A model generated the notes under the pieces. It was given only the letters and a program-made list of their open reading frames with translations. It searched no databases and had not been told where the DNA came from. Position numbers and translations under genes: made by a program. A stretch of 64,000 bases of DNA from Thiohalorhabdus sp. Cl-TMA (GTDB lineage Bacteria; Pseudomonadota; Gammaproteobacteria; Thiohalorhabdales; Thiohalorhabdaceae), in assembly GCF_041821045.1 (NCBI RefSeq), contig NZ_JBGUAW010000012.1, forward strand, positions 1 to 64,000, given 5' to 3'. The stretch's first letter is position 1. Each line of letters starts with the position of its first letter. This document shows, piece by piece, positions 1 through 64,000 of the stretch.

Positions 1-1
1 C

Positions 2-223
2 GAGGTCCTCAAGGCCTACTACGAGTCAAACCCCGACCGCTTTCGGAGGAAGCCACATAATCCCCCGAGTCCCGACAAATACCGTGGCTACACAGTGGAC
101 CCGTATAAGACCTTAACCTCGGAAGCCCTTAGCGAATGGGTGCTGCCGCGGAAGCTCTATAGGAGGGGTATGGGTAAGGTCTCGGCCGGTAGCCCGGATC
201 TTCATAGGGTGCTGGAGCCCTGA
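2..223 (+). CDS. IS3-type transposase, C-terminal fragment (cut by window edge)
   Basis: An open frame enters from the left edge and ends at TGA 221-223, giving about 73 residues. It includes the run EVLKAYYESNPDRFRRKP followed by a Pro-rich stretch, which resembles the end of the integrase-core (DDE) transposases of IS3-family elements, where a 'QEVLDAAYxxHPERFV.GRPxPP' type tail follows the last catalytic Glu. The catalytic residues would lie outside the window, so activity cannot be judged. The final residues (SPDLHRVLEP) do not match any tail I remember, so the end may be altered. It sits beside AT-rich foreign DNA and a tRNA gene, consistent with an island edge. Family assignment is from memory of the motif only. 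Confidence 0.55.
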   Translation, partial: EVLKAYYESNPDRFRRKPHNPPSPDKYRGYTVDPYKTLTSEALSEWVLPRKLYRRGMGKVSAGSPDLHRVLEP

Positions 224-538
224 ACCGGAAGATCGAAGAATATAGGACGGGGGAGGACAGAAAAACTCAAATATGGGTAGGTGTGGAAAGAAATTTGGAA
301 TGCATAGCCAAACCATAAGATTGCACAGGTTTTAAATTTTGAAAAGATTTTGTTGTTATTATTATGGATTTGGGAATTTCAATAAAAAATATTGTCACAC
401 GACAAGGTGGATATTTATACAAGGTTGGCAATCTAAGAATAGGGAAAGTTTGATTTAATCTTTGTGTGCTCTTCCTTGTTTTTTTTAGCTGAGTAATGCC
501 AACAGGCTGCTGGCTAGTGGTACGAAGAACCTTGCAGA
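224..538. other. AT-rich intergenic DNA, no supported gene
   Basis: This stretch lies between the transposase tail and the sulfotransferase-like gene. It is clearly richer in A+T than the rest of the window, with runs of T and A near 340-370 and 470-490. I see no convincing coding frame, tRNA or terminator hairpin. It may include the right end of the insertion sequence, but the terminal inverted repeat cannot be defined without the other end. Confidence 0.5.
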
Positions 539-1453
539 TTAATCGTAAACAAGCCATTCCGGTTTGAAAGAAACGGAGTCGTAAATATATTTGGAAAACC
601 CGTTGTTTATACTTTTCTCTTTTACACTTATTACATCATCTATTTTGCGTTTTGAGCTTTGAGAAACCTTTTGGGGATGCATTGTGTGTAAGGGGCTAAC
701 CCCTAAAAAGTTGGAAATACGCTCATAACCCTCATTGGAAGAAACGCATTTTTCATATTGCAACATTATAACCTGGTTAGGAGATTTCAGGCTAAATTCG
801 GACCATTTTGTATGGTATGAGTCCCATTCAAATAGATAGTCCTTGATTAAATACCCGAACTGTTCTTCATTTTCTACCCACCCCCATTTCAATGCCCAAC
901 GTTTAATGCTCTGAATCCAATTAACAGGGTCCTTGTAGATTATAAATGCCTTGGCGTTTTTTTTGCCTATTATTTTTTTATAATCATCAAAAGATTTTAA
1001 TTTTATATCGTTCACGAAAGCAGGTTTCATTATAATTGAGTCTTTATTGTCCTGCACCCTGAAATGCTTGTGTTTAGGGTTAATTTTGCTATTGGGATTT
1101 TTGGAATTTATAAGATTGACACCGAACCCTGTTTCAAGAATAACTCTAAGCCAGTTGGTGCCGGAACGCTGTATACCGGCGTGGAGGACAGGGTCTAGTG
1201 CGACCTTTCGAAAGTAAAGTCGCGGATCCAATTGGGATCTTAAATAGTTTAGACTCTCGGAGATTTCCATAGGAATGCTCTTGATGTTATTCAAGAAGTA
1301 TACGGGGAAATTTTCATTAGTTGCTTTATTTTTTCTTTGGGCGGTGGATATAAGTATCCGCCAACGGCTAATTGTAAGGTGCCATCTTAAAAGAGGGGTG
1401 ACATTTATGAGAATGCGAATCATGCCAAGTATGAGGTATAAGCGTCCATCCAT
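539..1453 (-). CDS. Sulfotransferase-family protein (probably acquired by transfer)
   Basis: A 304-residue protein. Residues about 94-101 read IQRSGTNW, matching the 5'-phosphosulfate-binding loop (xRSGTxWL) of PAPS-dependent sulfotransferases. Residues about 171-186 (IIYKDPVNWIQSIKRW) resemble the 3'-phosphate-binding region (RDPxxxxxS). These enzymes move sulfate from PAPS to carbohydrates, lipids or small molecules; the substrate here is unknown. The start at 1453 has a GAGG four bases upstream; an internal Met at 1270 just before the catalytic domain is an alternative, and the first 60 residues are basic and poorly conserved-looking. Base composition is strikingly AT-rich (many Lys, Asn and Ile codons ending in A or T), unlike all downstream genes. 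It lies between a transposase tail and tRNA-Val, so recent acquisition is likely. Confidence 0.6.
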   Translation of the reverse strand: MDGRLYLILGMIRILINVTPLLRWHLTISRWRILISTAQRKNKATNENFPVYFLNNIKSIPMEISESLNYLRSQLDPRLYFRKVALDPVLHAGIQRSGTNWLRVILETGFGVNLINSKNPNSKINPKHKHFRVQDNKDSIIMKPAFVNDIKLKSFDDYKKIIGKKNAKAFIIYKDPVNWIQSIKRWALKWGWVENEEQFGYLIKDYLFEWDSYHTKWSEFSLKSPNQVIMLQYEKCVSSNEGYERISNFLGVSPLHTMHPQKVSQSSKRKIDDVISVKEKSINNGFSKYIYDSVSFKPEWLVYD

Positions 1454-1602
1454 GGAACCTCATTTTAGGGCCAAAAACAGCAAAAATCCCCCTTGATTCG
1501 GCTGGGACACAGAATTGCAAATTACCCCGTCCCTCCATTCAGAAGTCCTGCGCATTTTGCTGCTCTTGGTACGGGGCTGGCCGGGTTCCTGTTCTTGAGC
1601 GC

Positions 1603-1632
1603 AAAAAGCCCCGGCCAGTGGGCCGGGGCTTC
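1603..1632 (-). terminator. Rho-independent terminator of tRNA-Val
   Basis: Read on the minus strand, a nine-base-pair GC stem (GCCCCGGCC / GGCCGGGGC) with a CACT loop is followed by TTTTTGCGC. It lies about 105 bases past the tRNA-Val 3' end. On the plus strand the hairpin is followed only by TTCATG, so it acts mainly on the minus strand. Confidence 0.8.
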
Positions 1633-1737
1633 ATGAGCACTTATTTTGAACCTATTCCAGCCTCCATCGGGTTTTGAGGCCGCTTTCCCTGGTTCTCGAA
1701 AGGCCGGCGGGATCTTGCCTTTCGTAAGTCCTTGTGC

Positions 1738-1812
1738 TGGTGGGCGGAGCTGGGATCGAACCAGCGACCCCTGCCGTGTGAAGGCAGTGCTCTCCCGCTG
1801 AGCTATCCGCCC
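1738..1812 (-). tRNA. tRNA-Val (anticodon CAC)
   Basis: The minus strand folds as a cloverleaf: acceptor GGGCGGA pairs with TCCGCCC, followed by A and an encoded CCA. The anticodon arm is CTGCC-TTCACAC-GGCAG, which places CAC at positions 34-36 and reads GUG valine codons. The T-arm contains GGTTCGATCC. The gene is 75 bases including CCA. AT-rich foreign DNA begins downstream of its 3' end, the usual arrangement where an island has integrated at a tRNA. Confidence 0.95.
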
Positions 1813-1828
1813 GTCAACCAAGGCTTAT

Positions 1829-1858
1829 ATTCTAACCATGTTAGGATCGGGGAATCAA
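1829..1858 (-). promoter_or_regulatory. Sigma70-like promoter for tRNA-Val
   Basis: On the minus strand TTGATT (complement of 1853-1858) and TAGAAT (complement of 1829-1834) are 18 bases apart, and transcription would start about 10 bases before the tRNA 5' end. The spacing and position are good; the -35 box has two mismatches to consensus. Confidence 0.6.
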
Positions 1859-1881
1859 CCCTTCGGACAGAGGAAAACGGT

Positions 1882-2607
1882 TTGGACGCGCGAAGCCAGC
1901 GGATCTATCTGGAGGCCCTGGGCATACCGCTTTACCGGCGCCGTGGCGGGGCGTCCGCGATGGTGGAAGGTAGCGGTGGCTCTGCTGCCAGGGCGGACTT
2001 CATTCCGGAAGCCGATGCGGAGGAGGCTCCCCTTCCCGGAGAGCGACCGGATACCCTGGAGTCCCTCCGCGATGAAGTGGCGGATTGCGTGTCCTGTCCG
2101 CTCCATCAGACGCGGACCCAGACCGTTTTCGGGGTCGGGGATCCCGAGGCCCGTATCATGTTCGTCGGCGAGGCCCCAGGGGCCGAGGAGGACCGCCGGG
2201 GAGAGCCTTTCGTCGGGCGGGCCGGGCAGCTCCTGGACGCCATGCTGGCCGCCATCGGCCTGGATCGGAAGGGAGGCGGGGTCTTTATCGCCAACGTGCT
2301 GAAATGCCGGCCCCCGAACAATCGGGATCCGAAGCCGGAAGAGGTGGCGCAATGCGAAGGATATCTTCGTCGCCAGATCGAGGTGATCCAGCCCCGGGTC
2401 CTGGTGGCCCTGGGCCGGGTCGCGGCCCAGCAGCTGCTCCAGACCCAGCAGCCACTGGCCCGGCTGCGCGGGGCCGAGCACCGTTTTCATGAAACCCCGG
2501 TACTGGTCACCTACCACCCCGCCTATCTCCTGCGTAATCCCGCAGACAAGGCGAAAGCCTGGGCCGATCTGAAGGTCATTCGGGAGCGCGGTAGTGGAAG
2601 GCAGTAG
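1882..2607 (+). CDS. Family 4 (Fe-S) uracil-DNA glycosylase
   Basis: Removes uracil from DNA, starting base-excision repair. From the chosen start the protein has 241 residues. Four cysteines at about 69, 72, 142 and 158 fit the 4Fe-4S ligands of family 4 enzymes. Motif 1 is GEAPG (96-100) followed by [14 protein letters not shown], and motif 2 is [11 protein letters not shown] (about 210-220). The start is a TTG at 1882 with GAGGA seven bases upstream; it begins [15 protein letters not shown], matching the family's usual 'xxRRxxYLexmGI' opening. The frame is open further upstream, but that part crosses the tRNA-Val gene and cannot be real. It faces away from the tRNA and is followed by a convergent gene. 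Confidence 0.9.
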
Positions 2608-2701
2608 AGGGCTAGCCCGAGCCTCCGGAAAAATGCAGCTTGGCTTGGGATATTCGACCATCCGCGAACAGGGTTTTCAGCGCTTCGAAGGCGGTGTCGA
2701 G

Positions 2702-3205
2702 CTACCGATCCTTCAGAGTAGCAATGCAAGGATGCGGGTGAGCGCCTTGTTCCTGTTCCGGTCCCCCGAGGGCGGCTTGTGCGGGAAGAGCGTTTAGGCC
2801 GAAATCCGCTGCCAGATAGCCGAGCAGGGTGCTTCCCAGGCGAACGGGCTGCATCATGGTCACATAAGGAGTAAACGTGTCGCGGTCCAAATAGACGGGA
2901 GATAGTGCGGGGCCAATGCTCGGTAGCGGACCTTCCCAGAAAGCGCGCCGGGTGAGGTTCTGTCCACGGAAATCCGGGAGAGATTCCCGTGGCGGGACAT
3001 TGGCGGAGCGCCGGATTCCGCCGGTATCCAGCGCATAGAGCAGCCGGCACCTTGGAATGCGCTCCAGGTGCTCGGCCAGGAGCTGGTCCACGGAGGCGGG
3101 GTCCTCCCAGACAGGAGCGCACACCGTGCCCAACCGTTGGATGGGCCCCGAGATTGCCGCCTGCAAGCGCAGGCGCTGGACGGGCCGAAGGTGAACGGTG
3201 GTCAT
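2702..3205 (-). CDS. Stand-alone PDC/Cache-like sensor domain protein
   Basis: About 167 residues. The central part contains RRAFWEGPLPS and PVYLDRDTFTPYVTMM followed by PVRLGSTLLGYLAADFGL. This pattern ('xPYIS..tg.p.vtls.Pvr..g..lGvlaaDi') is seen in PDC/Cache ligand-sensing domains found at the front of GGDEF, EAL and chemoreceptor proteins. Here no output domain follows: the protein ends with a short Gln/His-rich tail. No signal peptide or membrane segment is visible. The start at 3205 has GGAT about eight bases upstream; another ATG lies at 3241 without a clear ribosome-binding site. It runs in the same direction as, and downstream of, the CorC-type gene with about 150 bases between them. 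The ligand is unknown. Confidence 0.6.
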   Translation of the reverse strand: MTTVHLRPVQRLRLQAAISGPIQRLGTVCAPVWEDPASVDQLLAEHLERIPRCRLLYALDTGGIRRSANVPPRESLPDFRGQNLTRRAFWEGPLPSIGPALSPVYLDRDTFTPYVTMMQPVRLGSTLLGYLAADFGLNALPAQAALGGPEQEQGAHPHPCIATLKDR

Positions 3206-3358
3206 GCTGGCTGATCCGGTTTGTGGTGCGTTACGAGCCATTCATAGCAAGGCTCGTGCCAGCGGATGACCGGTTTTTGGGGGGATATGGGGGCACCGGA
3301 CGCACCGGAGCGGTGCAAAACGGTGATAGGTGCTCGCGGATGGTGCGTCGTGGTGGCC

Positions 3359-4636
3359 CTAGCCTACCCAGCCCCGCTGGGTGTCGTCTGGATAGACCCG
3401 GACCACGGTGATGGTCTGACTGCGGGTCTTCACCACCTCCATGGGATGGCCGCCGACCTTCAGGCTGGTGTTGTCGTTGGGGATGCTCTCGAGCTCCTCG
3501 ATGATCAGGCCCGCCAGGGTGCGGGGCCCGCCCGTGGTAAGGTCCCAGCCCAGCTGGCGGTTCAGGTCCCGGACCTCGATCTGGGCATCCACCAGCAGGC
3601 TCCCGTCCTTCTGGGGGCGGATGCCGCGCATGGGAAGGTCGTGCTCATCCTGGATCTCCCCGACGATCTCCTCGAGGATGTCCTCCAGCGTGACCAGACC
3701 CACCACGTCTCCGTATTCGTCCACCACCAAGCCCATGTGCTGGCGGCGGCGCTGGAACTGGATGAGCTGCTCCTGCAGGGGGGTGGTGTCGGGAATGAAG
3801 TAGGGCTCGCGCACCAGGGCGGAAATGGTTTCCCGCGAGGGCTCGCCGGTTTCCATGTCCTCCAGCTTCAGCAGGTCCTTACCGTGAATGACCCCCACGA
3901 TATGGTCCGGATCCCGGCGGTAGACGGGGAACCGGGTGTGTGGAGAGGCGCGGAATTGGGCCAGGATGTCCCCCCAGTCCGCATCGATGTTGATGATGGT
4001 CATCTCGGTGCGGGGGACCATGACGTCCGCCACCGTCACCCGCGACAGCTCGAATATGTTGAGCAGCATCCGCTGGCGGCGCGCGGGTAGCAGGGCGCTT
4101 TCCTCGACGATGACCGTGCGCAGCTCCTCCTCGCTGAGGCTGGTCCGAACCGGCCCCTGGGTGAGCCGGAGAGCTCGCAGGAGTGTGTTGGCTATGGCGT
4201 TGATGGCCACCACCAGGGGATAGAGCACCAGCAGAAGGGGTCGAAGAACCGGAGCGGCCACAAAAGCCAGGCGCTCCGGATAGGTGGCGGCCATGGTCTT
4301 GGGAGCGAGCTCGGAGAAGATCAGGACCACCACCGTGAGAATGATGGTGGAGAGGAAGAGCCCGGCCTCCCCCATTAGCCGCAGGGCGATGATGGAAGAG
4401 ACACTCGCCGCGGCGATGTTGACGAAGTTGTTGCCCAGCAGAATCACGCCGATCAGGCGATCCGGACGCTCCAGCAGCTTGGAGGCGATACGGGCGCCCC
4501 GGTGCCCCTGATCCGCCCGATGGCGGAGGCGGTACTTGTTCAGGGCCATCATGGCCGTCTCGGAGCCCGAGAAAAATCCGGACAGGGCCAGCAGGATGCC
4601 CAGCAGTACGAAAAGGGTGCCCAGAGAGGTGTTCAT
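3359..4636 (-). CDS. CNNM/HlyC-CorC family membrane protein with CBS pair
   Basis: A 425-residue inner-membrane protein with the standard family plan: an N-terminal DUF21/CNNM transmembrane domain (residues about 5-190, with SGFFSGSETAMMALNKYRL near the start), two CBS domains in the middle (around VMVPRTEMTIINID and VVDEYGDVVGLVTLEDILEE), and a C-terminal CorC_HlyC domain. Members have been linked to magnesium/cobalt efflux or resistance (the CorB/YfjD group). It lies 18 bases downstream of ypjD on the same strand, and the pair diverges from ffh, as in many Gammaproteobacteria. Length is normal for the family. The transported ion is inferred from the family only. Confidence 0.88.
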   Translation of the reverse strand: MNTSLGTLFVLLGILLALSGFFSGSETAMMALNKYRLRHRADQGHRGARIASKLLERPDRLIGVILLGNNFVNIAAASVSSIIALRLMGEAGLFLSTIILTVVVLIFSELAPKTMAATYPERLAFVAAPVLRPLLLVLYPLVVAINAIANTLLRALRLTQGPVRTSLSEEELRTVIVEESALLPARRQRMLLNIFELSRVTVADVMVPRTEMTIINIDADWGDILAQFRASPHTRFPVYRRDPDHIVGVIHGKDLLKLEDMETGEPSRETISALVREPYFIPDTTPLQEQLIQFQRRRQHMGLVVDEYGDVVGLVTLEDILEEIVGEIQDEHDLPMRGIRPQKDGSLLVDAQIEVRDLNRQLGWDLTTGGPRTLAGLIIEELESIPNDNTSLKVGGHPMEVVKTRSQTITVVRVYPDDTQRGWVG

Positions 4637-4654
4637 GGACGGAGGGCGGCCTGT

Positions 4655-5467
4655 TTAGGCCCTGAGCTCGAGAATGAAGCGGACGCCGAAATAGGCGAGG
4701 ATGAGCAGTCCGTAGCCGGAGAGGGTCCAGCGGACCGCCGTGCGGCCCCGCCATCCGTAGTGGTTGTGGCCCCAGAGGAGCAGTCCGAAGACCGCCCAGG
4801 CGATCAGGCTGAGCACGGTCTTGTGGTCGAAGGTGAAGGGCTGTCCGAAGATCTGCTCGGAGAAGACCGCGCCGCTCAAGACCACCAGGGTCAGCAGGCC
4901 GAAGCCGATGCGCAGCAGGTGGAAGAGCAGCCGCTCCATGGGCTGCATGGGGGGCAGTATGCGGCTCATGAGCCCCATGCGCTTGCGACGCAGGTGGCCC
5001 TCCTGGCAGCCGAGCAGCCCCGCCTGGACGGCGGCCATGGTTAGGGTGCCGTAGGCGAGCAGGGAGAGCACCAGGTGGCCGAGCAGCGCCGGCTGGTCCA
5101 CCTCGATGCGAAGGGCGGTCCCGGTGGGCGCGAAGGCCTCCACCAGCAGCACGACGGCGGCCAGGGGAAACAGGATCAGGCCCAGGAGCTCCACCTTCAG
5201 AAACAGGATGGCCAGCAGGAACTGGAGCACCACCAGCCAGGTGAACAGGGACAGGGCATAGCTCAGATCCAGGTTCAGATGGTCGCCCGCCAGAACCTCC
5301 GCGGCAACGCCCACGGAATGGAGGACCAGGGCGCTACCGCCCAGCCAGAGGGCGGGTGCCAGGGAATGCTCGCCCCGTCTCCGGATGGTCGTCCACTCCT
5401 GCGCGGCCGCGCCGCCATACAGAAGCGCCGAAAGGATCTGCAGCCAGAAGATGACCGCTGTGCTCAT
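4655..5467 (-). CDS. ypjD: YpjD-type cytochrome c assembly (CcsA-like) membrane protein
   Basis: A 270-residue, very hydrophobic protein with about eight membrane segments and the layout of the CcsA/CcmC (cytochrome c assembly) family. In Gammaproteobacteria the member encoded beside ffh is YpjD, an inner-membrane protein with no firmly settled biochemical role. The N-terminus (MSTAVIFWLQILSALLYGG) starts directly with a membrane helix. It is the first gene of a two-gene minus-strand unit with the CorC-type protein and is divergent from ffh, with about 140 bases between the two starts that must hold promoters for both directions. The name rests on family resemblance plus position. Confidence 0.8.
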   Translation of the reverse strand: MSTAVIFWLQILSALLYGGAAAQEWTTIRRRGEHSLAPALWLGGSALVLHSVGVAAEVLAGDHLNLDLSYALSLFTWLVVLQFLLAILFLKVELLGLILFPLAAVVLLVEAFAPTGTALRIEVDQPALLGHLVLSLLAYGTLTMAAVQAGLLGCQEGHLRRKRMGLMSRILPPMQPMERLLFHLLRIGFGLLTLVVLSGAVFSEQIFGQPFTFDHKTVLSLIAWAVFGLLLWGHNHYGWRGRTAVRWTLSGYGLLILAYFGVRFILELRA

Positions 5468-5530
5468 GGGATTCGGTTACGCGATTTGGCCGGTGGCCGG
5501 TTCAGGGCGGCTTTGCCCGCAACCGGATCA

Positions 5531-5559
5531 TTGGTTCCTGGATAGATCCACCGTAAAAT
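5531..5559 (+). promoter_or_regulatory. Sigma70-like promoter for ffh operon
   Basis: TTGGTT (5531-5536) and TAAAAT (5554-5559) are separated by exactly 17 bases, and the ffh start follows about 45 bases downstream. The position between two divergent genes supports a real promoter. Not verified experimentally. Confidence 0.6.
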
Positions 5560-5604
5560 ACGACGGTTTACGCATGAACTCAAATACGGAAAACGGCCAA
5601 GACC

Positions 5605-6966
5605 ATGTTTGAAAATCTTTCCGACCGGCTACAGGGCGTATTCAAGGACCTCAAGGGCCAGGGCAAGCTCACGGAGAATAATATCTCCGACGCCCTTCGG
5701 CAGGTGCGCATCGCCCTCCTGGAGGCGGATGTCTCATTGCCGGTGGCGAAGGCCTTCATCGATCGGGTCAGGGAGCGCGCGGTCGGTCAGGAGGTGCTCA
5801 ACAGCCTCACGCCCGGACAGGCCGTGGTGGGTGTTGTCAAGGAGGAGCTGGAGCATCTGCTCGGCGACGAGAACGACAGCCTGAACCTCGCGGTTCGACC
5901 GCCGGCCGTTGTCCTCATGGCGGGACTGCAGGGCTCGGGCAAGACCACCACCGTGGCCAAGCTGGCCCGTTTCCTGCGCGAGCGGGAGAAGAAGAGCGTG
6001 GTCGTGACCAGCGCCGACATCTACCGGCCGGCCGCCATCGACCAGCTGGAAACCCTCTCCGGTGAGGTGGGGGCCGCCTTCGTTCCCAGCCAGAGTACCG
6101 AGGATCCGAAGGTCATCGCCGAGCGGGCTTTGGAAGAGGCGCGTATCCGCAGCGCCGACGTCGTGATCGTGGATACGGCGGGCCGGCTCCATATCGATGA
6201 GGACCTCATGGAGGAGATCCAGGGCCTGCAGCAGACCCTGGAGCCCGCCGAGACCCTTCTCGTGGCCGATGCCATGACCGGTCAGGACGCCGTGCAGACC
6301 GCCGAGGCCTTCAATGACGCCCTGGACCTTACCGGTGTGGTGCTGACCAAGACCGACGGCGACGCCCGCGGCGGCGCGGCGCTGTCCATCCGACACGTTA
6401 CGGGCAAGCCCATCAAGTTCCTGGGTGTGGGCGAGAAGACCGAGGCCCTGGAGCCGTTTCACCCGGACCGTCTGGCCTCCCGGATCCTCGGCATGGGCGA
6501 CGTGCTTTCCCTGGTGGAGGAAGCGCAGCGGACGGCCGACCAGGACCAGGCGGAAAAGCTCGAGAAGCAGCTGAAATCGGGCAAGGGCATGAGCCTCGCC
6601 GACTTCCAGGATCAGCTCCAGCAGATCAAGCGCATGGGTGGTCTGGGCAGCATCCTGGACAAGCTGCCCGGCGGAGAGAAGCTGGCCGGGGGCATGGCCG
6701 GGTTCGACGAGAGCCAGATCACCCGCATGGACGCCATCATCAATTCCATGACCCCCTGGGAGCGCCGCCATTCCGACGCCATCAAGGCGAGCCGGAAGCG
6801 CCGCATCGCCAGCGGGAGCGGCACCTCCGTACAGGAGGTGAACCGCCTGCTCAAGCAGTTCGCGCAGATGCAGAAGGCCATGAAGCAGATGAAGAAGAAG
6901 GGCGGAATGAAGAAGATGATGGCCCAGATGGGCGGCAAAATGGGCGATCAGGACTTTCCGTTCTAG
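5605..6966 (+). CDS. ffh: Signal recognition particle protein Ffh
   Basis: The GTPase of the bacterial signal recognition particle; with 4.5S RNA it binds signal sequences of nascent membrane proteins and docks at FtsY. 453 residues, the usual length. The N domain covers about 1-90, then the G domain with P-loop [10 protein letters not shown] (about 107-116), [13 protein letters not shown] and [10 protein letters not shown], and finally the methionine-rich M domain ending in [19 protein letters not shown]. The ATG at 5605 gives the canonical start [10 protein letters not shown]. It is followed by rpsP after 65 bases and probably shares its transcript with rpsP-rimM-trmD-rplS. Confidence 0.97.
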
Positions 6967-7031
6967 CCAAAATCCGGTATATTTCCGCGTTTTCACAAGG
7001 TCCGAAGCAGTTCCTCAGGAGTCGAGACTCT

Positions 7032-7277
7032 ATGGTCACTATCCGTTTTGCCCGCGGGGGCGCCAAGAAGCGGCCCTTCTACCAGATCGTTGTCACCGAG
7101 CATTCCAGCCCGCGCGATGGCGACTTCATCGAGAGGCTCGGCTACTATAACCCGACCTCCAAGTCCAAGGACTACAAGCTGGACGTGGAGCGGACCAAGG
7201 TGTGGCTGGACCAGGGCGCCCAGGTCTCCGGATCCGTGAAGGGACTGCTGCGCAAGGAAGGCCTGACCACCGCGTAG
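7032..7277 (+). CDS. rpsP: 30S ribosomal protein S16
   Basis: An 81-residue small-subunit protein beginning [20 protein letters not shown], the conserved start of S16 (usually '[17 protein letters not shown]'). S16 binds 16S rRNA early in 30S assembly. It opens the classical rpsP-rimM-trmD-rplS operon; rimM follows after only seven bases. CAGGAGTCGAG just upstream supplies the ribosome-binding site. The length is typical. Confidence 0.97.
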
Positions 7278-7284
7278 GCCGGTT

Positions 7285-7824
7285 ATGGCGCAGTCCCGAA
7301 CCCCCGCGCGGCGCCCGAATGCCGAAACGGAGTGGGTAACGGTCGGCCGCATCCATGGGCTGTACGGCGTCCATGGCGGTGTCCGCCTCTATTCATACCT
7401 GGACCGGCCGGGAGATCTTCTGCGGTTCGATTATCTCTGGCTGCTGCTCGGGGAAGGTCGAGATTGCCGGAAGATTTCCGAGCGCGAGGCCAAAGGGGCG
7501 CGGCTGGTGGCCCGGATCGAAGGAGTGGACGGCCGCGAGGCGGCCCGGGAGCTTCTGGGCACGCCCCTTCAGCTGCCCCGCGAAGCCCTGGGGGAAGAAG
7601 AGCCCGGGGAATATCTCTGGGTCGATCTCCTGGGGCTCGCCGTGGAAACGCTGGACGGGGCTCCGTTGGGCGAAGTGGACAGCCTGATCGAGACGGGAGC
7701 CAACGACGTGCTGGTGGTGGCGGGCTCCGACCGGGAGCGGCTGATTCCCTTCACGGAGGAGGCGGTGCCCGAGGTGGATCCGGCCCGGGGACTGATTCGG
7801 GTGGATTGGGACCCTGATTTCTAG
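7285..7824 (+). CDS. rimM: Ribosome maturation factor RimM
   Basis: A 179-residue assembly factor that helps process 16S rRNA in the 30S head domain, binding S19. The N-terminal RimM domain starts at VTVGRIHGLYGVHGGVRLYS (the conserved 'vGrI.g.hGikGevrv' motif), and the C-terminal PRC-barrel domain includes EYLWVDLLGLAV and ends LIPFTEEAVPEVDPARGLI. The first 15 residues are a poorly conserved basic extension. Position between rpsP and trmD confirms identity. Spacing to rpsP (seven bases) and trmD (15 bases) points to a single transcript. Confidence 0.95.
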   Translation: MAQSRTPARRPNAETEWVTVGRIHGLYGVHGGVRLYSYLDRPGDLLRFDYLWLLLGEGRDCRKISEREAKGARLVARIEGVDGREAARELLGTPLQLPREALGEEEPGEYLWVDLLGLAVETLDGAPLGEVDSLIETGANDVLVVAGSDRERLIPFTEEAVPEVDPARGLIRVDWDPDF

Positions 7825-7839
7825 CCCTGCGGAGCCACG

Positions 7840-8619
7840 GTGCATTTCCACGTCCTGACGCTGTTCCCCGGGCTGTTCGAGGCGGCCCTTTCCTACGGGG
7901 TCCTCGGGCGGGCCCGGGAGCAGGGCCGGCTCGGCTTCGACTTCACCGATATCCGGGATTTTTCCCGGGACCGGCACCGTACGGTGGATGACCGGCCCTT
8001 CGGTGGCGGGCCCGGCATGGTCATGCAGCCGCAAGTGGTTTCCGATGCCGTCGACCACGCCCGGGCCGGTATGCCGGAGGACGCGCCCGTCATTTACCTA
8101 TCGCCGCAGGGGGCGTCCCTCGATCACCGGAAGGTGGCCGAGCTGGCGGAGCTTCCCGGCCTTACCCTGCTCTGTGGGCGATATGAGGGAATCGACGAGC
8201 GCGCCCTGGAAGGCCGGGTTGACCAGGAGCTTTCCGTGGGCGACTACGTGCTCTCGGGCGGCGAGTTCGCGGCGCTGGTGGTGATCGACGCCGTGGCCCG
8301 ATTGCAGCCCGAGGTGCTGGGGGAGCCCGCCTCCGCGGAAGAGGACAGCTTCGTGGAGGGCCTGCTGGACTGCCCGCACTATACCCGTCCGCAGCGCTTT
8401 GAGGGACGGGAGGTCCCCGAGGTGCTGCTTTCGGGAGATCATGCCCGTATCCGGCAGTGGCGGCGACAGCAGGCCCTGGGCCGGACCTGGGAGCGCCGTC
8501 CGGACCTGCTGCGGGAGCGCGGGCTTACATCCCGGGAACGGGATCTGCTGACCGAGTACATACGGGAGAACGGCGGCGATGCGCTGCTCCTCCGGGAGCT
8601 TGCAGTCCGGGAAGACTGA
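7840..8619 (+). CDS. trmD: tRNA (guanine-37-N1)-methyltransferase TrmD
   Basis: Methylates G37 next to the anticodon of tRNAs that read CNN codons, preventing +1 frameshifts; uses S-adenosylmethionine. 259 residues. It is a SPOUT-fold enzyme: the knot region shows YLSPQGASLDHRKVAEL, LLCGRYEGIDER and VGDYVLSGGEFAALVVIDAV, where the glycine-rich turns bind SAM and the Asp of the DER/D-loop acts in catalysis. The start is GTG at 7840 with GGAG five bases before it. The downstream neighbour rplS lies 60 bases away, as in the standard operon. Confidence 0.97.
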   Translation: MHFHVLTLFPGLFEAALSYGVLGRAREQGRLGFDFTDIRDFSRDRHRTVDDRPFGGGPGMVMQPQVVSDAVDHARAGMPEDAPVIYLSPQGASLDHRKVAELAELPGLTLLCGRYEGIDERALEGRVDQELSVGDYVLSGGEFAALVVIDAVARLQPEVLGEPASAEEDSFVEGLLDCPHYTRPQRFEGREVPEVLLSGDHARIRQWRRQQALGRTWERRPDLLRERGLTSRERDLLTEYIRENGGDALLLRELAVRED

Positions 8620-8679
8620 CCGGCGCCGGCTCTCCCACCCGAATCGTTTTGGCCCGAATCCAGGAAGGGAGCAAGGACC

Positions 8680-9033
8680 ATGTCCGACATCATCCAAGAA
8701 CTTGAGCGCGAGCAGATGAAGACCGATATCCCCGATTTCGGTCCCGGGGACACCGTCCGGGTGCACACCCGGGTCGTGGAAGGGAGCCGGGAGCGGGTGC
8801 AGGCCTTCGAGGGCGTGGTCCTGGCCTACCGCAAGCGCGGCCTCCATTCCGCCATCACCGTCCGCAAGGTTTCCTACGGCGAGCCCGTGGAGCGGGTATT
8901 CCCCCTGCACTCGCCGCGTATCGAGAAGATCGAGGTGCAGCGCCGCGGCCGTGTCCGGCAGGCCAAGCTGTACTACCTGCGCGAGCGCGAGGGCAAGGCG
9001 GCCCGCATCCCGGAAAAACGCACCGCGAAGTAA
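8680..9033 (+). CDS. rplS: 50S ribosomal protein L19
   Basis: A 117-residue large-subunit protein located at the 30S-50S interface. It begins [13 protein letters not shown] and contains the conserved [20 protein letters not shown] and [15 protein letters not shown] blocks and the [23 protein letters not shown] region. Length and order (after trmD) are standard. A strong hairpin terminator lies about 80 bases past its stop codon, marking the end of the translation operon. Confidence 0.97.
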
Positions 9034-9048
9034 GCGAGCGGGGATGTG

Positions 9049-10866
9049 ATGAGCCTGCACCCGAAACGGGAGCTAGCCGTTCTGCGAGGCAGCCCGGCGG
9101 GAATACGGCCAGGAAACGCGGAGGCGATCCCTCCGCGTTTTTTTGTGGCTGCGCTGTCGTTGTTGATACTCCTGATAGGGGGTCCGGGAAAGCTGGCCGA
9201 GGCCGCGGACCTGGAGGCGGCGGCCAGCCAGCTCGCCGCCGGTGCCGGAGGCTTGGCCCTGGACACCTTGTCCCGGGACCCCCCGGAGCCCGATACACAG
9301 ACCTGGGAGCAATGGGCCCGTCTCCGGGTCCGGGCCCTGGAGCTACAGGGCCGTCGGCGGGAAGTGGTGGCGCTCGCCGGAGCGATTCCGGACGCGGCTT
9401 CGGAGGCATACCGGCAATGGGTAGGGCATCGGGCCGCCGAGGCGGAGCTGGATCTGGGCAGGCCTGCCGAAGCCCGGAAGCGCCTGGTGCGTCTGATCGC
9501 CGGCTACCCCGCGGCCGAGGCGCTTCGATCCTGGCTGCGCCTTGTTTACCGGAGCTATGCGGAGGCGGGGCACTGGCAGGACGCCATGCTGGCGGTTCGG
9601 CGGTATCGACGCGGCCGGGAAAAGGGTGCGTTCGAAGCTTCCGAGCAGGTGGAGCAGGCACGGATCTTCTTGCGGGGCGGCGCGAGGGAAACCGCCTTGA
9701 GCATTCTCGGCGAATCCGCGGAGAGTGCTGAAGCGCGTCAGCTCCGCATCCGCATCCTCGGGGAGCTGGGCCGGCGCCGGCAGGCTTACGAGGAGGCCCG
9801 GATCTGGGCGAAGGAGGCCCGAGGCGGCGAAGCCGCCCGGGCCTGGAGCGCCGTGGCCGGCATCGCCGCACGCAGGGGCGAGGAGCGGGCGCACCTCCAG
9901 GCGCTGGAAAAGGTCTTGGAGAGCGGCCGGGGCGTCGCGCATTCCCGGCCCGTCGAGCGAACCTGGGAGGCCTACCTGCAGCTCGGGGAATCGCTCGGCA
10001 ACGAGGCGGGCCTCCTGGTGGGGGAGGACCGCAAATGGATAGAGCGCGCCCGCTCGGCGGGCGGGGTCGGAAGGCGGGCGCTCCTCGCCTCGGTATCCCT
10101 GCTGGGCCGGTCCCGGGAGGCCCGCAATCGGGCCCGGATCGGACTGGTGAAGGCCCTCGGGGCGGCCGGACTGGAACGCACGGCATTCCGGTTATTCCGG
10201 GAAGGACCCGCCTTCCAGGAAGAAGGGGCGCTGTCCCCCCTGCTGCGCGTGCATCTCGGTCGGTTGGCCCTTGCCGAGGAGCACTATGAACAGGCATTGG
10301 CCTGGATGGCCGGGATCGAGGCCCTTCCCGAGGGCGTCAAGGCGGCGCCATGGCGGTTGACCCGGGCGCGCCTCCGCATCAAGCTCGGCCGTTTCAAGGC
10401 GGGCACGGAGGACCTGCGGGCCATACTGGAGGATCCCGGCCCGCTTGAGGACGCCGGTTTCCGGGAGCATTTCCTGCAGGTGGTCTTCGACCTTCAGCAG
10501 GCGGACCACTCCCGGGCCGCCCTCGGCATATTCCGCGGCGTGTACGCGGCGGTGAAGGACCAGCAAGCCCGCCGGGAGCTGCTATTCTGGATGGGCGAGT
10601 GCCGCGAGGCGCTGGGGGACCATCGCGGGGCGGCGGCCCTGTTTCTGCGATCCGCCGCCCATCCCCCCGGCGGCATCGAGGACCGCTGGGGAAGGACGGC
10701 GCGATTCCAGGCCGCCCGCTCCCTGGAGCAGACCGACTACGCCCAGGATGCCCGGCATCTCTACCGCAAGCTTCTGGGTGCCGGCTCTGCCAGTCAGGAT
10801 ATGGCCGTCAGGCGGCGATTGAATCGTCTTGGGACGGGATCCATTGAACAAGCAGGAAAGCCCTGA
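9049..10866 (+). CDS. Exported TPR-repeat protein of unknown role
   Basis: About 605 residues. A hydrophobic stretch (VAALSLLILLIGG) followed by AEA-A looks like a signal peptide, and the remainder is Ala/Arg/Glu-rich helical repeat sequence typical of TPR proteins (for example 'A...A...LG....A...' units throughout). I do not recognise a specific family. The start is uncertain: ATG 9049 has a modest AGCGGGG upstream, but a perfect rho-independent terminator lies inside this leader (9114-9144); a GTG at 9145, directly after the terminator's T tract and at the front of the signal peptide, is an in-frame alternative without a ribosome-binding site. It precedes ogt by 13 bases and may be co-transcribed with ogt-xerD. 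A periplasmic scaffold or envelope role is only a guess. Confidence 0.75.
   Translation: MSLHPKRELAVLRGSPAGIRPGNAEAIPPRFFVAALSLLILLIGGPGKLAEAADLEAAASQLAAGAGGLALDTLSRDPPEPDTQTWEQWARLRVRALELQGRRREVVALAGAIPDAASEAYRQWVGHRAAEAELDLGRPAEARKRLVRLIAGYPAAEALRSWLRLVYRSYAEAGHWQDAMLAVRRYRRGREKGAFEASEQVEQARIFLRGGARETALSILGESAESAEARQLRIRILGELGRRRQAYEEARIWAKEARGGEAARAWSAVAGIAARRGEERAHLQALEKVLESGRGVAHSRPVERTWEAYLQLGESLGNEAGLLVGEDRKWIERARSAGGVGRRALLASVSLLGRSREARNRARIGLVKALGAAGLERTAFRLFREGPAFQEEGALSPLLRVHLGRLALAEEHYEQALAWMAGIEALPEGVKAAPWRLTRARLRIKLGRFKAGTEDLRAILEDPGPLEDAGFREHFLQVVFDLQQADHSRAALGIFRGVYAAVKDQQARRELLFWMGECREALGDHRGAAALFLRSAAHPPGGIEDRWGRTARFQAARSLEQTDYAQDARHLYRKLLGAGSASQDMAVRRRLNRLGTGSIEQAGKP
9114..9144 (+). 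terminator. Rho-independent terminator after rplS
   Basis: CGCGGAGG (9117-9124), a five-base loop, CCTCCGCG (9130-9137) and then seven T residues; the three A residues before the stem extend the pairing. It is 80 bases past the rplS stop, the expected place for the end of the ribosomal operon, yet it falls within the longer possible reading frame of the TPR protein. Confidence 0.9.
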
Positions 10867-10879
10867 GCGCGGGCTGATC

Positions 10880-11359
10880 ATGCGCACGCCGGCCGGACCG
10901 CTGGCCATCCAGGGCGGACCGCGGGGGATAACCCGGGTTCGCTGGGCCTCCGACGGCATAGACGAGGACTTCCGGGAGCCGACAAGCCCGGCCCTGGAGC
11001 GTGCTCGGGCGGCCTTGCTGGCTTACTTCGCGGATCCGCGACAGCCACGCCTCGAAGTCCCCCTGGCCCCGTACCGGGCCACCTCTTTCCAGTGGCGGGT
11101 CTGGTGGGCAATGCGCCGGATCCCGCCCGGGAGCACCGTGACGTATGGGGAGCTCGCCCGCTGGCTCGGCAGCTCGCCCCGGGCGGTGGGCAACGCAGCG
11201 GGAGCCAATCCCTGGCCGCTGATCGTTCCGTGCCATAGGGTGGTGAGTCGCAATGGCCTTGGCGGGTACATGCGGGGCAGCGCCGGTGGAGAGGGGCTCC
11301 GGATCAAGCGGTGGCTCCTGGCATGGGAGGGATGGGAAGGGACCGGGGAGTATGGCTGA
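10880..11359 (+). CDS. Methylated-DNA--protein-cysteine methyltransferase
   Basis: A suicide repair enzyme that moves methyl groups from O6-methylguanine (and O4-methylthymine) onto its own cysteine. 159 residues from ATG 10880. The active site is PCHRVV, with the acceptor Cys at about residue 118, preceded by the helix-turn-helix region with GSTVTYGELARWLG and NAAGANPWP. It is of Ogt type: a single domain without the Ada transcription-factor part. The frame is open further upstream into the TPR gene with TTG starts, but the ATG start gives a normal family length. It overlaps xerD by eight bases, so the two are probably translated together. Confidence 0.9.
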   Translation: MRTPAGPLAIQGGPRGITRVRWASDGIDEDFREPTSPALERARAALLAYFADPRQPRLEVPLAPYRATSFQWRVWWAMRRIPPGSTVTYGELARWLGSSPRAVGNAAGANPWPLIVPCHRVVSRNGLGGYMRGSAGGEGLRIKRWLLAWEGWEGTGEYG

Positions 11360-12266
11360 GCAGGACGGTCCGGCGTCGGAGCGGGGCTCGGAGCTTGTGG
11401 ATAGGTTCCTGGACCGTCTGTGGCTGGAGGCCGGCCTCTCCGACAATACCCTGGCGGCGTATCGGCGGGACCTGCAGCGGTTCGGCGGGTGGCTGGGAGA
11501 GCAGGTGCCTCTGGATGACGTGGTCCGGGAGCAGGTGCTCGGCTTTCTGGCTGCCCAGATGCGCCGGGGCGCCAAGCCGCGCACCATCGCCCGCCAGCTG
11601 TCCACCTTGCGGCGATTCTTCCGGTTCCTCCTGGAGGAGGGCCGGTTGGCCGACGACCCCTGCCGGGAGGTGGAGGCCCCGCGCCTCGACGCCCGCCTTC
11701 CCGATACCCTGACGGAGTCAGAGGTGGAAGCCCTCCTGAACGCCCCCGATGCGGGGGATCCCCTGGGCATGCGGGACCGCACCATGCTGGAGGTGATGTA
11801 CGCTACCGGCCTGCGGGTTTCGGAGCTGGTGGGGCTGCCGCTGGGCCAGTACCGGCAGGATGCCGGCTATGTGCTGGTGACGGGGAAGGGCGGAAAGCAG
11901 CGTCTGGTTCCCCTCGGGGAGGAGGCGCTGGGCTGGCTGGCCCGTTATCTGGAACATGCCCGGCCCGTGCTTTTGGAGGGAAGGGCCAGCGACCGGGTCT
12001 TCGTTTCCCGGCGCGGCAGTGGTCTGACCCGGCAGGCAGTCTGGTACCGCATCCGCAAGTACGCCGAGGAGCTGGGGATCGAAAAGCCGCTGTCCCCGCA
12101 TACCCTTCGCCACTCCTTCGCGACGCACCTGCTGAACCACGGCATGGATCTGCGGTCTCTACAGATGTTGCTGGGCCACAGCGACCTGTCCACCACCCAG
12201 ATCTACACGCATGTGGCCCGGGAGCGACTCAAGTCGCTCCATGCCAGTCACCACCCGCGCGGCTGA
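11352..12266 (+). CDS. xerD: Site-specific tyrosine recombinase XerD
   Basis: Acts with XerC at dif near the terminus to resolve chromosome dimers, under FtsK control. 304 residues from ATG 11352, which has GGGGAG just upstream. The N-terminal SAM-like core-binding domain includes LSDNTLAAYRRDLQRF. The catalytic set is visible: R155 (GLRVSEL), K179 (TGKGGKQR), H250 and R253 (HTLRHS), H276 (LGHSD) and nucleophile Y285 (QIYTH). XerD rather than XerC is favoured by the general sequence and by the lack of the XerC neighbourhood (dapF/yigA), but a XerC assignment is not fully excluded. Not linked to any mobile element here. Confidence 0.88.
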   Translation: MAEQDGPASERGSELVDRFLDRLWLEAGLSDNTLAAYRRDLQRFGGWLGEQVPLDDVVREQVLGFLAAQMRRGAKPRTIARQLSTLRRFFRFLLEEGRLADDPCREVEAPRLDARLPDTLTESEVEALLNAPDAGDPLGMRDRTMLEVMYATGLRVSELVGLPLGQYRQDAGYVLVTGKGGKQRLVPLGEEALGWLARYLEHARPVLLEGRASDRVFVSRRGSGLTRQAVWYRIRKYAEELGIEKPLSPHTLRHSFATHLLNHGMDLRSLQMLLGHSDLSTTQIYTHVARERLKSLHASHHPRG

Positions 12267-12270
12267 GCAC

Positions 12271-12297
12271 AAAAAAGCCCCGGCGGCTGCCGGGGCG
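12271..12297 (-). terminator. Terminator of tRNA-Glu (also past xerD)
   Basis: The stem GCCCCGGC / GCCGGGGC (12277-12296) is followed on the minus strand by six T residues. It lies 15 bases past the tRNA-Glu 3' end. On the plus strand the hairpin is followed by GAAAAGCG and would end xerD transcription only weakly. Confidence 0.8.
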
Positions 12298-12311
12298 AAA
12301 AGCGCGGAATT

Positions 12312-12387
12312 TGGCGCTCCCAAGGGGACTCGAACCCCTGTTTTCGGCGTGAGAGGCCGACGTCCTAGACCACTAGACGATGGGAGC
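12312..12387 (-). tRNA. tRNA-Glu (anticodon CTC)
   Basis: The minus strand gives acceptor GCTCCCA pairing with TGGGAGC, discriminator G and encoded CCA. The anticodon arm is TCGGC-CTCTCAC-GCCGA, placing CTC at 34-36 for GAG codons. The T-arm is GGGGTTCGAGTCCCC. 76 bases including CCA. Many bacteria use only tRNA-Glu(TTC), so this is a G-ending specialist. Confidence 0.95.
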
Positions 12388-12404
12388 GTCGAAATCAAAA
12401 CGAA

Positions 12405-12433
12405 AGTATAGTAGGAAACGTGAGGTGGTTCAA
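12405..12433 (-). promoter_or_regulatory. Sigma70-like promoter for tRNA-Glu
   Basis: On the minus strand TTGAAC (complement of 12428-12433) and TATACT (complement of 12405-12410) are 17 bases apart, and the tRNA begins 17 bases past the -10 box. Both boxes are close to consensus. Confidence 0.75.
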
Positions 12434-12507
12434 GCCTTTCCTGAATGCCGTAAGGGGAGGGCCGCTGAGATTTTACGTTTCCCCTTCGCTCGGCTACCCT
12501 TTTGACC

Positions 12508-13878
12508 ATGACATATGTGCCCCATCCAGAAAATTCGGATGCGCCTATTGAGTCACGGATGACCCAGAGCTCTGCCGCCGATCCCCGGAGCGAGAACCAT
12601 GAGGGCGGTGCCCGGATCATCTCGCGCCCGGAGCACGGAGTCTCCCGCCAGCAGATCTGCCCCAATGCGCTCAAGGTGCTCTACCGTTTGCACAGCCAGG
12701 GCTATGGCGCCTACTTGGTGGGCGGCAGCGTCCGGGATCTCCTCCTGGGCCGGGAGCCCAAGGATTTCGACATCGCCACCGACGCCCGCCCCGAGGAGGT
12801 GGCGGAAGTGTTCCGGAACTGTCGGCTAATCGGACGGCGCTTCCGGCTCGCCCATGTACACTTCAAGGGCGATATCGTCGAGGTGGCGACCTTCCGCGGT
12901 TCGGGAACCGACCCCGACGGCCAGGACAAGGTCCGGACCGAGGACGGCCTTATCCTCCGCGACAACGTCTACGGGACCCTGGAAGAGGATGTGTTCCGCC
13001 GCGATTTCACGGTGAACGCCCTCTACTACAACATCGCCGATTTCTCCGTGGTGGACTACGTGGGTGGCCTGGAGGATCTGCGTGCCGGTCGGATGCGCCT
13101 CATCGGGGATCCGGAGACGCGCTACTGCGAGGACCCGGTCCGCATGCTGCGGGCGGTGCGCTTCGCGGCCAAGCTTGGCTTCTTCATCGATGCCGGTACG
13201 GCCGCGCCCATCACCCAGCTGAGCCATCTGCTGGAGGACGTGCCGGCCGCGCGCCTGTTCGAGGAAGTCAACAAGCTCTTCCTCTCCGGGACCAGCGTTG
13301 CCGCCTACCAGCTCCTGCGCCGCTTCCGGCTCTTCGAGTGGGTCTTTCCGGAGACCGCCGCCCTCCTGGGAGAGGAAGAGAACAATTTCCCCCATACCTT
13401 CCTGACCCAGGTTTTCGAGGATACGGACCGGCGGGTCCGGGAAGACCTGCCGGTAACCCCCGCTTTTTTGTTCGCCGCTCTCCTTTGGCATCCGCTGGAA
13501 CGGGAGCGGCGGCTGCTGGAGGAGGAGGAGGGGTATTCGCCGGAGGATGCCCTCCAGAAGGGTACCGGCCGGGTGCTACGGAGGCAGACCCGCCAGGTGG
13601 CCCTTCCCAAGCGGTTCGCCGAGGGCGTGCGGGAGATCTGGGCCCTTCAGGGGCGCCTGGAACGCTCCCGTGGCAAGCGGGCCCTGCGGCTGCTCGGCCA
13701 TCCCCGCTTCCGGGCCGGCTTCGATTTTCTGGCTCTGCGCGGCCGCTCCGGCGAGGCCGATCCGGAGCTGGTGCAGTGGTGGAAGGACCTGCTCGACGCC
13801 CCTTCTTCCAAGCGGTCCAAACTGGTAGGTATCAAGGGCGGCGGCCAGGGCCGCAGCAACGACAAGCAATCCGCCTGA
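12508..13878 (+). CDS. pcnB: Poly(A) polymerase I
   Basis: Adds 3' poly(A) tails to RNA, promoting decay. About 456 residues. The class II nucleotidyltransferase head shows LVGGSVRDLLLG and the DFDIATDA metal-binding DxD. The next block, LIGRRFRLAHVHF with VEVATFRG, is the signature used to tell bacterial poly(A) polymerases from CCA-adding enzymes. RRDFTVNALYYN and EDPVRMLRAVRF follow. The basic C-terminal tail is typical. The start is uncertain: ATG 12508 (or TTG 12502) or ATG 12559, none with a strong ribosome-binding site; the conserved domain begins later in all cases. It is followed 22 bases later by a second, different nucleotidyltransferase and then folK, echoing the usual pcnB-folK-panBC order. 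Confidence 0.9.
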   Translation: MTYVPHPENSDAPIESRMTQSSAADPRSENHEGGARIISRPEHGVSRQQICPNALKVLYRLHSQGYGAYLVGGSVRDLLLGREPKDFDIATDARPEEVAEVFRNCRLIGRRFRLAHVHFKGDIVEVATFRGSGTDPDGQDKVRTEDGLILRDNVYGTLEEDVFRRDFTVNALYYNIADFSVVDYVGGLEDLRAGRMRLIGDPETRYCEDPVRMLRAVRFAAKLGFFIDAGTAAPITQLSHLLEDVPAARLFEEVNKLFLSGTSVAAYQLLRRFRLFEWVFPETAALLGEEENNFPHTFLTQVFEDTDRRVREDLPVTPAFLFAALLWHPLERERRLLEEEEGYSPEDALQKGTGRVLRRQTRQVALPKRFAEGVREIWALQGRLERSRGKRALRLLGHPRFRAGFDFLALRGRSGEADPELVQWWKDLLDAPSSKRSKLVGIKGGGQGRSNDKQSA

Positions 13879-13900
13879 ATTTCCCCGCCGGGGGAGTGCC

Positions 13901-16552
13901 GTGAACCGCCAAACTCCGGTAGCGGTGGTCACCAGTCACCCCAATGCCGACCTCGATGCCCTGGGCTCCATGGTAGCGGCCGGCCATTTGGTGTCCGGGG
14001 CGGTTCCGGTGCTCGCCCAGGGCGCCGAACCGGCGGCGAACTGGCTGCTGCGCCACCTGGGTGACCAGGCTCCGCGGGTCCTGGACGCACGGGAGGTGGA
14101 TGCCCGCGCGGTGGAAACCCTGGTGGTGGTGGATACCCGGGACCTGACACACCTGGGGCCCTTCTCCGAAATCGCCCGGGATCCCCGGCGGCGCCTGCTG
14201 GTGTACGATCATCACGGCGATGGCGCGCTCCCGGAGCACGCCGAGCTGATCGCCTCGCGGACCGGCTCCAACACCGCCGGCATGGTGGCTGCGCTGATCC
14301 GGAACGGCGTGCGTCTGACCCCGGCGGAGGCCACCGTGCTGGCGGCCGGCGTCTATGAAGACACCGGGATGCTCACCTTCGCGGGGGTGACCGACACCGA
14401 TTTCGAGGCCGCCCGCTGGCTCCTGGATCAGGGGGCCGATCTCTCCCTGGTGGGGCGGCTCCTTCGCCAGGACCTTTCTCCCGCTCAGATCCATCTCCTC
14501 GATCAGCTGCTCGAGGCCGCCGAGCCGGTCAGCGGGCTCCGGCACGCCGTTCTCCTGGGCGCCGTGGCGGATCCGGGGGCGGTCCAGGATGCCGCCAACG
14601 TGGTGCAGCGGCTCATGGACAGCGTCGAGGCCGAGGCCTTTTTCGCCCTCATTCAGCAGGGGGCGCGGGTATTCGTCATCGCCCGAGCCCATCCGGGTGG
14701 CCCGGATGTGGGCCAGATTCTCGGGGAGCTGGGGGGAGGCGGCCACGGCCATGCCGCATCCGCCTCCCTGCCGGGTGTGCCCCTGGCGGAGGTCCGGGAG
14801 CAACTGGTGGAGGTGCTGACCCGGTTCCATGGACACCCGCAGACCGTGGGGGCCCTTGCCACCCGGCAGGTGCATTCGCTCCAGGGAGACCGGACCGTGA
14901 CCGAGGCAGCGGAGCGCCTCGGCCGCTACCCTCTGGCCCGGATGCCGGTGGTGGATGATAACGGGCGTCCGATGGGCTGGGTGGATCAGACCATGCTTGC
15001 CCGGGCCCGGGCACACGGACTGGGGGAACAGCCCCTGGCGGAATACGTGGCGCCCCTGCCGGCCCTCGATCCCGATGAATCGATCCATGCCGCCGAGGGA
15101 TGGATCCTCGACCGCGATTATCCGCTGGTGGCCGTGGTGGAGGAGGGCCGATTGGCGGGGATCCTGACGCGCTCGGACCTGATCCGCAATTGGCGGGAGG
15201 AGAGTCCGGAGCTTCCCGATCCGCTTCCGGCCGGGGAGCATGCCGGCAGCCGGCGCAACCTTTCCGGCCGAATGCGGGAAATGCTGCCGCGGGATGCAGT
15301 GACCGCCCTGGAGCGCCTCGGCGGGCTGGCCGCGGAGGCGGGGGAGCGGGCCTTTCTGGTGGGCGGTCTGGTACGGGATATCATACTGCACCGGCGCAAC
15401 ACCGATGTGGATGTGGTGGTGGAAGGCGCCGCCATCGATCTGGGCAACCGGTTCGCCCGGGAATACGGCTGGCACCTGCACGCCCACCAGCGGTTCGGGA
15501 CCGCCGTGCTCCTCGGCCCGGAAGGGGAGCGCATCGACCTGGCCACCTCGCGCATCGAGCATTACCCCTACCCCGCGGCGCTGCCGGAGGTGGAGGCTGG
15601 CTCCATCAAGGCGGATCTGTTCCGCCGGGATTTCACCATTAACGCGCTCGCCGTGGAATTGGACGGGACGCGGTTCGGCCGGCTCCTGGACCTGTTCGGG
15701 GGGCTACAGGACATCCGCCAGGGAACGATCCGCGTGCTGCACAGCCTCTCCTTCGTGGAGGATCCCACCCGCATCCTGCGGGCCGCCCGCTTCGAGGCGG
15801 AGCTGGCGTTCCAGATCGACGCCCAGAGCCTGCGGCTGATCCGCAATGCGGTGGACCTTGAGCTGCCGGCCCGTCTTTCCGGGCACCGGTTGTTCCGGGA
15901 GCTGCGCTATCTTCTCGAGGCGGGGGGCGCAGTTGAAGGGGTCCGGCGGCTGGCTGGGCTCGGCATGCTCCGCTTCGTCCATCCCGCGTTGGAGGCTGAA
16001 CGCGATGGGGCGGTGGAACGGGTGGAAGCGGGCCGGGACGTGCTGGATTGGTACCGGTTGCTTTTCCGGGAGGAAGCCCCCGTGCGCTGGAAGGTATTGC
16101 TTACCCTCCTGCTCTGGAAGCTCCCGCCCGAGGAGCTCGGGGATGCCCTGACGGGGTTCGAGGTGCGGTCGCGGGATGCCCATCGGATAACGGGGGACCG
16201 CAGGCGTGCCGACCGTTTCGAGCAAGCGGTCATCGGCGGCGCGGTGCGCGGCGAGGATCCGGCGGGGGTCTTCGAGCACCTGGAGCGGATTTCCCTGGAA
16301 ATCGTGCTGGCCTTGATGGCGGTTACCGGACACGCCGGCGTCCGGGAGGCCATCAGCCATTACATCCAGCATTTGCGGGGGATACGAGGTGCCTTGAGCG
16401 GATCGGACCTCATCGAGCTGGGGGTGCCCCAGGGGCCGGAAGTGGGGCGCTGGCTGGAGCGTCTCGTGCGGGCCCGGGTTCGCGGGGAAGTGAACAGCGC
16501 CGAAGAGGAGCGGGAATTGGTGGTACGCACGGAAGGGCCGGTAAATGAGTGA
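13901..16552 (+). CDS. A-adding tRNA nucleotidyltransferase fused to DHH and CBS domains
   Basis: An 883-residue multidomain protein. Residues about 8-24 (VVTSHPNADLDALGSM) and 103-105 (DHH) mark a DHH phosphoesterase domain; GGGGHGHAAS near 285 marks DHHA1. Two CBS domains occupy about 320-435. From about 485 a class II nucleotidyltransferase follows: LVGGLVRDIILHRRNTDVDV, RRDFTINALAVEL (about 578) and EDPTRILRAARFEAEL (about 621). This architecture is that of the A-adding enzymes of Aquifex, cyanobacteria, Deinococcus and some Proteobacteria, which add the last A of CCA to tRNA and need a separate CC-adding partner. The start is GTG 13901, preceded by GGGGGAG. It overlaps folK by eight bases. 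Two nucleotidyltransferases in tandem is notable; no CC-adding enzyme is in the window. Confidence 0.85.
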   Translation: MNRQTPVAVVTSHPNADLDALGSMVAAGHLVSGAVPVLAQGAEPAANWLLRHLGDQAPRVLDAREVDARAVETLVVVDTRDLTHLGPFSEIARDPRRRLLVYDHHGDGALPEHAELIASRTGSNTAGMVAALIRNGVRLTPAEATVLAAGVYEDTGMLTFAGVTDTDFEAARWLLDQGADLSLVGRLLRQDLSPAQIHLLDQLLEAAEPVSGLRHAVLLGAVADPGAVQDAANVVQRLMDSVEAEAFFALIQQGARVFVIARAHPGGPDVGQILGELGGGGHGHAASASLPGVPLAEVREQLVEVLTRFHGHPQTVGALATRQVHSLQGDRTVTEAAERLGRYPLARMPVVDDNGRPMGWVDQTMLARARAHGLGEQPLAEYVAPLPALDPDESIHAAEGWILDRDYPLVAVVEEGRLAGILTRSDLIRNWREESPELPDPLPAGEHAGSRRNLSGRMREMLPRDAVTALERLGGLAAEAGERAFLVGGLVRDIILHRRNTDVDVVVEGAAIDLGNRFAREYGWHLHAHQRFGTAVLLGPEGERIDLATSRIEHYPYPAALPEVEAGSIKADLFRRDFTINALAVELDGTRFGRLLDLFGGLQDIRQGTIRVLHSLSFVEDPTRILRAARFEAELAFQIDAQSLRLIRNAVDLELPARLSGHRLFRELRYLLEAGGAVEGVRRLAGLGMLRFVHPALEAERDGAVERVEAGRDVLDWYRLLFREEAPVRWKVLLTLLLWKLPPEELGDALTGFEVRSRDAHRITGDRRRADRFEQAVIGGAVRGEDPAGVFEHLERISLEIVLALMAVTGHAGVREAISHYIQHLRGIRGALSGSDLIELGVPQGPEVGRWLERLVRARVRGEVNSAEEERELVVRTEGPVNE

Positions 16553-17072
16553 GATATTCGTGGGACTCGGCAGCAATCAGGGGGATTCCCGGACCATCCT
16601 GCAGCAGGGACTGGCGCGCCTGGCGGAGGTGGTGCCGGGGAAATTGGCCCGCGTGAGCGGACTTTACCGGACGGGGCCCGTGGGCTACACTCAGCAGCCG
16701 GATTTTCTCAACGCCGTGGCCCTGTTCCACGGGGAGCCGCTGCCCGAGCAATGGCTGCAGCGGCTTTTGGACGTTGAAGCCGAGCTCGGCCGCCGCCGGG
16801 ACGGGCCGAGATGGGGTCCGCGCAGTCTGGACCTGGACCTGTTGGCGGTGGATGACCGAACCTTGGAAACCGCCCATCTACTCCTCCCCCATCCTCGACT
16901 TAGCGAGCGCCGTTTCGTTCTGGTCCCCTGGGCAGAGATCGCTCCCGATTTCCGGCTTCCGGACGGTGAGCGCATCCGCGACCTGGAGCGGGCCTGCCCC
17001 GACGAGGGGCGCGTGGAGCTGGTAGAAGGGTCCGAATGGGCCGCAATTAGCCCGGAGAATGATCAAGCATGA
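16545..17072 (+). CDS. folK: 6-hydroxymethyl-7,8-dihydropterin pyrophosphokinase
   Basis: Transfers pyrophosphate from ATP to 6-hydroxymethyl-dihydropterin in folate synthesis. 175 residues. Conserved blocks: VGLGSNQGDSRT at the start, RTGPVGYTQQPDFLNAV, RRRDGPRWGPRSLDLDLLAVDD (the ATP/Mg and pterin site with D-x-D) and LPHPRLSERRFVLVPWAEIAP. It overlaps the preceding gene by eight bases and panB by four (ATGA), so these genes are read as one operon. The pairing with panBC is classical in Gammaproteobacteria. Confidence 0.95.
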   Translation: MSEIFVGLGSNQGDSRTILQQGLARLAEVVPGKLARVSGLYRTGPVGYTQQPDFLNAVALFHGEPLPEQWLQRLLDVEAELGRRRDGPRWGPRSLDLDLLAVDDRTLETAHLLLPHPRLSERRFVLVPWAEIAPDFRLPDGERIRDLERACPDEGRVELVEGSEWAAISPENDQA

Positions 17073-17869
17073 GTGCCCTCACCGTCGACAATCTGCACAA
17101 GAGCCGGGATGGTCAGGAGCCCCTGGCAGCGATCACGGCCTATGACTATACCTTTGCCCGTCTGGCCGACGAGGCCGGTGTGGACATCCTGCTGGTGGGG
17201 GATACCGTGGGGATGGTGGTGCAGGGGGAATCCACTACGCTGCCGGTCACGCTGGACCAGATGGTCTATCACACGCGCTGCGTGACCCGAGGGCGCTCCC
17301 GGGCCCTGGTGGTGGCGGACCTGCCGTTCCGGGCCTACAAATCCAGCCCCGCCCAGGCCCTCGATAGCGCGACCCGGCTGATGGCCGAGGGCGGCTGTGA
17401 AATGGTGAAGCTGGAGGGCGGGGCGCCCATGGTTGAAACGGTGGCCTTTCTTCAGGACCGGGATATCCCGGTCATGGGACATCTCGGCTTGACTCCGCAG
17501 TCCGTCCATCAGTTCGGCGGTTTTCGAGTCCAAGGACGCGAGCCCGAGCGTGCCGCCGCGCTGGTGGAGGAGGCCATGGATATGGAGCAGGCCGGTGCCC
17601 GGGCGCTGTTGCTGGAGGCCGTGCCCCGGGACGTGGCCCGGCGGGTCACCGAATCCGTGAGCATCCCGGTGATCGGCATCGGTGCGGGCCGCGACTGTGA
17701 TGGCCAGGTACTGGTATTGCACGACGCGCTGGGACTGTTCGAAGGCTTCCAGCCGCGGTTCGCCAAGCAGTACCTGGATGGGGCGGCCACGGTGCGCGAA
17801 GCCATCGGCAGCTTCTGCCAGGAGGTGCGCAGCGGAGCCTTCCCGACAAAAGAGCACAGCTTCGAGTAA
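17069..17869 (+). CDS. panB: 3-methyl-2-oxobutanoate hydroxymethyltransferase
   Basis: First committed step of pantothenate synthesis: adds a hydroxymethyl group from methylene-THF to alpha-ketoisovalerate, giving ketopantoate. 266 residues, the usual size. Motifs include ITAYDYTFARLADEAGVDILLVGDTVGM, VVADLPFRAYKSS, GGCEMVKLEGG and GHLGLTPQSVHQFGGFRVQGR, and the C-terminal GIGAGRDCDGQVLVLHDALG; these supply the metal ligands (two Asp, one Glu). It follows folK with a four-base overlap and is followed by panC 18 bases later. Confidence 0.97.
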   Translation: MSALTVDNLHKSRDGQEPLAAITAYDYTFARLADEAGVDILLVGDTVGMVVQGESTTLPVTLDQMVYHTRCVTRGRSRALVVADLPFRAYKSSPAQALDSATRLMAEGGCEMVKLEGGAPMVETVAFLQDRDIPVMGHLGLTPQSVHQFGGFRVQGREPERAAALVEEAMDMEQAGARALLLEAVPRDVARRVTESVSIPVIGIGAGRDCDGQVLVLHDALGLFEGFQPRFAKQYLDGAATVREAIGSFCQEVRSGAFPTKEHSFE

Positions 17870-17887
17870 TCGGGGGCCTCCCCGCGC

Positions 17888-18769
17888 ATGCATAGCGTCC
17901 ATACTGTCGCACAGCTGCATGAAGTCCTGGCGGACTTCCGTCGTGCCGGGGACCGGGTAGCGCTGGTGCCCACCATGGGCAATCTCCACGCGGGCCATTT
18001 GGCCCTCGTGGAGCGTGCCCGAGAGCTGGCCGATCGGGTGGTGGTGTCCGTATTCGTGAATCCCGCCCAGTTCGCCCCGGGAGAGGACTTCGAGGAGTAT
18101 CCCCGTACCCTTGAGGCGGACCGCGAGCGGCTGCTCGAGGCAGGGGTCGACGTCCTGTTCGCCCCTCGAACCGGGGAGATGTACCCGGATGGCGTGGGGG
18201 CCGTTACGGTGCGCGTGGATCGGGTCACCGAAGGGCTTTGCAGCGGCACGCGTCCGGATTTTTTCACCGGCGTGGCCACCGTAGTGACCAAGCTGCTGGT
18301 AGCCGCGCGTCCCGATTGGGCGGTGTTCGGGAAGAAGGATTACCAGCAATGGGTCACCGTCCGGCGCCTCGTCCGGAACCTGTTACTGGACGTGGAGATC
18401 GAGGCGGTCCCGGTGGTCCGTGAGGAGGACGGGCTGGCCCTGAGCTCGAGGAACCGGTACCTCTCCAGCGCGCACCGGGAGATGGCGTCGGGCCTGTACC
18501 GTGCCCTGCGGACGGCTGTGCGGACCGGAGAGAATGAGAACCTCGATGCCCGGGGCGTGGAACGGGAGGCCTGGACAATGCTGGAGGCGGCCGGTCTGGA
18601 CCCCGAATACACGGAAGTGCGCCGGCGGGGGGACCTGGAGACTGTGACCGATCTCCAGGGGCCCCGGGTCCTGCTCGCCGCGGCGCACTTGGGGGGAACT
18701 CGTTTGATCGATAACCTGGAATTCGGATCGCCTGATAGAACGCTGGAGGATAGCGGGTCATGCAGGTAA
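17888..18769 (+). CDS. panC: Pantoate--beta-alanine ligase
   Basis: Joins pantoate and beta-alanine through a pantoyl-adenylate. 293 residues. The nucleotidyl-transfer signature HxGH is in [73 protein letters not shown] and the KMSKS-like [11 protein letters not shown] follow in normal order. The start codon at 17888 is ATG, after a CCTCCC-rich spacer. It overlaps panD by ten bases. The last 20 residues form a poorly conserved tail. Confidence 0.96.
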
Positions 18770-19137
18770 CGCTGCTCAAGAGCAAGATCCATCGCGCCAC
18801 AGTTACCGATGCGGATCTGGAGTACGAAGGCAGCTGCGCTATCGACGCCGATCTGCTGGATGCCAGTGGGCTGTGCGAGTATGAAAGAATCGAGATATAC
18901 AACATTACCAACGGCGAGCGGTTCGCCACCTACGCGATCCGCGGCGAGCGGGGCTCGGGGGTCATCTCCATGAACGGAGCCGCGGCCCACAAGGCCTCCG
19001 TGGGGGACCTGGTAATACTTTGCGCATATGCCGGCATGGCGATGGAAGAGGCCCGGGAGCACGAGCCCCGGATCGTATGGGTGGACGGAGAGAATCGGAT
19101 CCGCAAGACCCAGGGCAATCCGGAGCAGGCTGCCTGA
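18760..19137 (+). CDS. panD: Aspartate 1-decarboxylase proenzyme
   Basis: Makes beta-alanine from aspartate for PanC. 125 residues, translated as a proenzyme that cuts itself between Gly24 and Ser25 (YEGSCAID), turning Ser25 into the pyruvoyl cofactor. Lys9 ([12 protein letters not shown]) and the downstream [20 protein letters not shown] and [11 protein letters not shown] blocks are typical. It overlaps the end of panC, so panBCD is complete and compact. Confidence 0.97.
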
Positions 19138-19187
19138 GGCATCGCCGACTTTCCATCGAGCCGGCCACGGGAGATGGATAGGCCTCG

Positions 19188-20825
19188 ATGAATAGCGCCG
19201 AATGCCTGGTCACGTGTCTGGAAAACGAAAATACGCGGTTCGTCTTCGGCTTGCCCGGTGAGGAGACCCTCGCCGTGTACGAGGCGCTCCGGGAAAGCTC
19301 CATCCGGGTGGTTACCTGCCGCCACGAGCAGGGGGCGGCCTTCATGGCCGATGTCTATGGCCGCCTCACGGGGGACCCGGGTGTCTGCCTCTCCACACTG
19401 GGCCCCGGGGCCACCAATCTGATCACCGGTGTGGCCGATGCGGACCTCGACCGGGCCCCCCTGGTGGCCATTACCGGCCAAGCCAGCCTGGACCGGACCC
19501 ACAAGGAGTCTCATCAGTACCTGGATCTGGTTTCGCTGTTCCAGCCCATCACGAAATGGAACGCCCAGATCAAGCGGGGCGAAGTTGTCCCGGAGATGGT
19601 CCGCCACGCCTTCCGGGAGGCCTCCCTGGAGAAGCCCGGCGCCACCCACCTCGACCTTCCGGAGGATGTCGCGGATTCCCCGGTTCGGGCCGACGCCACT
19701 CCCTTGCCCTCCCAGCCGCTGCCTAAGCCCGAGCCGCCCATGCCGGAGCTGGAGCAGGCGGCGGACTTCCTCTCCCGCAGCCGCAACGCGTTGATACTGG
19801 CCGGCAATGGCGTGATCCGCGCCGGTGCCTCCAACGCCCTGCGCTATTTCGCCCGCAGCCTGAACATTCCCGTGGCCCATACCTTCATGGCCAAGGGTGT
19901 CTTTCCCTACAACGATCCCCTGGCCATCATGACCGCGGGCATCCAGGCCCGGGACTACGTGGCCTGCGGATTCGAGGCCGCGGACGCCATTGTGTGCGTG
20001 GGCTACGACGCCACCGAATATGCACCCAAGAGCTGGAATCCGAACCGCGAGAAGCCCATCCTGCATATCGCGCAGACGCCGGCGGAGCTGGATTCCCACT
20101 ACACCACCGAAGTGGAGGTGGTGGGGGACCTGGAGAGCGCACTGAATTACCTGGCGGAAGCGGTGGCTCCCCGCGCTGACAATATCATTCCCCAGCTCCA
20201 CGATCCGGTCATGCGCGAGCTGCGCGCCTACAACGAAGACACTTCGGTGCCCTTCAAGCCGCAGCGGGTGCTCTGGGACCTGCACCGGGTCCTGGACCCG
20301 CGCGATATCGTGGTTTCCGACGTGGGGGCCCACAAGGTATGGGTGGCCCGCATGTTCCCGTCCTCGGTGCCCAATACCTGCCTGATCAGCAACGGCTTCG
20401 CCTCCATGGGCATCGCTCTGCCGGGGGCCATCGCCGCCAAGCTTACTCGCCCGGAGCGTCGGGTTGTGGCTGTGGCCGGGGATGGCGGCGCCTTGATGAA
20501 CATCCAAGAGATGGAAACCGCCGTGCGCCTGGGCACGCCCTTCGTTCTGCTGGTGTTCACCGACGGACAGTACGGCCTGATCGAGTGGAAGCAGCAGCGC
20601 CGCTACGGGCATTCCACGGAGGTGGGCTTCGGCAACCCGGATTGGGTCCGCTTGGCGGAGAGCTTCGGTGCCTACGGGGCGCGGGTTCAAGCAAGCGAGG
20701 AGCTGCGACCCGCGCTGGAGTGGGCGGTGAACCAGGACCGGCCGGTGGTGCTGGAGGTTCCGGTGGATGCCCGGGAGAACCTGAAGCTCACCGAGCATTT
20801 GGGGGATCTGGTCTGTCCCATATAG
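19188..20825 (+). CDS. Acetolactate synthase-type ThDP enzyme (single subunit)
   Basis: A 545-residue thiamine-diphosphate enzyme of the acetolactate synthase superfamily. The N-terminal PYR domain shows VFGLPGEETLAVYEAL and RHEQGAAFMADVYGRLTG with the catalytic Glu, then TLGPGATNLITGVADADLDR. The middle domain follows, and the C-terminal PP domain carries GDGGALMNIQEMETAV and FTDGQYGLI as the metal/ThDP motif. It makes acetolactate from two pyruvates if the assignment holds. No small regulatory subunit (ilvN/ilvH) is next to it, which fits the catabolic AlsS-like or stand-alone group. It is 50 bases downstream of panD; acetolactate leads through the valine pathway to the ketoisovalerate used by PanB, so a link to pantothenate supply is possible. 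Other ThDP enzymes (such as glyoxylate carboligase) seem less likely. Confidence 0.82.
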   Translation: MNSAECLVTCLENENTRFVFGLPGEETLAVYEALRESSIRVVTCRHEQGAAFMADVYGRLTGDPGVCLSTLGPGATNLITGVADADLDRAPLVAITGQASLDRTHKESHQYLDLVSLFQPITKWNAQIKRGEVVPEMVRHAFREASLEKPGATHLDLPEDVADSPVRADATPLPSQPLPKPEPPMPELEQAADFLSRSRNALILAGNGVIRAGASNALRYFARSLNIPVAHTFMAKGVFPYNDPLAIMTAGIQARDYVACGFEAADAIVCVGYDATEYAPKSWNPNREKPILHIAQTPAELDSHYTTEVEVVGDLESALNYLAEAVAPRADNIIPQLHDPVMRELRAYNEDTSVPFKPQRVLWDLHRVLDPRDIVVSDVGAHKVWVARMFPSSVPNTCLISNGFASMGIALPGAIAAKLTRPERRVVAVAGDGGALMNIQEMETAVRLGTPFVLLVFTDGQYGLIEWKQQRRYGHSTEVGFGNPDWVRLAESFGAYGARVQASEELRPALEWAVNQDRPVVLEVPVDARENLKLTEHLGDLVCPI

Positions 20826-20979
20826 GGGCAGATCCTCCCGGAGATGGTACCGGAGGGCGGATGCGAACTGGAACGGGCGAAGCCCGGCGGATGTTGATGC
20901 TCTTTTCTCAAAGGGAAAGCTGATATATTTCCGCTTCTTGGGCGGGTATCGGGTATGGATTGAAGGCGACCTCCCGTAC

Positions 20980-21008
20980 TTGGGTGGGCTCCGGGAAGAT
21001 GATATTCT
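20980..21008 (+). promoter_or_regulatory. Sigma70-like promoter for tRNA-Leu(CAA)
   Basis: TTGGGT (20980-20985) and TATTCT (21003-21008) are 17 bases apart; the tRNA 5' end is 20 bases past the -10 box, leaving a short leader for RNase P to remove. Confidence 0.65.
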
Positions 21009-21027
21009 GTTTCCCGTTCGTCGAGAT

Positions 21028-21112
21028 GGCCGGGTGGCGGAACTGGTAGACGCGCTCGACTCAAAATCGAGTGGGCTTGCCCGTGTGGGTTCGACTCCCA
21101 CCCCGGCTACCA
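21028..21112 (+). tRNA. tRNA-Leu (anticodon CAA)
   Basis: A class II tRNA with a long variable arm. The acceptor GGCCGGG pairs with CCCGGCT (G1-T72 is a wobble pair), then A and encoded CCA. The D-arm has GGCGGAACTGGTAGACGC, and the anticodon arm CTCGA-CTCAAAA-TCGAG gives CAA for UUG codons. The T-arm is GTGGGTTCGACTCCCAC. 85 bases including CCA. Confidence 0.93.
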
Positions 21113-21626
21113 TTCCTTTGGCTGACGAATCTCCCTTGCTCATTCTCGGTCAGCGCGCCCGCATCGTTCCCCGGTTTCCCCAGGCTTCCTCTTCCGATGT
21201 CCGCCCCTTAGGAATACACTCCTGAGGCCCGGGCTCACTCGGAAGCAGCTCCCCATCCTGCCAGCACGCCCTTCGCATCGTGACCGGATCTTCGTAGGTG
21301 CAAATGGCCATATCGGACGCACCCCGGGCGCGATGAGGTTCCAGAAGGTCGCCGGGAACGGGTTCGGAATGGGATATCCGGTGCCCACTTAAAGGGGTTT
21401 TAGAAGGGTTAGGGGCGTCATTTCCCGGACGGCATCCCCTGTCCAGCTTGTCGAATGCCTCTAGTAGAAATGATGAAGTACCGGGCTGCCTTCGGTGGAA
21501 AGCACGGTTAATGGAGGCCGGTAGCGGGTTGAGAGGCGGATCAGGGGGGAAGCTCCGCTCGCGTAGCTTCCCCTCCGACCCGGTTTAAGTTCTCTTGGAG
21601 GCTTCGAATACCTCTTCTGAGTCCTT
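21113..21626. other. Gene-free stretch with one hairpin
   Basis: Between tRNA-Leu and the convergent outer-membrane protein gene I see no supported coding frame. The only clear structure is the inverted repeat at 21546-21573. The stretch is somewhat lower in GC than its flanks and has no recognisable insertion-sequence ends or tRNA fragments. Confidence 0.5.
21546..21573 (-). terminator. Hairpin downstream of the outer-membrane protein gene
   Basis: GGGGAAGCT (21546-21554) and AGCTTCCCC (21565-21573) form a perfect nine-base-pair stem with a ten-base loop, 54 bases past the stop of the minus-strand gene. There is no T tract, so it may stabilise the 3' end or act as a weak or Rho-assisted terminator. 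Confidence 0.45.
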
Positions 21627-22229
21627 TCAGAAGGTGAAATTCAAGCCCACCCCCCACTCGGAGACCGAGTCGGTAGTGGTCGTCCAGGTATGATGCACGT
21701 CGTTTACCATGGCTTTATCCGTATGTTCCAAGCTGCTGAACCAGTAGCGATAGCCGACCTCCAGCTCCAGGAAGTCGAATAGGGGGAACAGAACGCTGGC
21801 CTCCGGACCATAGATCCATCCTTCCATTTCCATATCGTCCACAACCTCCTGCTGGGCGGTCTCATAGGTGAGCTCGAAAATGCCCGCAGTGGCCCCCAGG
21901 GCGATTTTTACATTCGGGAGAGGGGGGAATGGGATCAGGTAATTGTAATGAAGCGATTTCAAACCGATCTCGGAGGTGTCATGACCGGTGTCAGCGGAGT
22001 GAAACATCCCGTAAATGCGATGCTTTTCCCAGACGTATCCGAGGCGGAGATTCCTAGTTCTGGAGTGCTCTCCAGCAGAAACCTTATCGTAGGAATAGGC
22101 CGTCTTGGATTCTACGGTGGTTTTATCGTGCATGGAGCCGATCTCCCCGCCGACAAAAACACCCGCGCTTGCCGGTAGGGAAAGCGCCAGAGAGAAGAGG
22201 GTATAAGACACGGCCGCTAGATGCTTCAT
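21627..22229 (-). CDS. Outer-membrane beta-barrel protein, unknown role
   Basis: A 200-residue exported protein. The signal peptide (MKHLAAVSYTLFSLALSLPASA, cut before GVFVGGEIG) is clear. The mature part alternates polar and hydrophobic residues in strand-like segments such as TRNLRLGYVWEKHRIYGMF, LEVGYRYWFSSLEHT and EWGVGLNFTF, and the last residue is Phe, the common C-terminal signal for outer-membrane insertion by the BAM complex. The size suggests a small eight-strand barrel (OmpA-like or Lom/OmpW-like group). I cannot assign a specific family or ligand. It stands alone, convergent with tRNA-Leu, and codon use is a little less GC-rich than the core genes. Confidence 0.7.
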   Translation of the reverse strand: MKHLAAVSYTLFSLALSLPASAGVFVGGEIGSMHDKTTVESKTAYSYDKVSAGEHSRTRNLRLGYVWEKHRIYGMFHSADTGHDTSEIGLKSLHYNYLIPFPPLPNVKIALGATAGIFELTYETAQQEVVDDMEMEGWIYGPEASVLFPLFDFLELEVGYRYWFSSLEHTDKAMVNDVHHTWTTTTDSVSEWGVGLNFTF

Positions 22230-22688
22230 TCATCGTCCTCAAGTGGGGCGACTACCTCACTGGAGCCTGGAGGCTCCAGGCGGGCAATTCGCATGGGGTT
22301 TTACGGACTCGTGCCAATGGTTCGCTGGACTCCAATATGCTTGCCCCACCCGGGCAAGCTCTCAGGTACGGGTTTACCCACCGGCCTGAAACTGAATGGA
22401 GCGTCCTCCTCCATCCCGGTTGGCTCTACATACGAGACCAAGGGCGCATTCGTGGTCTCCTCCGAGGGGGCGGAACCTGAAAACCCCCTGTGTCTTCTTC
22501 CGGATGGGAGGGAGCTTCGCGGCCTTCTCGGGGAGCTGAGCCTTCCGTGGTGGGACGCGGATTGGGGCTCCCACGTTGAGCGCATGTCGCCCTGGATGTG
22601 GCGGGTCTCTATCTGGAGTGGTCAGGGAGGGTGGAGGCCGGTCTTCAGAACCGTGTACACGAAGTCGCGTCTGTCCTCGACGCGGTGA
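22221..22688 (+). CDS. Possible hypothetical protein (weak)
   Basis: A 155-residue open frame whose first codons overlap the start of the divergent outer-membrane protein gene. No signal peptide, domain or motif is recognisable, though the middle reads as plausible protein (TGLKLNGASSSIPVGS, DGRELRGLLGELSLPWW). No clear ribosome-binding site. In high-GC DNA an open frame of this size can occur by chance, and it may be a decayed gene. Retained at low confidence because nothing else explains the segment. Confidence 0.2.
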   Translation: MLHSSSSSGATTSLEPGGSRRAIRMGFYGLVPMVRWTPICLPHPGKLSGTGLPTGLKLNGASSSIPVGSTYETKGAFVVSSEGAEPENPLCLLPDGRELRGLLGELSLPWWDADWGSHVERMSPWMWRVSIWSGQGGWRPVFRTVYTKSRLSSTR

Positions 22689-23253
22689 TAATGCCACAGC
22701 CACCCGCGCCCTTCACGCATTCTTGTCGGTGAATTCCATCGATATTTTGGTCATCCCGGGGTCCGCGCCCATGATGTCCAAAAAGGCCCGTTGAGTCTTA
22801 CAACTAAGGGGAAGGGCCCACTTATGAAGGGGCGAAATCGCGTCGAACCTGCGATGGGGCTGATCAAGGTGGCTTTCGCCGCGGTCCCGAGTGACAGAGG
22901 AGGCTCATGCCAGCCAGTGGATGGTCTGTTCGGGGTGGTCGAAGCGTCCGCGTGATCATGGGGTGTCTTGGGCTGGATTGATCGAGTCTGGGAAGGAAGA
23001 TAGATTAGATTTCGGGTCCGCCGCGTATACCAATTTCGTCGCTCAGCACACCCGAGCTGCCTTCTAGCGCCTCTTTCCCGGTGAGGGTCAATGTGCTGGC
23101 CTGCAGGGCCATTTATCATTCCCACTGCCTGCCACCGTGGTTCCGGGCTCCACATTCACGTATTCCTGGGGCGTGAAGTCCAGGAATGATTTGGATTTCG
23201 GGCCTTCGACCGCTACCATTGCCAGCTTGACCGCATTACCTAAGGAGTCGTAG
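22689..23253. other. Weakly coding stretch before yajC
   Basis: No frame here is convincing. On the minus strand, 23240-23090 reads as reasonable protein (for example AVKLAMVAVEGPKSKSFLDF) but stops soon after and has no start apart from the yajC region, and a second short minus frame starts near 23112. These could be pieces of a decayed gene. The last 20 bases hold the TAAGGAG ribosome-binding site of yajC. Confidence 0.4.
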
Positions 23254-23592
23254 ATGCCGCAATCAATCCAGTGGATCAGCACGGCCCACGCCCAGGCCGC
23301 TGGCGGCGCGGAGGGGCCGGGATTTGTGGCCACTCTGGTGCCCTTGATCCTGATATTCGTCATTTTCTATCTGCTGATCATTCGGCCGCAGAGCAAGCGG
23401 ATGAAGCAGCACCGTGAGATGGTCCGCAATCTGGAAAAGGGCGACGAGGTGGTGACCGGCGGCGGCTTCTACGGTCGGGTAGTCCGGGTCAATGACGAGT
23501 CGGTGACCGTGGAGCTCGCCGAAGGGGTACGGGTGAAGGCTCAGCGCGAAAGCATCCAGACCGTGCTCCCCAAGGGTTCCCTTAAGGACTGA
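23254..23592 (+). CDS. yajC: Preprotein translocase accessory subunit YajC
   Basis: A small inner-membrane protein that joins SecD and SecF in the complex assisting SecYEG. 112 residues. One membrane segment (VATLVPLILIFVIFYLLIIRPQ) is followed by the diagnostic RPQSKRMKQHREM and LEKGDEVVTGGGFYGRV blocks. The N-terminal part contains an Ala/Gly-rich region (HAQAAGGAEG). TAAGGAG sits before the ATG. The order yajC-secD-secF is standard; the usual upstream queA-tgt pair is absent here and is replaced by non-coding sequence. Confidence 0.95.
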   Translation: MPQSIQWISTAHAQAAGGAEGPGFVATLVPLILIFVIFYLLIIRPQSKRMKQHREMVRNLEKGDEVVTGGGFYGRVVRVNDESVTVELAEGVRVKAQRESIQTVLPKGSLKD

Positions 23593-23601
23593 TTGCCCGC
23601 C

Positions 23602-25416
23602 ATGAACCGTTACCCCCTCTGGAAATACTGGATGATAGCCGGCGCCATCCTGCTGGCTTTTCTCTACGCCGTTCCCACGCTGTTCGGCACCGATCCGGGG
23701 CTCATGGTTACCCCCACCCAGGGCCAGGCCAAGCAGGGTGCCTCGGTGGAACGGGTAAAGAGCGCCCTGGAGGAAGCCGGGATCCAATATCGCGCCCTCG
23801 ATAAGCGCAAGCGCGGCGTGGCGGTCCGGTTCGACACGGATCAGACCCGGGATCGTGCCCGGGATCTGCTCCAGAAGCGCCTGGAGAATTACGCGGCGGG
23901 TCCCATGCGGCTGTCCGCCGTTCCCGGCTGGCTGCAGGCCGTGGGCGGGAAGAACATGAACCTTGGGCTGGACCTCCGGGGCGGCGTGCATCTGCTTATG
24001 GAGGTGCAGGTCAACAAGGCCATCCAGCGGGCCTACGAGCGTTACGTGGACGAGCTGCGCACCGCCTTCCGGGAGGAGGAGGTGCGTTATCGGGCCGTAC
24101 AGATGGTGGGGGCCCAGGAGGGGCGGTTCCTCCAGCTGAAATTCGATAGTGCCGCGGCGGCGGAGCAGGGCGCGCAGGTCCTCCAGAATCAATACAGCGA
24201 GCTGAGCGTTTCCCCCAGTGACAGCGGGCCGCGCTTCCTGCAGGCGCAGCTCACCAGCCAGGAGCAGGAGCGCCTTCGGGACTGGGCGGTGGAGCAGAGC
24301 CTGACCACCATGCGCACCCGGGTGAACCAGCTCGGCGTCTCCGAGCCGGTGATCCAGCGCCAGGGCCAGCGGCGAGTGGTGGTGCAGCTTCCCGGAATCC
24401 AGGATACCGCCCGCGCCAAGGAGGTCATCGGCTCCACCGCGCAGCTGGAGTTCAAGCTCGTGGACAAGGAGCACAGCGTGCAGCAGGCCCTCGAGGAGGG
24501 CGCGCCGCCTGGCTCTGAAGTCTTCTACGGGCGCCAGAACGGCGAGCCGTATCTTCTGGAGAAGCGGACGGTCCTCTCCGGGGAGTTCATCACCGACGCC
24601 CGGGCCGGCTTCAGCCAACAGACCAACCAGCCCCTGGTGCACGTGAGCTTCGACGCCAAGGGGGCCCGCCTCTTCGGTCGGCTCACCGGGAATAACGTGG
24701 GCGACCGGATGGCCATCCTTCTGGACGAGGAGGTGATTACCGCTCCGGTGATTCAGGAACGGATCGGCGGCGGACGCGCCCAGATCACGGGCATGGCCAC
24801 CCCCGAAGAGGCCCACGACGTCGCCCTGATGCTGCGCGCCGGTGCGCTTCCGGCCCCGGTGAAGGTGGTCGAGGAGCGCACGGTGGGTCCGACCCTGGGG
24901 CAGGACTCCATAGAGCAGGGTCTGAACTCCATCGTCATCGGCTTCCTGCTGGTGGTGGCCTTCATGGCCGTGTACTACCGCCTGTTCGGACTGGTCGCCA
25001 ATGTGGCCCTGGTGCTGAACCTGGTGTTCATCGTGGCGGTGATGTCCCTGCTCCAGGCCACCTTGACCCTTCCGGGCATTGCCGGAATCGTCCTCACCGT
25101 CGGCATGGCGGTGGATGCCAACACCCTGATATTCGAGCGCATCCGCGAGGAGATCCGGGTCGGCAACACCCCGCATGCGGCCATCAGCTCCGGCTACGGC
25201 AAGGCCCTGTCCACCATCGCCGACGCCAATATCACCACCCTGATTGCCGCCCTGGTGCTTTTCCAGTTCGGCAGCGGACCGGTGAAGGGCTTCGCGGTCA
25301 CCCTGTCGGTGGGCATCCTGACCTCCATGTTCACGGCGATCATGGTTACCCGGGCCATCATCAACCTTTCCGTGGGCCGCCGCCGGCTCACCCGGATTTC
25401 CATCGGGGAGAGCTGA
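23602..25416 (+). CDS. secD: Protein translocase subunit SecD
   Basis: Uses the proton gradient to pull exported proteins through SecYEG from the periplasmic side. 604 residues from ATG 23602. An N-terminal membrane segment (MIAGAILLAFLYAVPTLFG) is followed by the large periplasmic P1 domain, starting with the conserved NLGLDLRGGVHLLMEV, and the C-terminal five-helix part with GMAVDANTLIFERIREE, which holds the Asp implicated in proton movement. Ends at 25416, four bases before secF. Typical length and order. Confidence 0.96.
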   Translation: MNRYPLWKYWMIAGAILLAFLYAVPTLFGTDPGLMVTPTQGQAKQGASVERVKSALEEAGIQYRALDKRKRGVAVRFDTDQTRDRARDLLQKRLENYAAGPMRLSAVPGWLQAVGGKNMNLGLDLRGGVHLLMEVQVNKAIQRAYERYVDELRTAFREEEVRYRAVQMVGAQEGRFLQLKFDSAAAAEQGAQVLQNQYSELSVSPSDSGPRFLQAQLTSQEQERLRDWAVEQSLTTMRTRVNQLGVSEPVIQRQGQRRVVVQLPGIQDTARAKEVIGSTAQLEFKLVDKEHSVQQALEEGAPPGSEVFYGRQNGEPYLLEKRTVLSGEFITDARAGFSQQTNQPLVHVSFDAKGARLFGRLTGNNVGDRMAILLDEEVITAPVIQERIGGGRAQITGMATPEEAHDVALMLRAGALPAPVKVVEERTVGPTLGQDSIEQGLNSIVIGFLLVVAFMAVYYRLFGLVANVALVLNLVFIVAVMSLLQATLTLPGIAGIVLTVGMAVDANTLIFERIREEIRVGNTPHAAISSGYGKALSTIADANITTLIAALVLFQFGSGPVKGFAVTLSVGILTSMFTAIMVTRAIINLSVGRRRLTRISIGES

Positions 25417-25419
25417 CGC

Positions 25420-26373
25420 ATGCATCTCGTACCCCAAGACACCCATCTGAACTTCCTGGGCCACCGCAACAAGGCCTTCGTCTTCTCGGTGGTGCTACTC
25501 CTGGTGGCCGTGGGCAGCCTGGTATTCCGGGGCCTGAACTTCGGCATCGATTTCACGGGCGGAACGCTCGTGGAAGTGGCCTATAGCGAGGCCGTCTCCG
25601 TCGGGGAAGTGCGCGCGGACCTGCACGAGGCCGGCTTCAATCAGGCCGTTGTGCAGACCTTCGGCGCGCCCACCGACATCCTGGTCCGGGTCCCAACCGC
25701 CAACGGCCGCGACACCGCCAGCGTATCCAGCGGCATCCTGAACGCGCTCCGCTCCGGTGCGGGGGAGGGGGGCTCCGTGGAGATGCGGCGGGTTGAGTTC
25801 GTCGGTCCACAGGTGGGCGAGGAATTGGCCAAGCAGGGCCTCATGGCCATGCTCTACGCCCTGATCGGCATCCTGATCTACGTGGCCTGGCGCTTCGAGC
25901 TCCGCTTCGCGGTGGGCAGCGTGGCCGCGCTGCTGCATGACGTGGTGATCACGCTGGGCGTGTTCTCCGTGACCGGCCTGGAATTCGACCTGCCGGTGGT
26001 GGCGGCGATACTGGCCGTGATCGGCTACAGCCTCAACGACACCATCGTGGTGTTCGACCGTATCCGCGAGAATCTGCGCAAGATGCGCAGGGCGGATACC
26101 GAGGAGGTTATGAACGAGAGCGTCAACCAGACTATGGCTCGAACGGTGGTCACCTCCACCACGACTCTGCTGGTGCTGCTGTCGTTGTTCTTCCTCGGGG
26201 GCGCGGTGATCCACGGGTTCGCCACTGCCCTGATCACCGGCGTGATAATCGGTACCTACTCCTCCATTTTCGTCGGCGCCCCGCTTGCCCTCATCCTGGG
26301 CGTTTCCCGCGGGGACCTCATGGGACGCAAACCGTCCGAGGAGCCGGAGGCTGGGGAAGCCCATGGCCCCTGA
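25420..26373 (+). CDS. secF: Protein translocase subunit SecF
   Basis: Partner of SecD in the SecDF complex. 317 residues. The conserved FGIDFTGGTLVEV lies in the periplasmic domain after the first membrane helix, and GYSLNDTIVVFDRIRENLRKMR is the family signature in the fourth membrane region. Later segments include TSTTTLLVLLSLFFLGG and FATALITGVIIGTYSSIFV. It is separated from secD by three bases, and a strong terminator lies 86 bases past its stop. Confidence 0.96.
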   Translation: MHLVPQDTHLNFLGHRNKAFVFSVVLLLVAVGSLVFRGLNFGIDFTGGTLVEVAYSEAVSVGEVRADLHEAGFNQAVVQTFGAPTDILVRVPTANGRDTASVSSGILNALRSGAGEGGSVEMRRVEFVGPQVGEELAKQGLMAMLYALIGILIYVAWRFELRFAVGSVAALLHDVVITLGVFSVTGLEFDLPVVAAILAVIGYSLNDTIVVFDRIRENLRKMRRADTEEVMNESVNQTMARTVVTSTTTLLVLLSLFFLGGAVIHGFATALITGVIIGTYSSIFVGAPLALILGVSRGDLMGRKPSEEPEAGEAHGP

Positions 26374-26458
26374 GCTGTTCTTTCCGAGCGCGGTACGCAG
26401 CTCGGCCGTGGGGCTTTGAGTCCTCTATGGCAATGTGGTTATATCGGCAAGATATCGC

Positions 26459-26485
26459 GGCCCTCCCCCGGAGGGCCGTTTTTAT
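26459..26485 (+). terminator. Rho-independent terminator after secF
   Basis: GGCCCTCC (26459-26466), loop CCC, GGAGGGCC (26470-26477), then GTTTTTAT. It closes the yajC-secDF unit and lies against the stop codon of the convergent DUF2905 gene. Confidence 0.9.
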
Positions 26486-26682
26486 TTGCGGAACAGCCAG
26501 ATCAGCAAGGATATGAGGATGCTTACCAGGATGGAGGTGGTGAGGGGGAAATAGAAATGCAGGTTATCCCGGTGAATGACGATGTCCCCGGGAAGTTGGC
26601 CGAGTCCGGCCTTCTGGAGCAGGGGCCACAGGATCCCCACCAGGATCAGGACGGCGCCGAGGAGGATCAGGAAACGGGACAT
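26482..26682 (-). CDS. DUF2905 small membrane protein
   Basis: A 66-residue protein with two membrane segments (RFLILLGAVLILVGILWPLL and TSILVSILISLLIWLF) separated by the family's conserved LGQLPGDIVIHRDNLHFYFP turn. Function is unknown in all members I recall. It is convergent with secF and lies 86 bases downstream of the pterin dehydratase gene on the same strand, so these two may be co-transcribed. Confidence 0.85.
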   Translation of the reverse strand: MSRFLILLGAVLILVGILWPLLQKAGLGQLPGDIVIHRDNLHFYFPLTTSILVSILISLLIWLFRK

Positions 26683-26768
26683 GGCGTTCGCTCCGCGGAA
26701 ACGGACCTGAACGGAGAAGCCCGGCCCGATTGGCGGGCCGGGCTCCCATGCGCCTGGAAAAGGGGCGT

Positions 26769-27122
26769 TCAGGCCTGCAGCTTGTCGATCTTCGCCGCCA
26801 GGATGAAATCGTTCTCGGAAAGGCCACCGATGGCATGGGTGGTCAGCTGCACCACCACCTTGCCGTAGCCCACCTCCAGATCGGGGTGGTGGCTCTCTTC
26901 CTCGGCGACATCCTTGATCCGGTTCACCAGATCCACCGCCTCCACGAAGTCCTTGAGCTTATACCCCTTCTTGATCCTGCGGTTGTCGGCGGTGATCGCC
27001 CAGGGCTGCTTCTGGGCCTCGGGAGTATCGTTGAGCTCCCCGAGCATGGATTCGGCTTCTTGCTCGGATAGGGGGTCCACGCCGCCCTCGCAGGGTGCGC
27101 AGTGCTTCTGTACCAGTTCCAT
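26769..27122 (-). CDS. 4a-hydroxytetrahydrobiopterin dehydratase
   Basis: Dehydrates 4a-hydroxy-tetrahydropterin, recycling the cofactor of aromatic amino-acid hydroxylases (PhhB/DCoH family); bacterial members may also serve molybdopterin-related roles. 117 residues from ATG 27122, which has GGAG upstream; ATG 27149 and 27131 are possible but less supported. The N-terminal KHCAPCEGGVDPLSEQEAE is typical of bacterial members, and the active-site EEESHHPDLEVGYGKVVVQL includes the conserved HHPD. No phenylalanine hydroxylase gene is nearby. Confidence 0.9.
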   Translation of the reverse strand: MELVQKHCAPCEGGVDPLSEQEAESMLGELNDTPEAQKQPWAITADNRRIKKGYKLKDFVEAVDLVNRIKDVAEEESHHPDLEVGYGKVVVQLTTHAIGGLSENDFILAAKIDKLQA

Positions 27123-27294
27123 GAGGATACACTCCATCGACACGGGCATATTGCTGCCCGGGACGGTCGGGATCGGGTTGCAATTATTCGGGAACAGTTA
27201 TCATTCGGTGGGCTGGGGGTCAAACGGGGGCGCTTTTGGCGGCCCACGCGATGCCGTACCCTGAAATCGTAGCGTATTCCGAAGGACAAGAAAC

Positions 27295-28848
27295 GTGGAA
27301 GAACGCCTCTACACCGCAGAGGAAGTACGAAGGCTGGATCAGGCCGCGATGAATGGCGGGATTCCCGGTCTGGTGCTCATGGAGCGGGCCGGAGAGGCCG
27401 TGGCGGCGGCCATCGAAGCGCATTGGCCCGATTGGCGCCGATTCCGCGTCGGCGTGCTGGCGGGCGGCGGCAACAACGGCGGCGATGGCTACGTGGTGGC
27501 GCGGCGCCTGCGAGAGCTGGGCGGAGCCCCGGAGCTTATCGCCGCCGCCGACCCCGGTCGGCTTCGCGGTGATGCCGCCCATGCGGCGGAACGGTGGCGG
27601 GACGCCGGAGGCGATGTGCACTCCGTCCCCGATACGCTGGCGGGCTACGACCTGCTGGTGGACGCCCTTCTGGGAACCGGTTTGGACCGGGAGGTGCGCT
27701 CGCCGTACCGGGAGCTCATCGAGGAGGCCGCGGCCTGCCCAGCGCCGGTGGTGGCCGTTGACATTCCCTCGGGATTGAATGCGGACACGGGACGTGTGCT
27801 CGGCGCAGCCGCGCCCGCCGAGGTTACGGTGACCTTCGTGGGTCTGAAGCGGGGGCTCTTTACCGGCGACGGCCCCGGGATCGTAGGGGAGGTGCGCTAT
27901 GAGGGGCTGGGCATTCCGGAGGCGATCCGCTCCGAGGTGCCGGTTAACGGCCGGCGGCTTACGGTCGGGCCCCTCCGCCAGGAGCCTCGGCCCGCCAACG
28001 CCCACAAGGGGCATTTCGGTCGCGTAGTGGTGGCCGGCGGGGCCCCGGGCACCACGGGGGCCGCCGTGATGGCGGGATGGTCCGCACTGCGGTCCGGAGC
28101 CGGATGGGTGGTATGCTGCCTGCCGCCGGAGACTTCGCCCCTGGCAACCGCGCACCGGCCGGAGCTCATGACCGCGGTCTGGGATCCGGAGGCCGGTTTG
28201 CCGGCGGAGCTGGGGGGCGGCGGGGCCGTGGCGGTGGGCCCAGGACTGGGACGGTCCGATGCGGCCCGACGGGTGCTGGAGGCCGCGCTGGCGCGCCCGG
28301 TTCCGCTGGTGATCGATGCCGACGGACTGAGCCTGCTGGCGGAGCACGATGGGCTGCGCGACGCCCTGGACCGCCGCGGCGAACCGACGGTGCTGACGCC
28401 CCACCCGGGTGAAGCGGCTCGACTGCTGGGATGCGATTCCGGAAGCATCCAGGAGGACCGTTTCGGCTCGGCCCGCCGGATCACGGAAAAGTATAATGCG
28501 GTGTGCTGCTTGAAAGGGGCGGGTACCATCATTCAGGCCCCCGACGGACAATATGCTGTCAGCCCAACCGGCAATCCCGGGATGAGCATGGCCGGACAGG
28601 GGGATATCCTCACCGGTGTCCTGGCGGCGCAGCTGGCGCAGAATGGCGGAGCCCCCTTGCTTGCGACCTGCCGCGCCGTCTGGGCGCACGGCCGGGCGGC
28701 GGATCGGGTGGCGCAGGAGCGCGGCCCCTTCGGGTACGCGGCCACGGAGTGCGCCGATGCGCTTCCGGGCGTATGGCGGGAGCTGACCAATTACCAGGGC
28801 CATGAGCCCAACAGGCCAAAGCGGAGAGATCATGCCCAAGGCAAGTGA
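27295..28848 (+). CDS. nnr: Bifunctional NAD(P)HX epimerase/dehydratase
   Basis: Repairs damaged hydrated NADH and NADPH. 517 residues in two parts: the N-terminal YjeF epimerase domain (AGGGNNGGDGYVVARRL near 60, VDALLGTGLDREV near 122, VDIPSGLNADTG near 157) and the C-terminal ADP-dependent dehydratase (HKGHFGRVVVAGGAPGTTGA, LTPHPGEAARLLG, GNPGMSMAGQGDILTGVLAA with the catalytic Asp). The start is GTG 27295 with AAGGA upstream. It opens the nnr-tsaE-amidase-mutL-miaA block typical of Gammaproteobacteria and overlaps the next gene by 17 bases. Confidence 0.94.
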   Translation: MEERLYTAEEVRRLDQAAMNGGIPGLVLMERAGEAVAAAIEAHWPDWRRFRVGVLAGGGNNGGDGYVVARRLRELGGAPELIAAADPGRLRGDAAHAAERWRDAGGDVHSVPDTLAGYDLLVDALLGTGLDREVRSPYRELIEEAAACPAPVVAVDIPSGLNADTGRVLGAAAPAEVTVTFVGLKRGLFTGDGPGIVGEVRYEGLGIPEAIRSEVPVNGRRLTVGPLRQEPRPANAHKGHFGRVVVAGGAPGTTGAAVMAGWSALRSGAGWVVCCLPPETSPLATAHRPELMTAVWDPEAGLPAELGGGGAVAVGPGLGRSDAARRVLEAALARPVPLVIDADGLSLLAEHDGLRDALDRRGEPTVLTPHPGEAARLLGCDSGSIQEDRFGSARRITEKYNAVCCLKGAGTIIQAPDGQYAVSPTGNPGMSMAGQGDILTGVLAAQLAQNGGAPLLATCRAVWAHGRAADRVAQERGPFGYAATECADALPGVWRELTNYQGHEPNRPKRRDHAQGK

Positions 28849-29290
28849 GATCATGACCCCCGACCCGGTGACGGTGACCGAAGCGACCGGGGTGCAGGAA
28901 GTGGCGGAGGTGCTGCTGGAAAGCCATCACCACGGCGTCCCGGTGGTTGACGAGGAGAACCGGCTGGTGGGCCTGGTGACCGATTCCGATCTGGTGGACA
29001 GCAACAAGCGGATCCATCTGCCCACCATGATCACCATCCTCGACACCATGATTCCCATATCCGGCTTCAAGCAGTACGAGGAGGACCTGCGCAAGGCGAC
29101 CGCCACCACCGCGGGGGACTTGTGCACCCGCAACGTGGACTATGTCAGCCCGGAGGCGGACCTGTCCGCCGTGGCAACGCTACTTTCCGAGCACCATATC
29201 CATATCGTGCCGGTTCTGGACCAAGACCAGAAGCTACTGGGTATCATCACCAACACGGACATCATCCGGGCGCTCGGCCGCCGGGGGTAG
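28832..29290 (+). CDS. CBS-pair protein
   Basis: A 152-residue soluble protein made of two CBS domains: MTPDPVTVTEATGVQEVAEVL through LVGLVTDSDLVD, and CTRNVDYVSPEADLSAVATLL through LLGIITNTDIIRALG. Such proteins usually bind adenine nucleotides (AMP, ATP, SAM) and sense energy state; no partner domain is present. The start ATG 28832 has GCGGAG upstream and overlaps the end of nnr. It lies between nnr and tsaE, genes that are adjacent in many relatives, so it is an inserted member of the operon. The ligand and partner are unknown. Confidence 0.85.
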   Translation: MPKASEIMTPDPVTVTEATGVQEVAEVLLESHHHGVPVVDEENRLVGLVTDSDLVDSNKRIHLPTMITILDTMIPISGFKQYEEDLRKATATTAGDLCTRNVDYVSPEADLSAVATLLSEHHIHIVPVLDQDQKLLGIITNTDIIRALGRRG

Positions 29291-29295
29291 GCGCG

Positions 29296-29781
29296 TTGGA
29301 AGTGGTGCGGCGAATCACCGGGGAGTCGGGCCAGGAGGCCTTCGGGGAGCGATTGGCCGGATTCCTGCGTCCCGGCACGGTGATTCATCTACGGGGCGAA
29401 ATCGGCTCCGGAAAGACCACCCTGACCCGCGGACTGCTGCGGGGCCTTGGAATCCGGGCCCCCATAAAGAGTCCCACCTATACCCTGGTGGAACCGTATG
29501 AAGGGTATGCGGGGCCGGTTTATCATTTTGATCTGTATCGGTTGTCCGATCCGGAAGAGTTGCAATTTTTCGGCGCGGAAGAGTACTTTTCCCCAAGATC
29601 CATTTGTATTTTGGAATGGGCGGAGCGGGCCGGGGATGTCCTGCCTTCTCCCGACATAATTGTTGATACCGAATACCTGGATGCGGAGAGCCGAACGGTT
29701 CGTCTGGCGGCCCATTCCGCCGCCGGCGGCTCCTTGCTCGACGCATTCTCCGGGGACGGCGGAGATACCGATGCATACTAG
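29296..29781 (+). CDS. tsaE: tRNA threonylcarbamoyladenosine biosynthesis ATPase TsaE
   Basis: The ATPase partner of TsaB-TsaD in making t6A37 on tRNAs reading ANN codons. 161 residues from a TTG at 29296, five bases after the CBS gene stop, with GGGGGTAGG upstream. P-loop HLRGEIGSGKTTLTRGLLRG (about 33-52), then the conserved SPTYTLVEPYEG, VYHFDLYRLSDPEEL and ILEWAERAGDVLPSPD. The end overlaps the amidase start by 11 bases. The last 25 residues are not conserved. Confidence 0.93.
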   Translation: MEVVRRITGESGQEAFGERLAGFLRPGTVIHLRGEIGSGKTTLTRGLLRGLGIRAPIKSPTYTLVEPYEGYAGPVYHFDLYRLSDPEELQFFGAEEYFSPRSICILEWAERAGDVLPSPDIIVDTEYLDAESRTVRLAAHSAAGGSLLDAFSGDGGDTDAY

Positions 29782-31081
29782 GCTCCGGGGCCGAATCCTA
29801 GGATATACCCTTATACTGGTAATTCTTTCCCTGTGGTCCCTTGCGGCTTCGGGGAGCACGGTTAGGGATATCCGCATGTGGACGGCCCCAGACCATACCC
29901 GGTTGGTGCTGGATCTGAACGGCAAGGTGGATTATCGGCTATTCCGGTTGAAGGATCCCGCGCGCGTTGTGGTGGATCTGGAAGGCACGCGTAGCCGGGC
30001 GGGCACGGAGGATCTGGAGCTTCCCGATCCCGTCCTCCACTCCGTTCGGACCGGGTACCCCGAGCGAGGTACCTTCCGGGTGGTCATGGACCTGAAGCAG
30101 GATGTCCGTCCCAAGACGTTCCAGCTCCAGCCCCATGGCAGACACGGCCACCGGCTCGTCATCGATCTCTATCGGAAGAACGGCGGCGAGCGCCGTGTGG
30201 CGCGGGCCCTGGAACGGACCGAGGCCCATGAGCTCCTGGTGGCCGTGGACGCCGGACACGGCGGGGAGGATCCCGGCGCACTCGGTCCGGGCGACCTGCA
30301 GGAAAAGGACGTGGTCCTGGACATCGCCAAGCGCCTGGCCCGGTCCATCAACGACCAGCCGCAGATGCGGGCATTCCTCACCCGCAAGGGGGACTACTTC
30401 CTCGAGCTTCAGGAGCGGGTGAAGATGGCCCGCGAGGCCAATGCGGACCTGTTCATATCCGTGCACGCGGACGCCTTCCGCAACCCGGACGCGCGCGGAG
30501 CCTCGGTGTATGCCCTTTCCAGGAAAGGGGCCACCGACGAAGCCGCGGCTTGGCTCGCTCGCAGCGAGAACCGGGCCGACCTGGCGGGCGGCGTGGACCT
30601 AGGCGAGGTGGACGAGGTGGTGGCCTCTGTGCTGCTCGATCTTTCCCAGACCGCTACCATCAGCGACAGTCTCTCCCTGGGAAGCAGCATCCTCGAGCAG
30701 CTGGACAATTTCGCCCACCTGCACCGCGGCAAGGTCGGTCAGGCGCCCTTCCGCGTCCTAAAATCCCCGGACATCCCCTCGATCCTGGTGGAGACTGGTT
30801 TTATCTCCAACCATGCCGAAGCCCGGCGGCTCCAGAAATCCAGCTATCAGAGTCGAATCGCGGAAGCCGTGGCCGAAGGGAGTGCCAATTTCCTGGAGCA
30901 GCGGGACCTGCAGCCCACGGTGGCGCGTACCCCAAGTCCCGTGGAGGAGTATACGGTGCAAAAGGGTGATACCCTCTGGTCCATAGCCCAGCAGCACCGC
31001 ACCAGCGTGGCGAGCCTGAAGGAGGCCAACGATCTGGAGGGCACCACGCTCTTGGTGGGCAGGGAGCTGGAGATTCCCTGA
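29771..31081 (+). CDS. N-acetylmuramoyl-L-alanine amidase (AmiB/C type) with LysM
   Basis: Cuts the amide between MurNAc and the peptide to separate daughter cells. 436 residues. The signal peptide (ILGYTLILVILSLWSLAASG) is followed by an AMIN septal-targeting domain (about 30-125), the zinc Amidase_3 domain (VAVDAGHGGEDPGALG near 156; ISVHADAF with the second His; LVETGFISN with the catalytic Glu) and a C-terminal LysM domain (YTVQKGDTLWSIAQQH) that binds peptidoglycan. This matches AmiB-like enzymes usually found beside mutL. ATG 29771 overlaps tsaE. The enzyme is probably activated by EnvC/NlpD-type factors. Confidence 0.92.
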   Translation: MHTRLRGRILGYTLILVILSLWSLAASGSTVRDIRMWTAPDHTRLVLDLNGKVDYRLFRLKDPARVVVDLEGTRSRAGTEDLELPDPVLHSVRTGYPERGTFRVVMDLKQDVRPKTFQLQPHGRHGHRLVIDLYRKNGGERRVARALERTEAHELLVAVDAGHGGEDPGALGPGDLQEKDVVLDIAKRLARSINDQPQMRAFLTRKGDYFLELQERVKMAREANADLFISVHADAFRNPDARGASVYALSRKGATDEAAAWLARSENRADLAGGVDLGEVDEVVASVLLDLSQTATISDSLSLGSSILEQLDNFAHLHRGKVGQAPFRVLKSPDIPSILVETGFISNHAEARRLQKSSYQSRIAEAVAEGSANFLEQRDLQPTVARTPSPVEEYTVQKGDTLWSIAQQHRTSVASLKEANDLEGTTLLVGRELEIP

Positions 31082-31148
31082 GGCCTCCCTAAAGCCCATC
31101 CGCCAAGTCCTCAGCCCCGTTCGGGGCCCTTCTTCGTGCCAGGTAGTC

Positions 31149-32981
31149 ATGCCTATACGTCAGCTCCCCGAGCAGCTCGCCAATCAGATTGCCGCCGGCG
31201 AGGTGGTGGAACGTCCGGCCTCCGTGGTAAAGGAGCTGGTGGAGAACAGCCTCGACGCCGGAGCCGATCGCATCCGCGTGGAGGTTGAGCGCGGCGGGAG
31301 CAGTCTGATCCGGGTACGCGACAACGGTTTCGGCATGGACGCCGAGGACGCGCCCCGGGCCCTGGCGCCGCACGCCACCAGCAAGCTGCGCGAAGCCGGC
31401 GATCTGGGCCGTATCGCTACCCTCGGATTCCGCGGCGAGGCGCTACCCAGCATCGCGTCCGTGTCGCGGCTCACCCTCACCACCCGTCGGTCCGCGGAGA
31501 CCGAGGGCGTGGAGGTCGCGCCGGGGGGCGAGGGTCCGCGCATGGAGCCCGCTGCCCACCCGCCGGGAACCACCGTCGAGGTCCGGGATCTGTTCTACAA
31601 CACTCCGGCACGCCGCAAGTTCCTGCGAACGGAGAAGACGGAGTTCGGCCATATCGCCGAGGTGGTCCGCCGCGCAGCTCTGGGCGCAATGGATACCGCT
31701 TTCACCCTGGCGCACAACGACCGCGTTCATTTCCAGCTTCCCGCCGTGGAGGCCTGGGACGATTCCGAGCGGCGCGTTGCCCGGCTGCTGGGCGAGCAGT
31801 TCGCCCGGAACGCCGTGCATATCGTGCAGGACAGCGGCGATGGCCTGCGGCTCTCGGGCTGGGTGATTCTTCCCACCGCCGCCCGCGGCCAGCGGGATCA
31901 GCAGTATTTCTTCGTCAATCGTCGGCCGGTGCGGGACCGTCTGCTCGGCCATGCCGTGGCGGAGGCCTATCGCGACGTCCTTTTCCAGGACCGGTATCCG
32001 GCCTATGCCCTGTTCCTGGAGATCGATCCGGAAGAGGTGGACGTCAACGTCCACCCCACCAAGCATGAAGTACGCTTCTCCGACGGGCGACGCATCCACG
32101 CCTTCATCCGGCATGCCTTGGACGAAGCCCTGGGCGCGGTGCGTCCGGAGACAGCCCGGGATAAGCCGCCAGCTCAGGATCCGGCACCTGCGGCCGATCG
32201 GGGTGCCACGCCCCGTTCGGAATCTTCCCGGGCCGGCGATGCGGCGCACCAGGGCCAGCTCGGCCTGCGCGAGGCGCCGGCCGCCTACTCGGCCCTCTAC
32301 GGGCAGCCCGCCTCGGAAGGCCGGGGAGAAGAGTCGGCACCCCGGACCGCCTCAGCGCCCGGGCCCCTCCCGTACGAAGCCGGAGAGGCGGGGGGGACGC
32401 CTCCCCTGGGGCACGCGCTGGCCCAGATCCACGGGGCGTTCATCCTTTCCCAGACCCCGGATGGGGTGGTCATGGTGGATCAGCACGCTGCCCACGAGCG
32501 GATCACCTATGAGCGGCTGAAGCGGGACTTTCACGACCGCGGCATCGATCGCCAGGCGCTGCTCGTTCCGGTAACCGTCCCCCTTACGGAGCGCCAGATG
32601 GTGGTGCTGGAAGAGGAGGGCGAGGTCCTGGAGCGCCTGGGGATCCGCGCGGATGCTGCCGGGCCCCGGCAGGCCTTGATCCGCGAGGCCCCGGCCCTCC
32701 TCCTCGAAGCGGACCTCGGCGCGCTCCTGGAGAAAACCCTGGATACGCTCGCTCGCTACGGCTCCGGCGCCCCGGTTACCGAGGCGGCCAACGAGATCCT
32801 CGCCGAGATGGGCTGTCACGGCTCGGTGCGGGTCAATCGTCGCCTAAGCCGGGAGGAGATGGACGCCCTGCTCCGGGAGCTGGAGCAAACGGAGCGTGGG
32901 GGGCAGTGCAACCACGGCCGGCCCACCTATGTTCACCTGTCCATGAATGCCCTGGACCGCTTCTTCCTGCGCGGGGAGTGA
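31149..32981 (+). CDS. mutL: DNA mismatch repair protein MutL (endonuclease-type)
   Basis: Couples MutS mismatch recognition to strand removal. 610 residues. The GHKL ATPase part shows IAAGEVVERPASVVKELVEN, DNGFGMDAED, HATSKL and LGFRGEALPSIASVS. The linker (about 340-415) is Pro/Ala-rich. In the C-terminal dimerisation domain, DQHAAHERITYE starts at about residue 444 and matches the endonuclease motif DQHAx2Ex4E, and CNHGRP (about 587) matches the second metal-site motif. MutL with this site nicks DNA itself, as in organisms lacking MutH. Its position between amidase and miaA is standard; miaA starts two bases later. Confidence 0.96.
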   Translation: MPIRQLPEQLANQIAAGEVVERPASVVKELVENSLDAGADRIRVEVERGGSSLIRVRDNGFGMDAEDAPRALAPHATSKLREAGDLGRIATLGFRGEALPSIASVSRLTLTTRRSAETEGVEVAPGGEGPRMEPAAHPPGTTVEVRDLFYNTPARRKFLRTEKTEFGHIAEVVRRAALGAMDTAFTLAHNDRVHFQLPAVEAWDDSERRVARLLGEQFARNAVHIVQDSGDGLRLSGWVILPTAARGQRDQQYFFVNRRPVRDRLLGHAVAEAYRDVLFQDRYPAYALFLEIDPEEVDVNVHPTKHEVRFSDGRRIHAFIRHALDEALGAVRPETARDKPPAQDPAPAADRGATPRSESSRAGDAAHQGQLGLREAPAAYSALYGQPASEGRGEESAPRTASAPGPLPYEAGEAGGTPPLGHALAQIHGAFILSQTPDGVVMVDQHAAHERITYERLKRDFHDRGIDRQALLVPVTVPLTERQMVVLEEEGEVLERLGIRADAAGPRQALIREAPALLLEADLGALLEKTLDTLARYGSGAPVTEAANEILAEMGCHGSVRVNRRLSREEMDALLRELEQTERGGQCNHGRPTYVHLSMNALDRFFLRGE

Positions 32982-32982
32982 A

Positions 32983-33921
32983 GTGGGAGGAAGATGCGCA
33001 CTGTTCCTCCTGGGGGCCACCGCCACCGGCAAGACGGAGCTGGCACTGGCCCTCGCCGACCGTTTTCCGGTCGCCCTGATCAACGCGGATTCCGCCCAGA
33101 TCTATCGCGGAATGGACGTGGGTACCGCCAAGCCCCCTCCGGAGGTCCGCAAGCGCTATCCCCATGCCCTCATGGATTTCCGGGATCCCAACGAGCCCTT
33201 CTCCGCCGGGGAGTACGCCCGCTCCGCCCGCGAGGCAGCGGAGAACGCTTTCGCCCGGAACCGGGTACCACTGCTGGTGGGCGGCACCGGCTTGTACTTC
33301 AGCGCCTTCGCCCGGGGCCTCGCCGATCTCCCGGAAGCCGACCCGGACCTTCGGGCTCGATTGCGGGACGAGGCCGATGCCCGGGGCTGGCCGGCCCTGC
33401 ACGAGCGCCTGCACCGCCTGGACCCGGAAGCGGCCGATCGCATCGACCCCGGGGATGCCCAGCGCATCCAGCGGGCCCTGGAGGTCCACGCGGTCACCGG
33501 AAGGCCCATCACCGAGCTGCAGAAGGAGAGCGGGCTCCCTCCCGTGGGATACCCCATCCTTCGCCTGGGTCTGTGGCTGCCCAAAGAGGAGATATGGCGC
33601 CGGGTCGAGCAGCGCTTCCGGCGCATGCTGGAGGGAGGGCTGATCGAAGAGGCACGTGCCCTTCTAGCGGCCGGGGTGGACCCCGACAGTCCTGCCTTCC
33701 GCTCGGTGGGATACCGGCAGGCGCGGGAATACCTGCAGGGCGCGAGGGACCGGGAAGGGCTGCTGGAAGCCGGGGTGGTGGCGACCCGGCGGCTGGCCAA
33801 GCGCCAGCGCACATGGTTCCGCAAGGAGCCGGAGGTGGAATGGTTCCGTCCCGGGGAGGTGGAGGCTGTGGCGGAGCGCGTTCGATCTTTCCTGCAGTCC
33901 CGGGGCTGGGCAGGGGTATAG
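32983..33921 (+). CDS. miaA: tRNA dimethylallyltransferase MiaA
   Basis: Adds a dimethylallyl group to A37 of tRNAs reading UNN codons. 312 residues from GTG 32983, with GGGGAG just before it in the mutL end. P-loop LLGATATGKTELALALA; INADSAQIYRGMDVGTAKP; HALMDFRDPNEPFSAGEYA; VGGTGLYFSAFARGL; DAQRIQRALEVHAVTGRP; and the C-terminal SVGYRQAREYLQG and TRRLAKRQRTWFRKE are all standard. The frame is open upstream inside mutL, but the first conserved block begins right after the chosen start. hfq and hflX, the usual next genes, are absent. Confidence 0.96.
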   Translation: MGGRCALFLLGATATGKTELALALADRFPVALINADSAQIYRGMDVGTAKPPPEVRKRYPHALMDFRDPNEPFSAGEYARSAREAAENAFARNRVPLLVGGTGLYFSAFARGLADLPEADPDLRARLRDEADARGWPALHERLHRLDPEAADRIDPGDAQRIQRALEVHAVTGRPITELQKESGLPPVGYPILRLGLWLPKEEIWRRVEQRFRRMLEGGLIEEARALLAAGVDPDSPAFRSVGYRQAREYLQGARDREGLLEAGVVATRRLAKRQRTWFRKEPEVEWFRPGEVEAVAERVRSFLQSRGWAGV

Positions 33922-34011
33922 GAGCGCCTTGTCCTTGGCCGCTTTCCCCCCTAAACTGCCCCGTTCCACTAGCTTAGTAATGTAACTGATGGCCACTTCA
34001 GGAGGTTGAAC

Positions 34012-35268
34012 GTGGCATGGAATGAGCCCGGCGGCCCCAACAAGGGAGGCGACAAGAACCCCTGGGGGCAATGGGGCGGTGGTGGCGGTGGTGGCAACAA
34101 CCAGCAGCCCCCCGACCTCGACGAGATTATCCGCAAGCTGAAGGCCAAATTCGGCGGCTCCTCCGGAGGAGGAGGCGGCGGGGGCCTGTTCGGTGCCGGT
34201 GGTCCGAGCTTCAGCGGCAAGGGAATCGCGCTGATCGTGGGCATCGCGCTGGTGCTGTGGCTGGCCAGCGGGATCTACGTCGTCAATCCCGACGAGCAGG
34301 GTGTTGTGAAGCGGTTCGGCTATCACACCATCACTACCGAGCCGGGATTGCATTACCACCTGCCGTGGCCCATCGAGACCGTGCTCACCCCCAAGGTGAC
34401 GCAGGTTCGCCGTCTGGAGATCGGCTTCCGGGACCGGCCCGGGCAGCAGGACTCCATGCACGTGCCCAAGGAAGCCCTGATGCTTACCGGGGACGAAGCC
34501 ATCGTGGACCTGCAGTTCGCGGTGCAGTACCACATCTCTGATGCGGCGAAGTACCTGTTCAATGTCAAGGATCCCGACAAAACGGTCCGCGAGGCGGCGG
34601 AGACTGCAATCCGCGAAGTGGTTGGCCAGCGGCCCATCGATGACGTTCTGACCAAGGCTCGGGCGGAGGTCGCCCAGGCGACGCAGGGCCTGATGCAGAG
34701 CATATTGGATGGCTATGGCGTGGGCCTGCAGGTGGACGAGATCGCCCTGCAGAGTGCCCAGGCGCCGGAGCCGGTGCGGCCCGCGTTCCGGGACGTGATC
34801 AGCGCCCGGGAGGATCGCGCCCGTGCGGTGAACGAGGCCGAGGCCTACTCCAACGACATCCTGCCGCGCGCCCGCGGTCAGGCGGAGCGGATTCTCCAGG
34901 AGGCGCAGGGCTACGAGGCCCGGGTGGTGAACGAAGCGGAAGGCAGCGCCGCGCGTTTCCGCGACGTCTATCAGGAGTACAAGGGCGCGCCCGAGATCAC
35001 CAGCAAGCGCCTCTATCTGGAGACCATGGAGCAGGTCCTGCAGAACAGCCAAAAGGTTCTGGTGGACGTTCCCGAGTCCGGGAACCTCATGTACCTGCCG
35101 TTGCAGGAAGCCCTCAGGAAGAATAAGGGCGGGGACGCTTCCCAGGCCCAACAAGGCAATAGCGGCCAAGCCTCCAGCCAGAACGGCAACCGCGCCAGCC
35201 GAACCGAGGAAGTCCGGCGGCAGTTCGAGCAGCGCCTTGAGCGGATCCGGCGGGGAGAGAACCAATGA
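34012..35268 (+). CDS. hflK: FtsH protease activity modulator HflK
   Basis: Forms, with HflC, a large membrane-anchored periplasmic assembly that surrounds and limits FtsH. 418 residues from GTG 34012, which has GGAGG six bases upstream. The N-terminal cytoplasmic part is Gly-rich (AWNEPGGPNKGGDKNPWG, then a run of glycines near 60), followed by one membrane helix (GKGIALIVGIALVLWLASGI) and the SPFH/band-7 domain (YVVNPDEQGVVKRFG onward) with a long helical region near 280-330. The C-terminal tail is Gln/Asn-rich. It overlaps hflC by four bases. Confidence 0.95.
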   Translation: MAWNEPGGPNKGGDKNPWGQWGGGGGGGNNQQPPDLDEIIRKLKAKFGGSSGGGGGGGLFGAGGPSFSGKGIALIVGIALVLWLASGIYVVNPDEQGVVKRFGYHTITTEPGLHYHLPWPIETVLTPKVTQVRRLEIGFRDRPGQQDSMHVPKEALMLTGDEAIVDLQFAVQYHISDAAKYLFNVKDPDKTVREAAETAIREVVGQRPIDDVLTKARAEVAQATQGLMQSILDGYGVGLQVDEIALQSAQAPEPVRPAFRDVISAREDRARAVNEAEAYSNDILPRARGQAERILQEAQGYEARVVNEAEGSAARFRDVYQEYKGAPEITSKRLYLETMEQVLQNSQKVLVDVPESGNLMYLPLQEALRKNKGGDASQAQQGNSGQASSQNGNRASRTEEVRRQFEQRLERIRRGENQ

Positions 35269-36140
35269 ACCGTATCGCTGGAATAGCAATCGCCGTGGTC
35301 CTGGTGCTCGGCGCCATCATCGCGGCCTTCAGCCTCTTTACCGTTGACGAGACCGAATCCGCCCTGGTGCTGCAGTTCGGTGAGCCCCGGGCCTCCGTGA
35401 CGGAGCCCGGCCTGCACGTCAAGCGGCCTTTCGTGCAGAACGTCAAATATTTCAACGCCCAGGTCCTGGATTTCGATGACCAGGCGCGGACCTACGTGAC
35501 CAGCGACAAGAAGAACCTGATCATCGACGCCTACTCCAAGTGGCGAATCGTCGAGCCCCTGCGGTTCTACATCACCGTACAGAACACCATGTCGGCGCGT
35601 AGCCGACTGGGCGACCTGATCCGCTCCAATCTCCGGGAGGAGATCGGTAAGCGGAATCTGCAGCAGACCGTTTCCGGCGAGCGACGCCAGGTGATGGAGA
35701 ACCTGACGCAGGCGGTGAGCAAGCAGGCGGAAACGATGGGTATCGAGGTGCTCGACGTGCGGATCAAGCGCACGGACCTGCCCCAGGAGAACGAGCAGGC
35801 GGTCTACGACCGCATGGCCGCCGAGCGGGAGCGGGAAGCCCGCGAGTACCGGGCGGAGGGCGCCGAGCAGGCCGAGGAGATCATGGCCACCGCCGACCGC
35901 AAGCGGTCGGAGATCCTGGCCCAGGCACGCCGTAAGGCCGAAGAGGTCAAGGGTCAGGCCGACGCCAAGGCCACCAAGATCTACAACAGCGCTTACAGTC
36001 TGGATTCCGAGTTCTTCGCCCTCTACCGGAGCCTGCAGGGCTACCAAAGGGCCTTCACGGGCGACGAGCTGATGGTCCTCAGCCCCGAATCGGAGTTCTT
36101 CAAGTTCTTCAAGCGATCCGAAACCAAGCCCAAGCAGTAA
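35265..36140 (+). CDS. hflC: FtsH protease activity modulator HflC
   Basis: Partner of HflK. 291 residues. One N-terminal membrane helix (IAIAVVLVLGAIIAAFSLFTV) precedes the SPFH domain (ESALVLQFGEPRASVTEPGLHVKRPFVQNV) and a coiled-coil region (AAEREREAREYRAEGAEQAEEIMATADRK). The end GDELMVLSPESEFFKFF is the family's usual finish. The start overlaps the hflK stop (ATGA). Confidence 0.95.
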   Translation: MNRIAGIAIAVVLVLGAIIAAFSLFTVDETESALVLQFGEPRASVTEPGLHVKRPFVQNVKYFNAQVLDFDDQARTYVTSDKKNLIIDAYSKWRIVEPLRFYITVQNTMSARSRLGDLIRSNLREEIGKRNLQQTVSGERRQVMENLTQAVSKQAETMGIEVLDVRIKRTDLPQENEQAVYDRMAAEREREAREYRAEGAEQAEEIMATADRKRSEILAQARRKAEEVKGQADAKATKIYNSAYSLDSEFFALYRSLQGYQRAFTGDELMVLSPESEFFKFFKRSETKPKQ

Positions 36141-36152
36141 AACGGTCCTAAC

Positions 36153-36347
36153 GTGTGGCAGGAACTGCTGTCCGCAATCGCCCTGGTGATGGTCCTGGAG
36201 GGGCTTCCGTACTTCATCAGCCCCTCCGCCATGCGCCGGGCGCTGGCCCACCTGTTTACCCTTCCGGACCACGTGCTGCGCGGCACCGGACTGACACTGA
36301 TGGTGATCGGTGTCGTCCTGCTATTCATGGTTCGCAAGCTGCTGTAG
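36153..36347 (+). CDS. DUF2065 small membrane protein (YjeT-like)
   Basis: A 64-residue protein with two membrane segments (LLSAIALVMVLEGLPYFI and LRGTGLTLMVIGVVLLFMV) and the conserved LVLEGLPYFISPSAMRR-type block. Function is unknown. In Escherichia coli its relative YjeT lies between hflC and purA, and here too it follows hflC, 12 bases away. The start is GTG 36153. The MSHA locus begins 146 bases downstream, splitting it from hisZ-purA. Confidence 0.87.
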   Translation: MWQELLSAIALVMVLEGLPYFISPSAMRRALAHLFTLPDHVLRGTGLTLMVIGVVLLFMVRKLL

Positions 36348-36493
36348 GAGCCGGCCCGGGTGCCTTGGCTTTCATCCCCCTTCCGGAGCTGCGAAGGGGC
36401 GGAGCGGTCCTCCTCCCTGCAGGCATCGGTTAGTAGTAAGGCTGGGCACACCGCGGGCTCGGCCCTTTCCAGTCGCTACGGGGAGCCGTTCCC

Positions 36494-38215
36494 TTGGCCA
36501 AGTTGAAGAAAATCCGGCTGGGCGATCTGCTCGTCCAGGAAGGCATCATTTCCGAGGCCCAGCTCGGGGAAGCGCTCCGTATCCAGAAGGAGAGCGGCAG
36601 GAAGCTGGGACAGATCTTCGTCGAGCAGAATCTGATCAGCGAGAAGAAGCTGCTCGCCTTCGTGGCCGATCAGCTCGACATCGACCACATCGACCTCTCC
36701 CAGTACCGACTGGATTCCGAGGCCGCCCAGGCCCTCTCCGAAGCCCAGGCGCGCCGTTTCCGGGCCCTTCCCCTGAAGAGAAAAGCGAACGGCGAATACC
36801 AGGTGGCCATGGCCGATCCCACCAACATCATGGCCGTGGACCGTCTCGAGCGCATACTCGGCGCCGAGGTGGAGCCGGCCGTGGTGGCCGAGGAGGCCCT
36901 CCTGCGCGCCCTGGACCGGGTCTTCACCCACAACCAGGAGATGAGCTCCCTGGCCGACGAGATCGGCGACGAGCTGGGAGCCGACGAGGGGCAGGGCCTC
37001 CTGGAGGTCCGTCCCGGGTCCGAGGACGCCCCGGTAGCGCGTCTCATCAATACCCTGTTCACCCAGGCCGTGCGCTCGGGGGCTTCGGATATCCACGTGG
37101 AGCCGGACGAGAACGCACTGCGCATCCGCATCCGCCTGGACGGGGTGCTTCAGGAGCAGATGAAGGCGGAGCGGCGCGTGGCCAGCGCCGTGATCTCGCG
37201 GCTCAAGCTCATGGGCGAGCTGGACATCGCCGAACGACGGCTTCCCCAGGACGGCCGGTTCCAGATCACCGTGGAGGGCCATCGGATCGATGTCCGGCTT
37301 TCCACCATGCCCACCAGCCACGGAGAGGCCGCGGTGATGCGGCTCCTGGATCAGTCCGCCGGACTGATCGGCCTGGCGCAGCTGGGCATGGACGAGCCGG
37401 TCCGCGAGCGCTTCCAGCACCTGATCCGGGCGCCCCACGGCATCGTCCTGGTCACGGGGCCCACCGGTTCCGGAAAGACCACCACGCTCTATGCCGCCCT
37501 CAAAGCGATCAACGATATCGGGCAGAAGATCATCACGGTGGAGGACCCCGTCGAGTATCAGCTGCCCCTGATCAACCAGGTGCAGGTCCGCCCCCAGATC
37601 GACCTGACCTTCGCCCGGGTGCTGCGCTCTGTACTCCGTCAGGATCCGGACACGGTCATGGTGGGTGAGATCCGGGACCACGAAACCGGCAGCATCGCCA
37701 TCCGGGCCGCGTTAACGGGGCATCTGGTATTTTCCACGCTGCATACCAACGATGCCCCCAGCACCGCCACACGCCTGATCGACATGGGCGTGGAGCCCTT
37801 CCTGGTGGCCTCCAGCCTGCGCGGCGTGGTGGCACAGCGGTTGGTGCGGCGGATCTGCGAGAGCTGCAAGGAGGCCGAGCACCCCTCGGAAACGGTGCTC
37901 GCGGGGCTGCGCGTGGACCCCGCCGAGGCGGCAGGCATCACCTTCTATCACGGCACGGGCTGCGCCGAGTGCAACAACACCGGCTACCGCGGCCGGGTTG
38001 GTCTCTATGAGCTCATGGAAGTGGACGGCCGGGTACGGGACGCCATCGGCCGCAATGACCGCCAGGCCCTGGATCGGGCCCTGGAGCGGCAGGACTCCCA
38101 CAAATCCCTGCGGGAATCCGGTCTGGAAAAGGTACGGGCCGGGGTGACCAGTCTGGAAGAGGTGCTCCGGGTCACGGCGGAGGATCGGGAAATGGCCGAG
38201 CCGGGCACGGTCTGA
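36494..38215 (+). CDS. mshE: MSHA pilus assembly ATPase MshE (GspE/PilB family)
   Basis: Hexameric ATPase that drives pilus extension from the cytoplasm. 573 residues, TTG start with GGGAG upstream. The N-terminal MshEN domain has two tandem repeats starting RLGDLLVQEGIISEAQLGEA and KLGQIFVEQNLISEKKLLAF, each with the RLG/KLG...L...G/N...L pattern that binds c-di-GMP in Vibrio MshE. The C-terminal part has Walker A GPTGSGKTTTLYA, the Asp box, Walker B TVMVGEIRDHETG and the His box, then a four-cysteine zinc site (CESC near 455 and CAEC near 495). It starts the locus and is followed six bases later by mshG. No strong promoter is obvious upstream. Confidence 0.93.
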   Translation: MAKLKKIRLGDLLVQEGIISEAQLGEALRIQKESGRKLGQIFVEQNLISEKKLLAFVADQLDIDHIDLSQYRLDSEAAQALSEAQARRFRALPLKRKANGEYQVAMADPTNIMAVDRLERILGAEVEPAVVAEEALLRALDRVFTHNQEMSSLADEIGDELGADEGQGLLEVRPGSEDAPVARLINTLFTQAVRSGASDIHVEPDENALRIRIRLDGVLQEQMKAERRVASAVISRLKLMGELDIAERRLPQDGRFQITVEGHRIDVRLSTMPTSHGEAAVMRLLDQSAGLIGLAQLGMDEPVRERFQHLIRAPHGIVLVTGPTGSGKTTTLYAALKAINDIGQKIITVEDPVEYQLPLINQVQVRPQIDLTFARVLRSVLRQDPDTVMVGEIRDHETGSIAIRAALTGHLVFSTLHTNDAPSTATRLIDMGVEPFLVASSLRGVVAQRLVRRICESCKEAEHPSETVLAGLRVDPAEAAGITFYHGTGCAECNNTGYRGRVGLYELMEVDGRVRDAIGRNDRQALDRALERQDSHKSLRESGLEKVRAGVTSLEEVLRVTAEDREMAEPGTV

Positions 38216-38221
38216 TCGCCG

Positions 38222-39451
38222 ATGGCCACCTACCGCTTCCGGGCAAAGGACGGCCAGGGCTACACCGTAACCGGCACCATCGAGGCGGATTCCCCTCAGG
38301 AGGCCGCGGAACGGCTCTCCGCCGGCCAGCGGGTTCCCCTGGAGATCGCCGAGGCCACGGATGAAGCCGATGGCGGAACCGGACTGCGGGAGCTGTGGAG
38401 CCGCTTCAATCGACAGAAGGTTACCCTGGAAGAGCTGATCCTCTTCTCCCGGCAGATGGCCACCCTCCTGCGGGCCGGGGTTCCCCTGATCCGTGCCCTG
38501 GCCGGCCAGGTGGAGTCGGTGGATAACGACCGCCTGCGGGAGGCTCTGCAGGGGGCGCGGGAGACCCTGGAGGCCGGGCGGACCCTCAGCGACGGTCTGG
38601 CCCTGTACCCCGACGTATTCTCCGCGCTGTTCGTCCACATGGTGCGAGTGGGGGAGTCCAGCGGCAATCTGGAAGAGGTCTTCGACCGCATGAGCGGGTA
38701 TCTGGAGCAGGAGAAGGATACCCGGGACCGCGCCAGGCAGGCCGTCCGTTATCCGGTCATGGTGGTCGCCGCCATCGCCGTGGCCTTCATCATCCTGAAC
38801 GTCTTCGTCATTCCGCAGTTCGTGGACATGTTCTCCGGCCTCGATGCCGCGCTTCCCCTCCCCACGCAGATCCTGATCGCCATCTCCACCACCACCCGGA
38901 GCCTCGGGTGGCTGATACTCGTGGTCCTGGTGGGCACGATCTTCGCGGCACGGCGGTACATCGGCACCGCCCGGGGACGCTACCGCTGGGACAGGCTCAA
39001 GCTGCGCCTCCCCATCGTCGGCGACATCTTCACGAAGCTGTCCATGGCACGGTTCACGCGGACCTTCGCCATCACCAGCCGGAGTGGCGTGCCCGTGATG
39101 CAGGGCCTGAACGTGGTGGTGGGGGCAGTGGGCAACCGGTATGTGGGCGTGGTGGTGGAACAGATCCGCAACGGGGTGGAGCGGGGAGACAGCCTGGCCA
39201 ATGCGGCGCGCCGGAGCGGCGTGTTTCCCGCCACCGTGCTGCAGATGCTGGAAGTGGGGGAGGAGACGGGTGCGCTCGATGAAATGATGGAGCAGGTGGC
39301 GGCCTATTACGAACGCGAGGCGGACCTCAAGATCGGCAACCTATCCGCTCTGATCGAGCCGGTGCTGATCGCCGTCATCGGCGCCATGGTCCTGCTCCTG
39401 GCGCTGGGCATCTTCCTCCCCATGTGGGACATGAGCCGGGCCCTGGGGTGA
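38222..39451 (+). CDS. mshG: MSHA pilus platform protein MshG (GspF/PilC family)
   Basis: Inner-membrane platform protein that links the MshE motor to pilin insertion. 409 residues in two similar GspF halves: RQMATLLRAGVPLIRALAGQ (about 78-97), with VGESSGNLEEVFDRMSGYL, and RFTRTFAITSRSGVPVMQGL (about 278-297), with VGEETGALDEMMEQVAAYY. Three membrane segments are visible (MVVAAIAVAFIILNVFVIP, IILVV region and LIAVIGAMVLLLALGIFLPM). The N-terminal 60 residues resemble the GspF N-domain (YRFRAKDGQGYTVTGTIEA). Its stop overlaps the start of the next gene (GTGA). Confidence 0.93.
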   Translation: MATYRFRAKDGQGYTVTGTIEADSPQEAAERLSAGQRVPLEIAEATDEADGGTGLRELWSRFNRQKVTLEELILFSRQMATLLRAGVPLIRALAGQVESVDNDRLREALQGARETLEAGRTLSDGLALYPDVFSALFVHMVRVGESSGNLEEVFDRMSGYLEQEKDTRDRARQAVRYPVMVVAAIAVAFIILNVFVIPQFVDMFSGLDAALPLPTQILIAISTTTRSLGWLILVVLVGTIFAARRYIGTARGRYRWDRLKLRLPIVGDIFTKLSMARFTRTFAITSRSGVPVMQGLNVVVGAVGNRYVGVVVEQIRNGVERGDSLANAARRSGVFPATVLQMLEVGEETGALDEMMEQVAAYYEREADLKIGNLSALIEPVLIAVIGAMVLLLALGIFLPMWDMSRALG

Positions 39452-41469
39452 GTGCCGTTCCCTCTGTGCCGGCGCGGGCTGGCCCCTGGCTGATTCCCGG
39501 GCTCGTGGCCTTCGGCCTGGGTACGGGTCTGTTCTACAACGGTCTGGACCACCGGTACCTGTTCCTGGCCGTATCGGCGCTCTGGGTGGCGCTTTTGGCG
39601 GCTCTCTGGCCCGGTTTCCGGAGCCACTGGTCGGTTCCCCGATCGGCGGTGGTCGGCGGCGTGGTCCTGCTCTGGGCCTTCTGGGGAGTGAGCCTGACGT
39701 GGTCCACGGTGCCGTATACCAGCGCCATCTACTACTGGTGGCTCGGTACCCTGCCGGTGACCTTCCTGCTCCTGGTGCTGGCCCGGGAGCCCGACCGCGT
39801 GCTGCGCGGAACCCTGTCCCTGCTGGGCGTTCTCGTGCTGCTCCTGGGGCTGGCGGCGCTGATCCAGTACTACGGCTTCCCCGAGATCCGCCGGGCCCGC
39901 TGGCCCTTCCTGAATCCCAACTCCCTGGCGGGACTCCTGAATCTATTCCTGGTGCCCGCCTTCTGGGCCTTCTTCCGGAGCGCCCGGCGGGGGCGGAGCA
40001 TTCTGGCGCTGCTGGCGGCCTGTATCCTGTTCGCCGGTGTGCTGGCCACGGGGAGCCGGGGTGCCCTGGTGGGGCTGGCGGTAGGTGCCGGCGTGCTTCT
40101 GGGGGTCGGCGTCCGAGTGACGCCGCTGGTCCGGCGCCGCCGTACGGCCGTCCTGGTGCTGGCCCTCTCCGCGGTATTCACGGTTATGAGCCTGACCGGT
40201 CCGAGCGACCTGGGGGAGCGGGTGCGCTCCCTTTCCGACCCCGCCGCGGAGGGAAGCTGGCGGACCCGCCTCCACCTCTGGTCCGCCACGTGGCACATGG
40301 TCCAGGACCACCCTTGGCTGGGTACCGGACTGGGCACTTTCTTCCTCCACTTTCCGCGATACCGCCACCCGGAGGACGGCTCGGGCGGCTACTACGCCCA
40401 CATGGACCCCCTGCAGTTCTGGGCGGAGACCGGCATTGCGGGCCCTTTGCTGTTCTACTTGATCCTTATCGGGGTGCTGGCGCGCACGGTGCGCGCCCTG
40501 CGTGCTCCCGGGGTCGAGCCGGAGCGCAAGCTCGGCATCCTGGGCTGGTTCGGTGGTCTCCTGGCGGTGGCCGTGCACACCCATATCACCTTTCATCTCT
40601 ATCTGCTCCCCACGCTGATCGCGCTCGGAGCCGCACTGGCGGCCTGGTACCGGCTCACCGAACAAGCATTGGAGACGGAGCGGCGCCGGGTCGCGCTGCC
40701 TCGCGCGGTCCGGCCCTGGCTGTTCCAGGGCCTGGCGGCGATGATCGCCTCTCAGGCCGCTTTCCAGACCTTCCTCCCGGTCTGGGTGGAAACCGCCCAG
40801 GCCAACGCGCGCCAGCGGATCACATCCGGGGAATATACCCGCGGCCTGCGCCACCTGAACGCCATTACCCGGTTCGCGCCGCATTACGACGGCGTCTATC
40901 TGGCCAAGGCCGAGCTTATCCTGCGCATCCTCAAGGGCACGCCGACCCTCGCCCGAGAAAAGCAGCGCTCTTTGTTCCGGGAAGGACTCCGGGACCTGCG
41001 CCGGGCGGAACGGCGCAATGCCCTGCGTCCGCAGGCACCCTACCTGCGGGGCGCCCTATGGGGTTCGGCCGGCTGGCAGTCTCCGACCGTACGCCGGGAC
41101 CGGGCCCGCGCGGCCTGGCGGGAAGCGCTGGGCCGGGATCCCCGGTTCCTCCCGGCCCGACACGCTCTGGCCCGGCTGGAATGGCGCAGCGGCAACCGGG
41201 AGCGGGCCCTGGCGCTTGTCCGCGACGCTCTGGCTTGGCGGTATCCGGGCGCCGGTAAGGCCTCCCTGTACCGGCAGGGGGCGCAATGGCTGTTCGAGCT
41301 CGGGCGGAGGGAACGGGCCCGAAGCTTTCTCCGCGAGGCCCAACGGATCGGAGAAGGCTTCCGCCGGGATACGGTCCCCGAGGGGGACCCGACACCGGTG
41401 GATGGGGCGCATTCCGAAAAGTCCGCATTCCTCAATGCCTTGCCCGTCCGCTTTCCGGGAAAACCCTGA
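39448..41469 (+). CDS. O-antigen ligase/Wzy-family membrane protein with C-terminal helical repeats
   Basis: A 673-residue protein. About ten to twelve membrane segments cover residues 15-420. The long loop holds WHMVQDHPWLGTGLGTFF and FPRYRHPEDGSG...YAHMDPLQFWAETG, the Wzy_C pattern of O-antigen ligases and of PglL/PilO-type O-oligosaccharyltransferases. Residues about 440-650 are soluble, Arg/Ala-rich and TPR-like (LRHLNAITRFAPHYDGVYLAKAEL, ARHALARLEWRSGNRERALAL). These enzymes transfer a lipid-linked glycan to LPS core or to pilins. The start is GTG 39448, overlapping the mshG stop by four bases. Being coupled to mshG and directly upstream of the major pilin gene, a pilin glycosylation role is the best inference. 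It fills the place of mshF in Vibrio, but is not related by eye. Confidence 0.82.
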   Translation: MSAVPSVPARAGPWLIPGLVAFGLGTGLFYNGLDHRYLFLAVSALWVALLAALWPGFRSHWSVPRSAVVGGVVLLWAFWGVSLTWSTVPYTSAIYYWWLGTLPVTFLLLVLAREPDRVLRGTLSLLGVLVLLLGLAALIQYYGFPEIRRARWPFLNPNSLAGLLNLFLVPAFWAFFRSARRGRSILALLAACILFAGVLATGSRGALVGLAVGAGVLLGVGVRVTPLVRRRRTAVLVLALSAVFTVMSLTGPSDLGERVRSLSDPAAEGSWRTRLHLWSATWHMVQDHPWLGTGLGTFFLHFPRYRHPEDGSGGYYAHMDPLQFWAETGIAGPLLFYLILIGVLARTVRALRAPGVEPERKLGILGWFGGLLAVAVHTHITFHLYLLPTLIALGAALAAWYRLTEQALETERRRVALPRAVRPWLFQGLAAMIASQAAFQTFLPVWVETAQANARQRITSGEYTRGLRHLNAITRFAPHYDGVYLAKAELILRILKGTPTLAREKQRSLFREGLRDLRRAERRNALRPQAPYLRGALWGSAGWQSPTVRRDRARAAWREALGRDPRFLPARHALARLEWRSGNRERALALVRDALAWRYPGAGKASLYRQGAQWLFELGRRERARSFLREAQRIGEGFRRDTVPEGDPTPVDGAHSEKSAFLNALPVRFPGKP

Positions 41470-41487
41470 TCCGGTAAGGGATAGGCC

Positions 41488-41517
41488 TTGTCAGCCTACG
41501 CAGAACCCGCATAGACT
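41488..41517 (+). promoter_or_regulatory. Possible sigma70-like promoter for the pilin genes
   Basis: TTGTCA (41488-41493) and TAGACT (41512-41517) are 18 bases apart, 36 bases upstream of mshA. Major pilins are often expressed more strongly than their assembly genes, so an internal promoter here makes sense. A dedicated promoter is not proven. Confidence 0.5.
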
Positions 41518-41552
41518 TCCCGTCCCATACACTCTGAAACCGAGGTTGACGC

Positions 41553-42038
41553 ATGTCCGGGCGAGGGGAAGCGGGCTTCACGCTCATCGAGCTGGTGGTG
41601 GTAATCACCATTCTGGGAATATTGGCGGCAACCGCCTTGCCGCGTTTCGTCAACATGCAGGACGACGCCCACCAGGCGGCGGTCAAGGGGGCCACCGGAG
41701 GACTGCAGGGTGGGGTGAGCCTGGCTCATTCCAAGGCGTTGGTCGTGGGCCTGCCCAGCTCGGGTAACAACAAGGACATCCAGCTCGATAGCAACGCATC
41801 TGTTGCGGTCAATGACAAGGGGTGGCCCATAGCCGGGGCGGGCGGTACGGCAGGTGGGCCGGGCTGTGTCTCCGTCTGGAATCAGGTCATGCAGAACCCT
41901 CCTTCTCTGTCGGGTACCGATGCCGATTACTCGGCGAGCCACAGCGGCTCTCAGTGTACCTATAAGTACCAGAAGGGCGGCGGGAACCCAGAAATTACCT
42001 ATAATCATAACAATGGCACTGTCTCCAACGACCTGTGA
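41553..42038 (+). CDS. mshA: MSHA-type major pilin MshA
   Basis: The presumed pilus subunit, 161 residues. A short leader (MSGRGEAG) is cut by prepilin peptidase before FTLIELVVVITILGILAAT, the conserved hydrophobic helix with Glu5. Mature sequence: LPRFVNMQDDAHQAAVKGATGG is typical of MshA. Two cysteines near the C-terminus (GGPGCVSVWNQV and GSQCTYKYQ) can form the pilin disulfide loop. It overlaps mshB by four bases. The leader and helix are identical in type to mshB, so which is the major subunit is inferred from size and the disulfide. Confidence 0.88.
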   Translation: MSGRGEAGFTLIELVVVITILGILAATALPRFVNMQDDAHQAAVKGATGGLQGGVSLAHSKALVVGLPSSGNNKDIQLDSNASVAVNDKGWPIAGAGGTAGGPGCVSVWNQVMQNPPSLSGTDADYSASHSGSQCTYKYQKGGGNPEITYNHNNGTVSNDL

Positions 42039-42640
42039 ACGTGGCTGACCATTTGAGCTGCGTCCGGCCCCCATCGCCCCGGGGCTTCACCCTCATCGAG
42101 CTGGTGGTGGTCATCGTGATCGTTGGCATCCTGGCCGCCATCGCCCTGCCGCGGTTCCTGGGCATGCAGAACGAGGCCAGGATCGCCGCCACCAAGGGCA
42201 ACCTCGGCGCCATCCGGGGCGGCATCGCCCTGGCACACGGCAAGATCATCGCCAACGGCAACAACACCGGGGCAACCGGCACCAATCCCGACTGGCCCAC
42301 CGCCGCCGAGCTGCGCGCCAACGAGCTGGACAGGCCCGGATACCCCAAGCTGGACGGGCTCCGCATCTACCAGAGCTCGGCCTCGGGCGGGGCCACCCAG
42401 CTCCCGCCGGTGCAGCTTCCCGACATGGCGAACGCCGGTTCCCGGCCGGACGAGCTGGTGGTCCGGTCCGCCAATGACGCCCGCCAGCGCGTCGGACAGA
42501 CGGGCGGCAACGCATCCCGGTGGGCCTACTATCCGGGGGACAATGCGAATTCCAACCTGGAGGCGGTCTTCTACGTCCTGGATGGACGCGGTATCCGGGC
42601 CAATCAGGATGGCGACGGGCAAACCCCCAACCTCTGGTAG
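42035..42640 (+). CDS. mshB: MSHA-type pilin MshB
   Basis: A 201-residue pilin with a 17-residue leader cut before FTLIELVVVIVIVGILAAI, then LPRFLGMQNEARIAATKGNLG, closely resembling mshA over the first 40 mature residues. The C-terminal part is different, without a disulfide, and ends NLEAVFYVLDGRGI... The start is GTG 42035, overlapping the mshA stop. It could be a second major subunit or a minor pilin. Confidence 0.83.
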   Translation: MNVADHLSCVRPPSPRGFTLIELVVVIVIVGILAAIALPRFLGMQNEARIAATKGNLGAIRGGIALAHGKIIANGNNTGATGTNPDWPTAAELRANELDRPGYPKLDGLRIYQSSASGGATQLPPVQLPDMANAGSRPDELVVRSANDARQRVGQTGGNASRWAYYPGDNANSNLEAVFYVLDGRGIRANQDGDGQTPNLW

Positions 42641-42652
42641 GGAGGCGTTTCC

Positions 42653-43252
42653 GTGATCCCCCGCGCACGCCCCGGTCGGTTCATCCCCGTCCGGGGCGTT
42701 TTGCCGCCGTTTCCCCCGCCGAAGACCCGATCCACGAAATTGGGCGCTCCCGTGCGCGACCGGGGTGCATTCCCCAGCCCGCGCGGTTATACGGTGATCG
42801 AGCTGGTGACGGTGATCGTTATTCTGGGCGTGCTGGCTGCCGTCGGTCTGCCGCGCTTCTTCGATTCCGGTGACTACGCCGCCAGGGCGGGTGTGGATCA
42901 GACCCTGGGCGCCCTGCGGTTCGCCCAGCAGCAGGCCATGTCACGTTTACGGCGCATCCGGGTGGAGACCGCGGGCCAGTCGGTCCGTCTCGAATACTGC
43001 GATACCGCCCTGACGCGGGGCACCACGTGCGGCGGAGCGGGCGGGAGCTGGCGGCCGGTGCGGCTTCCCCAGCGCGCCGCTAACCGCTGGACTATCGGGG
43101 TGCCGATCACCAGCGCCACCTTCCATTTCAACAGCCTGGGCCGCCTGGTGGACAGCGCCGGGAGCCCCCGCGACGATGATCCCGACCTCACCGTGGGCAG
43201 TGGACGGATCGTGCGCCTGGTGGGGGAAACGGGGTTCGCTTATGCGCCCTGA
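42653..43252 (+). CDS. mshC: MSHA minor pilin MshC-like
   Basis: A 199-residue pilin-like protein. The class III signal is PSPRG before YTVIELVTVIVILGVLAAV, so the first mature residue would be Tyr rather than Phe. From GTG 42653 (GGGAGG upstream) the leader would be 45 residues, Pro/Arg-rich and unusually long; a GTG at 42752 would give a 12-residue leader but has no ribosome-binding site. GSWRPVRLP and a DPDLTVGSGRIV C-terminus follow. It overlaps mshD by 11 bases. Minor pilins of this kind prime assembly or cap the tip. Confidence 0.78.
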   Translation: MIPRARPGRFIPVRGVLPPFPPPKTRSTKLGAPVRDRGAFPSPRGYTVIELVTVIVILGVLAAVGLPRFFDSGDYAARAGVDQTLGALRFAQQQAMSRLRRIRVETAGQSVRLEYCDTALTRGTTCGGAGGSWRPVRLPQRAANRWTIGVPITSATFHFNSLGRLVDSAGSPRDDDPDLTVGSGRIVRLVGETGFAYAP

Positions 43253-43868
43253 AGCGGGCCGCTCTTCCAGCGCAGTCTCCCCACGGGGCCTTACCCTCGT
43301 CGAGCTGGTGGTGGCCATCGTGGTCATCGGCGTCGGCGTGACCGCCGTTCTCGGCCTGATCGGCTCCGCCAGCCGCAACAGCCCCGGACCGCAGCTGCGC
43401 ATCCGGGCCGTGGAGCTGGCCCAGAGCTACCTGGACGAAATCCGCGCGGTTCGCTGGGACGAGCGGCTCGCTTCCCGCAGCGGCTGCGTGGACTCCGGCG
43501 GCTCCACCAACTGCCCCGGGGGGCCGGACGCGGCCTGCACAGCCGGCGGTGGCTGCATGCCCGATGGCGGGGAATCCCACGCGGACGGCCAGCGGAGCCT
43601 GCTGGACGACGTGGACGACTTCGATGACCTGGCGGAGGGGACCGCCTGCGGATACACCTACCCCCTCCGGGAATCCTCCGGCCAGGACCGGTCCGACCGC
43701 TATCGGGGCTACTGCGTGGCCGTGGACGTGGCCTTCGACGATGCATTGAACGGGGTCCCGGCGGCGGACGCCAAGCGTGTCGATGTCCACGTCCGGACCC
43801 CCGTGTCCTCCTGCTCCGACCCGAGGGCCTGCGGCATGACCTTCACCACCTTCCGGCTCAACTTCTGA
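43242..43868 (+). CDS. mshD: MSHA minor pilin MshD-like
   Basis: A 208-residue prepilin with leader ending SPRG before LTLVELVVAIVVIGVGVTAVLG, the MshD/PilV form of the helix with a short Gly/Val-rich end. AVELAQSYLDEIRAVRWDER after the helix is the conserved MshD block. The central region is Cys/Gly-rich (SGCVDSGGSTNCPGG, ACTAGGGC), more cysteines than I would expect. It shares one base with the next gene. Probably a tip-complex minor pilin. Confidence 0.82.
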   Translation: MRPEAGRSSSAVSPRGLTLVELVVAIVVIGVGVTAVLGLIGSASRNSPGPQLRIRAVELAQSYLDEIRAVRWDERLASRSGCVDSGGSTNCPGGPDAACTAGGGCMPDGGESHADGQRSLLDDVDDFDDLAEGTACGYTYPLRESSGQDRSDRYRGYCVAVDVAFDDALNGVPAADAKRVDVHVRTPVSSCSDPRACGMTFTTFRLNF

Positions 43869-44737
43869 TGCCGGGTGCCGGCCGCACCAACCGGGCTGAT
43901 TCGCCCGGATTCTCCCTCATGGAGCTGGTGGTGGTGATCCTCCTGGTGGGCATCCTGGGCGGCATCGGGAGCGCCATCATCGGCAATTTCGCCGGAGGCT
44001 ATACCTCCGGGGCCGAGCGGCAGCTCCTCGCCGGGCACGGCCGGGTCGCCGTGGAGCGGATCACCCGGGAGATCCGCGGGGCGGTGCCCAATTCGGTCAC
44101 CCCCTTCGACGCCGGGGAAGGGGCGGGGAGCGGGCTGCTACTGATCCGGGGGGCCATGGGCGGACGCTACCGGGTGACCGGGCCGTCGGACTCCCGGCTT
44201 GAATTCGGCGCCGGCCATGCGGGGGATACCTTCCAAGCCTATGGCCTGAAAGGGCTCGAGAGCCCCGGGAGCGGCGCCGAGTATCAGCTGTTCGTCTATC
44301 CCATGGGACCGGACGACCTCTTCGGCGCCCTGCCGGGGAGCGGTGCCCGGGCCCGTCTGGCCGATCCCAACGTGAACGGCAATACCGGGTACGACACCCG
44401 GACCATCGCCCTGGAGACCGGGCAATACTTCGAGCGCGGCTCGCCCAACCGGCGTATCTTCGCCGCGCGCTCCGTGCTGGCCTTCTGCAAGCGGGGCGAG
44501 CTGCTCGCCCTGCACGAGCGTCAGCTGGCGGCCATCGGCGACGGATCCATCGATCCGGCGGATTTCTGCAATGGCACGGGCGCGCCTGTTCTGGTCAACC
44601 GGGTGGATGCCCTGGAGTTCGAATACCAGCAGGGCCACCAGAGCCGCAAAGCCCTCGTGCGCTTCTATCTCCGCCTGGGGAGCGCGGACGAGTCCGTGGA
44701 TTTCCTCCAGGAGGTGCACATAAAGAATGTCCCCTGA
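43868..44737 (+). CDS. mshO: MSHA minor pilin MshO-like
   Basis: A 289-residue prepilin with leader ending DSPG before FSLMELVVVILLVGILGGIG. RQLLAGHGRVAVERITREIRGAVPNSV after the helix is typical of MshO and of PilW/GspJ-like minor pilins. The rest is a beta-rich head. It overlaps mshP by 11 bases. Together with C, D and P it would form the tip-initiating complex. Confidence 0.8.
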   Translation: MPGAGRTNRADSPGFSLMELVVVILLVGILGGIGSAIIGNFAGGYTSGAERQLLAGHGRVAVERITREIRGAVPNSVTPFDAGEGAGSGLLLIRGAMGGRYRVTGPSDSRLEFGAGHAGDTFQAYGLKGLESPGSGAEYQLFVYPMGPDDLFGALPGSGARARLADPNVNGNTGYDTRTIALETGQYFERGSPNRRIFAARSVLAFCKRGELLALHERQLAAIGDGSIDPADFCNGTGAPVLVNRVDALEFEYQQGHQSRKALVRFYLRLGSADESVDFLQEVHIKNVP

Positions 44738-45152
44738 TTCCCGCACCCACTCGGAATCCGGCGTGGGGCTCGTCGCCGCGGTGTTCGTCATCGTCGTGCT
44801 CGGGCTGCTGGGGAGCGCCCTGGTGCGGCTGACGGTCACGGAGCAGGCGAGCGTAGGCCGGGAGATGGCCTCCCTGCAGGCGTTTCTCGCCGCCGAGACC
44901 GCCGTGCAGTGGGGGCTTTACCACAGTCTGAATCCCAGCGGGGGGCCGAGCAGCCTTCCGGGGGGCGGGCTCTTCGCCGCCACGCCGCCCGGCGGGCTGC
45001 GTGGTTGCGGAAGCTCGCGAGTCCTTCCGGGGACGAATCCGCCCGAGCGGTTCGGTCCGCTGTATCGGTTCCGCGCCGAAGGGCTCTGCTATCCGGGGAG
45101 AACGGAGACCACCCGGCGGCAGGTGGAAGTGCGCTTCCAGGAGGATGGGTAG
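44727..45152 (+). CDS. mshP: MSHA minor pilin-like protein MshP
   Basis: A 141-residue protein with an N-terminal helix (GVGLVAAVFVIVVLGLLGSAL) lacking the Glu5 of other pilins, as in PilX/GspK-type minor pilins. TVTEQASVGREMASLQAFLAAE follows, the MshP/PilX pattern. The gene is followed two bases later by the giant mshQ. Its identity is by place and this helix rather than by a strong domain. Confidence 0.75.
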   Translation: MSPDSRTHSESGVGLVAAVFVIVVLGLLGSALVRLTVTEQASVGREMASLQAFLAAETAVQWGLYHSLNPSGGPSSLPGGGLFAATPPGGLRGCGSSRVLPGTNPPERFGPLYRFRAEGLCYPGRTETTRRQVEVRFQEDG

Positions 45153-45154
45153 GC

Positions 45155-48100
45155 ATGGGTCACCTTGTTGATGCGCTTGGCCGCGGGACCCGGAGCGGCC
45201 CTGGAGCCGGATTCCGTCTGGCCTGCCTGGCACTTGCTCTGCTATGGGCCGGCACCGTGCCCGGGGCACCGGCATCCGGGCCCTTGCAGTGCGCCCCTTC
45301 CGCCGTGAGAAGCCAGGCGAACATCAACGAGATCACCTTCTCGGGGGCGAGCGTCGAGTTCGTCGAGCTGGAGATCCTCGAGAACGACGTTTCGGTAAGC
45401 GGCTGGCGGGCATGCTATGTCTCCAAGAACGTGGGCCCCGATTGCGTCCCGCTGGGCAACGGCGCCTTCACTGTCCATCCGGATGGCTCCTTCCAGGACA
45501 CGTTCTTCAGCCCCTATTACGCACAAACCTGGCTCGTATACCCCTTCCCCAATCCGACGCCCAACTCCACCTACGGCGAGGTGGTGCTGCTCGATGGCTC
45601 CGACCGGGTATTGGATTACCTGCGGTACTGCAAGGATCTGTCAGGCAACAAGTGCGAACGGTACTGGCAGGTCTCCGGCGCCTGCGGCGCCGATTTCGAG
45701 CACGGCAGCACCAACGTGAAGGATATCTCCCGGCGTACGGACGGCGATGGTCCCTGGGAGGAGACCACCGAGGAAACCCAGGGGGAGACCAACACCGAGC
45801 CGCAGTCCCCGGATCCCGCCGAGGCGGTGGCGTACTACGCCATGGAGGAAGCCGAGTGGGACGGCACTACCGGAGAGGTCCGGGACAGCAGCAGCTCCGG
45901 GAACCACGGTACCGCAAGCGGCCTGGCGGATACCGTGGCGGACGCCAAGGCAGGGTGCCGGGCCGGTCGGTTTCCCCTTGATCTTTTGCTGCCGCGCAAC
46001 GCCGTGGATACCGGACTGGACGTGGACGGGGAAATCGGCAGCCAGGGGACCATCGCTTTCTGGTACAAGGCGAACCGGGATTGGGATGCCGGTGGCGGAA
46101 ACTGGCTGGTGGACGGATCTTCCTGGGGCGCCTTGAGCGTGGATATCCCCTTCCACTTCCGCCTGGACGGCAGCGGGGCCCTGGAATTCACCCTGGCGGA
46201 CGAAGCAGGCAGCGCCTATGCGGTCACCTCCGGCGCTTTCTCCGGACTGGCCGGGACCTGGGTGCACCTGGCACTGACCTGGCGGGTCAGTCCCAATTTC
46301 CAGGAGCTGGCGATCTACAAGGACGGCGACCGTATTGCCAGTCAGACCTGGTCCCGGGGCGGCACGAGGTTGGCCGATGTTGCCGAGCTCTTTTTGGGAG
46401 ACGCCCGCTGGCTGGGCAATTCGGCAAGGGGCCTGCTGGACGAGGCCTATATCTTCAGCGGCCAGCTGACGGAGCAGCAGATCCGGGATCTCATGGGCCG
46501 TAGCCGCGATTGCAACATCACCCTGGATCAGTTCCGGATCGACCACGATGGCGCGGGCATCAATTGCCTGCCGGAGACCGTGACCCTTGCCGCCGTGGGC
46601 AGCTCCGGCACGCCGGTTCCCGATTATACCGGAACCGTTACGCTGTCCACCTCCACCGGTAACGGCACGTGGACCCTCCAATCCGGTAATGGCACCCTCT
46701 CGGATCCGAGCGCCGATGACGGCACCGCCACCTACACTTTCGCCGCGGCGGACGGGGGCGAGGTGACCCTGGCGCTCCGCAACACCCACCGGGAGCGCCT
46801 GAACATCGACGCAGCCGACGGCACGGTCAGCGACGTCGATGATTCGGGGGATATGGTTTTCCGGCCCTACGGGTTCCTGGTTACCCCGGACCCTCTTCCC
46901 GACCAGGTGGCCGGTCGGGCCTTCGATCTGACCTTGACCGCCGCCGGCGAGATCCCCTCCGATCCCGGGTGCGGGGTGATCGAGGAGTACAGCGGCGACC
47001 AGGAGCTTCGCTTCTGGACCGTGCACGAGAACCCCGCTTCGGGGATCGAATCGGTGACCGTGGACGGTACGGCGATTCCGGACAGCGAAGCGGCGGCCGG
47101 GGACCGGACCGTGCGTTTCACGGATGGTCGGGCGCAGGTGCGCGTGAACTATCCGGATGCCGGCTCCATCCGTATCCGTGTCAAGGACGAGACCGGCATC
47201 GGTGAGCCGCCCGCCGGCAGCGGGAGCGAGGTGATCGGCGGCTCCGACGCCTTCGTCTGGCGGCCGTTCGGGTTCGATGTGCAGGTGCCCGCGGATACCG
47301 CGGAGACGGGGCCCTCCGGGGCGGTACTGGCCGCTGCGGGTCAGCCCTTCACCGCCGGGGTCCGCGCGGTGGTCTGGCAGGCCGCCGATGACGCGGACGG
47401 CAACGGGGCTCCGGATTCCGGGGCCGATCTCGCGGACAACGCCACCACGCCGAACTTCGGCAACGAGACCAATCCGGAAACCGTGGAGCTGGCTCCCGCC
47501 GTCGTCGCGCCGGCCTCGGGAGAGAACGGCGATCTGGTCAATGCGGCCTTCGATTTTTCGCCCGCGGGCGCCAGCGGCGGGGTCAGCCGTTCGGACGTGG
47601 AATGGAGCGAGGTGGGCTATGTGGAGCTGGCGGCATCGCTCATGGACGGGGATTACCTGGGGGCGGGCGGGATCGCCGGGCGGGCCCGGCAGGTGGGCCG
47701 TTTCATTCCCCACCATTTCCGCCTGTCCGCGCCCGGCCTGACGAACCGCGCCGACCTTACGGGATGCGCGGACCCGTTCACCTATATCGGCGAGCCCTTC
47801 GACATGCGGTTCACCCTGACCGCGGAAAACCGGCACGCGACCCCCACGGCCAATTTCCGGGGCGACTATGCCCGCCTGGATTCGGCCGCGGAGCTGAGCC
47901 CGGGGGCTACCGACGGAAACCGCACGCTGACCGGATCGCTTTCCGTGGCCAATGCCGCTTTCTCCGCCTGGGCGGACCCGGTAACCGGCACCGGACCGGG
48001 AAGCGCGGAGGTTTCGCTTCGTCTGTCGCTGGTCCGGGACGGCCCCGAGGGCCCCTATGCGCCCTTCCGGGTGGGCATTGCCCCCCGGGACGAGGACGGG

Positions 48101-48649
48101 GTGACCCTGCAGTCCTACGACCTCGATCTGGACGGGGACGGGGGCGACGACCACGCCCTGGTGGATCGGACGGAGCTGCGTTACGGGCGCCTGTACATCC
48201 AGAATGCCCACGGGCCGGAAACCGAGAACCTGGAGGTTCCCGTTCTTGCCCAGTACTTCACCGGCACCCATTTCGAGCGGAACGTGCAGGACGGCTGCAC
48301 GCCGCTCAGCCGCAGCGGGCAGTCCGGGACGGGACGGATCCGGCTGTCCGACGGGGGCGGGTGGGTCAACGCGGACCAGGCGGTGGGTCTCCGTGGGGGC
48401 AGTGGCGGGCAAACCGAGGGGACAGCCGTCACCGGAATCGACGGCGGCAACGGCATTCTTACCCTGCTGGCGCCCGGCGCGGGGAGTACGGGGTACGCGG
48501 AGGTCCGGGTGGAACTGGGTGCGCATCCCTGGCTGCGCGGCGACTGGGACAACGACGGCAGCCACTCGGATGATCCGGAGGCCCGCGCGGTATTTGGCCG
48601 CTACCGTGGGGATGACCGCATCCTCTACTGGCAGGAGATATTTCCCTAG
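45155..48649 (+). CDS. mshQ: MSHA surface protein MshQ with LamG domain
   Basis: A 1164-residue exported protein, the largest in the window. The signal peptide is RLACLALALLWAGTVPGAPA, cut near residue 43. Residues about 45-200 resemble a lamin-tail-like domain (INEITFSGASVEFVELEI, DYLRYC). A concanavalin/LamG-like domain covers about 225-449 (YYAMEEAEWDG, DSSSSGNHGTASG, ISFWYKAN-type TIAFWYKANRD, then DEAYIFSGQLTEQQIRDL). From about 454 to the end runs the MshQ/DUF6701-type region (DQFRIDHDGAGINCLPETV to FGRYRGDDRILYWQEIFP), with many Asp/Gly-rich strands. It ends the pilin half of the locus and may be a tip adhesin. Binding target unknown. Confidence 0.85.
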   Translation: MGHLVDALGRGTRSGPGAGFRLACLALALLWAGTVPGAPASGPLQCAPSAVRSQANINEITFSGASVEFVELEILENDVSVSGWRACYVSKNVGPDCVPLGNGAFTVHPDGSFQDTFFSPYYAQTWLVYPFPNPTPNSTYGEVVLLDGSDRVLDYLRYCKDLSGNKCERYWQVSGACGADFEHGSTNVKDISRRTDGDGPWEETTEETQGETNTEPQSPDPAEAVAYYAMEEAEWDGTTGEVRDSSSSGNHGTASGLADTVADAKAGCRAGRFPLDLLLPRNAVDTGLDVDGEIGSQGTIAFWYKANRDWDAGGGNWLVDGSSWGALSVDIPFHFRLDGSGALEFTLADEAGSAYAVTSGAFSGLAGTWVHLALTWRVSPNFQELAIYKDGDRIASQTWSRGGTRLADVAELFLGDARWLGNSARGLLDEAYIFSGQLTEQQIRDLMGRSRDCNITLDQFRIDHDGAGINCLPETVTLAAVGSSGTPVPDYTGTVTLSTSTGNGTWTLQSGNGTLSDPSADDGTATYTFAAADGGEVTLALRNTHRERLNIDAADGTVSDVDDSGDMVFRPYGFLVTPDPLPDQVAGRAFDLTLTAAGEIPSDPGCGVIEEYSGDQELRFWTVHENPASGIESVTVDGTAIPDSEAAAGDRTVRFTDGRAQVRVNYPDAGSIRIRVKDETGIGEPPAGSGSEVIGGSDAFVWRPFGFDVQVPADTAETGPSGAVLAAAGQPFTAGVRAVVWQAADDADGNGAPDSGADLADNATTPNFGNETNPETVELAPAVVAPASGENGDLVNAAFDFSPAGASGGVSRSDVEWSEVGYVELAASLMDGDYLGAGGIAGRARQVGRFIPHHFRLSAPGLTNRADLTGCADPFTYIGEPFDMRFTLTAENRHATPTANFRGDYARLDSAAELSPGATDGNRTLTGSLSVANAAFSAWADPVTGTGPGSAEVSLRLSLVRDGPEGPYAPFRVGIAPRDEDGVTLQSYDLDLDGDGGDDHALVDRTELRYGRLYIQNAHGPETENLEVPVLAQYFTGTHFERNVQDGCTPLSRSGQSGTGRIRLSDGGGWVNADQAVGLRGGSGGQTEGTAVTGIDGGNGILTLLAPGAGSTGYAEVRVELGAHPWLRGDWDNDGSHSDDPEARAVFGRYRGDDRILYWQEIFP

Positions 48650-48811
48650 GGGTGCTCCCTTAGACCGATTGGCGGTTTTCCTATAGGATGAGCCCCGGAT
48701 GCCTGGGGTTCGGGAGGAATCGCCCTTCGCTTCCCGGCGGTGTACATCCCGGGGACACACCATTCCGCGAGATGTTTCCTGCGAAAATGACTGCAAATCA
48801 GGGATCAGGTT

Positions 48812-49978
48812 CTGAAACTGCCGCTGTTTAACAAAAAGCGCTACGGCGAATCCTCCCTGGCGGTGGTGGATGTACGCGAAGGTGCGCTGATACTCGCCCT
48901 GCTCCGGAAGGGCGCCACCGTTCCCTGTCTGAGCGCGCTTACCCGAATCCCCCTTGCGGACCACGAGCAGAGCGATCCCGAACCCCTTGCCGAGCGGTTG
49001 GGCCGGGAGGTGGAGGAACGGGGGCTCGAGGGCTGTCCGGCCGCCACCCTGCTGTACCGGCCGCAATTCAGCCTGATCCTGACGGAGTCCCCCGGCGGGG
49101 TGGAAGGCGAGGACCTGCGGGCCGCCATGCAATGGCGAGTGCGCGACCTGCTGGACTTTCCCGTGGAGGATGCCGTCCTCGACGTCCTGCCCATTCCGGA
49201 GCTGGATCTGCCCGGCGAGGGTCCGCCCCTGTTCGTGGTGGCCGCCCAACGTAGGACCGTGAAAGAGCGGGTGCAGGCCGGCCGTGATGCCGGGCTGGAC
49301 CTGCGGGTGGTGGATATCCCGGATATGGCGCACCGCAATCTGGGATTGCTGCTGCCCGATCAGGACGCCTCCGGAACCTGCCTGCTGGTACTGGATACGG
49401 AAAACCCCCTGATCAGCATCAGCCGCGGAGGGGAGCTGATCTTCAGCCGGCAGCTCGCCGTGGATATCGGCGAGGAGATCGAGGAGGTCGCCCGGCGGCT
49501 GGACGTGGAGGGGGACGAGGCGCGCCAACTGGCCGCATCGCATGGCCTGGCGGGAATGCCGGAGGCGCCCGGAAAGCGGGGGATGACCCCCGGGGCGTAC
49601 CAGGGCCCTGAGGAGGGTGGTCTCGAGCTCGAAGCGGAGCCTTCCGTACAGCAGGCCGATCCCCTGCACGCGGCCCTGACCGACTACGCGGAGCGCCTGG
49701 CGCTGGAGGTCCAGCGGTCGCTGGACTATTACGATTCCCGCTTCCGTCAGGCCGCCATCCGCAAGGTGCACATTGCCGGCACGGGCAGCCGAGTGAACGG
49801 ACTGGAGGAGTACCTGGCAGGGGCGCTGGGCCTGGATTTCCGGCAGTTCGACCCGTTGAGTCACCTGGAAACCACGGAGCTGCTCCGTAGCGAGGCCGGG
49901 GTCGACCAGGAGCTCCTTCAGGAAGCCGTCTACGCCATCGGTGCCGGCCTGCGGCTCATGGACGCGGGGGGCGGCTGA
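48812..49978 (+). CDS. mshI: MSHA biogenesis protein MshI (PilM-like), probable CTG start
   Basis: A PilM/actin-like cytoplasmic protein that helps align the assembly platform. About 388 residues. The conserved N-terminus (LKLPLFNKKRYGESSLAVVD) lies upstream of the first standard start codon (GTG 48863), with no ATG, GTG or TTG in frame after the stop at 48788, so translation may begin at CTG 48812 (with AGG upstream) or at CTG 48791. Other blocks: DLDVEEGDEARQL region and the C-terminal LALEVQRSLDYYDSRFRQAAIRKV and HIAGTGSRVNGLEEYLAGALG. It overlaps the next gene by one base. Confidence 0.8.
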   Translation: MKLPLFNKKRYGESSLAVVDVREGALILALLRKGATVPCLSALTRIPLADHEQSDPEPLAERLGREVEERGLEGCPAATLLYRPQFSLILTESPGGVEGEDLRAAMQWRVRDLLDFPVEDAVLDVLPIPELDLPGEGPPLFVVAAQRRTVKERVQAGRDAGLDLRVVDIPDMAHRNLGLLLPDQDASGTCLLVLDTENPLISISRGGELIFSRQLAVDIGEEIEEVARRLDVEGDEARQLAASHGLAGMPEAPGKRGMTPGAYQGPEEGGLELEAEPSVQQADPLHAALTDYAERLALEVQRSLDYYDSRFRQAAIRKVHIAGTGSRVNGLEEYLAGALGLDFRQFDPLSHLETTELLRSEAGVDQELLQEAVYAIGAGLRLMDAGGG

Positions 49979-50610
49979 TGCAGCAGATCAACCTCAATCG
50001 TCCGGAGCTGTGGCCGAAGCCGACGCCCTTTCCGGCCCGGTTCATGGCGCTGGCGCTCCTGGCTGCCGGTGCAGTGCTGGGTATAGGGCTGGCCGCGCTG
50101 GAATACCGGCAGGAGGGCGCCGCGGCAAGGCTTGAAGACGCCCGTCAGGAGCGGCAACGGGTGCAGACGCACCTCAATGGGCTTCGACAGGCCCACGAGA
50201 GCCGCCGCGGGGAGCTTTCCCGGCTGCGCAAGGAGGTGACGGAGCTCAAGGACCGCACCGGGACCCTTCGCCGGGCCCGGAAGGCCATGGAACGACGTCT
50301 GACGGCGGCCGGGAGCAAGGCTGAGCTGGTTCGGGCGCTGGGGCGGGCCCGAGCGGGGATGCCCGACATCTGGCTGACCCGGTTCGCGCTCACCGGCGTG
50401 GACGAGGTGGCGGTGGAGCTGGAAGGTCGCGCCCGCATACCGGAATCCATTCCCCGTTACCTGCAGGCGGTGGCCGACCAGACGGTTTTCCGCAAGGGAT
50501 TCTTCGAGGACCTCTCCGCCGAGGCGCCGGAGGAGAGAACGGATGGCCTGCTCCGGTTCAGCAGCCGCACCCGGTTCAAGCTCGATGACGCCCGGGAGGC
50601 CGCTCGGTGA
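49978..50610 (+). CDS. PilN-like MSHA assembly protein
   Basis: A 210-residue bitopic membrane protein beginning MQQINLNRPELWPK, the short motif by which PilN binds PilM-like partners, here MshI. One membrane helix (MALALLAAGAVLGIGLAAL, about 23-41) is followed by a long coiled coil (about 45-115) and a small ferredoxin-like domain typical of PilN/GspL C-termini. It corresponds to the PilN-type protein called MshI2 in some annotations. It overlaps mshJ by four bases. Confidence 0.83.
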   Translation: MQQINLNRPELWPKPTPFPARFMALALLAAGAVLGIGLAALEYRQEGAAARLEDARQERQRVQTHLNGLRQAHESRRGELSRLRKEVTELKDRTGTLRRARKAMERRLTAAGSKAELVRALGRARAGMPDIWLTRFALTGVDEVAVELEGRARIPESIPRYLQAVADQTVFRKGFFEDLSAEAPEERTDGLLRFSSRTRFKLDDAREAAR

Positions 50611-51278
50611 AGGACTGGTGGGCAAGGCTGGAGGCCCGGCTGGATGCGCGTACCCTCCGGGAACGGGTGCTGGTTTTCGCCGCGGTGACAGCGGTGCTGG
50701 GGTTCAGCGCCTACCGCCTCGCCATAGCCCCGGCCCTGGCAGAGCTGGAACGGCTCCAGGAGCGGGCGGATACGGTACGGGGCGAAGTCAAGCGCCTTCG
50801 CCACGAAGCATCCCGTCTGGATACGGTGAATTTACGGGAGGAAACGGCGCGGGTGAAAGGGCGACGGGCGGATCTGCGTGGAGCGCTCCGTGAAGAGCGC
50901 CGCGCCCTGCGCGCCCGGGTCGGCGAGTTCATCCGCCCGGAGCGCTTGATGCGGTTCTTCGAGGACCTGCTTCTCGCCCGCAATGCAGGGGATATCACGG
51001 TCAAGAAGATCAGCGGGCTGCAGCGGCAGCCCGTGGCCCTGAACGGTCCCGACGCCGCGAACCCCGCATCCGTTCCCCTGGCCCGGAAGGGGGTCGAGGT
51101 GGTGGTGGAGACGGACTACCCGAGCACCCTAGGCTTCCTGGACACGGTGGAGGGGCTGCCCTGGGCGGTCCAGATCACCGAGCTCGGCTACGAGGTCCTG
51201 TCCTATCCCCGGGCCCGGGTGTCGCTGACCGCCCATACCTTCCTGCTCGATGCAACGGGGAAGGGTGATGGCGCGTAG
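50607..51278 (+). CDS. mshJ: MSHA biogenesis protein MshJ (PilO-like)
   Basis: A 223-residue membrane protein with GTG start. An N-terminal segment (LRERVLVFAAVTAVLGFSAYRLAIAP) is the membrane helix, and a coiled-coil stretch (about 40-100) precedes the PilO-like C-terminal domain. MshJ pairs with PilN-like proteins to form the inner-membrane alignment complex. The end overlaps mshK by 11 bases. Typical length. Confidence 0.85.
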   Translation: MKDWWARLEARLDARTLRERVLVFAAVTAVLGFSAYRLAIAPALAELERLQERADTVRGEVKRLRHEASRLDTVNLREETARVKGRRADLRGALREERRALRARVGEFIRPERLMRFFEDLLLARNAGDITVKKISGLQRQPVALNGPDAANPASVPLARKGVEVVVETDYPSTLGFLDTVEGLPWAVQITELGYEVLSYPRARVSLTAHTFLLDATGKGDGA

Positions 51279-51660
51279 CCTTCGGGAGCTTTCCATAGCG
51301 GTGGGAGCGGGTCTGTTCCTTCCCGTGCTGATGCTGGCGGGCGTGACGCAGTTTCCGCCGGTCCAGGCAGGGGGCGGGAGGGTGGCCGATCCCACCCGCC
51401 CGCCCGAGGTGGCAGCGCCGGGCGGGGACCGTGGCTCGGGAGGGGGGGAGGCCGAGCGCCTCGTCCTCCAGACGCTGCTGCAGGGTCCGAGTCGGCGGCT
51501 GGCCATCATCAGCGGGCGGAGTGTCCGGGTGGGGGAGCGGATCGGCGGCTATACCGTACAGAACATCTTGCAGGATCGGGTCGTGCTCTCGGGGGAGGGG
51601 GGCACCCGGACTCTGCGATTGGCACCCACGTCCAGCATGGAAAAGGTTCCGAGTAATTGA
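51268..51660 (+). CDS. mshK: MSHA biogenesis protein MshK
   Basis: A 130-residue periplasmic protein with a signal peptide (LRELSIAVGAGLFLPVLMLAGV) and the short ADPTRPPE motif that characterises MshK and PilP-like linkers. The C-terminal part (LQTLLQGPSRRLAIISGRSV, VGERIGGYTVQNILQDRVVLSG) is a GspC/PilP-type homology region that contacts the secretin. The ATG at 51268 has GGGGAAGG upstream; two earlier in-frame starts exist. It overlaps mshL by four bases. Confidence 0.84.
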   Translation: MARSLRELSIAVGAGLFLPVLMLAGVTQFPPVQAGGGRVADPTRPPEVAAPGGDRGSGGGEAERLVLQTLLQGPSRRLAIISGRSVRVGERIGGYTVQNILQDRVVLSGEGGTRTLRLAPTSSMEKVPSN

Positions 51661-53351
51661 CTCGCCATTTTTGGGCCGCCTTGGCCGCCGCATTCCTGGC
51701 GACCGGCTGCGCGACGAAGGATGCTCCTCCCCGGGATAGTACACCGGCCCTGTCGTCTCCGGAGGCGGACAAGCAGAAGGACGCCGCCGATTCCTCCCGC
51801 GAGGAATCCGAGCACGCATCCCTGGATTCGGCGTCCATGCCCCCGCTTGAGGCCGCCCCGCCGCCCGGGGAAGAGCGCGGGGAAGCGGAGCGCTTCGACG
51901 TTTCCGCCCGCAAGGTTCCGGTGCGGGAGGTCCTACTGGGGCTGGTGGAGGGCACGCAGCACAGCGTCGTCATCAATCCCGAGGTGAGCGGGGAAGTTAC
52001 CCTCAATCTGCGCAGCGTGACCGTTGCCGAGGCCCTGGATTTCCTGTCCCGGACCTACGGATACGGTGTCGAGCAGATCGGCAACCGGTTCCTGATCCGT
52101 CCTGCGGCGCTCCAGACCCGGACCTTCCGGATCAATTACCTGAACGTATCGCGCAAGGGCTCCAGCCAGACCCAGATCAGCTCCGGGCAGGTGACCCAGT
52201 CGGGCGCCATGGGCAATGCCCAGAGCGGGGGAAATACCGGGGACGGCGTGATCGGAAGCGAGATCAAGACCTCCTCCTCCGCGGATTTCTGGGACCAGCT
52301 GCGAAGCGGACTGGAGGCCATCCTGGAAGGCGGCCCCTCGGAGAAGGACCGCTTGGTGATGCACCCGGGCGCGGGGGTGGTGCTGGTCCGGGCCATGCCC
52401 AATACGCTGCACCAGGTGGCGGATTACCTGGAGGCCGTGGAAGGCGGTAGCCACCGGCAGGTGATCATTGAGGCCAAGGTGCTCGAGGTGCAGCTGAACA
52501 AGGCCCATGAGAGCGGAATCAACTGGGCCACCCTCGGCTCCTCCGGAGAGGGGCGCCTCGCCACCCGGCTGGGCAGCACCAGCAGTGGCGGCGCGACCGT
52601 GGGCGAGGCGCTGGAGCAGGGGGCCAGCCCCCCGGCGCTGTTGCCGCAGCTCCAGGGCATTAACCCGGACGGCTTCTTCTCCGCCGCCTTCTCCCTGGAC
52701 AACTTCTCCGCGGTGCTGTCCTTGCTGGAAACGCAGGGGGATGTCAATGTACTGTCCAGTCCCCGGGTGGCGACGGTCAATAATCAGAAAGCCGTAATTA
52801 AGGTCGGTGTGGACGAGTTCTTCCTGACCGACGTGGAGCTGCAGAATACCGCCACCACGGGGGTGACGACCCAGCAGCAGAATTTCGACGTGGAGCTGAC
52901 CCCGTTTTTCGACGGGATCGCCCTGGATGTGACACCGCAGATCAGCAAGAACGGCATGGTTACGCTTCATGTCCATCCGTCGGTTACCGAGGTCACCTCA
53001 CAGCAGAAGCAGTTCCAGTTCAGTAATGAGCAGGTATTCCAGTTCCCGCTGGCGCGCAGTGACGTGCGTGAATCCGATTCCATTGTCCGGGCGCGTGACG
53101 GGGAGATCGTGGTCATCGGCGGACTGATGTCGGATTCCAATACCGATTCCCAGACCCGGGTCCCGGTCCTCGGCAGCATTCCCTTGCTGGGCGCCCTCTT
53201 TCGTCACGAGGAGCGTCGCCAGACCAAAAGGGAGCTGGTCATTCTGCTACGGCCCCGGATTGTGCACGGGAAGCCCGTGAAGGATGGGCGGCAGGAAGCC
53301 CTGCAGCGGATCTGGGACAGGGGGCTGCGCAAGACGGCGCCGGACGGGTGA
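51657..53351 (+). CDS. mshL: MSHA outer-membrane secretin MshL
   Basis: Forms the outer-membrane ring through which the pilus passes. 564 residues from a TTG at 51657, overlapping the mshK stop (TTGA). The lipobox LATGC puts the lipid on Cys18. An N-terminal STN/secretin N0-N1 part (EVSGEVTLNLRSVTVAEALDFL) is followed by VIIEAKVLEVQLNKAHESGI and the secretin core (NVLSSPRVATVNNQKAVIKVG, VTPQISKNGMVTLHVHPSV and GEIVVIGGLMSD). The end TKRELVILLRPRIV is standard. It is followed 12 bases later by mshM. Confidence 0.93.
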   Translation: MTRHFWAALAAAFLATGCATKDAPPRDSTPALSSPEADKQKDAADSSREESEHASLDSASMPPLEAAPPPGEERGEAERFDVSARKVPVREVLLGLVEGTQHSVVINPEVSGEVTLNLRSVTVAEALDFLSRTYGYGVEQIGNRFLIRPAALQTRTFRINYLNVSRKGSSQTQISSGQVTQSGAMGNAQSGGNTGDGVIGSEIKTSSSADFWDQLRSGLEAILEGGPSEKDRLVMHPGAGVVLVRAMPNTLHQVADYLEAVEGGSHRQVIIEAKVLEVQLNKAHESGINWATLGSSGEGRLATRLGSTSSGGATVGEALEQGASPPALLPQLQGINPDGFFSAAFSLDNFSAVLSLLETQGDVNVLSSPRVATVNNQKAVIKVGVDEFFLTDVELQNTATTGVTTQQQNFDVELTPFFDGIALDVTPQISKNGMVTLHVHPSVTEVTSQQKQFQFSNEQVFQFPLARSDVRESDSIVRARDGEIVVIGGLMSDSNTDSQTRVPVLGSIPLLGALFRHEERRQTKRELVILLRPRIVHGKPVKDGRQEALQRIWDRGLRKTAPDG

Positions 53352-53363
53352 CAGGGGGAAGTC

Positions 53364-54269
53364 TTGTATAACAACTTTTTCGGGCTAAGCAGCGAGCCCT
53401 TCGCCCTCACTCCGGATACCGAGTTCTTCTTTAACGACCGTATCCGGCAGGAAGCGTTGAACACGCTCGTCTACGGGGTGCGCTCAGGGGAGGGCTTCAT
53501 CAAGGTGGTGGGGGAGGTGGGAACCGGAAAGACCACCCTCTGCCGGCAGTTCCTGCAGGCCATCGAGGGCGAAGCCAAGACCGCCTACATCCTGGATCCC
53601 GTGCTGCGGGGCGAGGAGCTGGTACGGGCCCTGGCCCACGAGCTCGGCATCGAGCCCGGAAACCGCAGCCAGACGGAGCTGGTGGAGGCCATCAAGACGC
53701 TCATGCTGGAGACCTGGGAGCAGGGGCGCCCGGTGGTCCTGCTGCTGGACGAGGCCCAGGCTCTTCCCCTGGAAACCCTGGAGCAGCTTCGGCTGCTGTC
53801 CAACCTGGAAACCGAGAAGGCGAAGCTGCTACGCATCGTGCTCATGGGCCAGCCGGAGCTGGATGTTCGGCTTCGGGAGCCCACTATCCGCCAGCTCCGG
53901 CAGCGGATCGTCTATACCTACCGCCTGTTCCCGCTCGGGCGCGAGGATCTTAGCGGTTATCTGGAGCACCGCATGCGGGTGGCGGGATACAATGGTGGCC
54001 AGGTGTTCCGGCCCAATGCGGTTTCCACCCTGTACCGGGGCAGCCAGGGCATCCTCCGGCTGGTGAACATACTCGCCCACAAATCCCTGCTCGCGGCCTA
54101 CGGTGATGGGGAGCCGCAGGTTCGGCGCCGCCACGTTCGCGCCGCCATTCGGGATACGGAATCCGCCCGCCGGGTACGCTGGCTGCCCATCGCCGGGGCG
54201 TGGGGGGCGCCGGTGCTGGCGACGGGGCACATGATCCTGAAGGGCGCCGGTTTCACGGGTCCGGCATGA
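53364..54269 (+). CDS. mshM: MSHA ATPase MshM (ExeA-like)
   Basis: A 301-residue AAA ATPase of the ExeA/GspA type. It begins MYNNFFGLSSEPFALTPDTE, with P-loop GEVGTGKTTLCRQFLQ, Walker B VVLLLDEAQALP and sensor LRIVLMGQPELDVRL. In type II systems ExeA uses ATP to place the secretin through peptidoglycan, and MshM is thought to do the same for MshL. The TTG start at 53364 lies after a GGGGGAAG. It overlaps mshN by four bases. The C-terminal 40 residues are hydrophobic-ended. Confidence 0.9.
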   Translation: MYNNFFGLSSEPFALTPDTEFFFNDRIRQEALNTLVYGVRSGEGFIKVVGEVGTGKTTLCRQFLQAIEGEAKTAYILDPVLRGEELVRALAHELGIEPGNRSQTELVEAIKTLMLETWEQGRPVVLLLDEAQALPLETLEQLRLLSNLETEKAKLLRIVLMGQPELDVRLREPTIRQLRQRIVYTYRLFPLGREDLSGYLEHRMRVAGYNGGQVFRPNAVSTLYRGSQGILRLVNILAHKSLLAAYGDGEPQVRRRHVRAAIRDTESARRVRWLPIAGAWGAPVLATGHMILKGAGFTGPA

Positions 54270-55498
54270 GTCTCATCAATGAAGTCCTCCGGAAACTGGA
54301 CCGTGAGCCCGCTTCCAGCCGGATGCGGAACCTGCCGCCGCACCTCCAGCCCGCGCGGCGGCACAGGCCCGGACAGGGCCATCTTGCCGGGTGGATTCTG
54401 GCCGCTTTTCTGGCGGGTGGGGTCTCCGGTGTCGGCGTCTGGTGGTGGACGAGCATGCAGGCGCGCCGTGCACCGGCGCCCGCCGCGGAGGGCCCGGGTG
54501 CCACGGAGCCCGCCGTACAGCAGCGAAAGGGGGAGACCCGGAAACCCGCCACCCCGCGGGAAGACGAGGGGGATACCGGCCCGGGCCCGGCTGCGGGGCA
54601 GGTGGCCCACCGGGAAAAGCCCGTTTCTCCGAAGCCCATTCCCGAGCCCCCCATGGCCGCGGCGCCGGAGTCCGGGGCCACGGCCCCGCCTCCGGAGGCC
54701 TCCGAACGGGACCGCTCCGGCGCGGCCGAGGGGGCGGAGGCCCTGCGCAGGCCCATGCTCAAGGAAAGCCCGGACATACCCCCGAAAATCGCCGTCAACC
54801 CGAATGCCGAACCGCTCCCCCGGGAGACCGCTGCCACCGGCGCTCCGGGCGCGGAGCAAGACCCGTCCCGGGCTTCGGTTCAAGTGGAGGTTCCGGATGA
54901 GGTGCGCAAACGCCGGCGGGCCTCCGCCCTGGCCCGCTCCGGATACCAGGCCCTGGAGGCGGGGCGCTACGCGGAGGCGCGCAGCCGGCTGCGGGAGGCC
55001 CTGCGCCTGGACCCCGGAAGCCCGGACGTCATGAATAACCTGGCCCTGGCCCGCTGGCGCTCCGGGCGAAAAAGCGAGGCGGTGGACGGTTTGCTGGACG
55101 GCGTGGCCGAGCATCCCGGCAACGTTCGTCTGGCCCGCAACCTGGCCCATTTCCTGATTCGGAAAGGAACTGACGAGCAACGTGCCAGTGGTGCCCCGAT
55201 CCTCACCGAGGCTCTGGGCGAGCAGGACCGGGCGGAGCTTTACGCCCTCGTCGGCAGGCTGTATCGGGAATTGGGACGATTCGAGGAAGCCGCTACCATC
55301 TACCGCCACGGGCTGACCCGCAAGGGGTCCCGGTGGCGGCTCCTGCTCGGCCTGGGCCAGGCGCTGGAGAGTCGGGGCAAGCGCGAGGAGGCCCGGGAGG
55401 TCTATGGCAAGGCCCTTGACCGGCTCCCCGCCGGACAGGACCAGCTTCACGAGCGGCTTTCCGCCCGCATCCAGTCCCTCCGGCCGGGCGGCGATTGA
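54266..55498 (+). CDS. mshN: MSHA biogenesis protein MshN (TPR)
   Basis: A 410-residue protein. The N-terminus MSLINEVLRKLDRE is the typical cytoplasmic stretch of MshN/GspB-like proteins. One membrane helix (WILAAFLAGGVSGVGVWWW, about 42-60) is followed by a long Pro/Ala-rich periplasmic linker (about 65-210) and C-terminal TPR repeats (GRYAEARSRLREALRLDPGS onward, about 230-395). It ends the locus. Probably an anchor connecting ExeA-like MshM to the cell wall. Confidence 0.86.
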   Translation: MSLINEVLRKLDREPASSRMRNLPPHLQPARRHRPGQGHLAGWILAAFLAGGVSGVGVWWWTSMQARRAPAPAAEGPGATEPAVQQRKGETRKPATPREDEGDTGPGPAAGQVAHREKPVSPKPIPEPPMAAAPESGATAPPPEASERDRSGAAEGAEALRRPMLKESPDIPPKIAVNPNAEPLPRETAATGAPGAEQDPSRASVQVEVPDEVRKRRRASALARSGYQALEAGRYAEARSRLREALRLDPGSPDVMNNLALARWRSGRKSEAVDGLLDGVAEHPGNVRLARNLAHFLIRKGTDEQRASGAPILTEALGEQDRAELYALVGRLYRELGRFEEAATIYRHGLTRKGSRWRLLLGLGQALESRGKREEAREVYGKALDRLPAGQDQLHERLSARIQSLRPGGD

Positions 55499-55641
55499 CA
55501 CCGATTTTCTGGCGTGGTTTCGTTTGCGCCTTCAATACGCGGCCTGAGCAAGGCACACTGTCTATTCGGGATAGGGCAGGGCCCCTGTCTCGGTTGATTG
55601 CGTTGTTTTTCTGGATGGAGACCGACCTCCTCCTGTACCCT

Positions 55642-55666
55642 CCTCCCGGCCCGAACGGGCGGGAGG
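55642..55666. promoter_or_regulatory. GC-rich inverted repeat upstream of hisZ
   Basis: CCTCCCGGCCCG (55642-55653) and CGGGCGGGAGG (55656-55666) form a stem with one bulged G and a two-base AA centre. There is no T tract. It lies between mshN and hisZ, so it may end the pilus transcript weakly or act in the hisZ leader. Confidence 0.35.
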
Positions 55667-55754
55667 GGCCGGCCATGTGCCCTTGCCGAAATACAGCTGC
55701 AGCGGGCCCGCCGATCCGGGCCGATGAGACCGAAGAAAAGGAATGATCTGGGAA

Positions 55755-58270
<2,516 letters not shown>

Positions 58271-58287
58271 CCTGAAGGGCATGAACG

Positions 58288-58315
58288 AAAAAGCCCCGCG
58301 TTTCCGCGGGGCTTC
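58288..58315 (-). terminator. Rho-independent terminator of tRNA-Leu(CAG)
   Basis: GCCCCGCG (58293-58300) and CGCGGGGC (58305-58312) around a TTTC loop. On the minus strand the stem is followed by TTTTTCG, 15 bases past the tRNA 3' end. On the plus strand the following TTCATG is weak, though it may still help end purA. Confidence 0.8.
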
Positions 58316-58327
58316 ATGCTTTCGGTC

Positions 58328-58415
58328 TGGTGCCGAGGGCCGGAGTCGAACCGGCACGGGGGAAAACCCCACTAGATCCTGAATCTAGCGCGTCTACCAG
58401 TTCCGCCACCTCGGC
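58328..58415 (-). tRNA. tRNA-Leu (anticodon CAG)
   Basis: The minus strand shows acceptor GCCGAGG pairing with CCTCGGC, then A and encoded CCA. The anticodon arm CTAGA-TTCAGGA-TCTAG puts CAG at 34-36 for CUG codons, the commonest Leu codon in high-GC genomes. A long variable arm (TGGGGTTTTCCCC) marks class II. 88 bases including CCA. Confidence 0.95.
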
Positions 58416-58427
58416 GAGAGGCGGCTA

Positions 58428-58457
58428 ATTAAACAACACCGCACAAGGTTGGGTCAA
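58428..58457 (-). promoter_or_regulatory. Sigma70-like promoter for tRNA-Leu(CAG), overlapping rnr start
   Basis: On the minus strand TTGACC (complement of 58452-58457) and TTTAAT (complement of 58428-58433) are 18 bases apart, with the tRNA 12 bases beyond. The -35 box overlaps the first base of the rnr start codon, so the divergent units are packed closely. Confidence 0.65.
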
Positions 58458-60691
58458 TGGCCAATTTCGAAGACGATCCCCAGCGAGATCGGGAAGCGGA
58501 GCGCTACGAGCGGCCGATCCCGAGCCGCGAATTCATACTCGATTTCCTCCGGGAGCATACTAATGCCCCGGTGGACGAGGAGTTCGTCGCCAACGGCCTG
58601 GAGATGGAGGACGAGGAGCAGCGGACCGCCTTGAACCGCCGTCTGCGGGCCATGGAGCGCGACGGGCAGCTAATCCGCACCCGCCGCAATCTGTACGGCC
58701 TCCCGGAGCGCATGGATCTGGTGCGCGGGAAGGTGACCGCCCATCCGGACGGCTTCGGCTTCCTGGTTCCCGAGGACCGGGACCAGAAGGATCTCTTTTT
58801 GTCCCCGCGGGAAATGCGCCAGGTCATGCACGGCGACCGGGTGGTGGCCCGCCTGGTGGGCTTCGACAAGCGCGGCCGGCCCGAGGGGGCCGTGGTACGC
58901 ATCGTGGAGCGGGGCCAGGAGCGTGTTGTGGGGCGCCTCGACGAAGAGGACGGCATTCACTTCGTGGTGCCGGATGAGAAGCGCCTGACCCAGAATATCC
59001 TCGTTCCCCCCGGGGAGGACGGCGGCGCCAAGCTGGGCGAGATCGTCAGCCTGGAGATCATCCATTATCCCACCCCCAAGAAGCAGCCCACCGGAAGGGT
59101 GATCGAGATCGTCGGCGAGCACCTGACACCGGAGGTGGAGGTGGAGATCGTCATGCGCAAGCATGGCATTCCCCACACCTGGCCGGACGAGGTGCTGACC
59201 GAGGCGGAAAAGGTTCCCCAGAGTGTTTCCCCCGAGGATATCGGTGACCGGGAGGACCTGCGGGCCCTGCCCCTGGTGACCATCGACGGTGCCGATGCGC
59301 GGGACTTCGACGATGCCGTATTCGCCGAGCGTGCGGGGGACGGATTCCGCCTGATCGTGGCCATCGCCGACGTCTCCAGCTATGTGAAGCCGAACGCGTC
59401 GCTGGACAAGGAGGGCTACCACCGGGGCAACTCCACCTACTTCCCGCAGCGGGTGGTGCCCATGCTGCCCGAGGCGCTATCCAACGGCATCTGCTCCCTG
59501 AACCCCGGCGTCGACCGGCTGACGCTCGCCTGCGAGATGCACGTCACCAGCGACGGCGAGGTGGATCAGTACCGGTTCTTCGAGGCGGTCATGCACTCCC
59601 ATGCGCGACTCACCTATTCCCAGGTGGCGGCCATGATGGAGGACGGCGACGAGGCGGTTCGCGAGGAGTATTCCCACCTGCTGCCGCAGCTTGAGACTCT
59701 CTACGAGCTCTACCGGACCCTGCACAAGGCGCGGGTCGAGCGCGGCGCCATCGAGTTCGAGGGCCTGGAGACGCAGATCGTCTTCGGCGAGAACAACCAG
59801 ATCGAGATGATCGTCCCCTATGAGCGGCGCGATGCCCACCGGCTCATCGAGGAATGCATGCTGGCGGCCAACGAGAGCGCCGCGCGCCTGTTCGCCGACA
59901 AAAAGGAACCGGCGCTTTTCCGGGTCCACGAGCCGCCCGCCGAAGAGAAGCTGGAGAACCTGCGCGACTTTCTGAAGACCATCGGTCTGGACCTGGGGCC
60001 GGAGGACCCGCCAACGCCCAAGTCCTTCGGACGCGTGCTGGAGGAAGCCCGCGGCCGCAGGGACGGCCACCTGATCGAGACCGTCATGCTGCGCTCCATG
60101 CAGCAGGCCCAGTACCGGCCCGACAATCAGGGCCACTTCGGACTCTCCTATGATCATTACACCCACTTCACCTCGCCCATCCGCCGGTATCCCGATCTGG
60201 TGGTGCACCGGCGCATCAAGGACATCCTCGCCGGACGCCGGGTCAAGGAGGGCAAGAAGGAGGCCTTCAAGGCCAATCTGGCCGAGATCGGCGAGCACAC
60301 CTCCGCCACCGAGCGTCGCTCCGAGCTGGCGGAGCGGGAGACCGTGGACTGGCTCAAGTGCCAGTACATGCAGGAGCACCTGGGCGAGGAGTACGACGCG
60401 GTGATCGCCGGCGTCACCGGCTTCGGCGTCTTCGCCGAGCTGACCGGGGTCTACGTGGAGGGGCTGGTACACATCACCAACCTCGAGGACGACTACTACC
60501 ACTTCGACCCTGTCCATCATCTGCTGCGCGGTGAGCGCACCGGTCGCATCTACCAGCTCGGCGATCCCCTCCGGGTCAAGGTTGCCCGGGTGGACGTGGA
60601 CGATCTGAAGATCGATCTGGGGCTGGTGAAGAGTCCCGCGGAGATGGGTGCCCACCAGGAGGAGGCCGAGCCCTCCACCGCGGACGACTAG
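58457..60691 (+). CDS. rnr: Ribonuclease R
   Basis: A 3'-to-5' exoribonuclease that degrades structured RNA, including rRNA and tmRNA-tagged messages. 744 residues. Residues about 18-80 hold the N-terminal helix-turn-helix part, then cold-shock domains (GKVTAHPDGFGFLVPEDRDQ), the RNB catalytic domain (TIDGADARDFDDAVFAE with the metal-binding Asp cluster, near 276-293; THFTSPIRRYPDLVVHRRI) and a C-terminal S1 domain (GVTGFGVFAELTGVYVEGLV). It is shorter than the E. coli enzyme because the C-terminal basic tail is missing; it ends acidic. rlmB follows after an inserted cardiolipin synthase gene. Confidence 0.95.
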   Translation: MANFEDDPQRDREAERYERPIPSREFILDFLREHTNAPVDEEFVANGLEMEDEEQRTALNRRLRAMERDGQLIRTRRNLYGLPERMDLVRGKVTAHPDGFGFLVPEDRDQKDLFLSPREMRQVMHGDRVVARLVGFDKRGRPEGAVVRIVERGQERVVGRLDEEDGIHFVVPDEKRLTQNILVPPGEDGGAKLGEIVSLEIIHYPTPKKQPTGRVIEIVGEHLTPEVEVEIVMRKHGIPHTWPDEVLTEAEKVPQSVSPEDIGDREDLRALPLVTIDGADARDFDDAVFAERAGDGFRLIVAIADVSSYVKPNASLDKEGYHRGNSTYFPQRVVPMLPEALSNGICSLNPGVDRLTLACEMHVTSDGEVDQYRFFEAVMHSHARLTYSQVAAMMEDGDEAVREEYSHLLPQLETLYELYRTLHKARVERGAIEFEGLETQIVFGENNQIEMIVPYERRDAHRLIEECMLAANESAARLFADKKEPALFRVHEPPAEEKLENLRDFLKTIGLDLGPEDPPTPKSFGRVLEEARGRRDGHLIETVMLRSMQQAQYRPDNQGHFGLSYDHYTHFTSPIRRYPDLVVHRRIKDILAGRRVKEGKKEAFKANLAEIGEHTSATERRSELAERETVDWLKCQYMQEHLGEEYDAVIAGVTGFGVFAELTGVYVEGLVHITNLEDDYYHFDPVHHLLRGERTGRIYQLGDPLRVKVARVDVDDLKIDLGLVKSPAEMGAHQEEAEPSTADD

Positions 60692-60715
60692 CAGGCCGCC
60701 GAAAGGGTAGGGCCC

Positions 60716-62146
60716 ATGTGGGATTGGATGGGCTACGGTTTCCGGGCCGAGCTGTATGCCATTGTCGGGCATGTGCTGACCGGAGTCTTCATCCTCCTCA
60801 TCCTGTCCTCCCGGGAGGAGACCCAGTCCCCGTTCGGCTGGCTTCTGGCCGTGGTGTTCGTGCCCTGGGTGGCGGGCCCGGCCTATCTGATTTTCGGGGG
60901 CTACCGCGTCCGCCGGGTGGCCGGCCGGCGGGTGCAGCGGGACCGACAGTTCATGCGAACCCTGCCGCCCCAGCTCGGCGGGATGTCCGAAGAGGCGGCG
61001 GAATCCACTCTTGGCTCCGATTCCCGCCGCTCCGTGCTGCAGGACTATCCCAATTCCACTGGCAACGAGGTGGAGGTCTTCGGGCACGGCGAGGAGAAAT
61101 ACGCCCGCCTGGAGGCCGATATACGCGCCGCCCGCGACCACATCCATCTGGCCTATTACTTGTGGGCCAACGACAGCACCGGGATGTGGCTGCGGGACCT
61201 CCTGACGGAAAAGGTCGAGGAGGGCGTGGAGGTTCGGGTCCTATATGACGCCTGGGGGGCTCCCACGGCCGGCTGGCTGCTCCGTCCCCTGCGCCGCGCG
61301 GGCGGCTGGGTACGTGCTTTCGCGCCCTTGCTGTCGCCTTCCACCATCCTCGGCGCGAATCTCCGTAACCACCGGAAGATCGTGGTGCTGGACGGCAAGG
61401 TGGCCTACACCGGCGGCATCAATATCGGCGACGATTACCGGGGCCGGGAGGGACCGCGGCTGTGGAAGGATCTCCATCTGCGGGCCGATGGGCCCGTCAC
61501 CCGGCAGATCGCTTCCATTTTCGCCAAGGACTGGCATTACGTGACGGGATCCGCGCTGGTGGCACCGCGCTTCTATCCCCGTATGCAGGCGGACGGGCCT
61601 AGCGTGGCGCGCGTTCTCCCGTCGGGACCGGGCCAGTACTGGCGGGCCTTTCACGAGACCATATTCAACGCCATCACCTCCGCCCAGGACTGGATTCAGG
61701 TGGTCACCCCTTACTACGTCCCCGACCAGAGCATGCAGATGGCGCTAGGCAGCGCCGCCCGACGGGGCGTCCGGGTGCGGATGCTGGTGCCGCGCCACAA
61801 CAACCACCCCATGGTGGCCGCGGCCAGCAACTCCTTCTACGAGGAGCTGCTCGAAGCCGGCGTGGAGATCTACCGCAGCCAGCAGGGAATGGTGCACGGC
61901 AAGCAGGTGACCGTGGACGGCCGTTGGGCCACGGTGGGCTCCGCCAACCTGGACGCCCGTTCCTTCTATCTTAATTACGAGCTCAACGTGATCCTGAAGG
62001 ATCAGGGCCCCATCAACCACCTCTCCATGCTCTTCGAGGACGAGCTGCACACGGCGGGGCGCGTCACCCTGGAGGACTATCGCCACCGGCCCGCCTGGAA
62101 GAGCAGTCTCGAGGGCCTGGCCCGCACCTTGAGCCCCATGCTATGA
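60716..62146 (+). CDS. Cardiolipin synthase (two-HKD type)
   Basis: Joins two phosphatidylglycerols into cardiolipin at the inner membrane. 476 residues. Two membrane segments at the start (GHVLTGVFILLILSSREE, GWLLAVVFVPWVAGPAYLIF) are the Cls nuclease N-terminal domain. Two HKD motifs are present: HRKIVVLDGKVAYTGG and HGKQVTVDGRWATVGSANLD, each with H-x-K-x4-D and the catalytic His. It sits between rnr and rlmB, which are neighbours in many relatives, and overlaps rlmB by four bases. ClsA versus ClsB type is not distinguished. Confidence 0.92.
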   Translation: MWDWMGYGFRAELYAIVGHVLTGVFILLILSSREETQSPFGWLLAVVFVPWVAGPAYLIFGGYRVRRVAGRRVQRDRQFMRTLPPQLGGMSEEAAESTLGSDSRRSVLQDYPNSTGNEVEVFGHGEEKYARLEADIRAARDHIHLAYYLWANDSTGMWLRDLLTEKVEEGVEVRVLYDAWGAPTAGWLLRPLRRAGGWVRAFAPLLSPSTILGANLRNHRKIVVLDGKVAYTGGINIGDDYRGREGPRLWKDLHLRADGPVTRQIASIFAKDWHYVTGSALVAPRFYPRMQADGPSVARVLPSGPGQYWRAFHETIFNAITSAQDWIQVVTPYYVPDQSMQMALGSAARRGVRVRMLVPRHNNHPMVAAASNSFYEELLEAGVEIYRSQQGMVHGKQVTVDGRWATVGSANLDARSFYLNYELNVILKDQGPINHLSMLFEDELHTAGRVTLEDYRHRPAWKSSLEGLARTLSPML

Positions 62147-62883
62147 GCGATCCCGAGGACCATCTCTTCGGCATTCACAGTGTCATGGCGGCCCTGGAGG
62201 CGGGGACCGCCCTGGCTGAGGTGCGCATCGCAAGGGATTTCCACGGCAAGCGTCTTGCCCGGGTGGAGGGCGAGGCCAGGAAGCGGGGTATCCGGGTACG
62301 TCATGTCCCGCGCGAGGACCTGGACCGGCGCGCCGGGGGCGGGCGGCACCAGGGGGTGGTGGGGCGCGTGGAGCCGGTGGCCCTGTGGGGCGAGCGGGAC
62401 CTGCACGACCACCTGGAGACGCTCACCGAAGCGCCTCTGCTCCTGCTCCTGGACGGGGTCACCGATCCCCGCAATCTTGGTGCCTGCCTGCGCACCGCCG
62501 ATGCCGCCGGGGTTCATGCCGTGGTGGCGCCCCGGGACCGCTGCGCGCCGGTGAACGCTACCGCCCGCAAGGTGGCCACCGGCGCGGCGGAGACCGTGCC
62601 GGTGGCCGTGGTACCCAACCTGGCGCGCGCCATGGACGCCCTCAAGGAGCGGGGCATCTTCCTTCTCGGCACCTCGGATCGGGCCGCGGAGCCCTGGTAC
62701 AGCGCGGAGTGTACCGGGGCCATCGGGTGGGTGCTGGGCGCGGAGGGGGAGGGCATGCGCGACCTCACCGCCAAGAAGTGCGACGCCCTCTACGCCATAC
62801 CCATGGCCGGCCAGGTAACCAGCCTGAATGTCTCGGTGGCCACGGGAATCGTTTTGTTCGAGGCGGTACGACAGCGGGATTAA
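62143..62883 (+). CDS. rlmB: 23S rRNA (guanosine-2'-O)-methyltransferase RlmB
   Basis: A SPOUT methyltransferase that modifies G2251 in the P-loop of 23S rRNA. 246 residues. The N-terminal SpoU substrate-binding domain begins FGIHSVMAALEAG; the catalytic knot shows LDGVTDPRNLGACLRTADAAG, GWVLGAEGEGMRDLTAKKCD and IPMAGQVTSLNVSVATGIVLFE. Starts with ATGA overlapping the cls stop. The order rnr-rlmB is conserved and rpsF usually follows. Confidence 0.95.
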   Translation: MSDPEDHLFGIHSVMAALEAGTALAEVRIARDFHGKRLARVEGEARKRGIRVRHVPREDLDRRAGGGRHQGVVGRVEPVALWGERDLHDHLETLTEAPLLLLLDGVTDPRNLGACLRTADAAGVHAVVAPRDRCAPVNATARKVATGAAETVPVAVVPNLARAMDALKERGIFLLGTSDRAAEPWYSAECTGAIGWVLGAEGEGMRDLTAKKCDALYAIPMAGQVTSLNVSVATGIVLFEAVRQRD

Positions 62884-63004
62884 AGGGGCGCAAGCCCGGC
62901 GGGTCGAGCCGGGAAGCGCGCAATATCCCTTCCACGCAAATCGCCTTCGCGTTATAAGCCCTGGTCGGGTCGGAGATGGCTTCCAATACAAGGGGGGATA
63001 GCTC

Positions 63005-63760
63005 ATGTCCCATAGGCCGGATTCCCGGCGGGCCTACGCGCGAACCTGTACCAACTGCGGAAAACGGCGCAAGGCCACCGACCCCAGTCCGCCCTGGATG
63101 TGTCCGGGCTGCGGCCGTGATCTGCCGCCGCGCGATGACGGCGGGGCGCTGCGCCTGCGGATCGCCGCCACGCTCCTGCCGGAGGAGGAAGCTCCCGATG
63201 GATTGATTCTCGCAGGCCGGGCGGCTGTCTGGATCGCCCTTGCAGTCTGGGGGCTCCATTTCATCACCCTGGACCCGGCGACGAACGCCATCGGCCGCTC
63301 CTTCATGCATCAGATCAACCTGCCTTTCCATGAGGCCGGCCATGTCCTGTTCCGGCCCTTGGGCCGCTTCATGACCATCCTCGGCGGCTCTTTGTTCCAG
63401 GTCCTGGTGCCGCTCATCGTCGCCGCCGCCTTCCTGGTGCGGCTGCATCCCTTCGGCGTGGCCGTGGGGCTTTGGTGGGCCGGGCAGAGCCTCATGGACG
63501 TTGGTCCCTATATCCACGATGCGCGCAGGATGTCCCTGCCCTTGATCGGCGGGGGAACCGGCCAGGACCGCCCCTGGCTCCACGATTGGCATAACCTCTT
63601 GAGCCGGTTGGATCTGCTTTCCTGGGACCAGGCACTGGCCGGGGTGGCCCATGCCCTCGGCGCTGCATTCCTGTTATCGGGCTTGGGGTGGGGGGCGATT
63701 GCCCTGTACAGGAGCTGGATGGCCATGCGGGAGGGGTCCGCAAGGGGCCCGGGGCGCTAG
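63005..63760 (+). CDS. Zinc-ribbon membrane protein with HEAGH motif
   Basis: A 251-residue protein. The N-terminal zinc ribbon uses two CxxC pairs, Cys15/18 (CTNCGK) and Cys33/36 (CPGCGR). Five to six membrane segments follow, including VWIALAVWGLHFITL, FQVLVPLIVAAAFLVRL and LGAAFLLSGLGWGAIALY. HEAGH (residues 109-113) sits in NLPFHEAGHVLFRPLGRF, matching the HExxH zinc motif of M50-type intramembrane metalloproteases, and a later QSLMDVGPYIHDA supplies a possible third ligand. A short variety of M50-like membrane protein of unknown substrate is the best call; it could instead be a non-catalytic relative. It follows rlmB by 122 bases. Confidence 0.65.
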   Translation: MSHRPDSRRAYARTCTNCGKRRKATDPSPPWMCPGCGRDLPPRDDGGALRLRIAATLLPEEEAPDGLILAGRAAVWIALAVWGLHFITLDPATNAIGRSFMHQINLPFHEAGHVLFRPLGRFMTILGGSLFQVLVPLIVAAAFLVRLHPFGVAVGLWWAGQSLMDVGPYIHDARRMSLPLIGGGTGQDRPWLHDWHNLLSRLDLLSWDQALAGVAHALGAAFLLSGLGWGAIALYRSWMAMREGSARGPGR

Positions 63761-63909
63761 ACCGGCGGGGCGCTCCGTCGTCGGCGCGGCGATTCCCGGG
63801 CCGTCCCATGGATCCGGGGAACGCCTAACCGGGATGATGATATGACGCCCGTGCCGAATCAGGAATGCGGCTTCAAGCGGCCAGGCAAGAACCCGGTTGT
63901 AGCCGGGAC

Positions 63910-63938
63910 TTGGCGGATGCGCCGCTAGGGCCTACAAT
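63910..63938 (+). promoter_or_regulatory. Strong sigma70-like promoter
   Basis: TTGGCG (63910-63915) and TACAAT (63933-63938) are exactly 17 bases apart. A leader of about 55 bases then runs to a ribosome-binding site at the right edge. The most likely target is rpsF, which often follows rlmB, but the gene itself lies outside the window. Confidence 0.7.
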
Positions 63939-63985
63939 AACGCGTTTTCCATCCTTGCTCTGCCGGGGTCGGTAGGGCTTTATCC

Positions 63986-63998
63986 GTAAGGAGAGGAA
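63986..63998 (+). promoter_or_regulatory. Ribosome-binding site for a gene starting at the right edge
   Basis: TAAGGAGAGG near 63988-63997 is a strong Shine-Dalgarno sequence. The window ends two to three bases later, so a start codon should lie just beyond position 64000. Confidence 0.6.
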
Positions 63999-64000
63999 GT

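Follow-up and report, generated by a model that had tools for sequence, protein, structure and literature searches.

A predicted WaaL-fold ligase with a C-terminal TPR domain encoded within MSHA pilus loci

Results

A gene inside the MSHA pilus operon of Thiohalorhabdus sp. Cl-TMA probably encodes an inner-membrane ligase of the WaaL fold, O-oligosaccharyltransferase-like and dedicated to the MSHA pilus, with a TPR arm docking its acceptor. The gene lies in the window that was analysed, a stretch of 64,000 nucleotides at the start of contig NZ_JBGUAW010000012.1, and its product is called the Wzy_C-TPR protein below. MSHA pili start surface attachment, for example in Vibrio cholerae, and their glycosylation has only been speculated on in the papers that we found.

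The reading frame is open along its full 673 codons. Its GTG start shares bases with the TGA stop codon of mshG as GTGA, and starting instead at the in-frame GTG at 39424 would lengthen the protein by 8 residues. The Wzy_C domain (PF04932) scored 79.4 bits against a Pfam gathering cut-off of 31.7. The overlap, the open frame and this score agree with the initial annotation, which described a Wzy_C-type protein starting inside the mshG stop codon. The helical-repeat C-terminus proposed there was also recovered, as a TPR superhelix in the predicted model and as sub-threshold matches of Pfam TPR models over residues ~550-634. As had been stated, the gene stands ahead of the pilin genes, with prepilin 1 following after a gap of 83 bases.

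The surrounding locus runs from mshE and mshG through the Wzy_C-TPR gene, two prepilins, mshC/D/O/P/Q-like genes, an mshI-like gene, two small inner-membrane genes and an mshK-like gene to mshL and mshM/N-like genes (Table 1). The small MSHA genes were named from gene order and from matches to their counterparts in other loci. The MshL secretin and an MshE with an MshEN domain (63 bits against a cut-off of 23) are both present, and the locus is a full MSHA locus. No LPS genes were found in the MSHA neighbourhood of the Wzy_C-TPR gene, and no glycan-synthesis genes were identified within the MSHA region examined. According to the initial annotation, the gene occupies the place of mshF in Vibrio. 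This position was confirmed, and an MshF-like prepilin is absent from the window and from loci L020 and L088/L126. Replacement of mshF by the ligase gene is ruled out, as the two genes occur together in six other checked loci.

Table 1. Features of the MSHA locus and of the Wzy_C-TPR gene (positions in the window)
Feature	Position	Strand	Basis or remark
mshE, extension ATPase with c-di-GMP-binding MshEN domain	36494..38215	+	Pfam T2SSE, MshEN; NCBIfam NF053729 over cut-off; TTG start
mshG, platform protein	38222..39451	+	T2SSF
WaaL-fold (Wzy_C) ligase (predicted) with C-terminal TPR domain	39448..41469	+	673 aa, GTG start
Wzy_C domain of the ligase	40015..40455	+	residues 190-336; holds R204, R274, H318
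TPR superhelix of the ligase	40771..41373	+	residues ~442-642 (structural matches to 652), predicted periplasmic
Prepilin 1, probable MshA	41553..42038	+	161 aa, two cysteines towards C-terminus; N_methyl; gene order
Prepilin 2	42035..42640	+	201 aa; N_methyl
mshC-like prepilin	42653..43252	+	order conserved in other loci
mshD-like prepilin	43176..43868	+	order conserved in other loci
mshO-like prepilin	43868..44737	+	order conserved in other loci
mshP-like (PilX_N)	44727..45152	+	order conserved in other loci
mshQ-like large protein	45134..48649	+	order conserved in other loci
mshI-like (PilM), second inner-membrane gene, mshJ-like, mshK-like	48863..51660	+	order conserved in other loci
mshL secretin	51657..53351	+	TIGR02519, 278 bits against cut-off 250
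mshM-like and mshN-like genes	53364..55498	+	order conserved in other loci

The MSHA locus (36140-55743) is flanked by hflC and by hisZ-purA; in G001 too, miaA-hflK-hflC stand ahead of mshE. In the window, hflK directly follows miaA (33921-34006), and the place normally taken by hfq and hflX contains neither gene. A search for Hfq (PF17209) found none in this genome, which is 99% complete, nor in either of the two relatives of the genus; of 17 further genomes of the class examined for it, 14 have it.

The recurrence of the gene was surveyed in 369 genomes of the class using a profile built from the top matches regardless of context. Full-length homologues were defined by E 1e-85 or better, two contig-end pieces in G013 being counted as one gene, and tblastn was used to find the MSHA genes around them. 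At least 32 full-length homologues were found, 22 of them in MSHA loci of 21 genomes and 14 families; because three candidates were scored per genome, these counts are lower bounds. An MSHA locus makes up <1% of such a genome, and linkage to MSHA is expected by chance in <1% of cases. Two checks named in the initial annotation, absence of the gene from other MSHA loci and an LPS association in place of pilus linkage, failed to refute it: the gene recurs in MSHA loci and has no neighbouring LPS genes.

Four operon positions were seen among the MSHA-linked copies. The order mshG-ligase-pilin of the window (G000) is shared by G001 and G104, most copies stand between a pilin and mshC/D, those of G084 and G311 precede mshE, and those of G113, G229 and G327 are convergent after mshP. 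Linked copies occur in Thiohalophilus thiocyanatoxydans, Halospina denitrificans and Thiohalomonas denitrificans, in MAGs of Sulfuricaulis, Methylophaga and Thermodesulfobacteriota, and, more loosely, in Halorhodospira abdelmalekii. Two copies lie inside one MSHA locus in L084 (G133) and in L113; the G133 pair flanks mshC and may correspond to two acceptors. An MshL-type secretin exceeded its cut-off in 139 of the 369 genomes, and 13 of 20 MSHA loci without a listed homologue contained mshE, mshG and a prepilin while lacking a full-length Wzy_C-TPR gene. The gene is accessory, and many MSHA loci do without it.

With 67 homologues placed on a tree, parsimony needed 10 changes of the MSHA label, against 22.7 with shuffled labels, and the branches marked by a star force at least 7 changes of MSHA linkage. 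One clade holds most MSHA-linked copies, and the window's own pair clusters with Alphaproteobacterial copies outside MSHA loci. This pattern indicates that MSHA linkage was gained or lost repeatedly, beyond shared descent alone. The nearest relatives outside the genus belong to Micavibrio-like Alphaproteobacteria (L107-L112) and are not part of an MSHA locus; two genes upstream of the L107 copy stands a DotI/IcmL-like gene. Genomes of family f112 carry two sister copies each, one at the MSHA locus and one elsewhere (G113, G229, G327; L069, L070-L074), possibly a natural example in which each pilus has its own ligase. The second G229 copy (L069) lies directly after a pilin, behind pilS/pilR-like genes, and a Thiobacillus homologue (L136) lies directly after a PilA-like pilin. 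Judged by gene order, what the homologues have in common as a partner is a pilin.

The structure of the protein was predicted by AlphaFold2 on 42 homologues (pLDDT 90.1, pTM 0.91). A structure comparison of the model matched residues 9-410 with WaaL (7tpg; Z 24.6, rmsd 5.1, 367 residues aligned), and the TPR part resembled MamA, PilF and PilW. A phmmer search of the PDB with the window protein alone returned no match. Arginine is abundant in the loops around 345-362 and 409-422 and residues 379-386 carry no charge, suggesting by the positive-inside rule that the long helix from residue 423 exits to the periplasm. Because this helix leads to the periplasm, the TPR arm and the catalytic histidine lie on the same side in the predicted topology.

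Residues N158, R204, R274, G292, G294, H318, D320, E327 and H377 are invariant in all 42 homologues. A profile of the membrane domain matched WaaL at 2.2e-24 and 9rmk, an entry named oligosaccharyltransferase, at 2.7e-14. The numbering of 9rmk fits R298, H349, H400, E404 and P406 given by Schulz et al. for PglL of Neisseria meningitidis, so that R204, R274 and H318 fall on the PglL positions R224, R298 and H349. In the profile alignment, H377 falls exactly on PglL H400 and N158 at the position of N180, and none of the 42 homologues shows a change at the counterparts of PglL N180, R224, R298, G316, G318, H349 and H400. Schulz et al. (PMC3643930) name N180 and H400 as conserved in PglL but not in WaaL, and neither is present in the aligned WaaL. 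All four residues listed as markers of PglL against WaaL (N180, G316, G318, H400) are present in the window protein, G316 and G318 also in the aligned WaaL. The other Wzy_C proteins of the genome show Asn or His at these positions singly, and for that reason the pair is read as a leaning towards PglL and no proof.

Other PglL residues are replaced in the 42 homologues: Q178 by N/D/T, E404 by T/N/D/S and P406 mostly by N/H/I. Mutation of E404 cripples PglL (PMC12800693), and four comparison proteins with a PglL_A match carry the Q/N and H-E-P motifs. By its residues, the protein is a superfamily member with an intact active site; it is not a typical WaaL, and it is not a PglL.

Domain models gave a similar picture. 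Wzy_C matched all 22 MSHA-linked members, and PglL_A (PF15864) matched none of them nor any protein of the genome, so the profile search proposed at the outset came out positive for the first model only. At the C-terminus Wzy_C_2 (PF11846) was never above cut-off; it was weak in two of the 22 (best E 0.0038), the window protein not among them, and TPR models matched in its place. The TfpM model (NF058641) had no match in the window protein and matched one of the 42 homologues at E 5e-4. The PglL/PilO-type family that was initially assigned could not be upheld: PglL_A, a Wzy_C_2 match above cut-off, TfpM and Q178/E404/P406 are all missing. Domain models and residues together rule out a canonical PglL, PglS-type domains and TfpM. 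The LPS or O-antigen gene context expected of WaaL was not seen either: the gene belongs to an MSHA operon in the window and across 14 families. By eye, no conserved C-terminal Ser was found in the prepilins adjoining the gene and no other acceptor motif in the neighbouring prepilins, and no Ser/Thr excess was evident relative to prepilins of loci without it.

Three further Wzy_C proteins are encoded in the genome and are predicted to be able to serve LPS or EPS. One of them, at L098 (G000:C5:281000), is a TIGR03097 exosortase-associated putative O-glycosylation ligase, with 430 bits against a cut-off of 188. The Wzy_C protein at L210:4000-13300 (G000:C1) has 547 aa, no TPR match and a weak TfpM match; it is encoded next to an ABC transporter and a homologue of pilC, and may be a ligase for the other type IV pilus. 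ABC-type genes like those at C1 also adjoin homologues of the Wzy_C-TPR gene in G028 and G173 (L021, L066). The C1 protein was rejected as a second TPR-ligase, as it has no TPR match and cannot be aligned with the window protein by BLASTP, and no other was found in the genome. An initiating sugar-phosphate transferase is encoded in the genome, which makes a lipid-linked donor plausible.

Discussion

The protein shares with WaaL of Cupriavidus metallidurans (7tpg/7tpj) the membrane fold, the RGA and RxxxW arginines and the HND histidine motif, but differs in its TPR arm, its pilus-locus setting, and Asn158 and His377, absent from the aligned WaaL. With PglL (N. meningitidis numbering; 9rmk) it has in common the Wzy_C core and seven residue equivalents, whereas PglL_A, Wzy_C_2 above cut-off and Q178/E404/P406 are lacking and a C-terminal TPR superhelix is found instead. 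PglL genes have been known since 2013 often to adjoin pilin genes (PMC3643930). Four O-OTase classes are recognised, namely TfpO/PilO, TfpM, PglS and PglL (PMC12645811). Like TfpO and TfpM, the window protein lacks PglL_A, and its linkage to one pilin recalls TfpO/PilO, TfpM and PglS. The papers found place none of these three at an MSHA locus. Unlike the pilins served by TfpO/PilO, the adjoining prepilins have no conserved C-terminal Ser acceptor. V. cholerae also has a gene for a predicted O-OTase near msh genes, pglL (VC0393); it is found upstream of the operon, and the authors of that study raise MSHA components as speculative targets (PMC6901666). V. cholerae PglL differs in being encoded outside the operon and in being a general OTase whose targets are broad. 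The open-access literature searched yielded no account of MSHA operons that include a WaaL-fold ligase bearing a TPR domain.

We propose that an undecaprenyl diphosphate-linked glycan, flipped to the periplasm, would bind the membrane domain, where R204 and R274 would hold the diphosphate and H318 would act as the base on the acceptor hydroxyl. The periplasmic TPR arm may capture the acceptor before or during assembly, most likely the adjacent MSHA major pilin. Ligase and pilus would be made together, here through coupling of translation to that of mshG and in other loci through a position next to the pilin gene. The donor, the role of the TPR arm and the transfer of glycan to the pilin are inferred, the acceptor being taken from linkage.

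The initial idea of a ligase serving the MSHA pilus, once detached from the PglL/PilO-type family, finds strong support in the recurrence in many families and positions, the WaaL-type fold and the intact catalytic residues. Counting against a ligase acting on pilin, the protein is closer by profile (2e-24 versus 3e-14) and by fold to WaaL than it is to the PglL-type enzyme of known structure; further weak points are an acceptor suggested by linkage only, the replacement of E404, prepilins with no recognisable acceptor signature and an examined MSHA region in which no glycan-synthesis genes were identified. The main rival, which we consider unlikely, is that the protein joins a lipid-linked polysaccharide to a non-pilin acceptor, such as MshQ, a different acceptor in the envelope or a chain under extension, or acts on it as a Wzy-like polymerase, yielding a biofilm polysaccharide co-regulated with MSHA pili. 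Wzy_C includes polymerases as well as ligases, and the closer WaaL profile, weak TIGR03097 and IctB matches and the mshQ gene of the same locus would fit such a role; yet the surroundings of the MSHA-linked copies showed no polysaccharide cluster, and outside MSHA loci the Thiobacillus and second G229 copies stand directly behind pilins.

WaaL being the best solved match, the protein could also be the LPS O-antigen ligase of the cell, placed in the MSHA locus by chance. This is extremely improbable given the recurrence across 14 families, the three other Wzy_C proteins of the genome, the TPR arm, the absence of LPS genes nearby and the paralogue pairs with one member at MSHA and the other elsewhere. 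A non-catalytic scaffold, in which ligase fold and TPR domain would aid pilus assembly, is likewise very unlikely: the TPR part is PilF/PilW-like and several members match the PilW model weakly, but such matches are generic, many MSHA loci lack the gene, and the catalytic Arg/Arg/His and Asn never vary among the homologues.

MSHA pili encoded with the Wzy_C-TPR protein are thus probably sugar-coated by their own dedicated enzyme. The wider proposal, for which we see an even balance, is a further class of pilin-dedicated O-oligosaccharyltransferases, with a WaaL fold, a periplasmic TPR docking arm and no PglL signature, repeatedly recruited to MSHA loci and other pilins with one ligase per pilus, so that the MSHA pili of many environmental Proteobacteria would be glycosylated. 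A ligase gene inside the MSHA operon across at least 14 families makes MSHA glycosylation directly testable. The homologues are also candidate enzymes for protein glycan coupling, in which a separate TPR domain may determine the acceptor.
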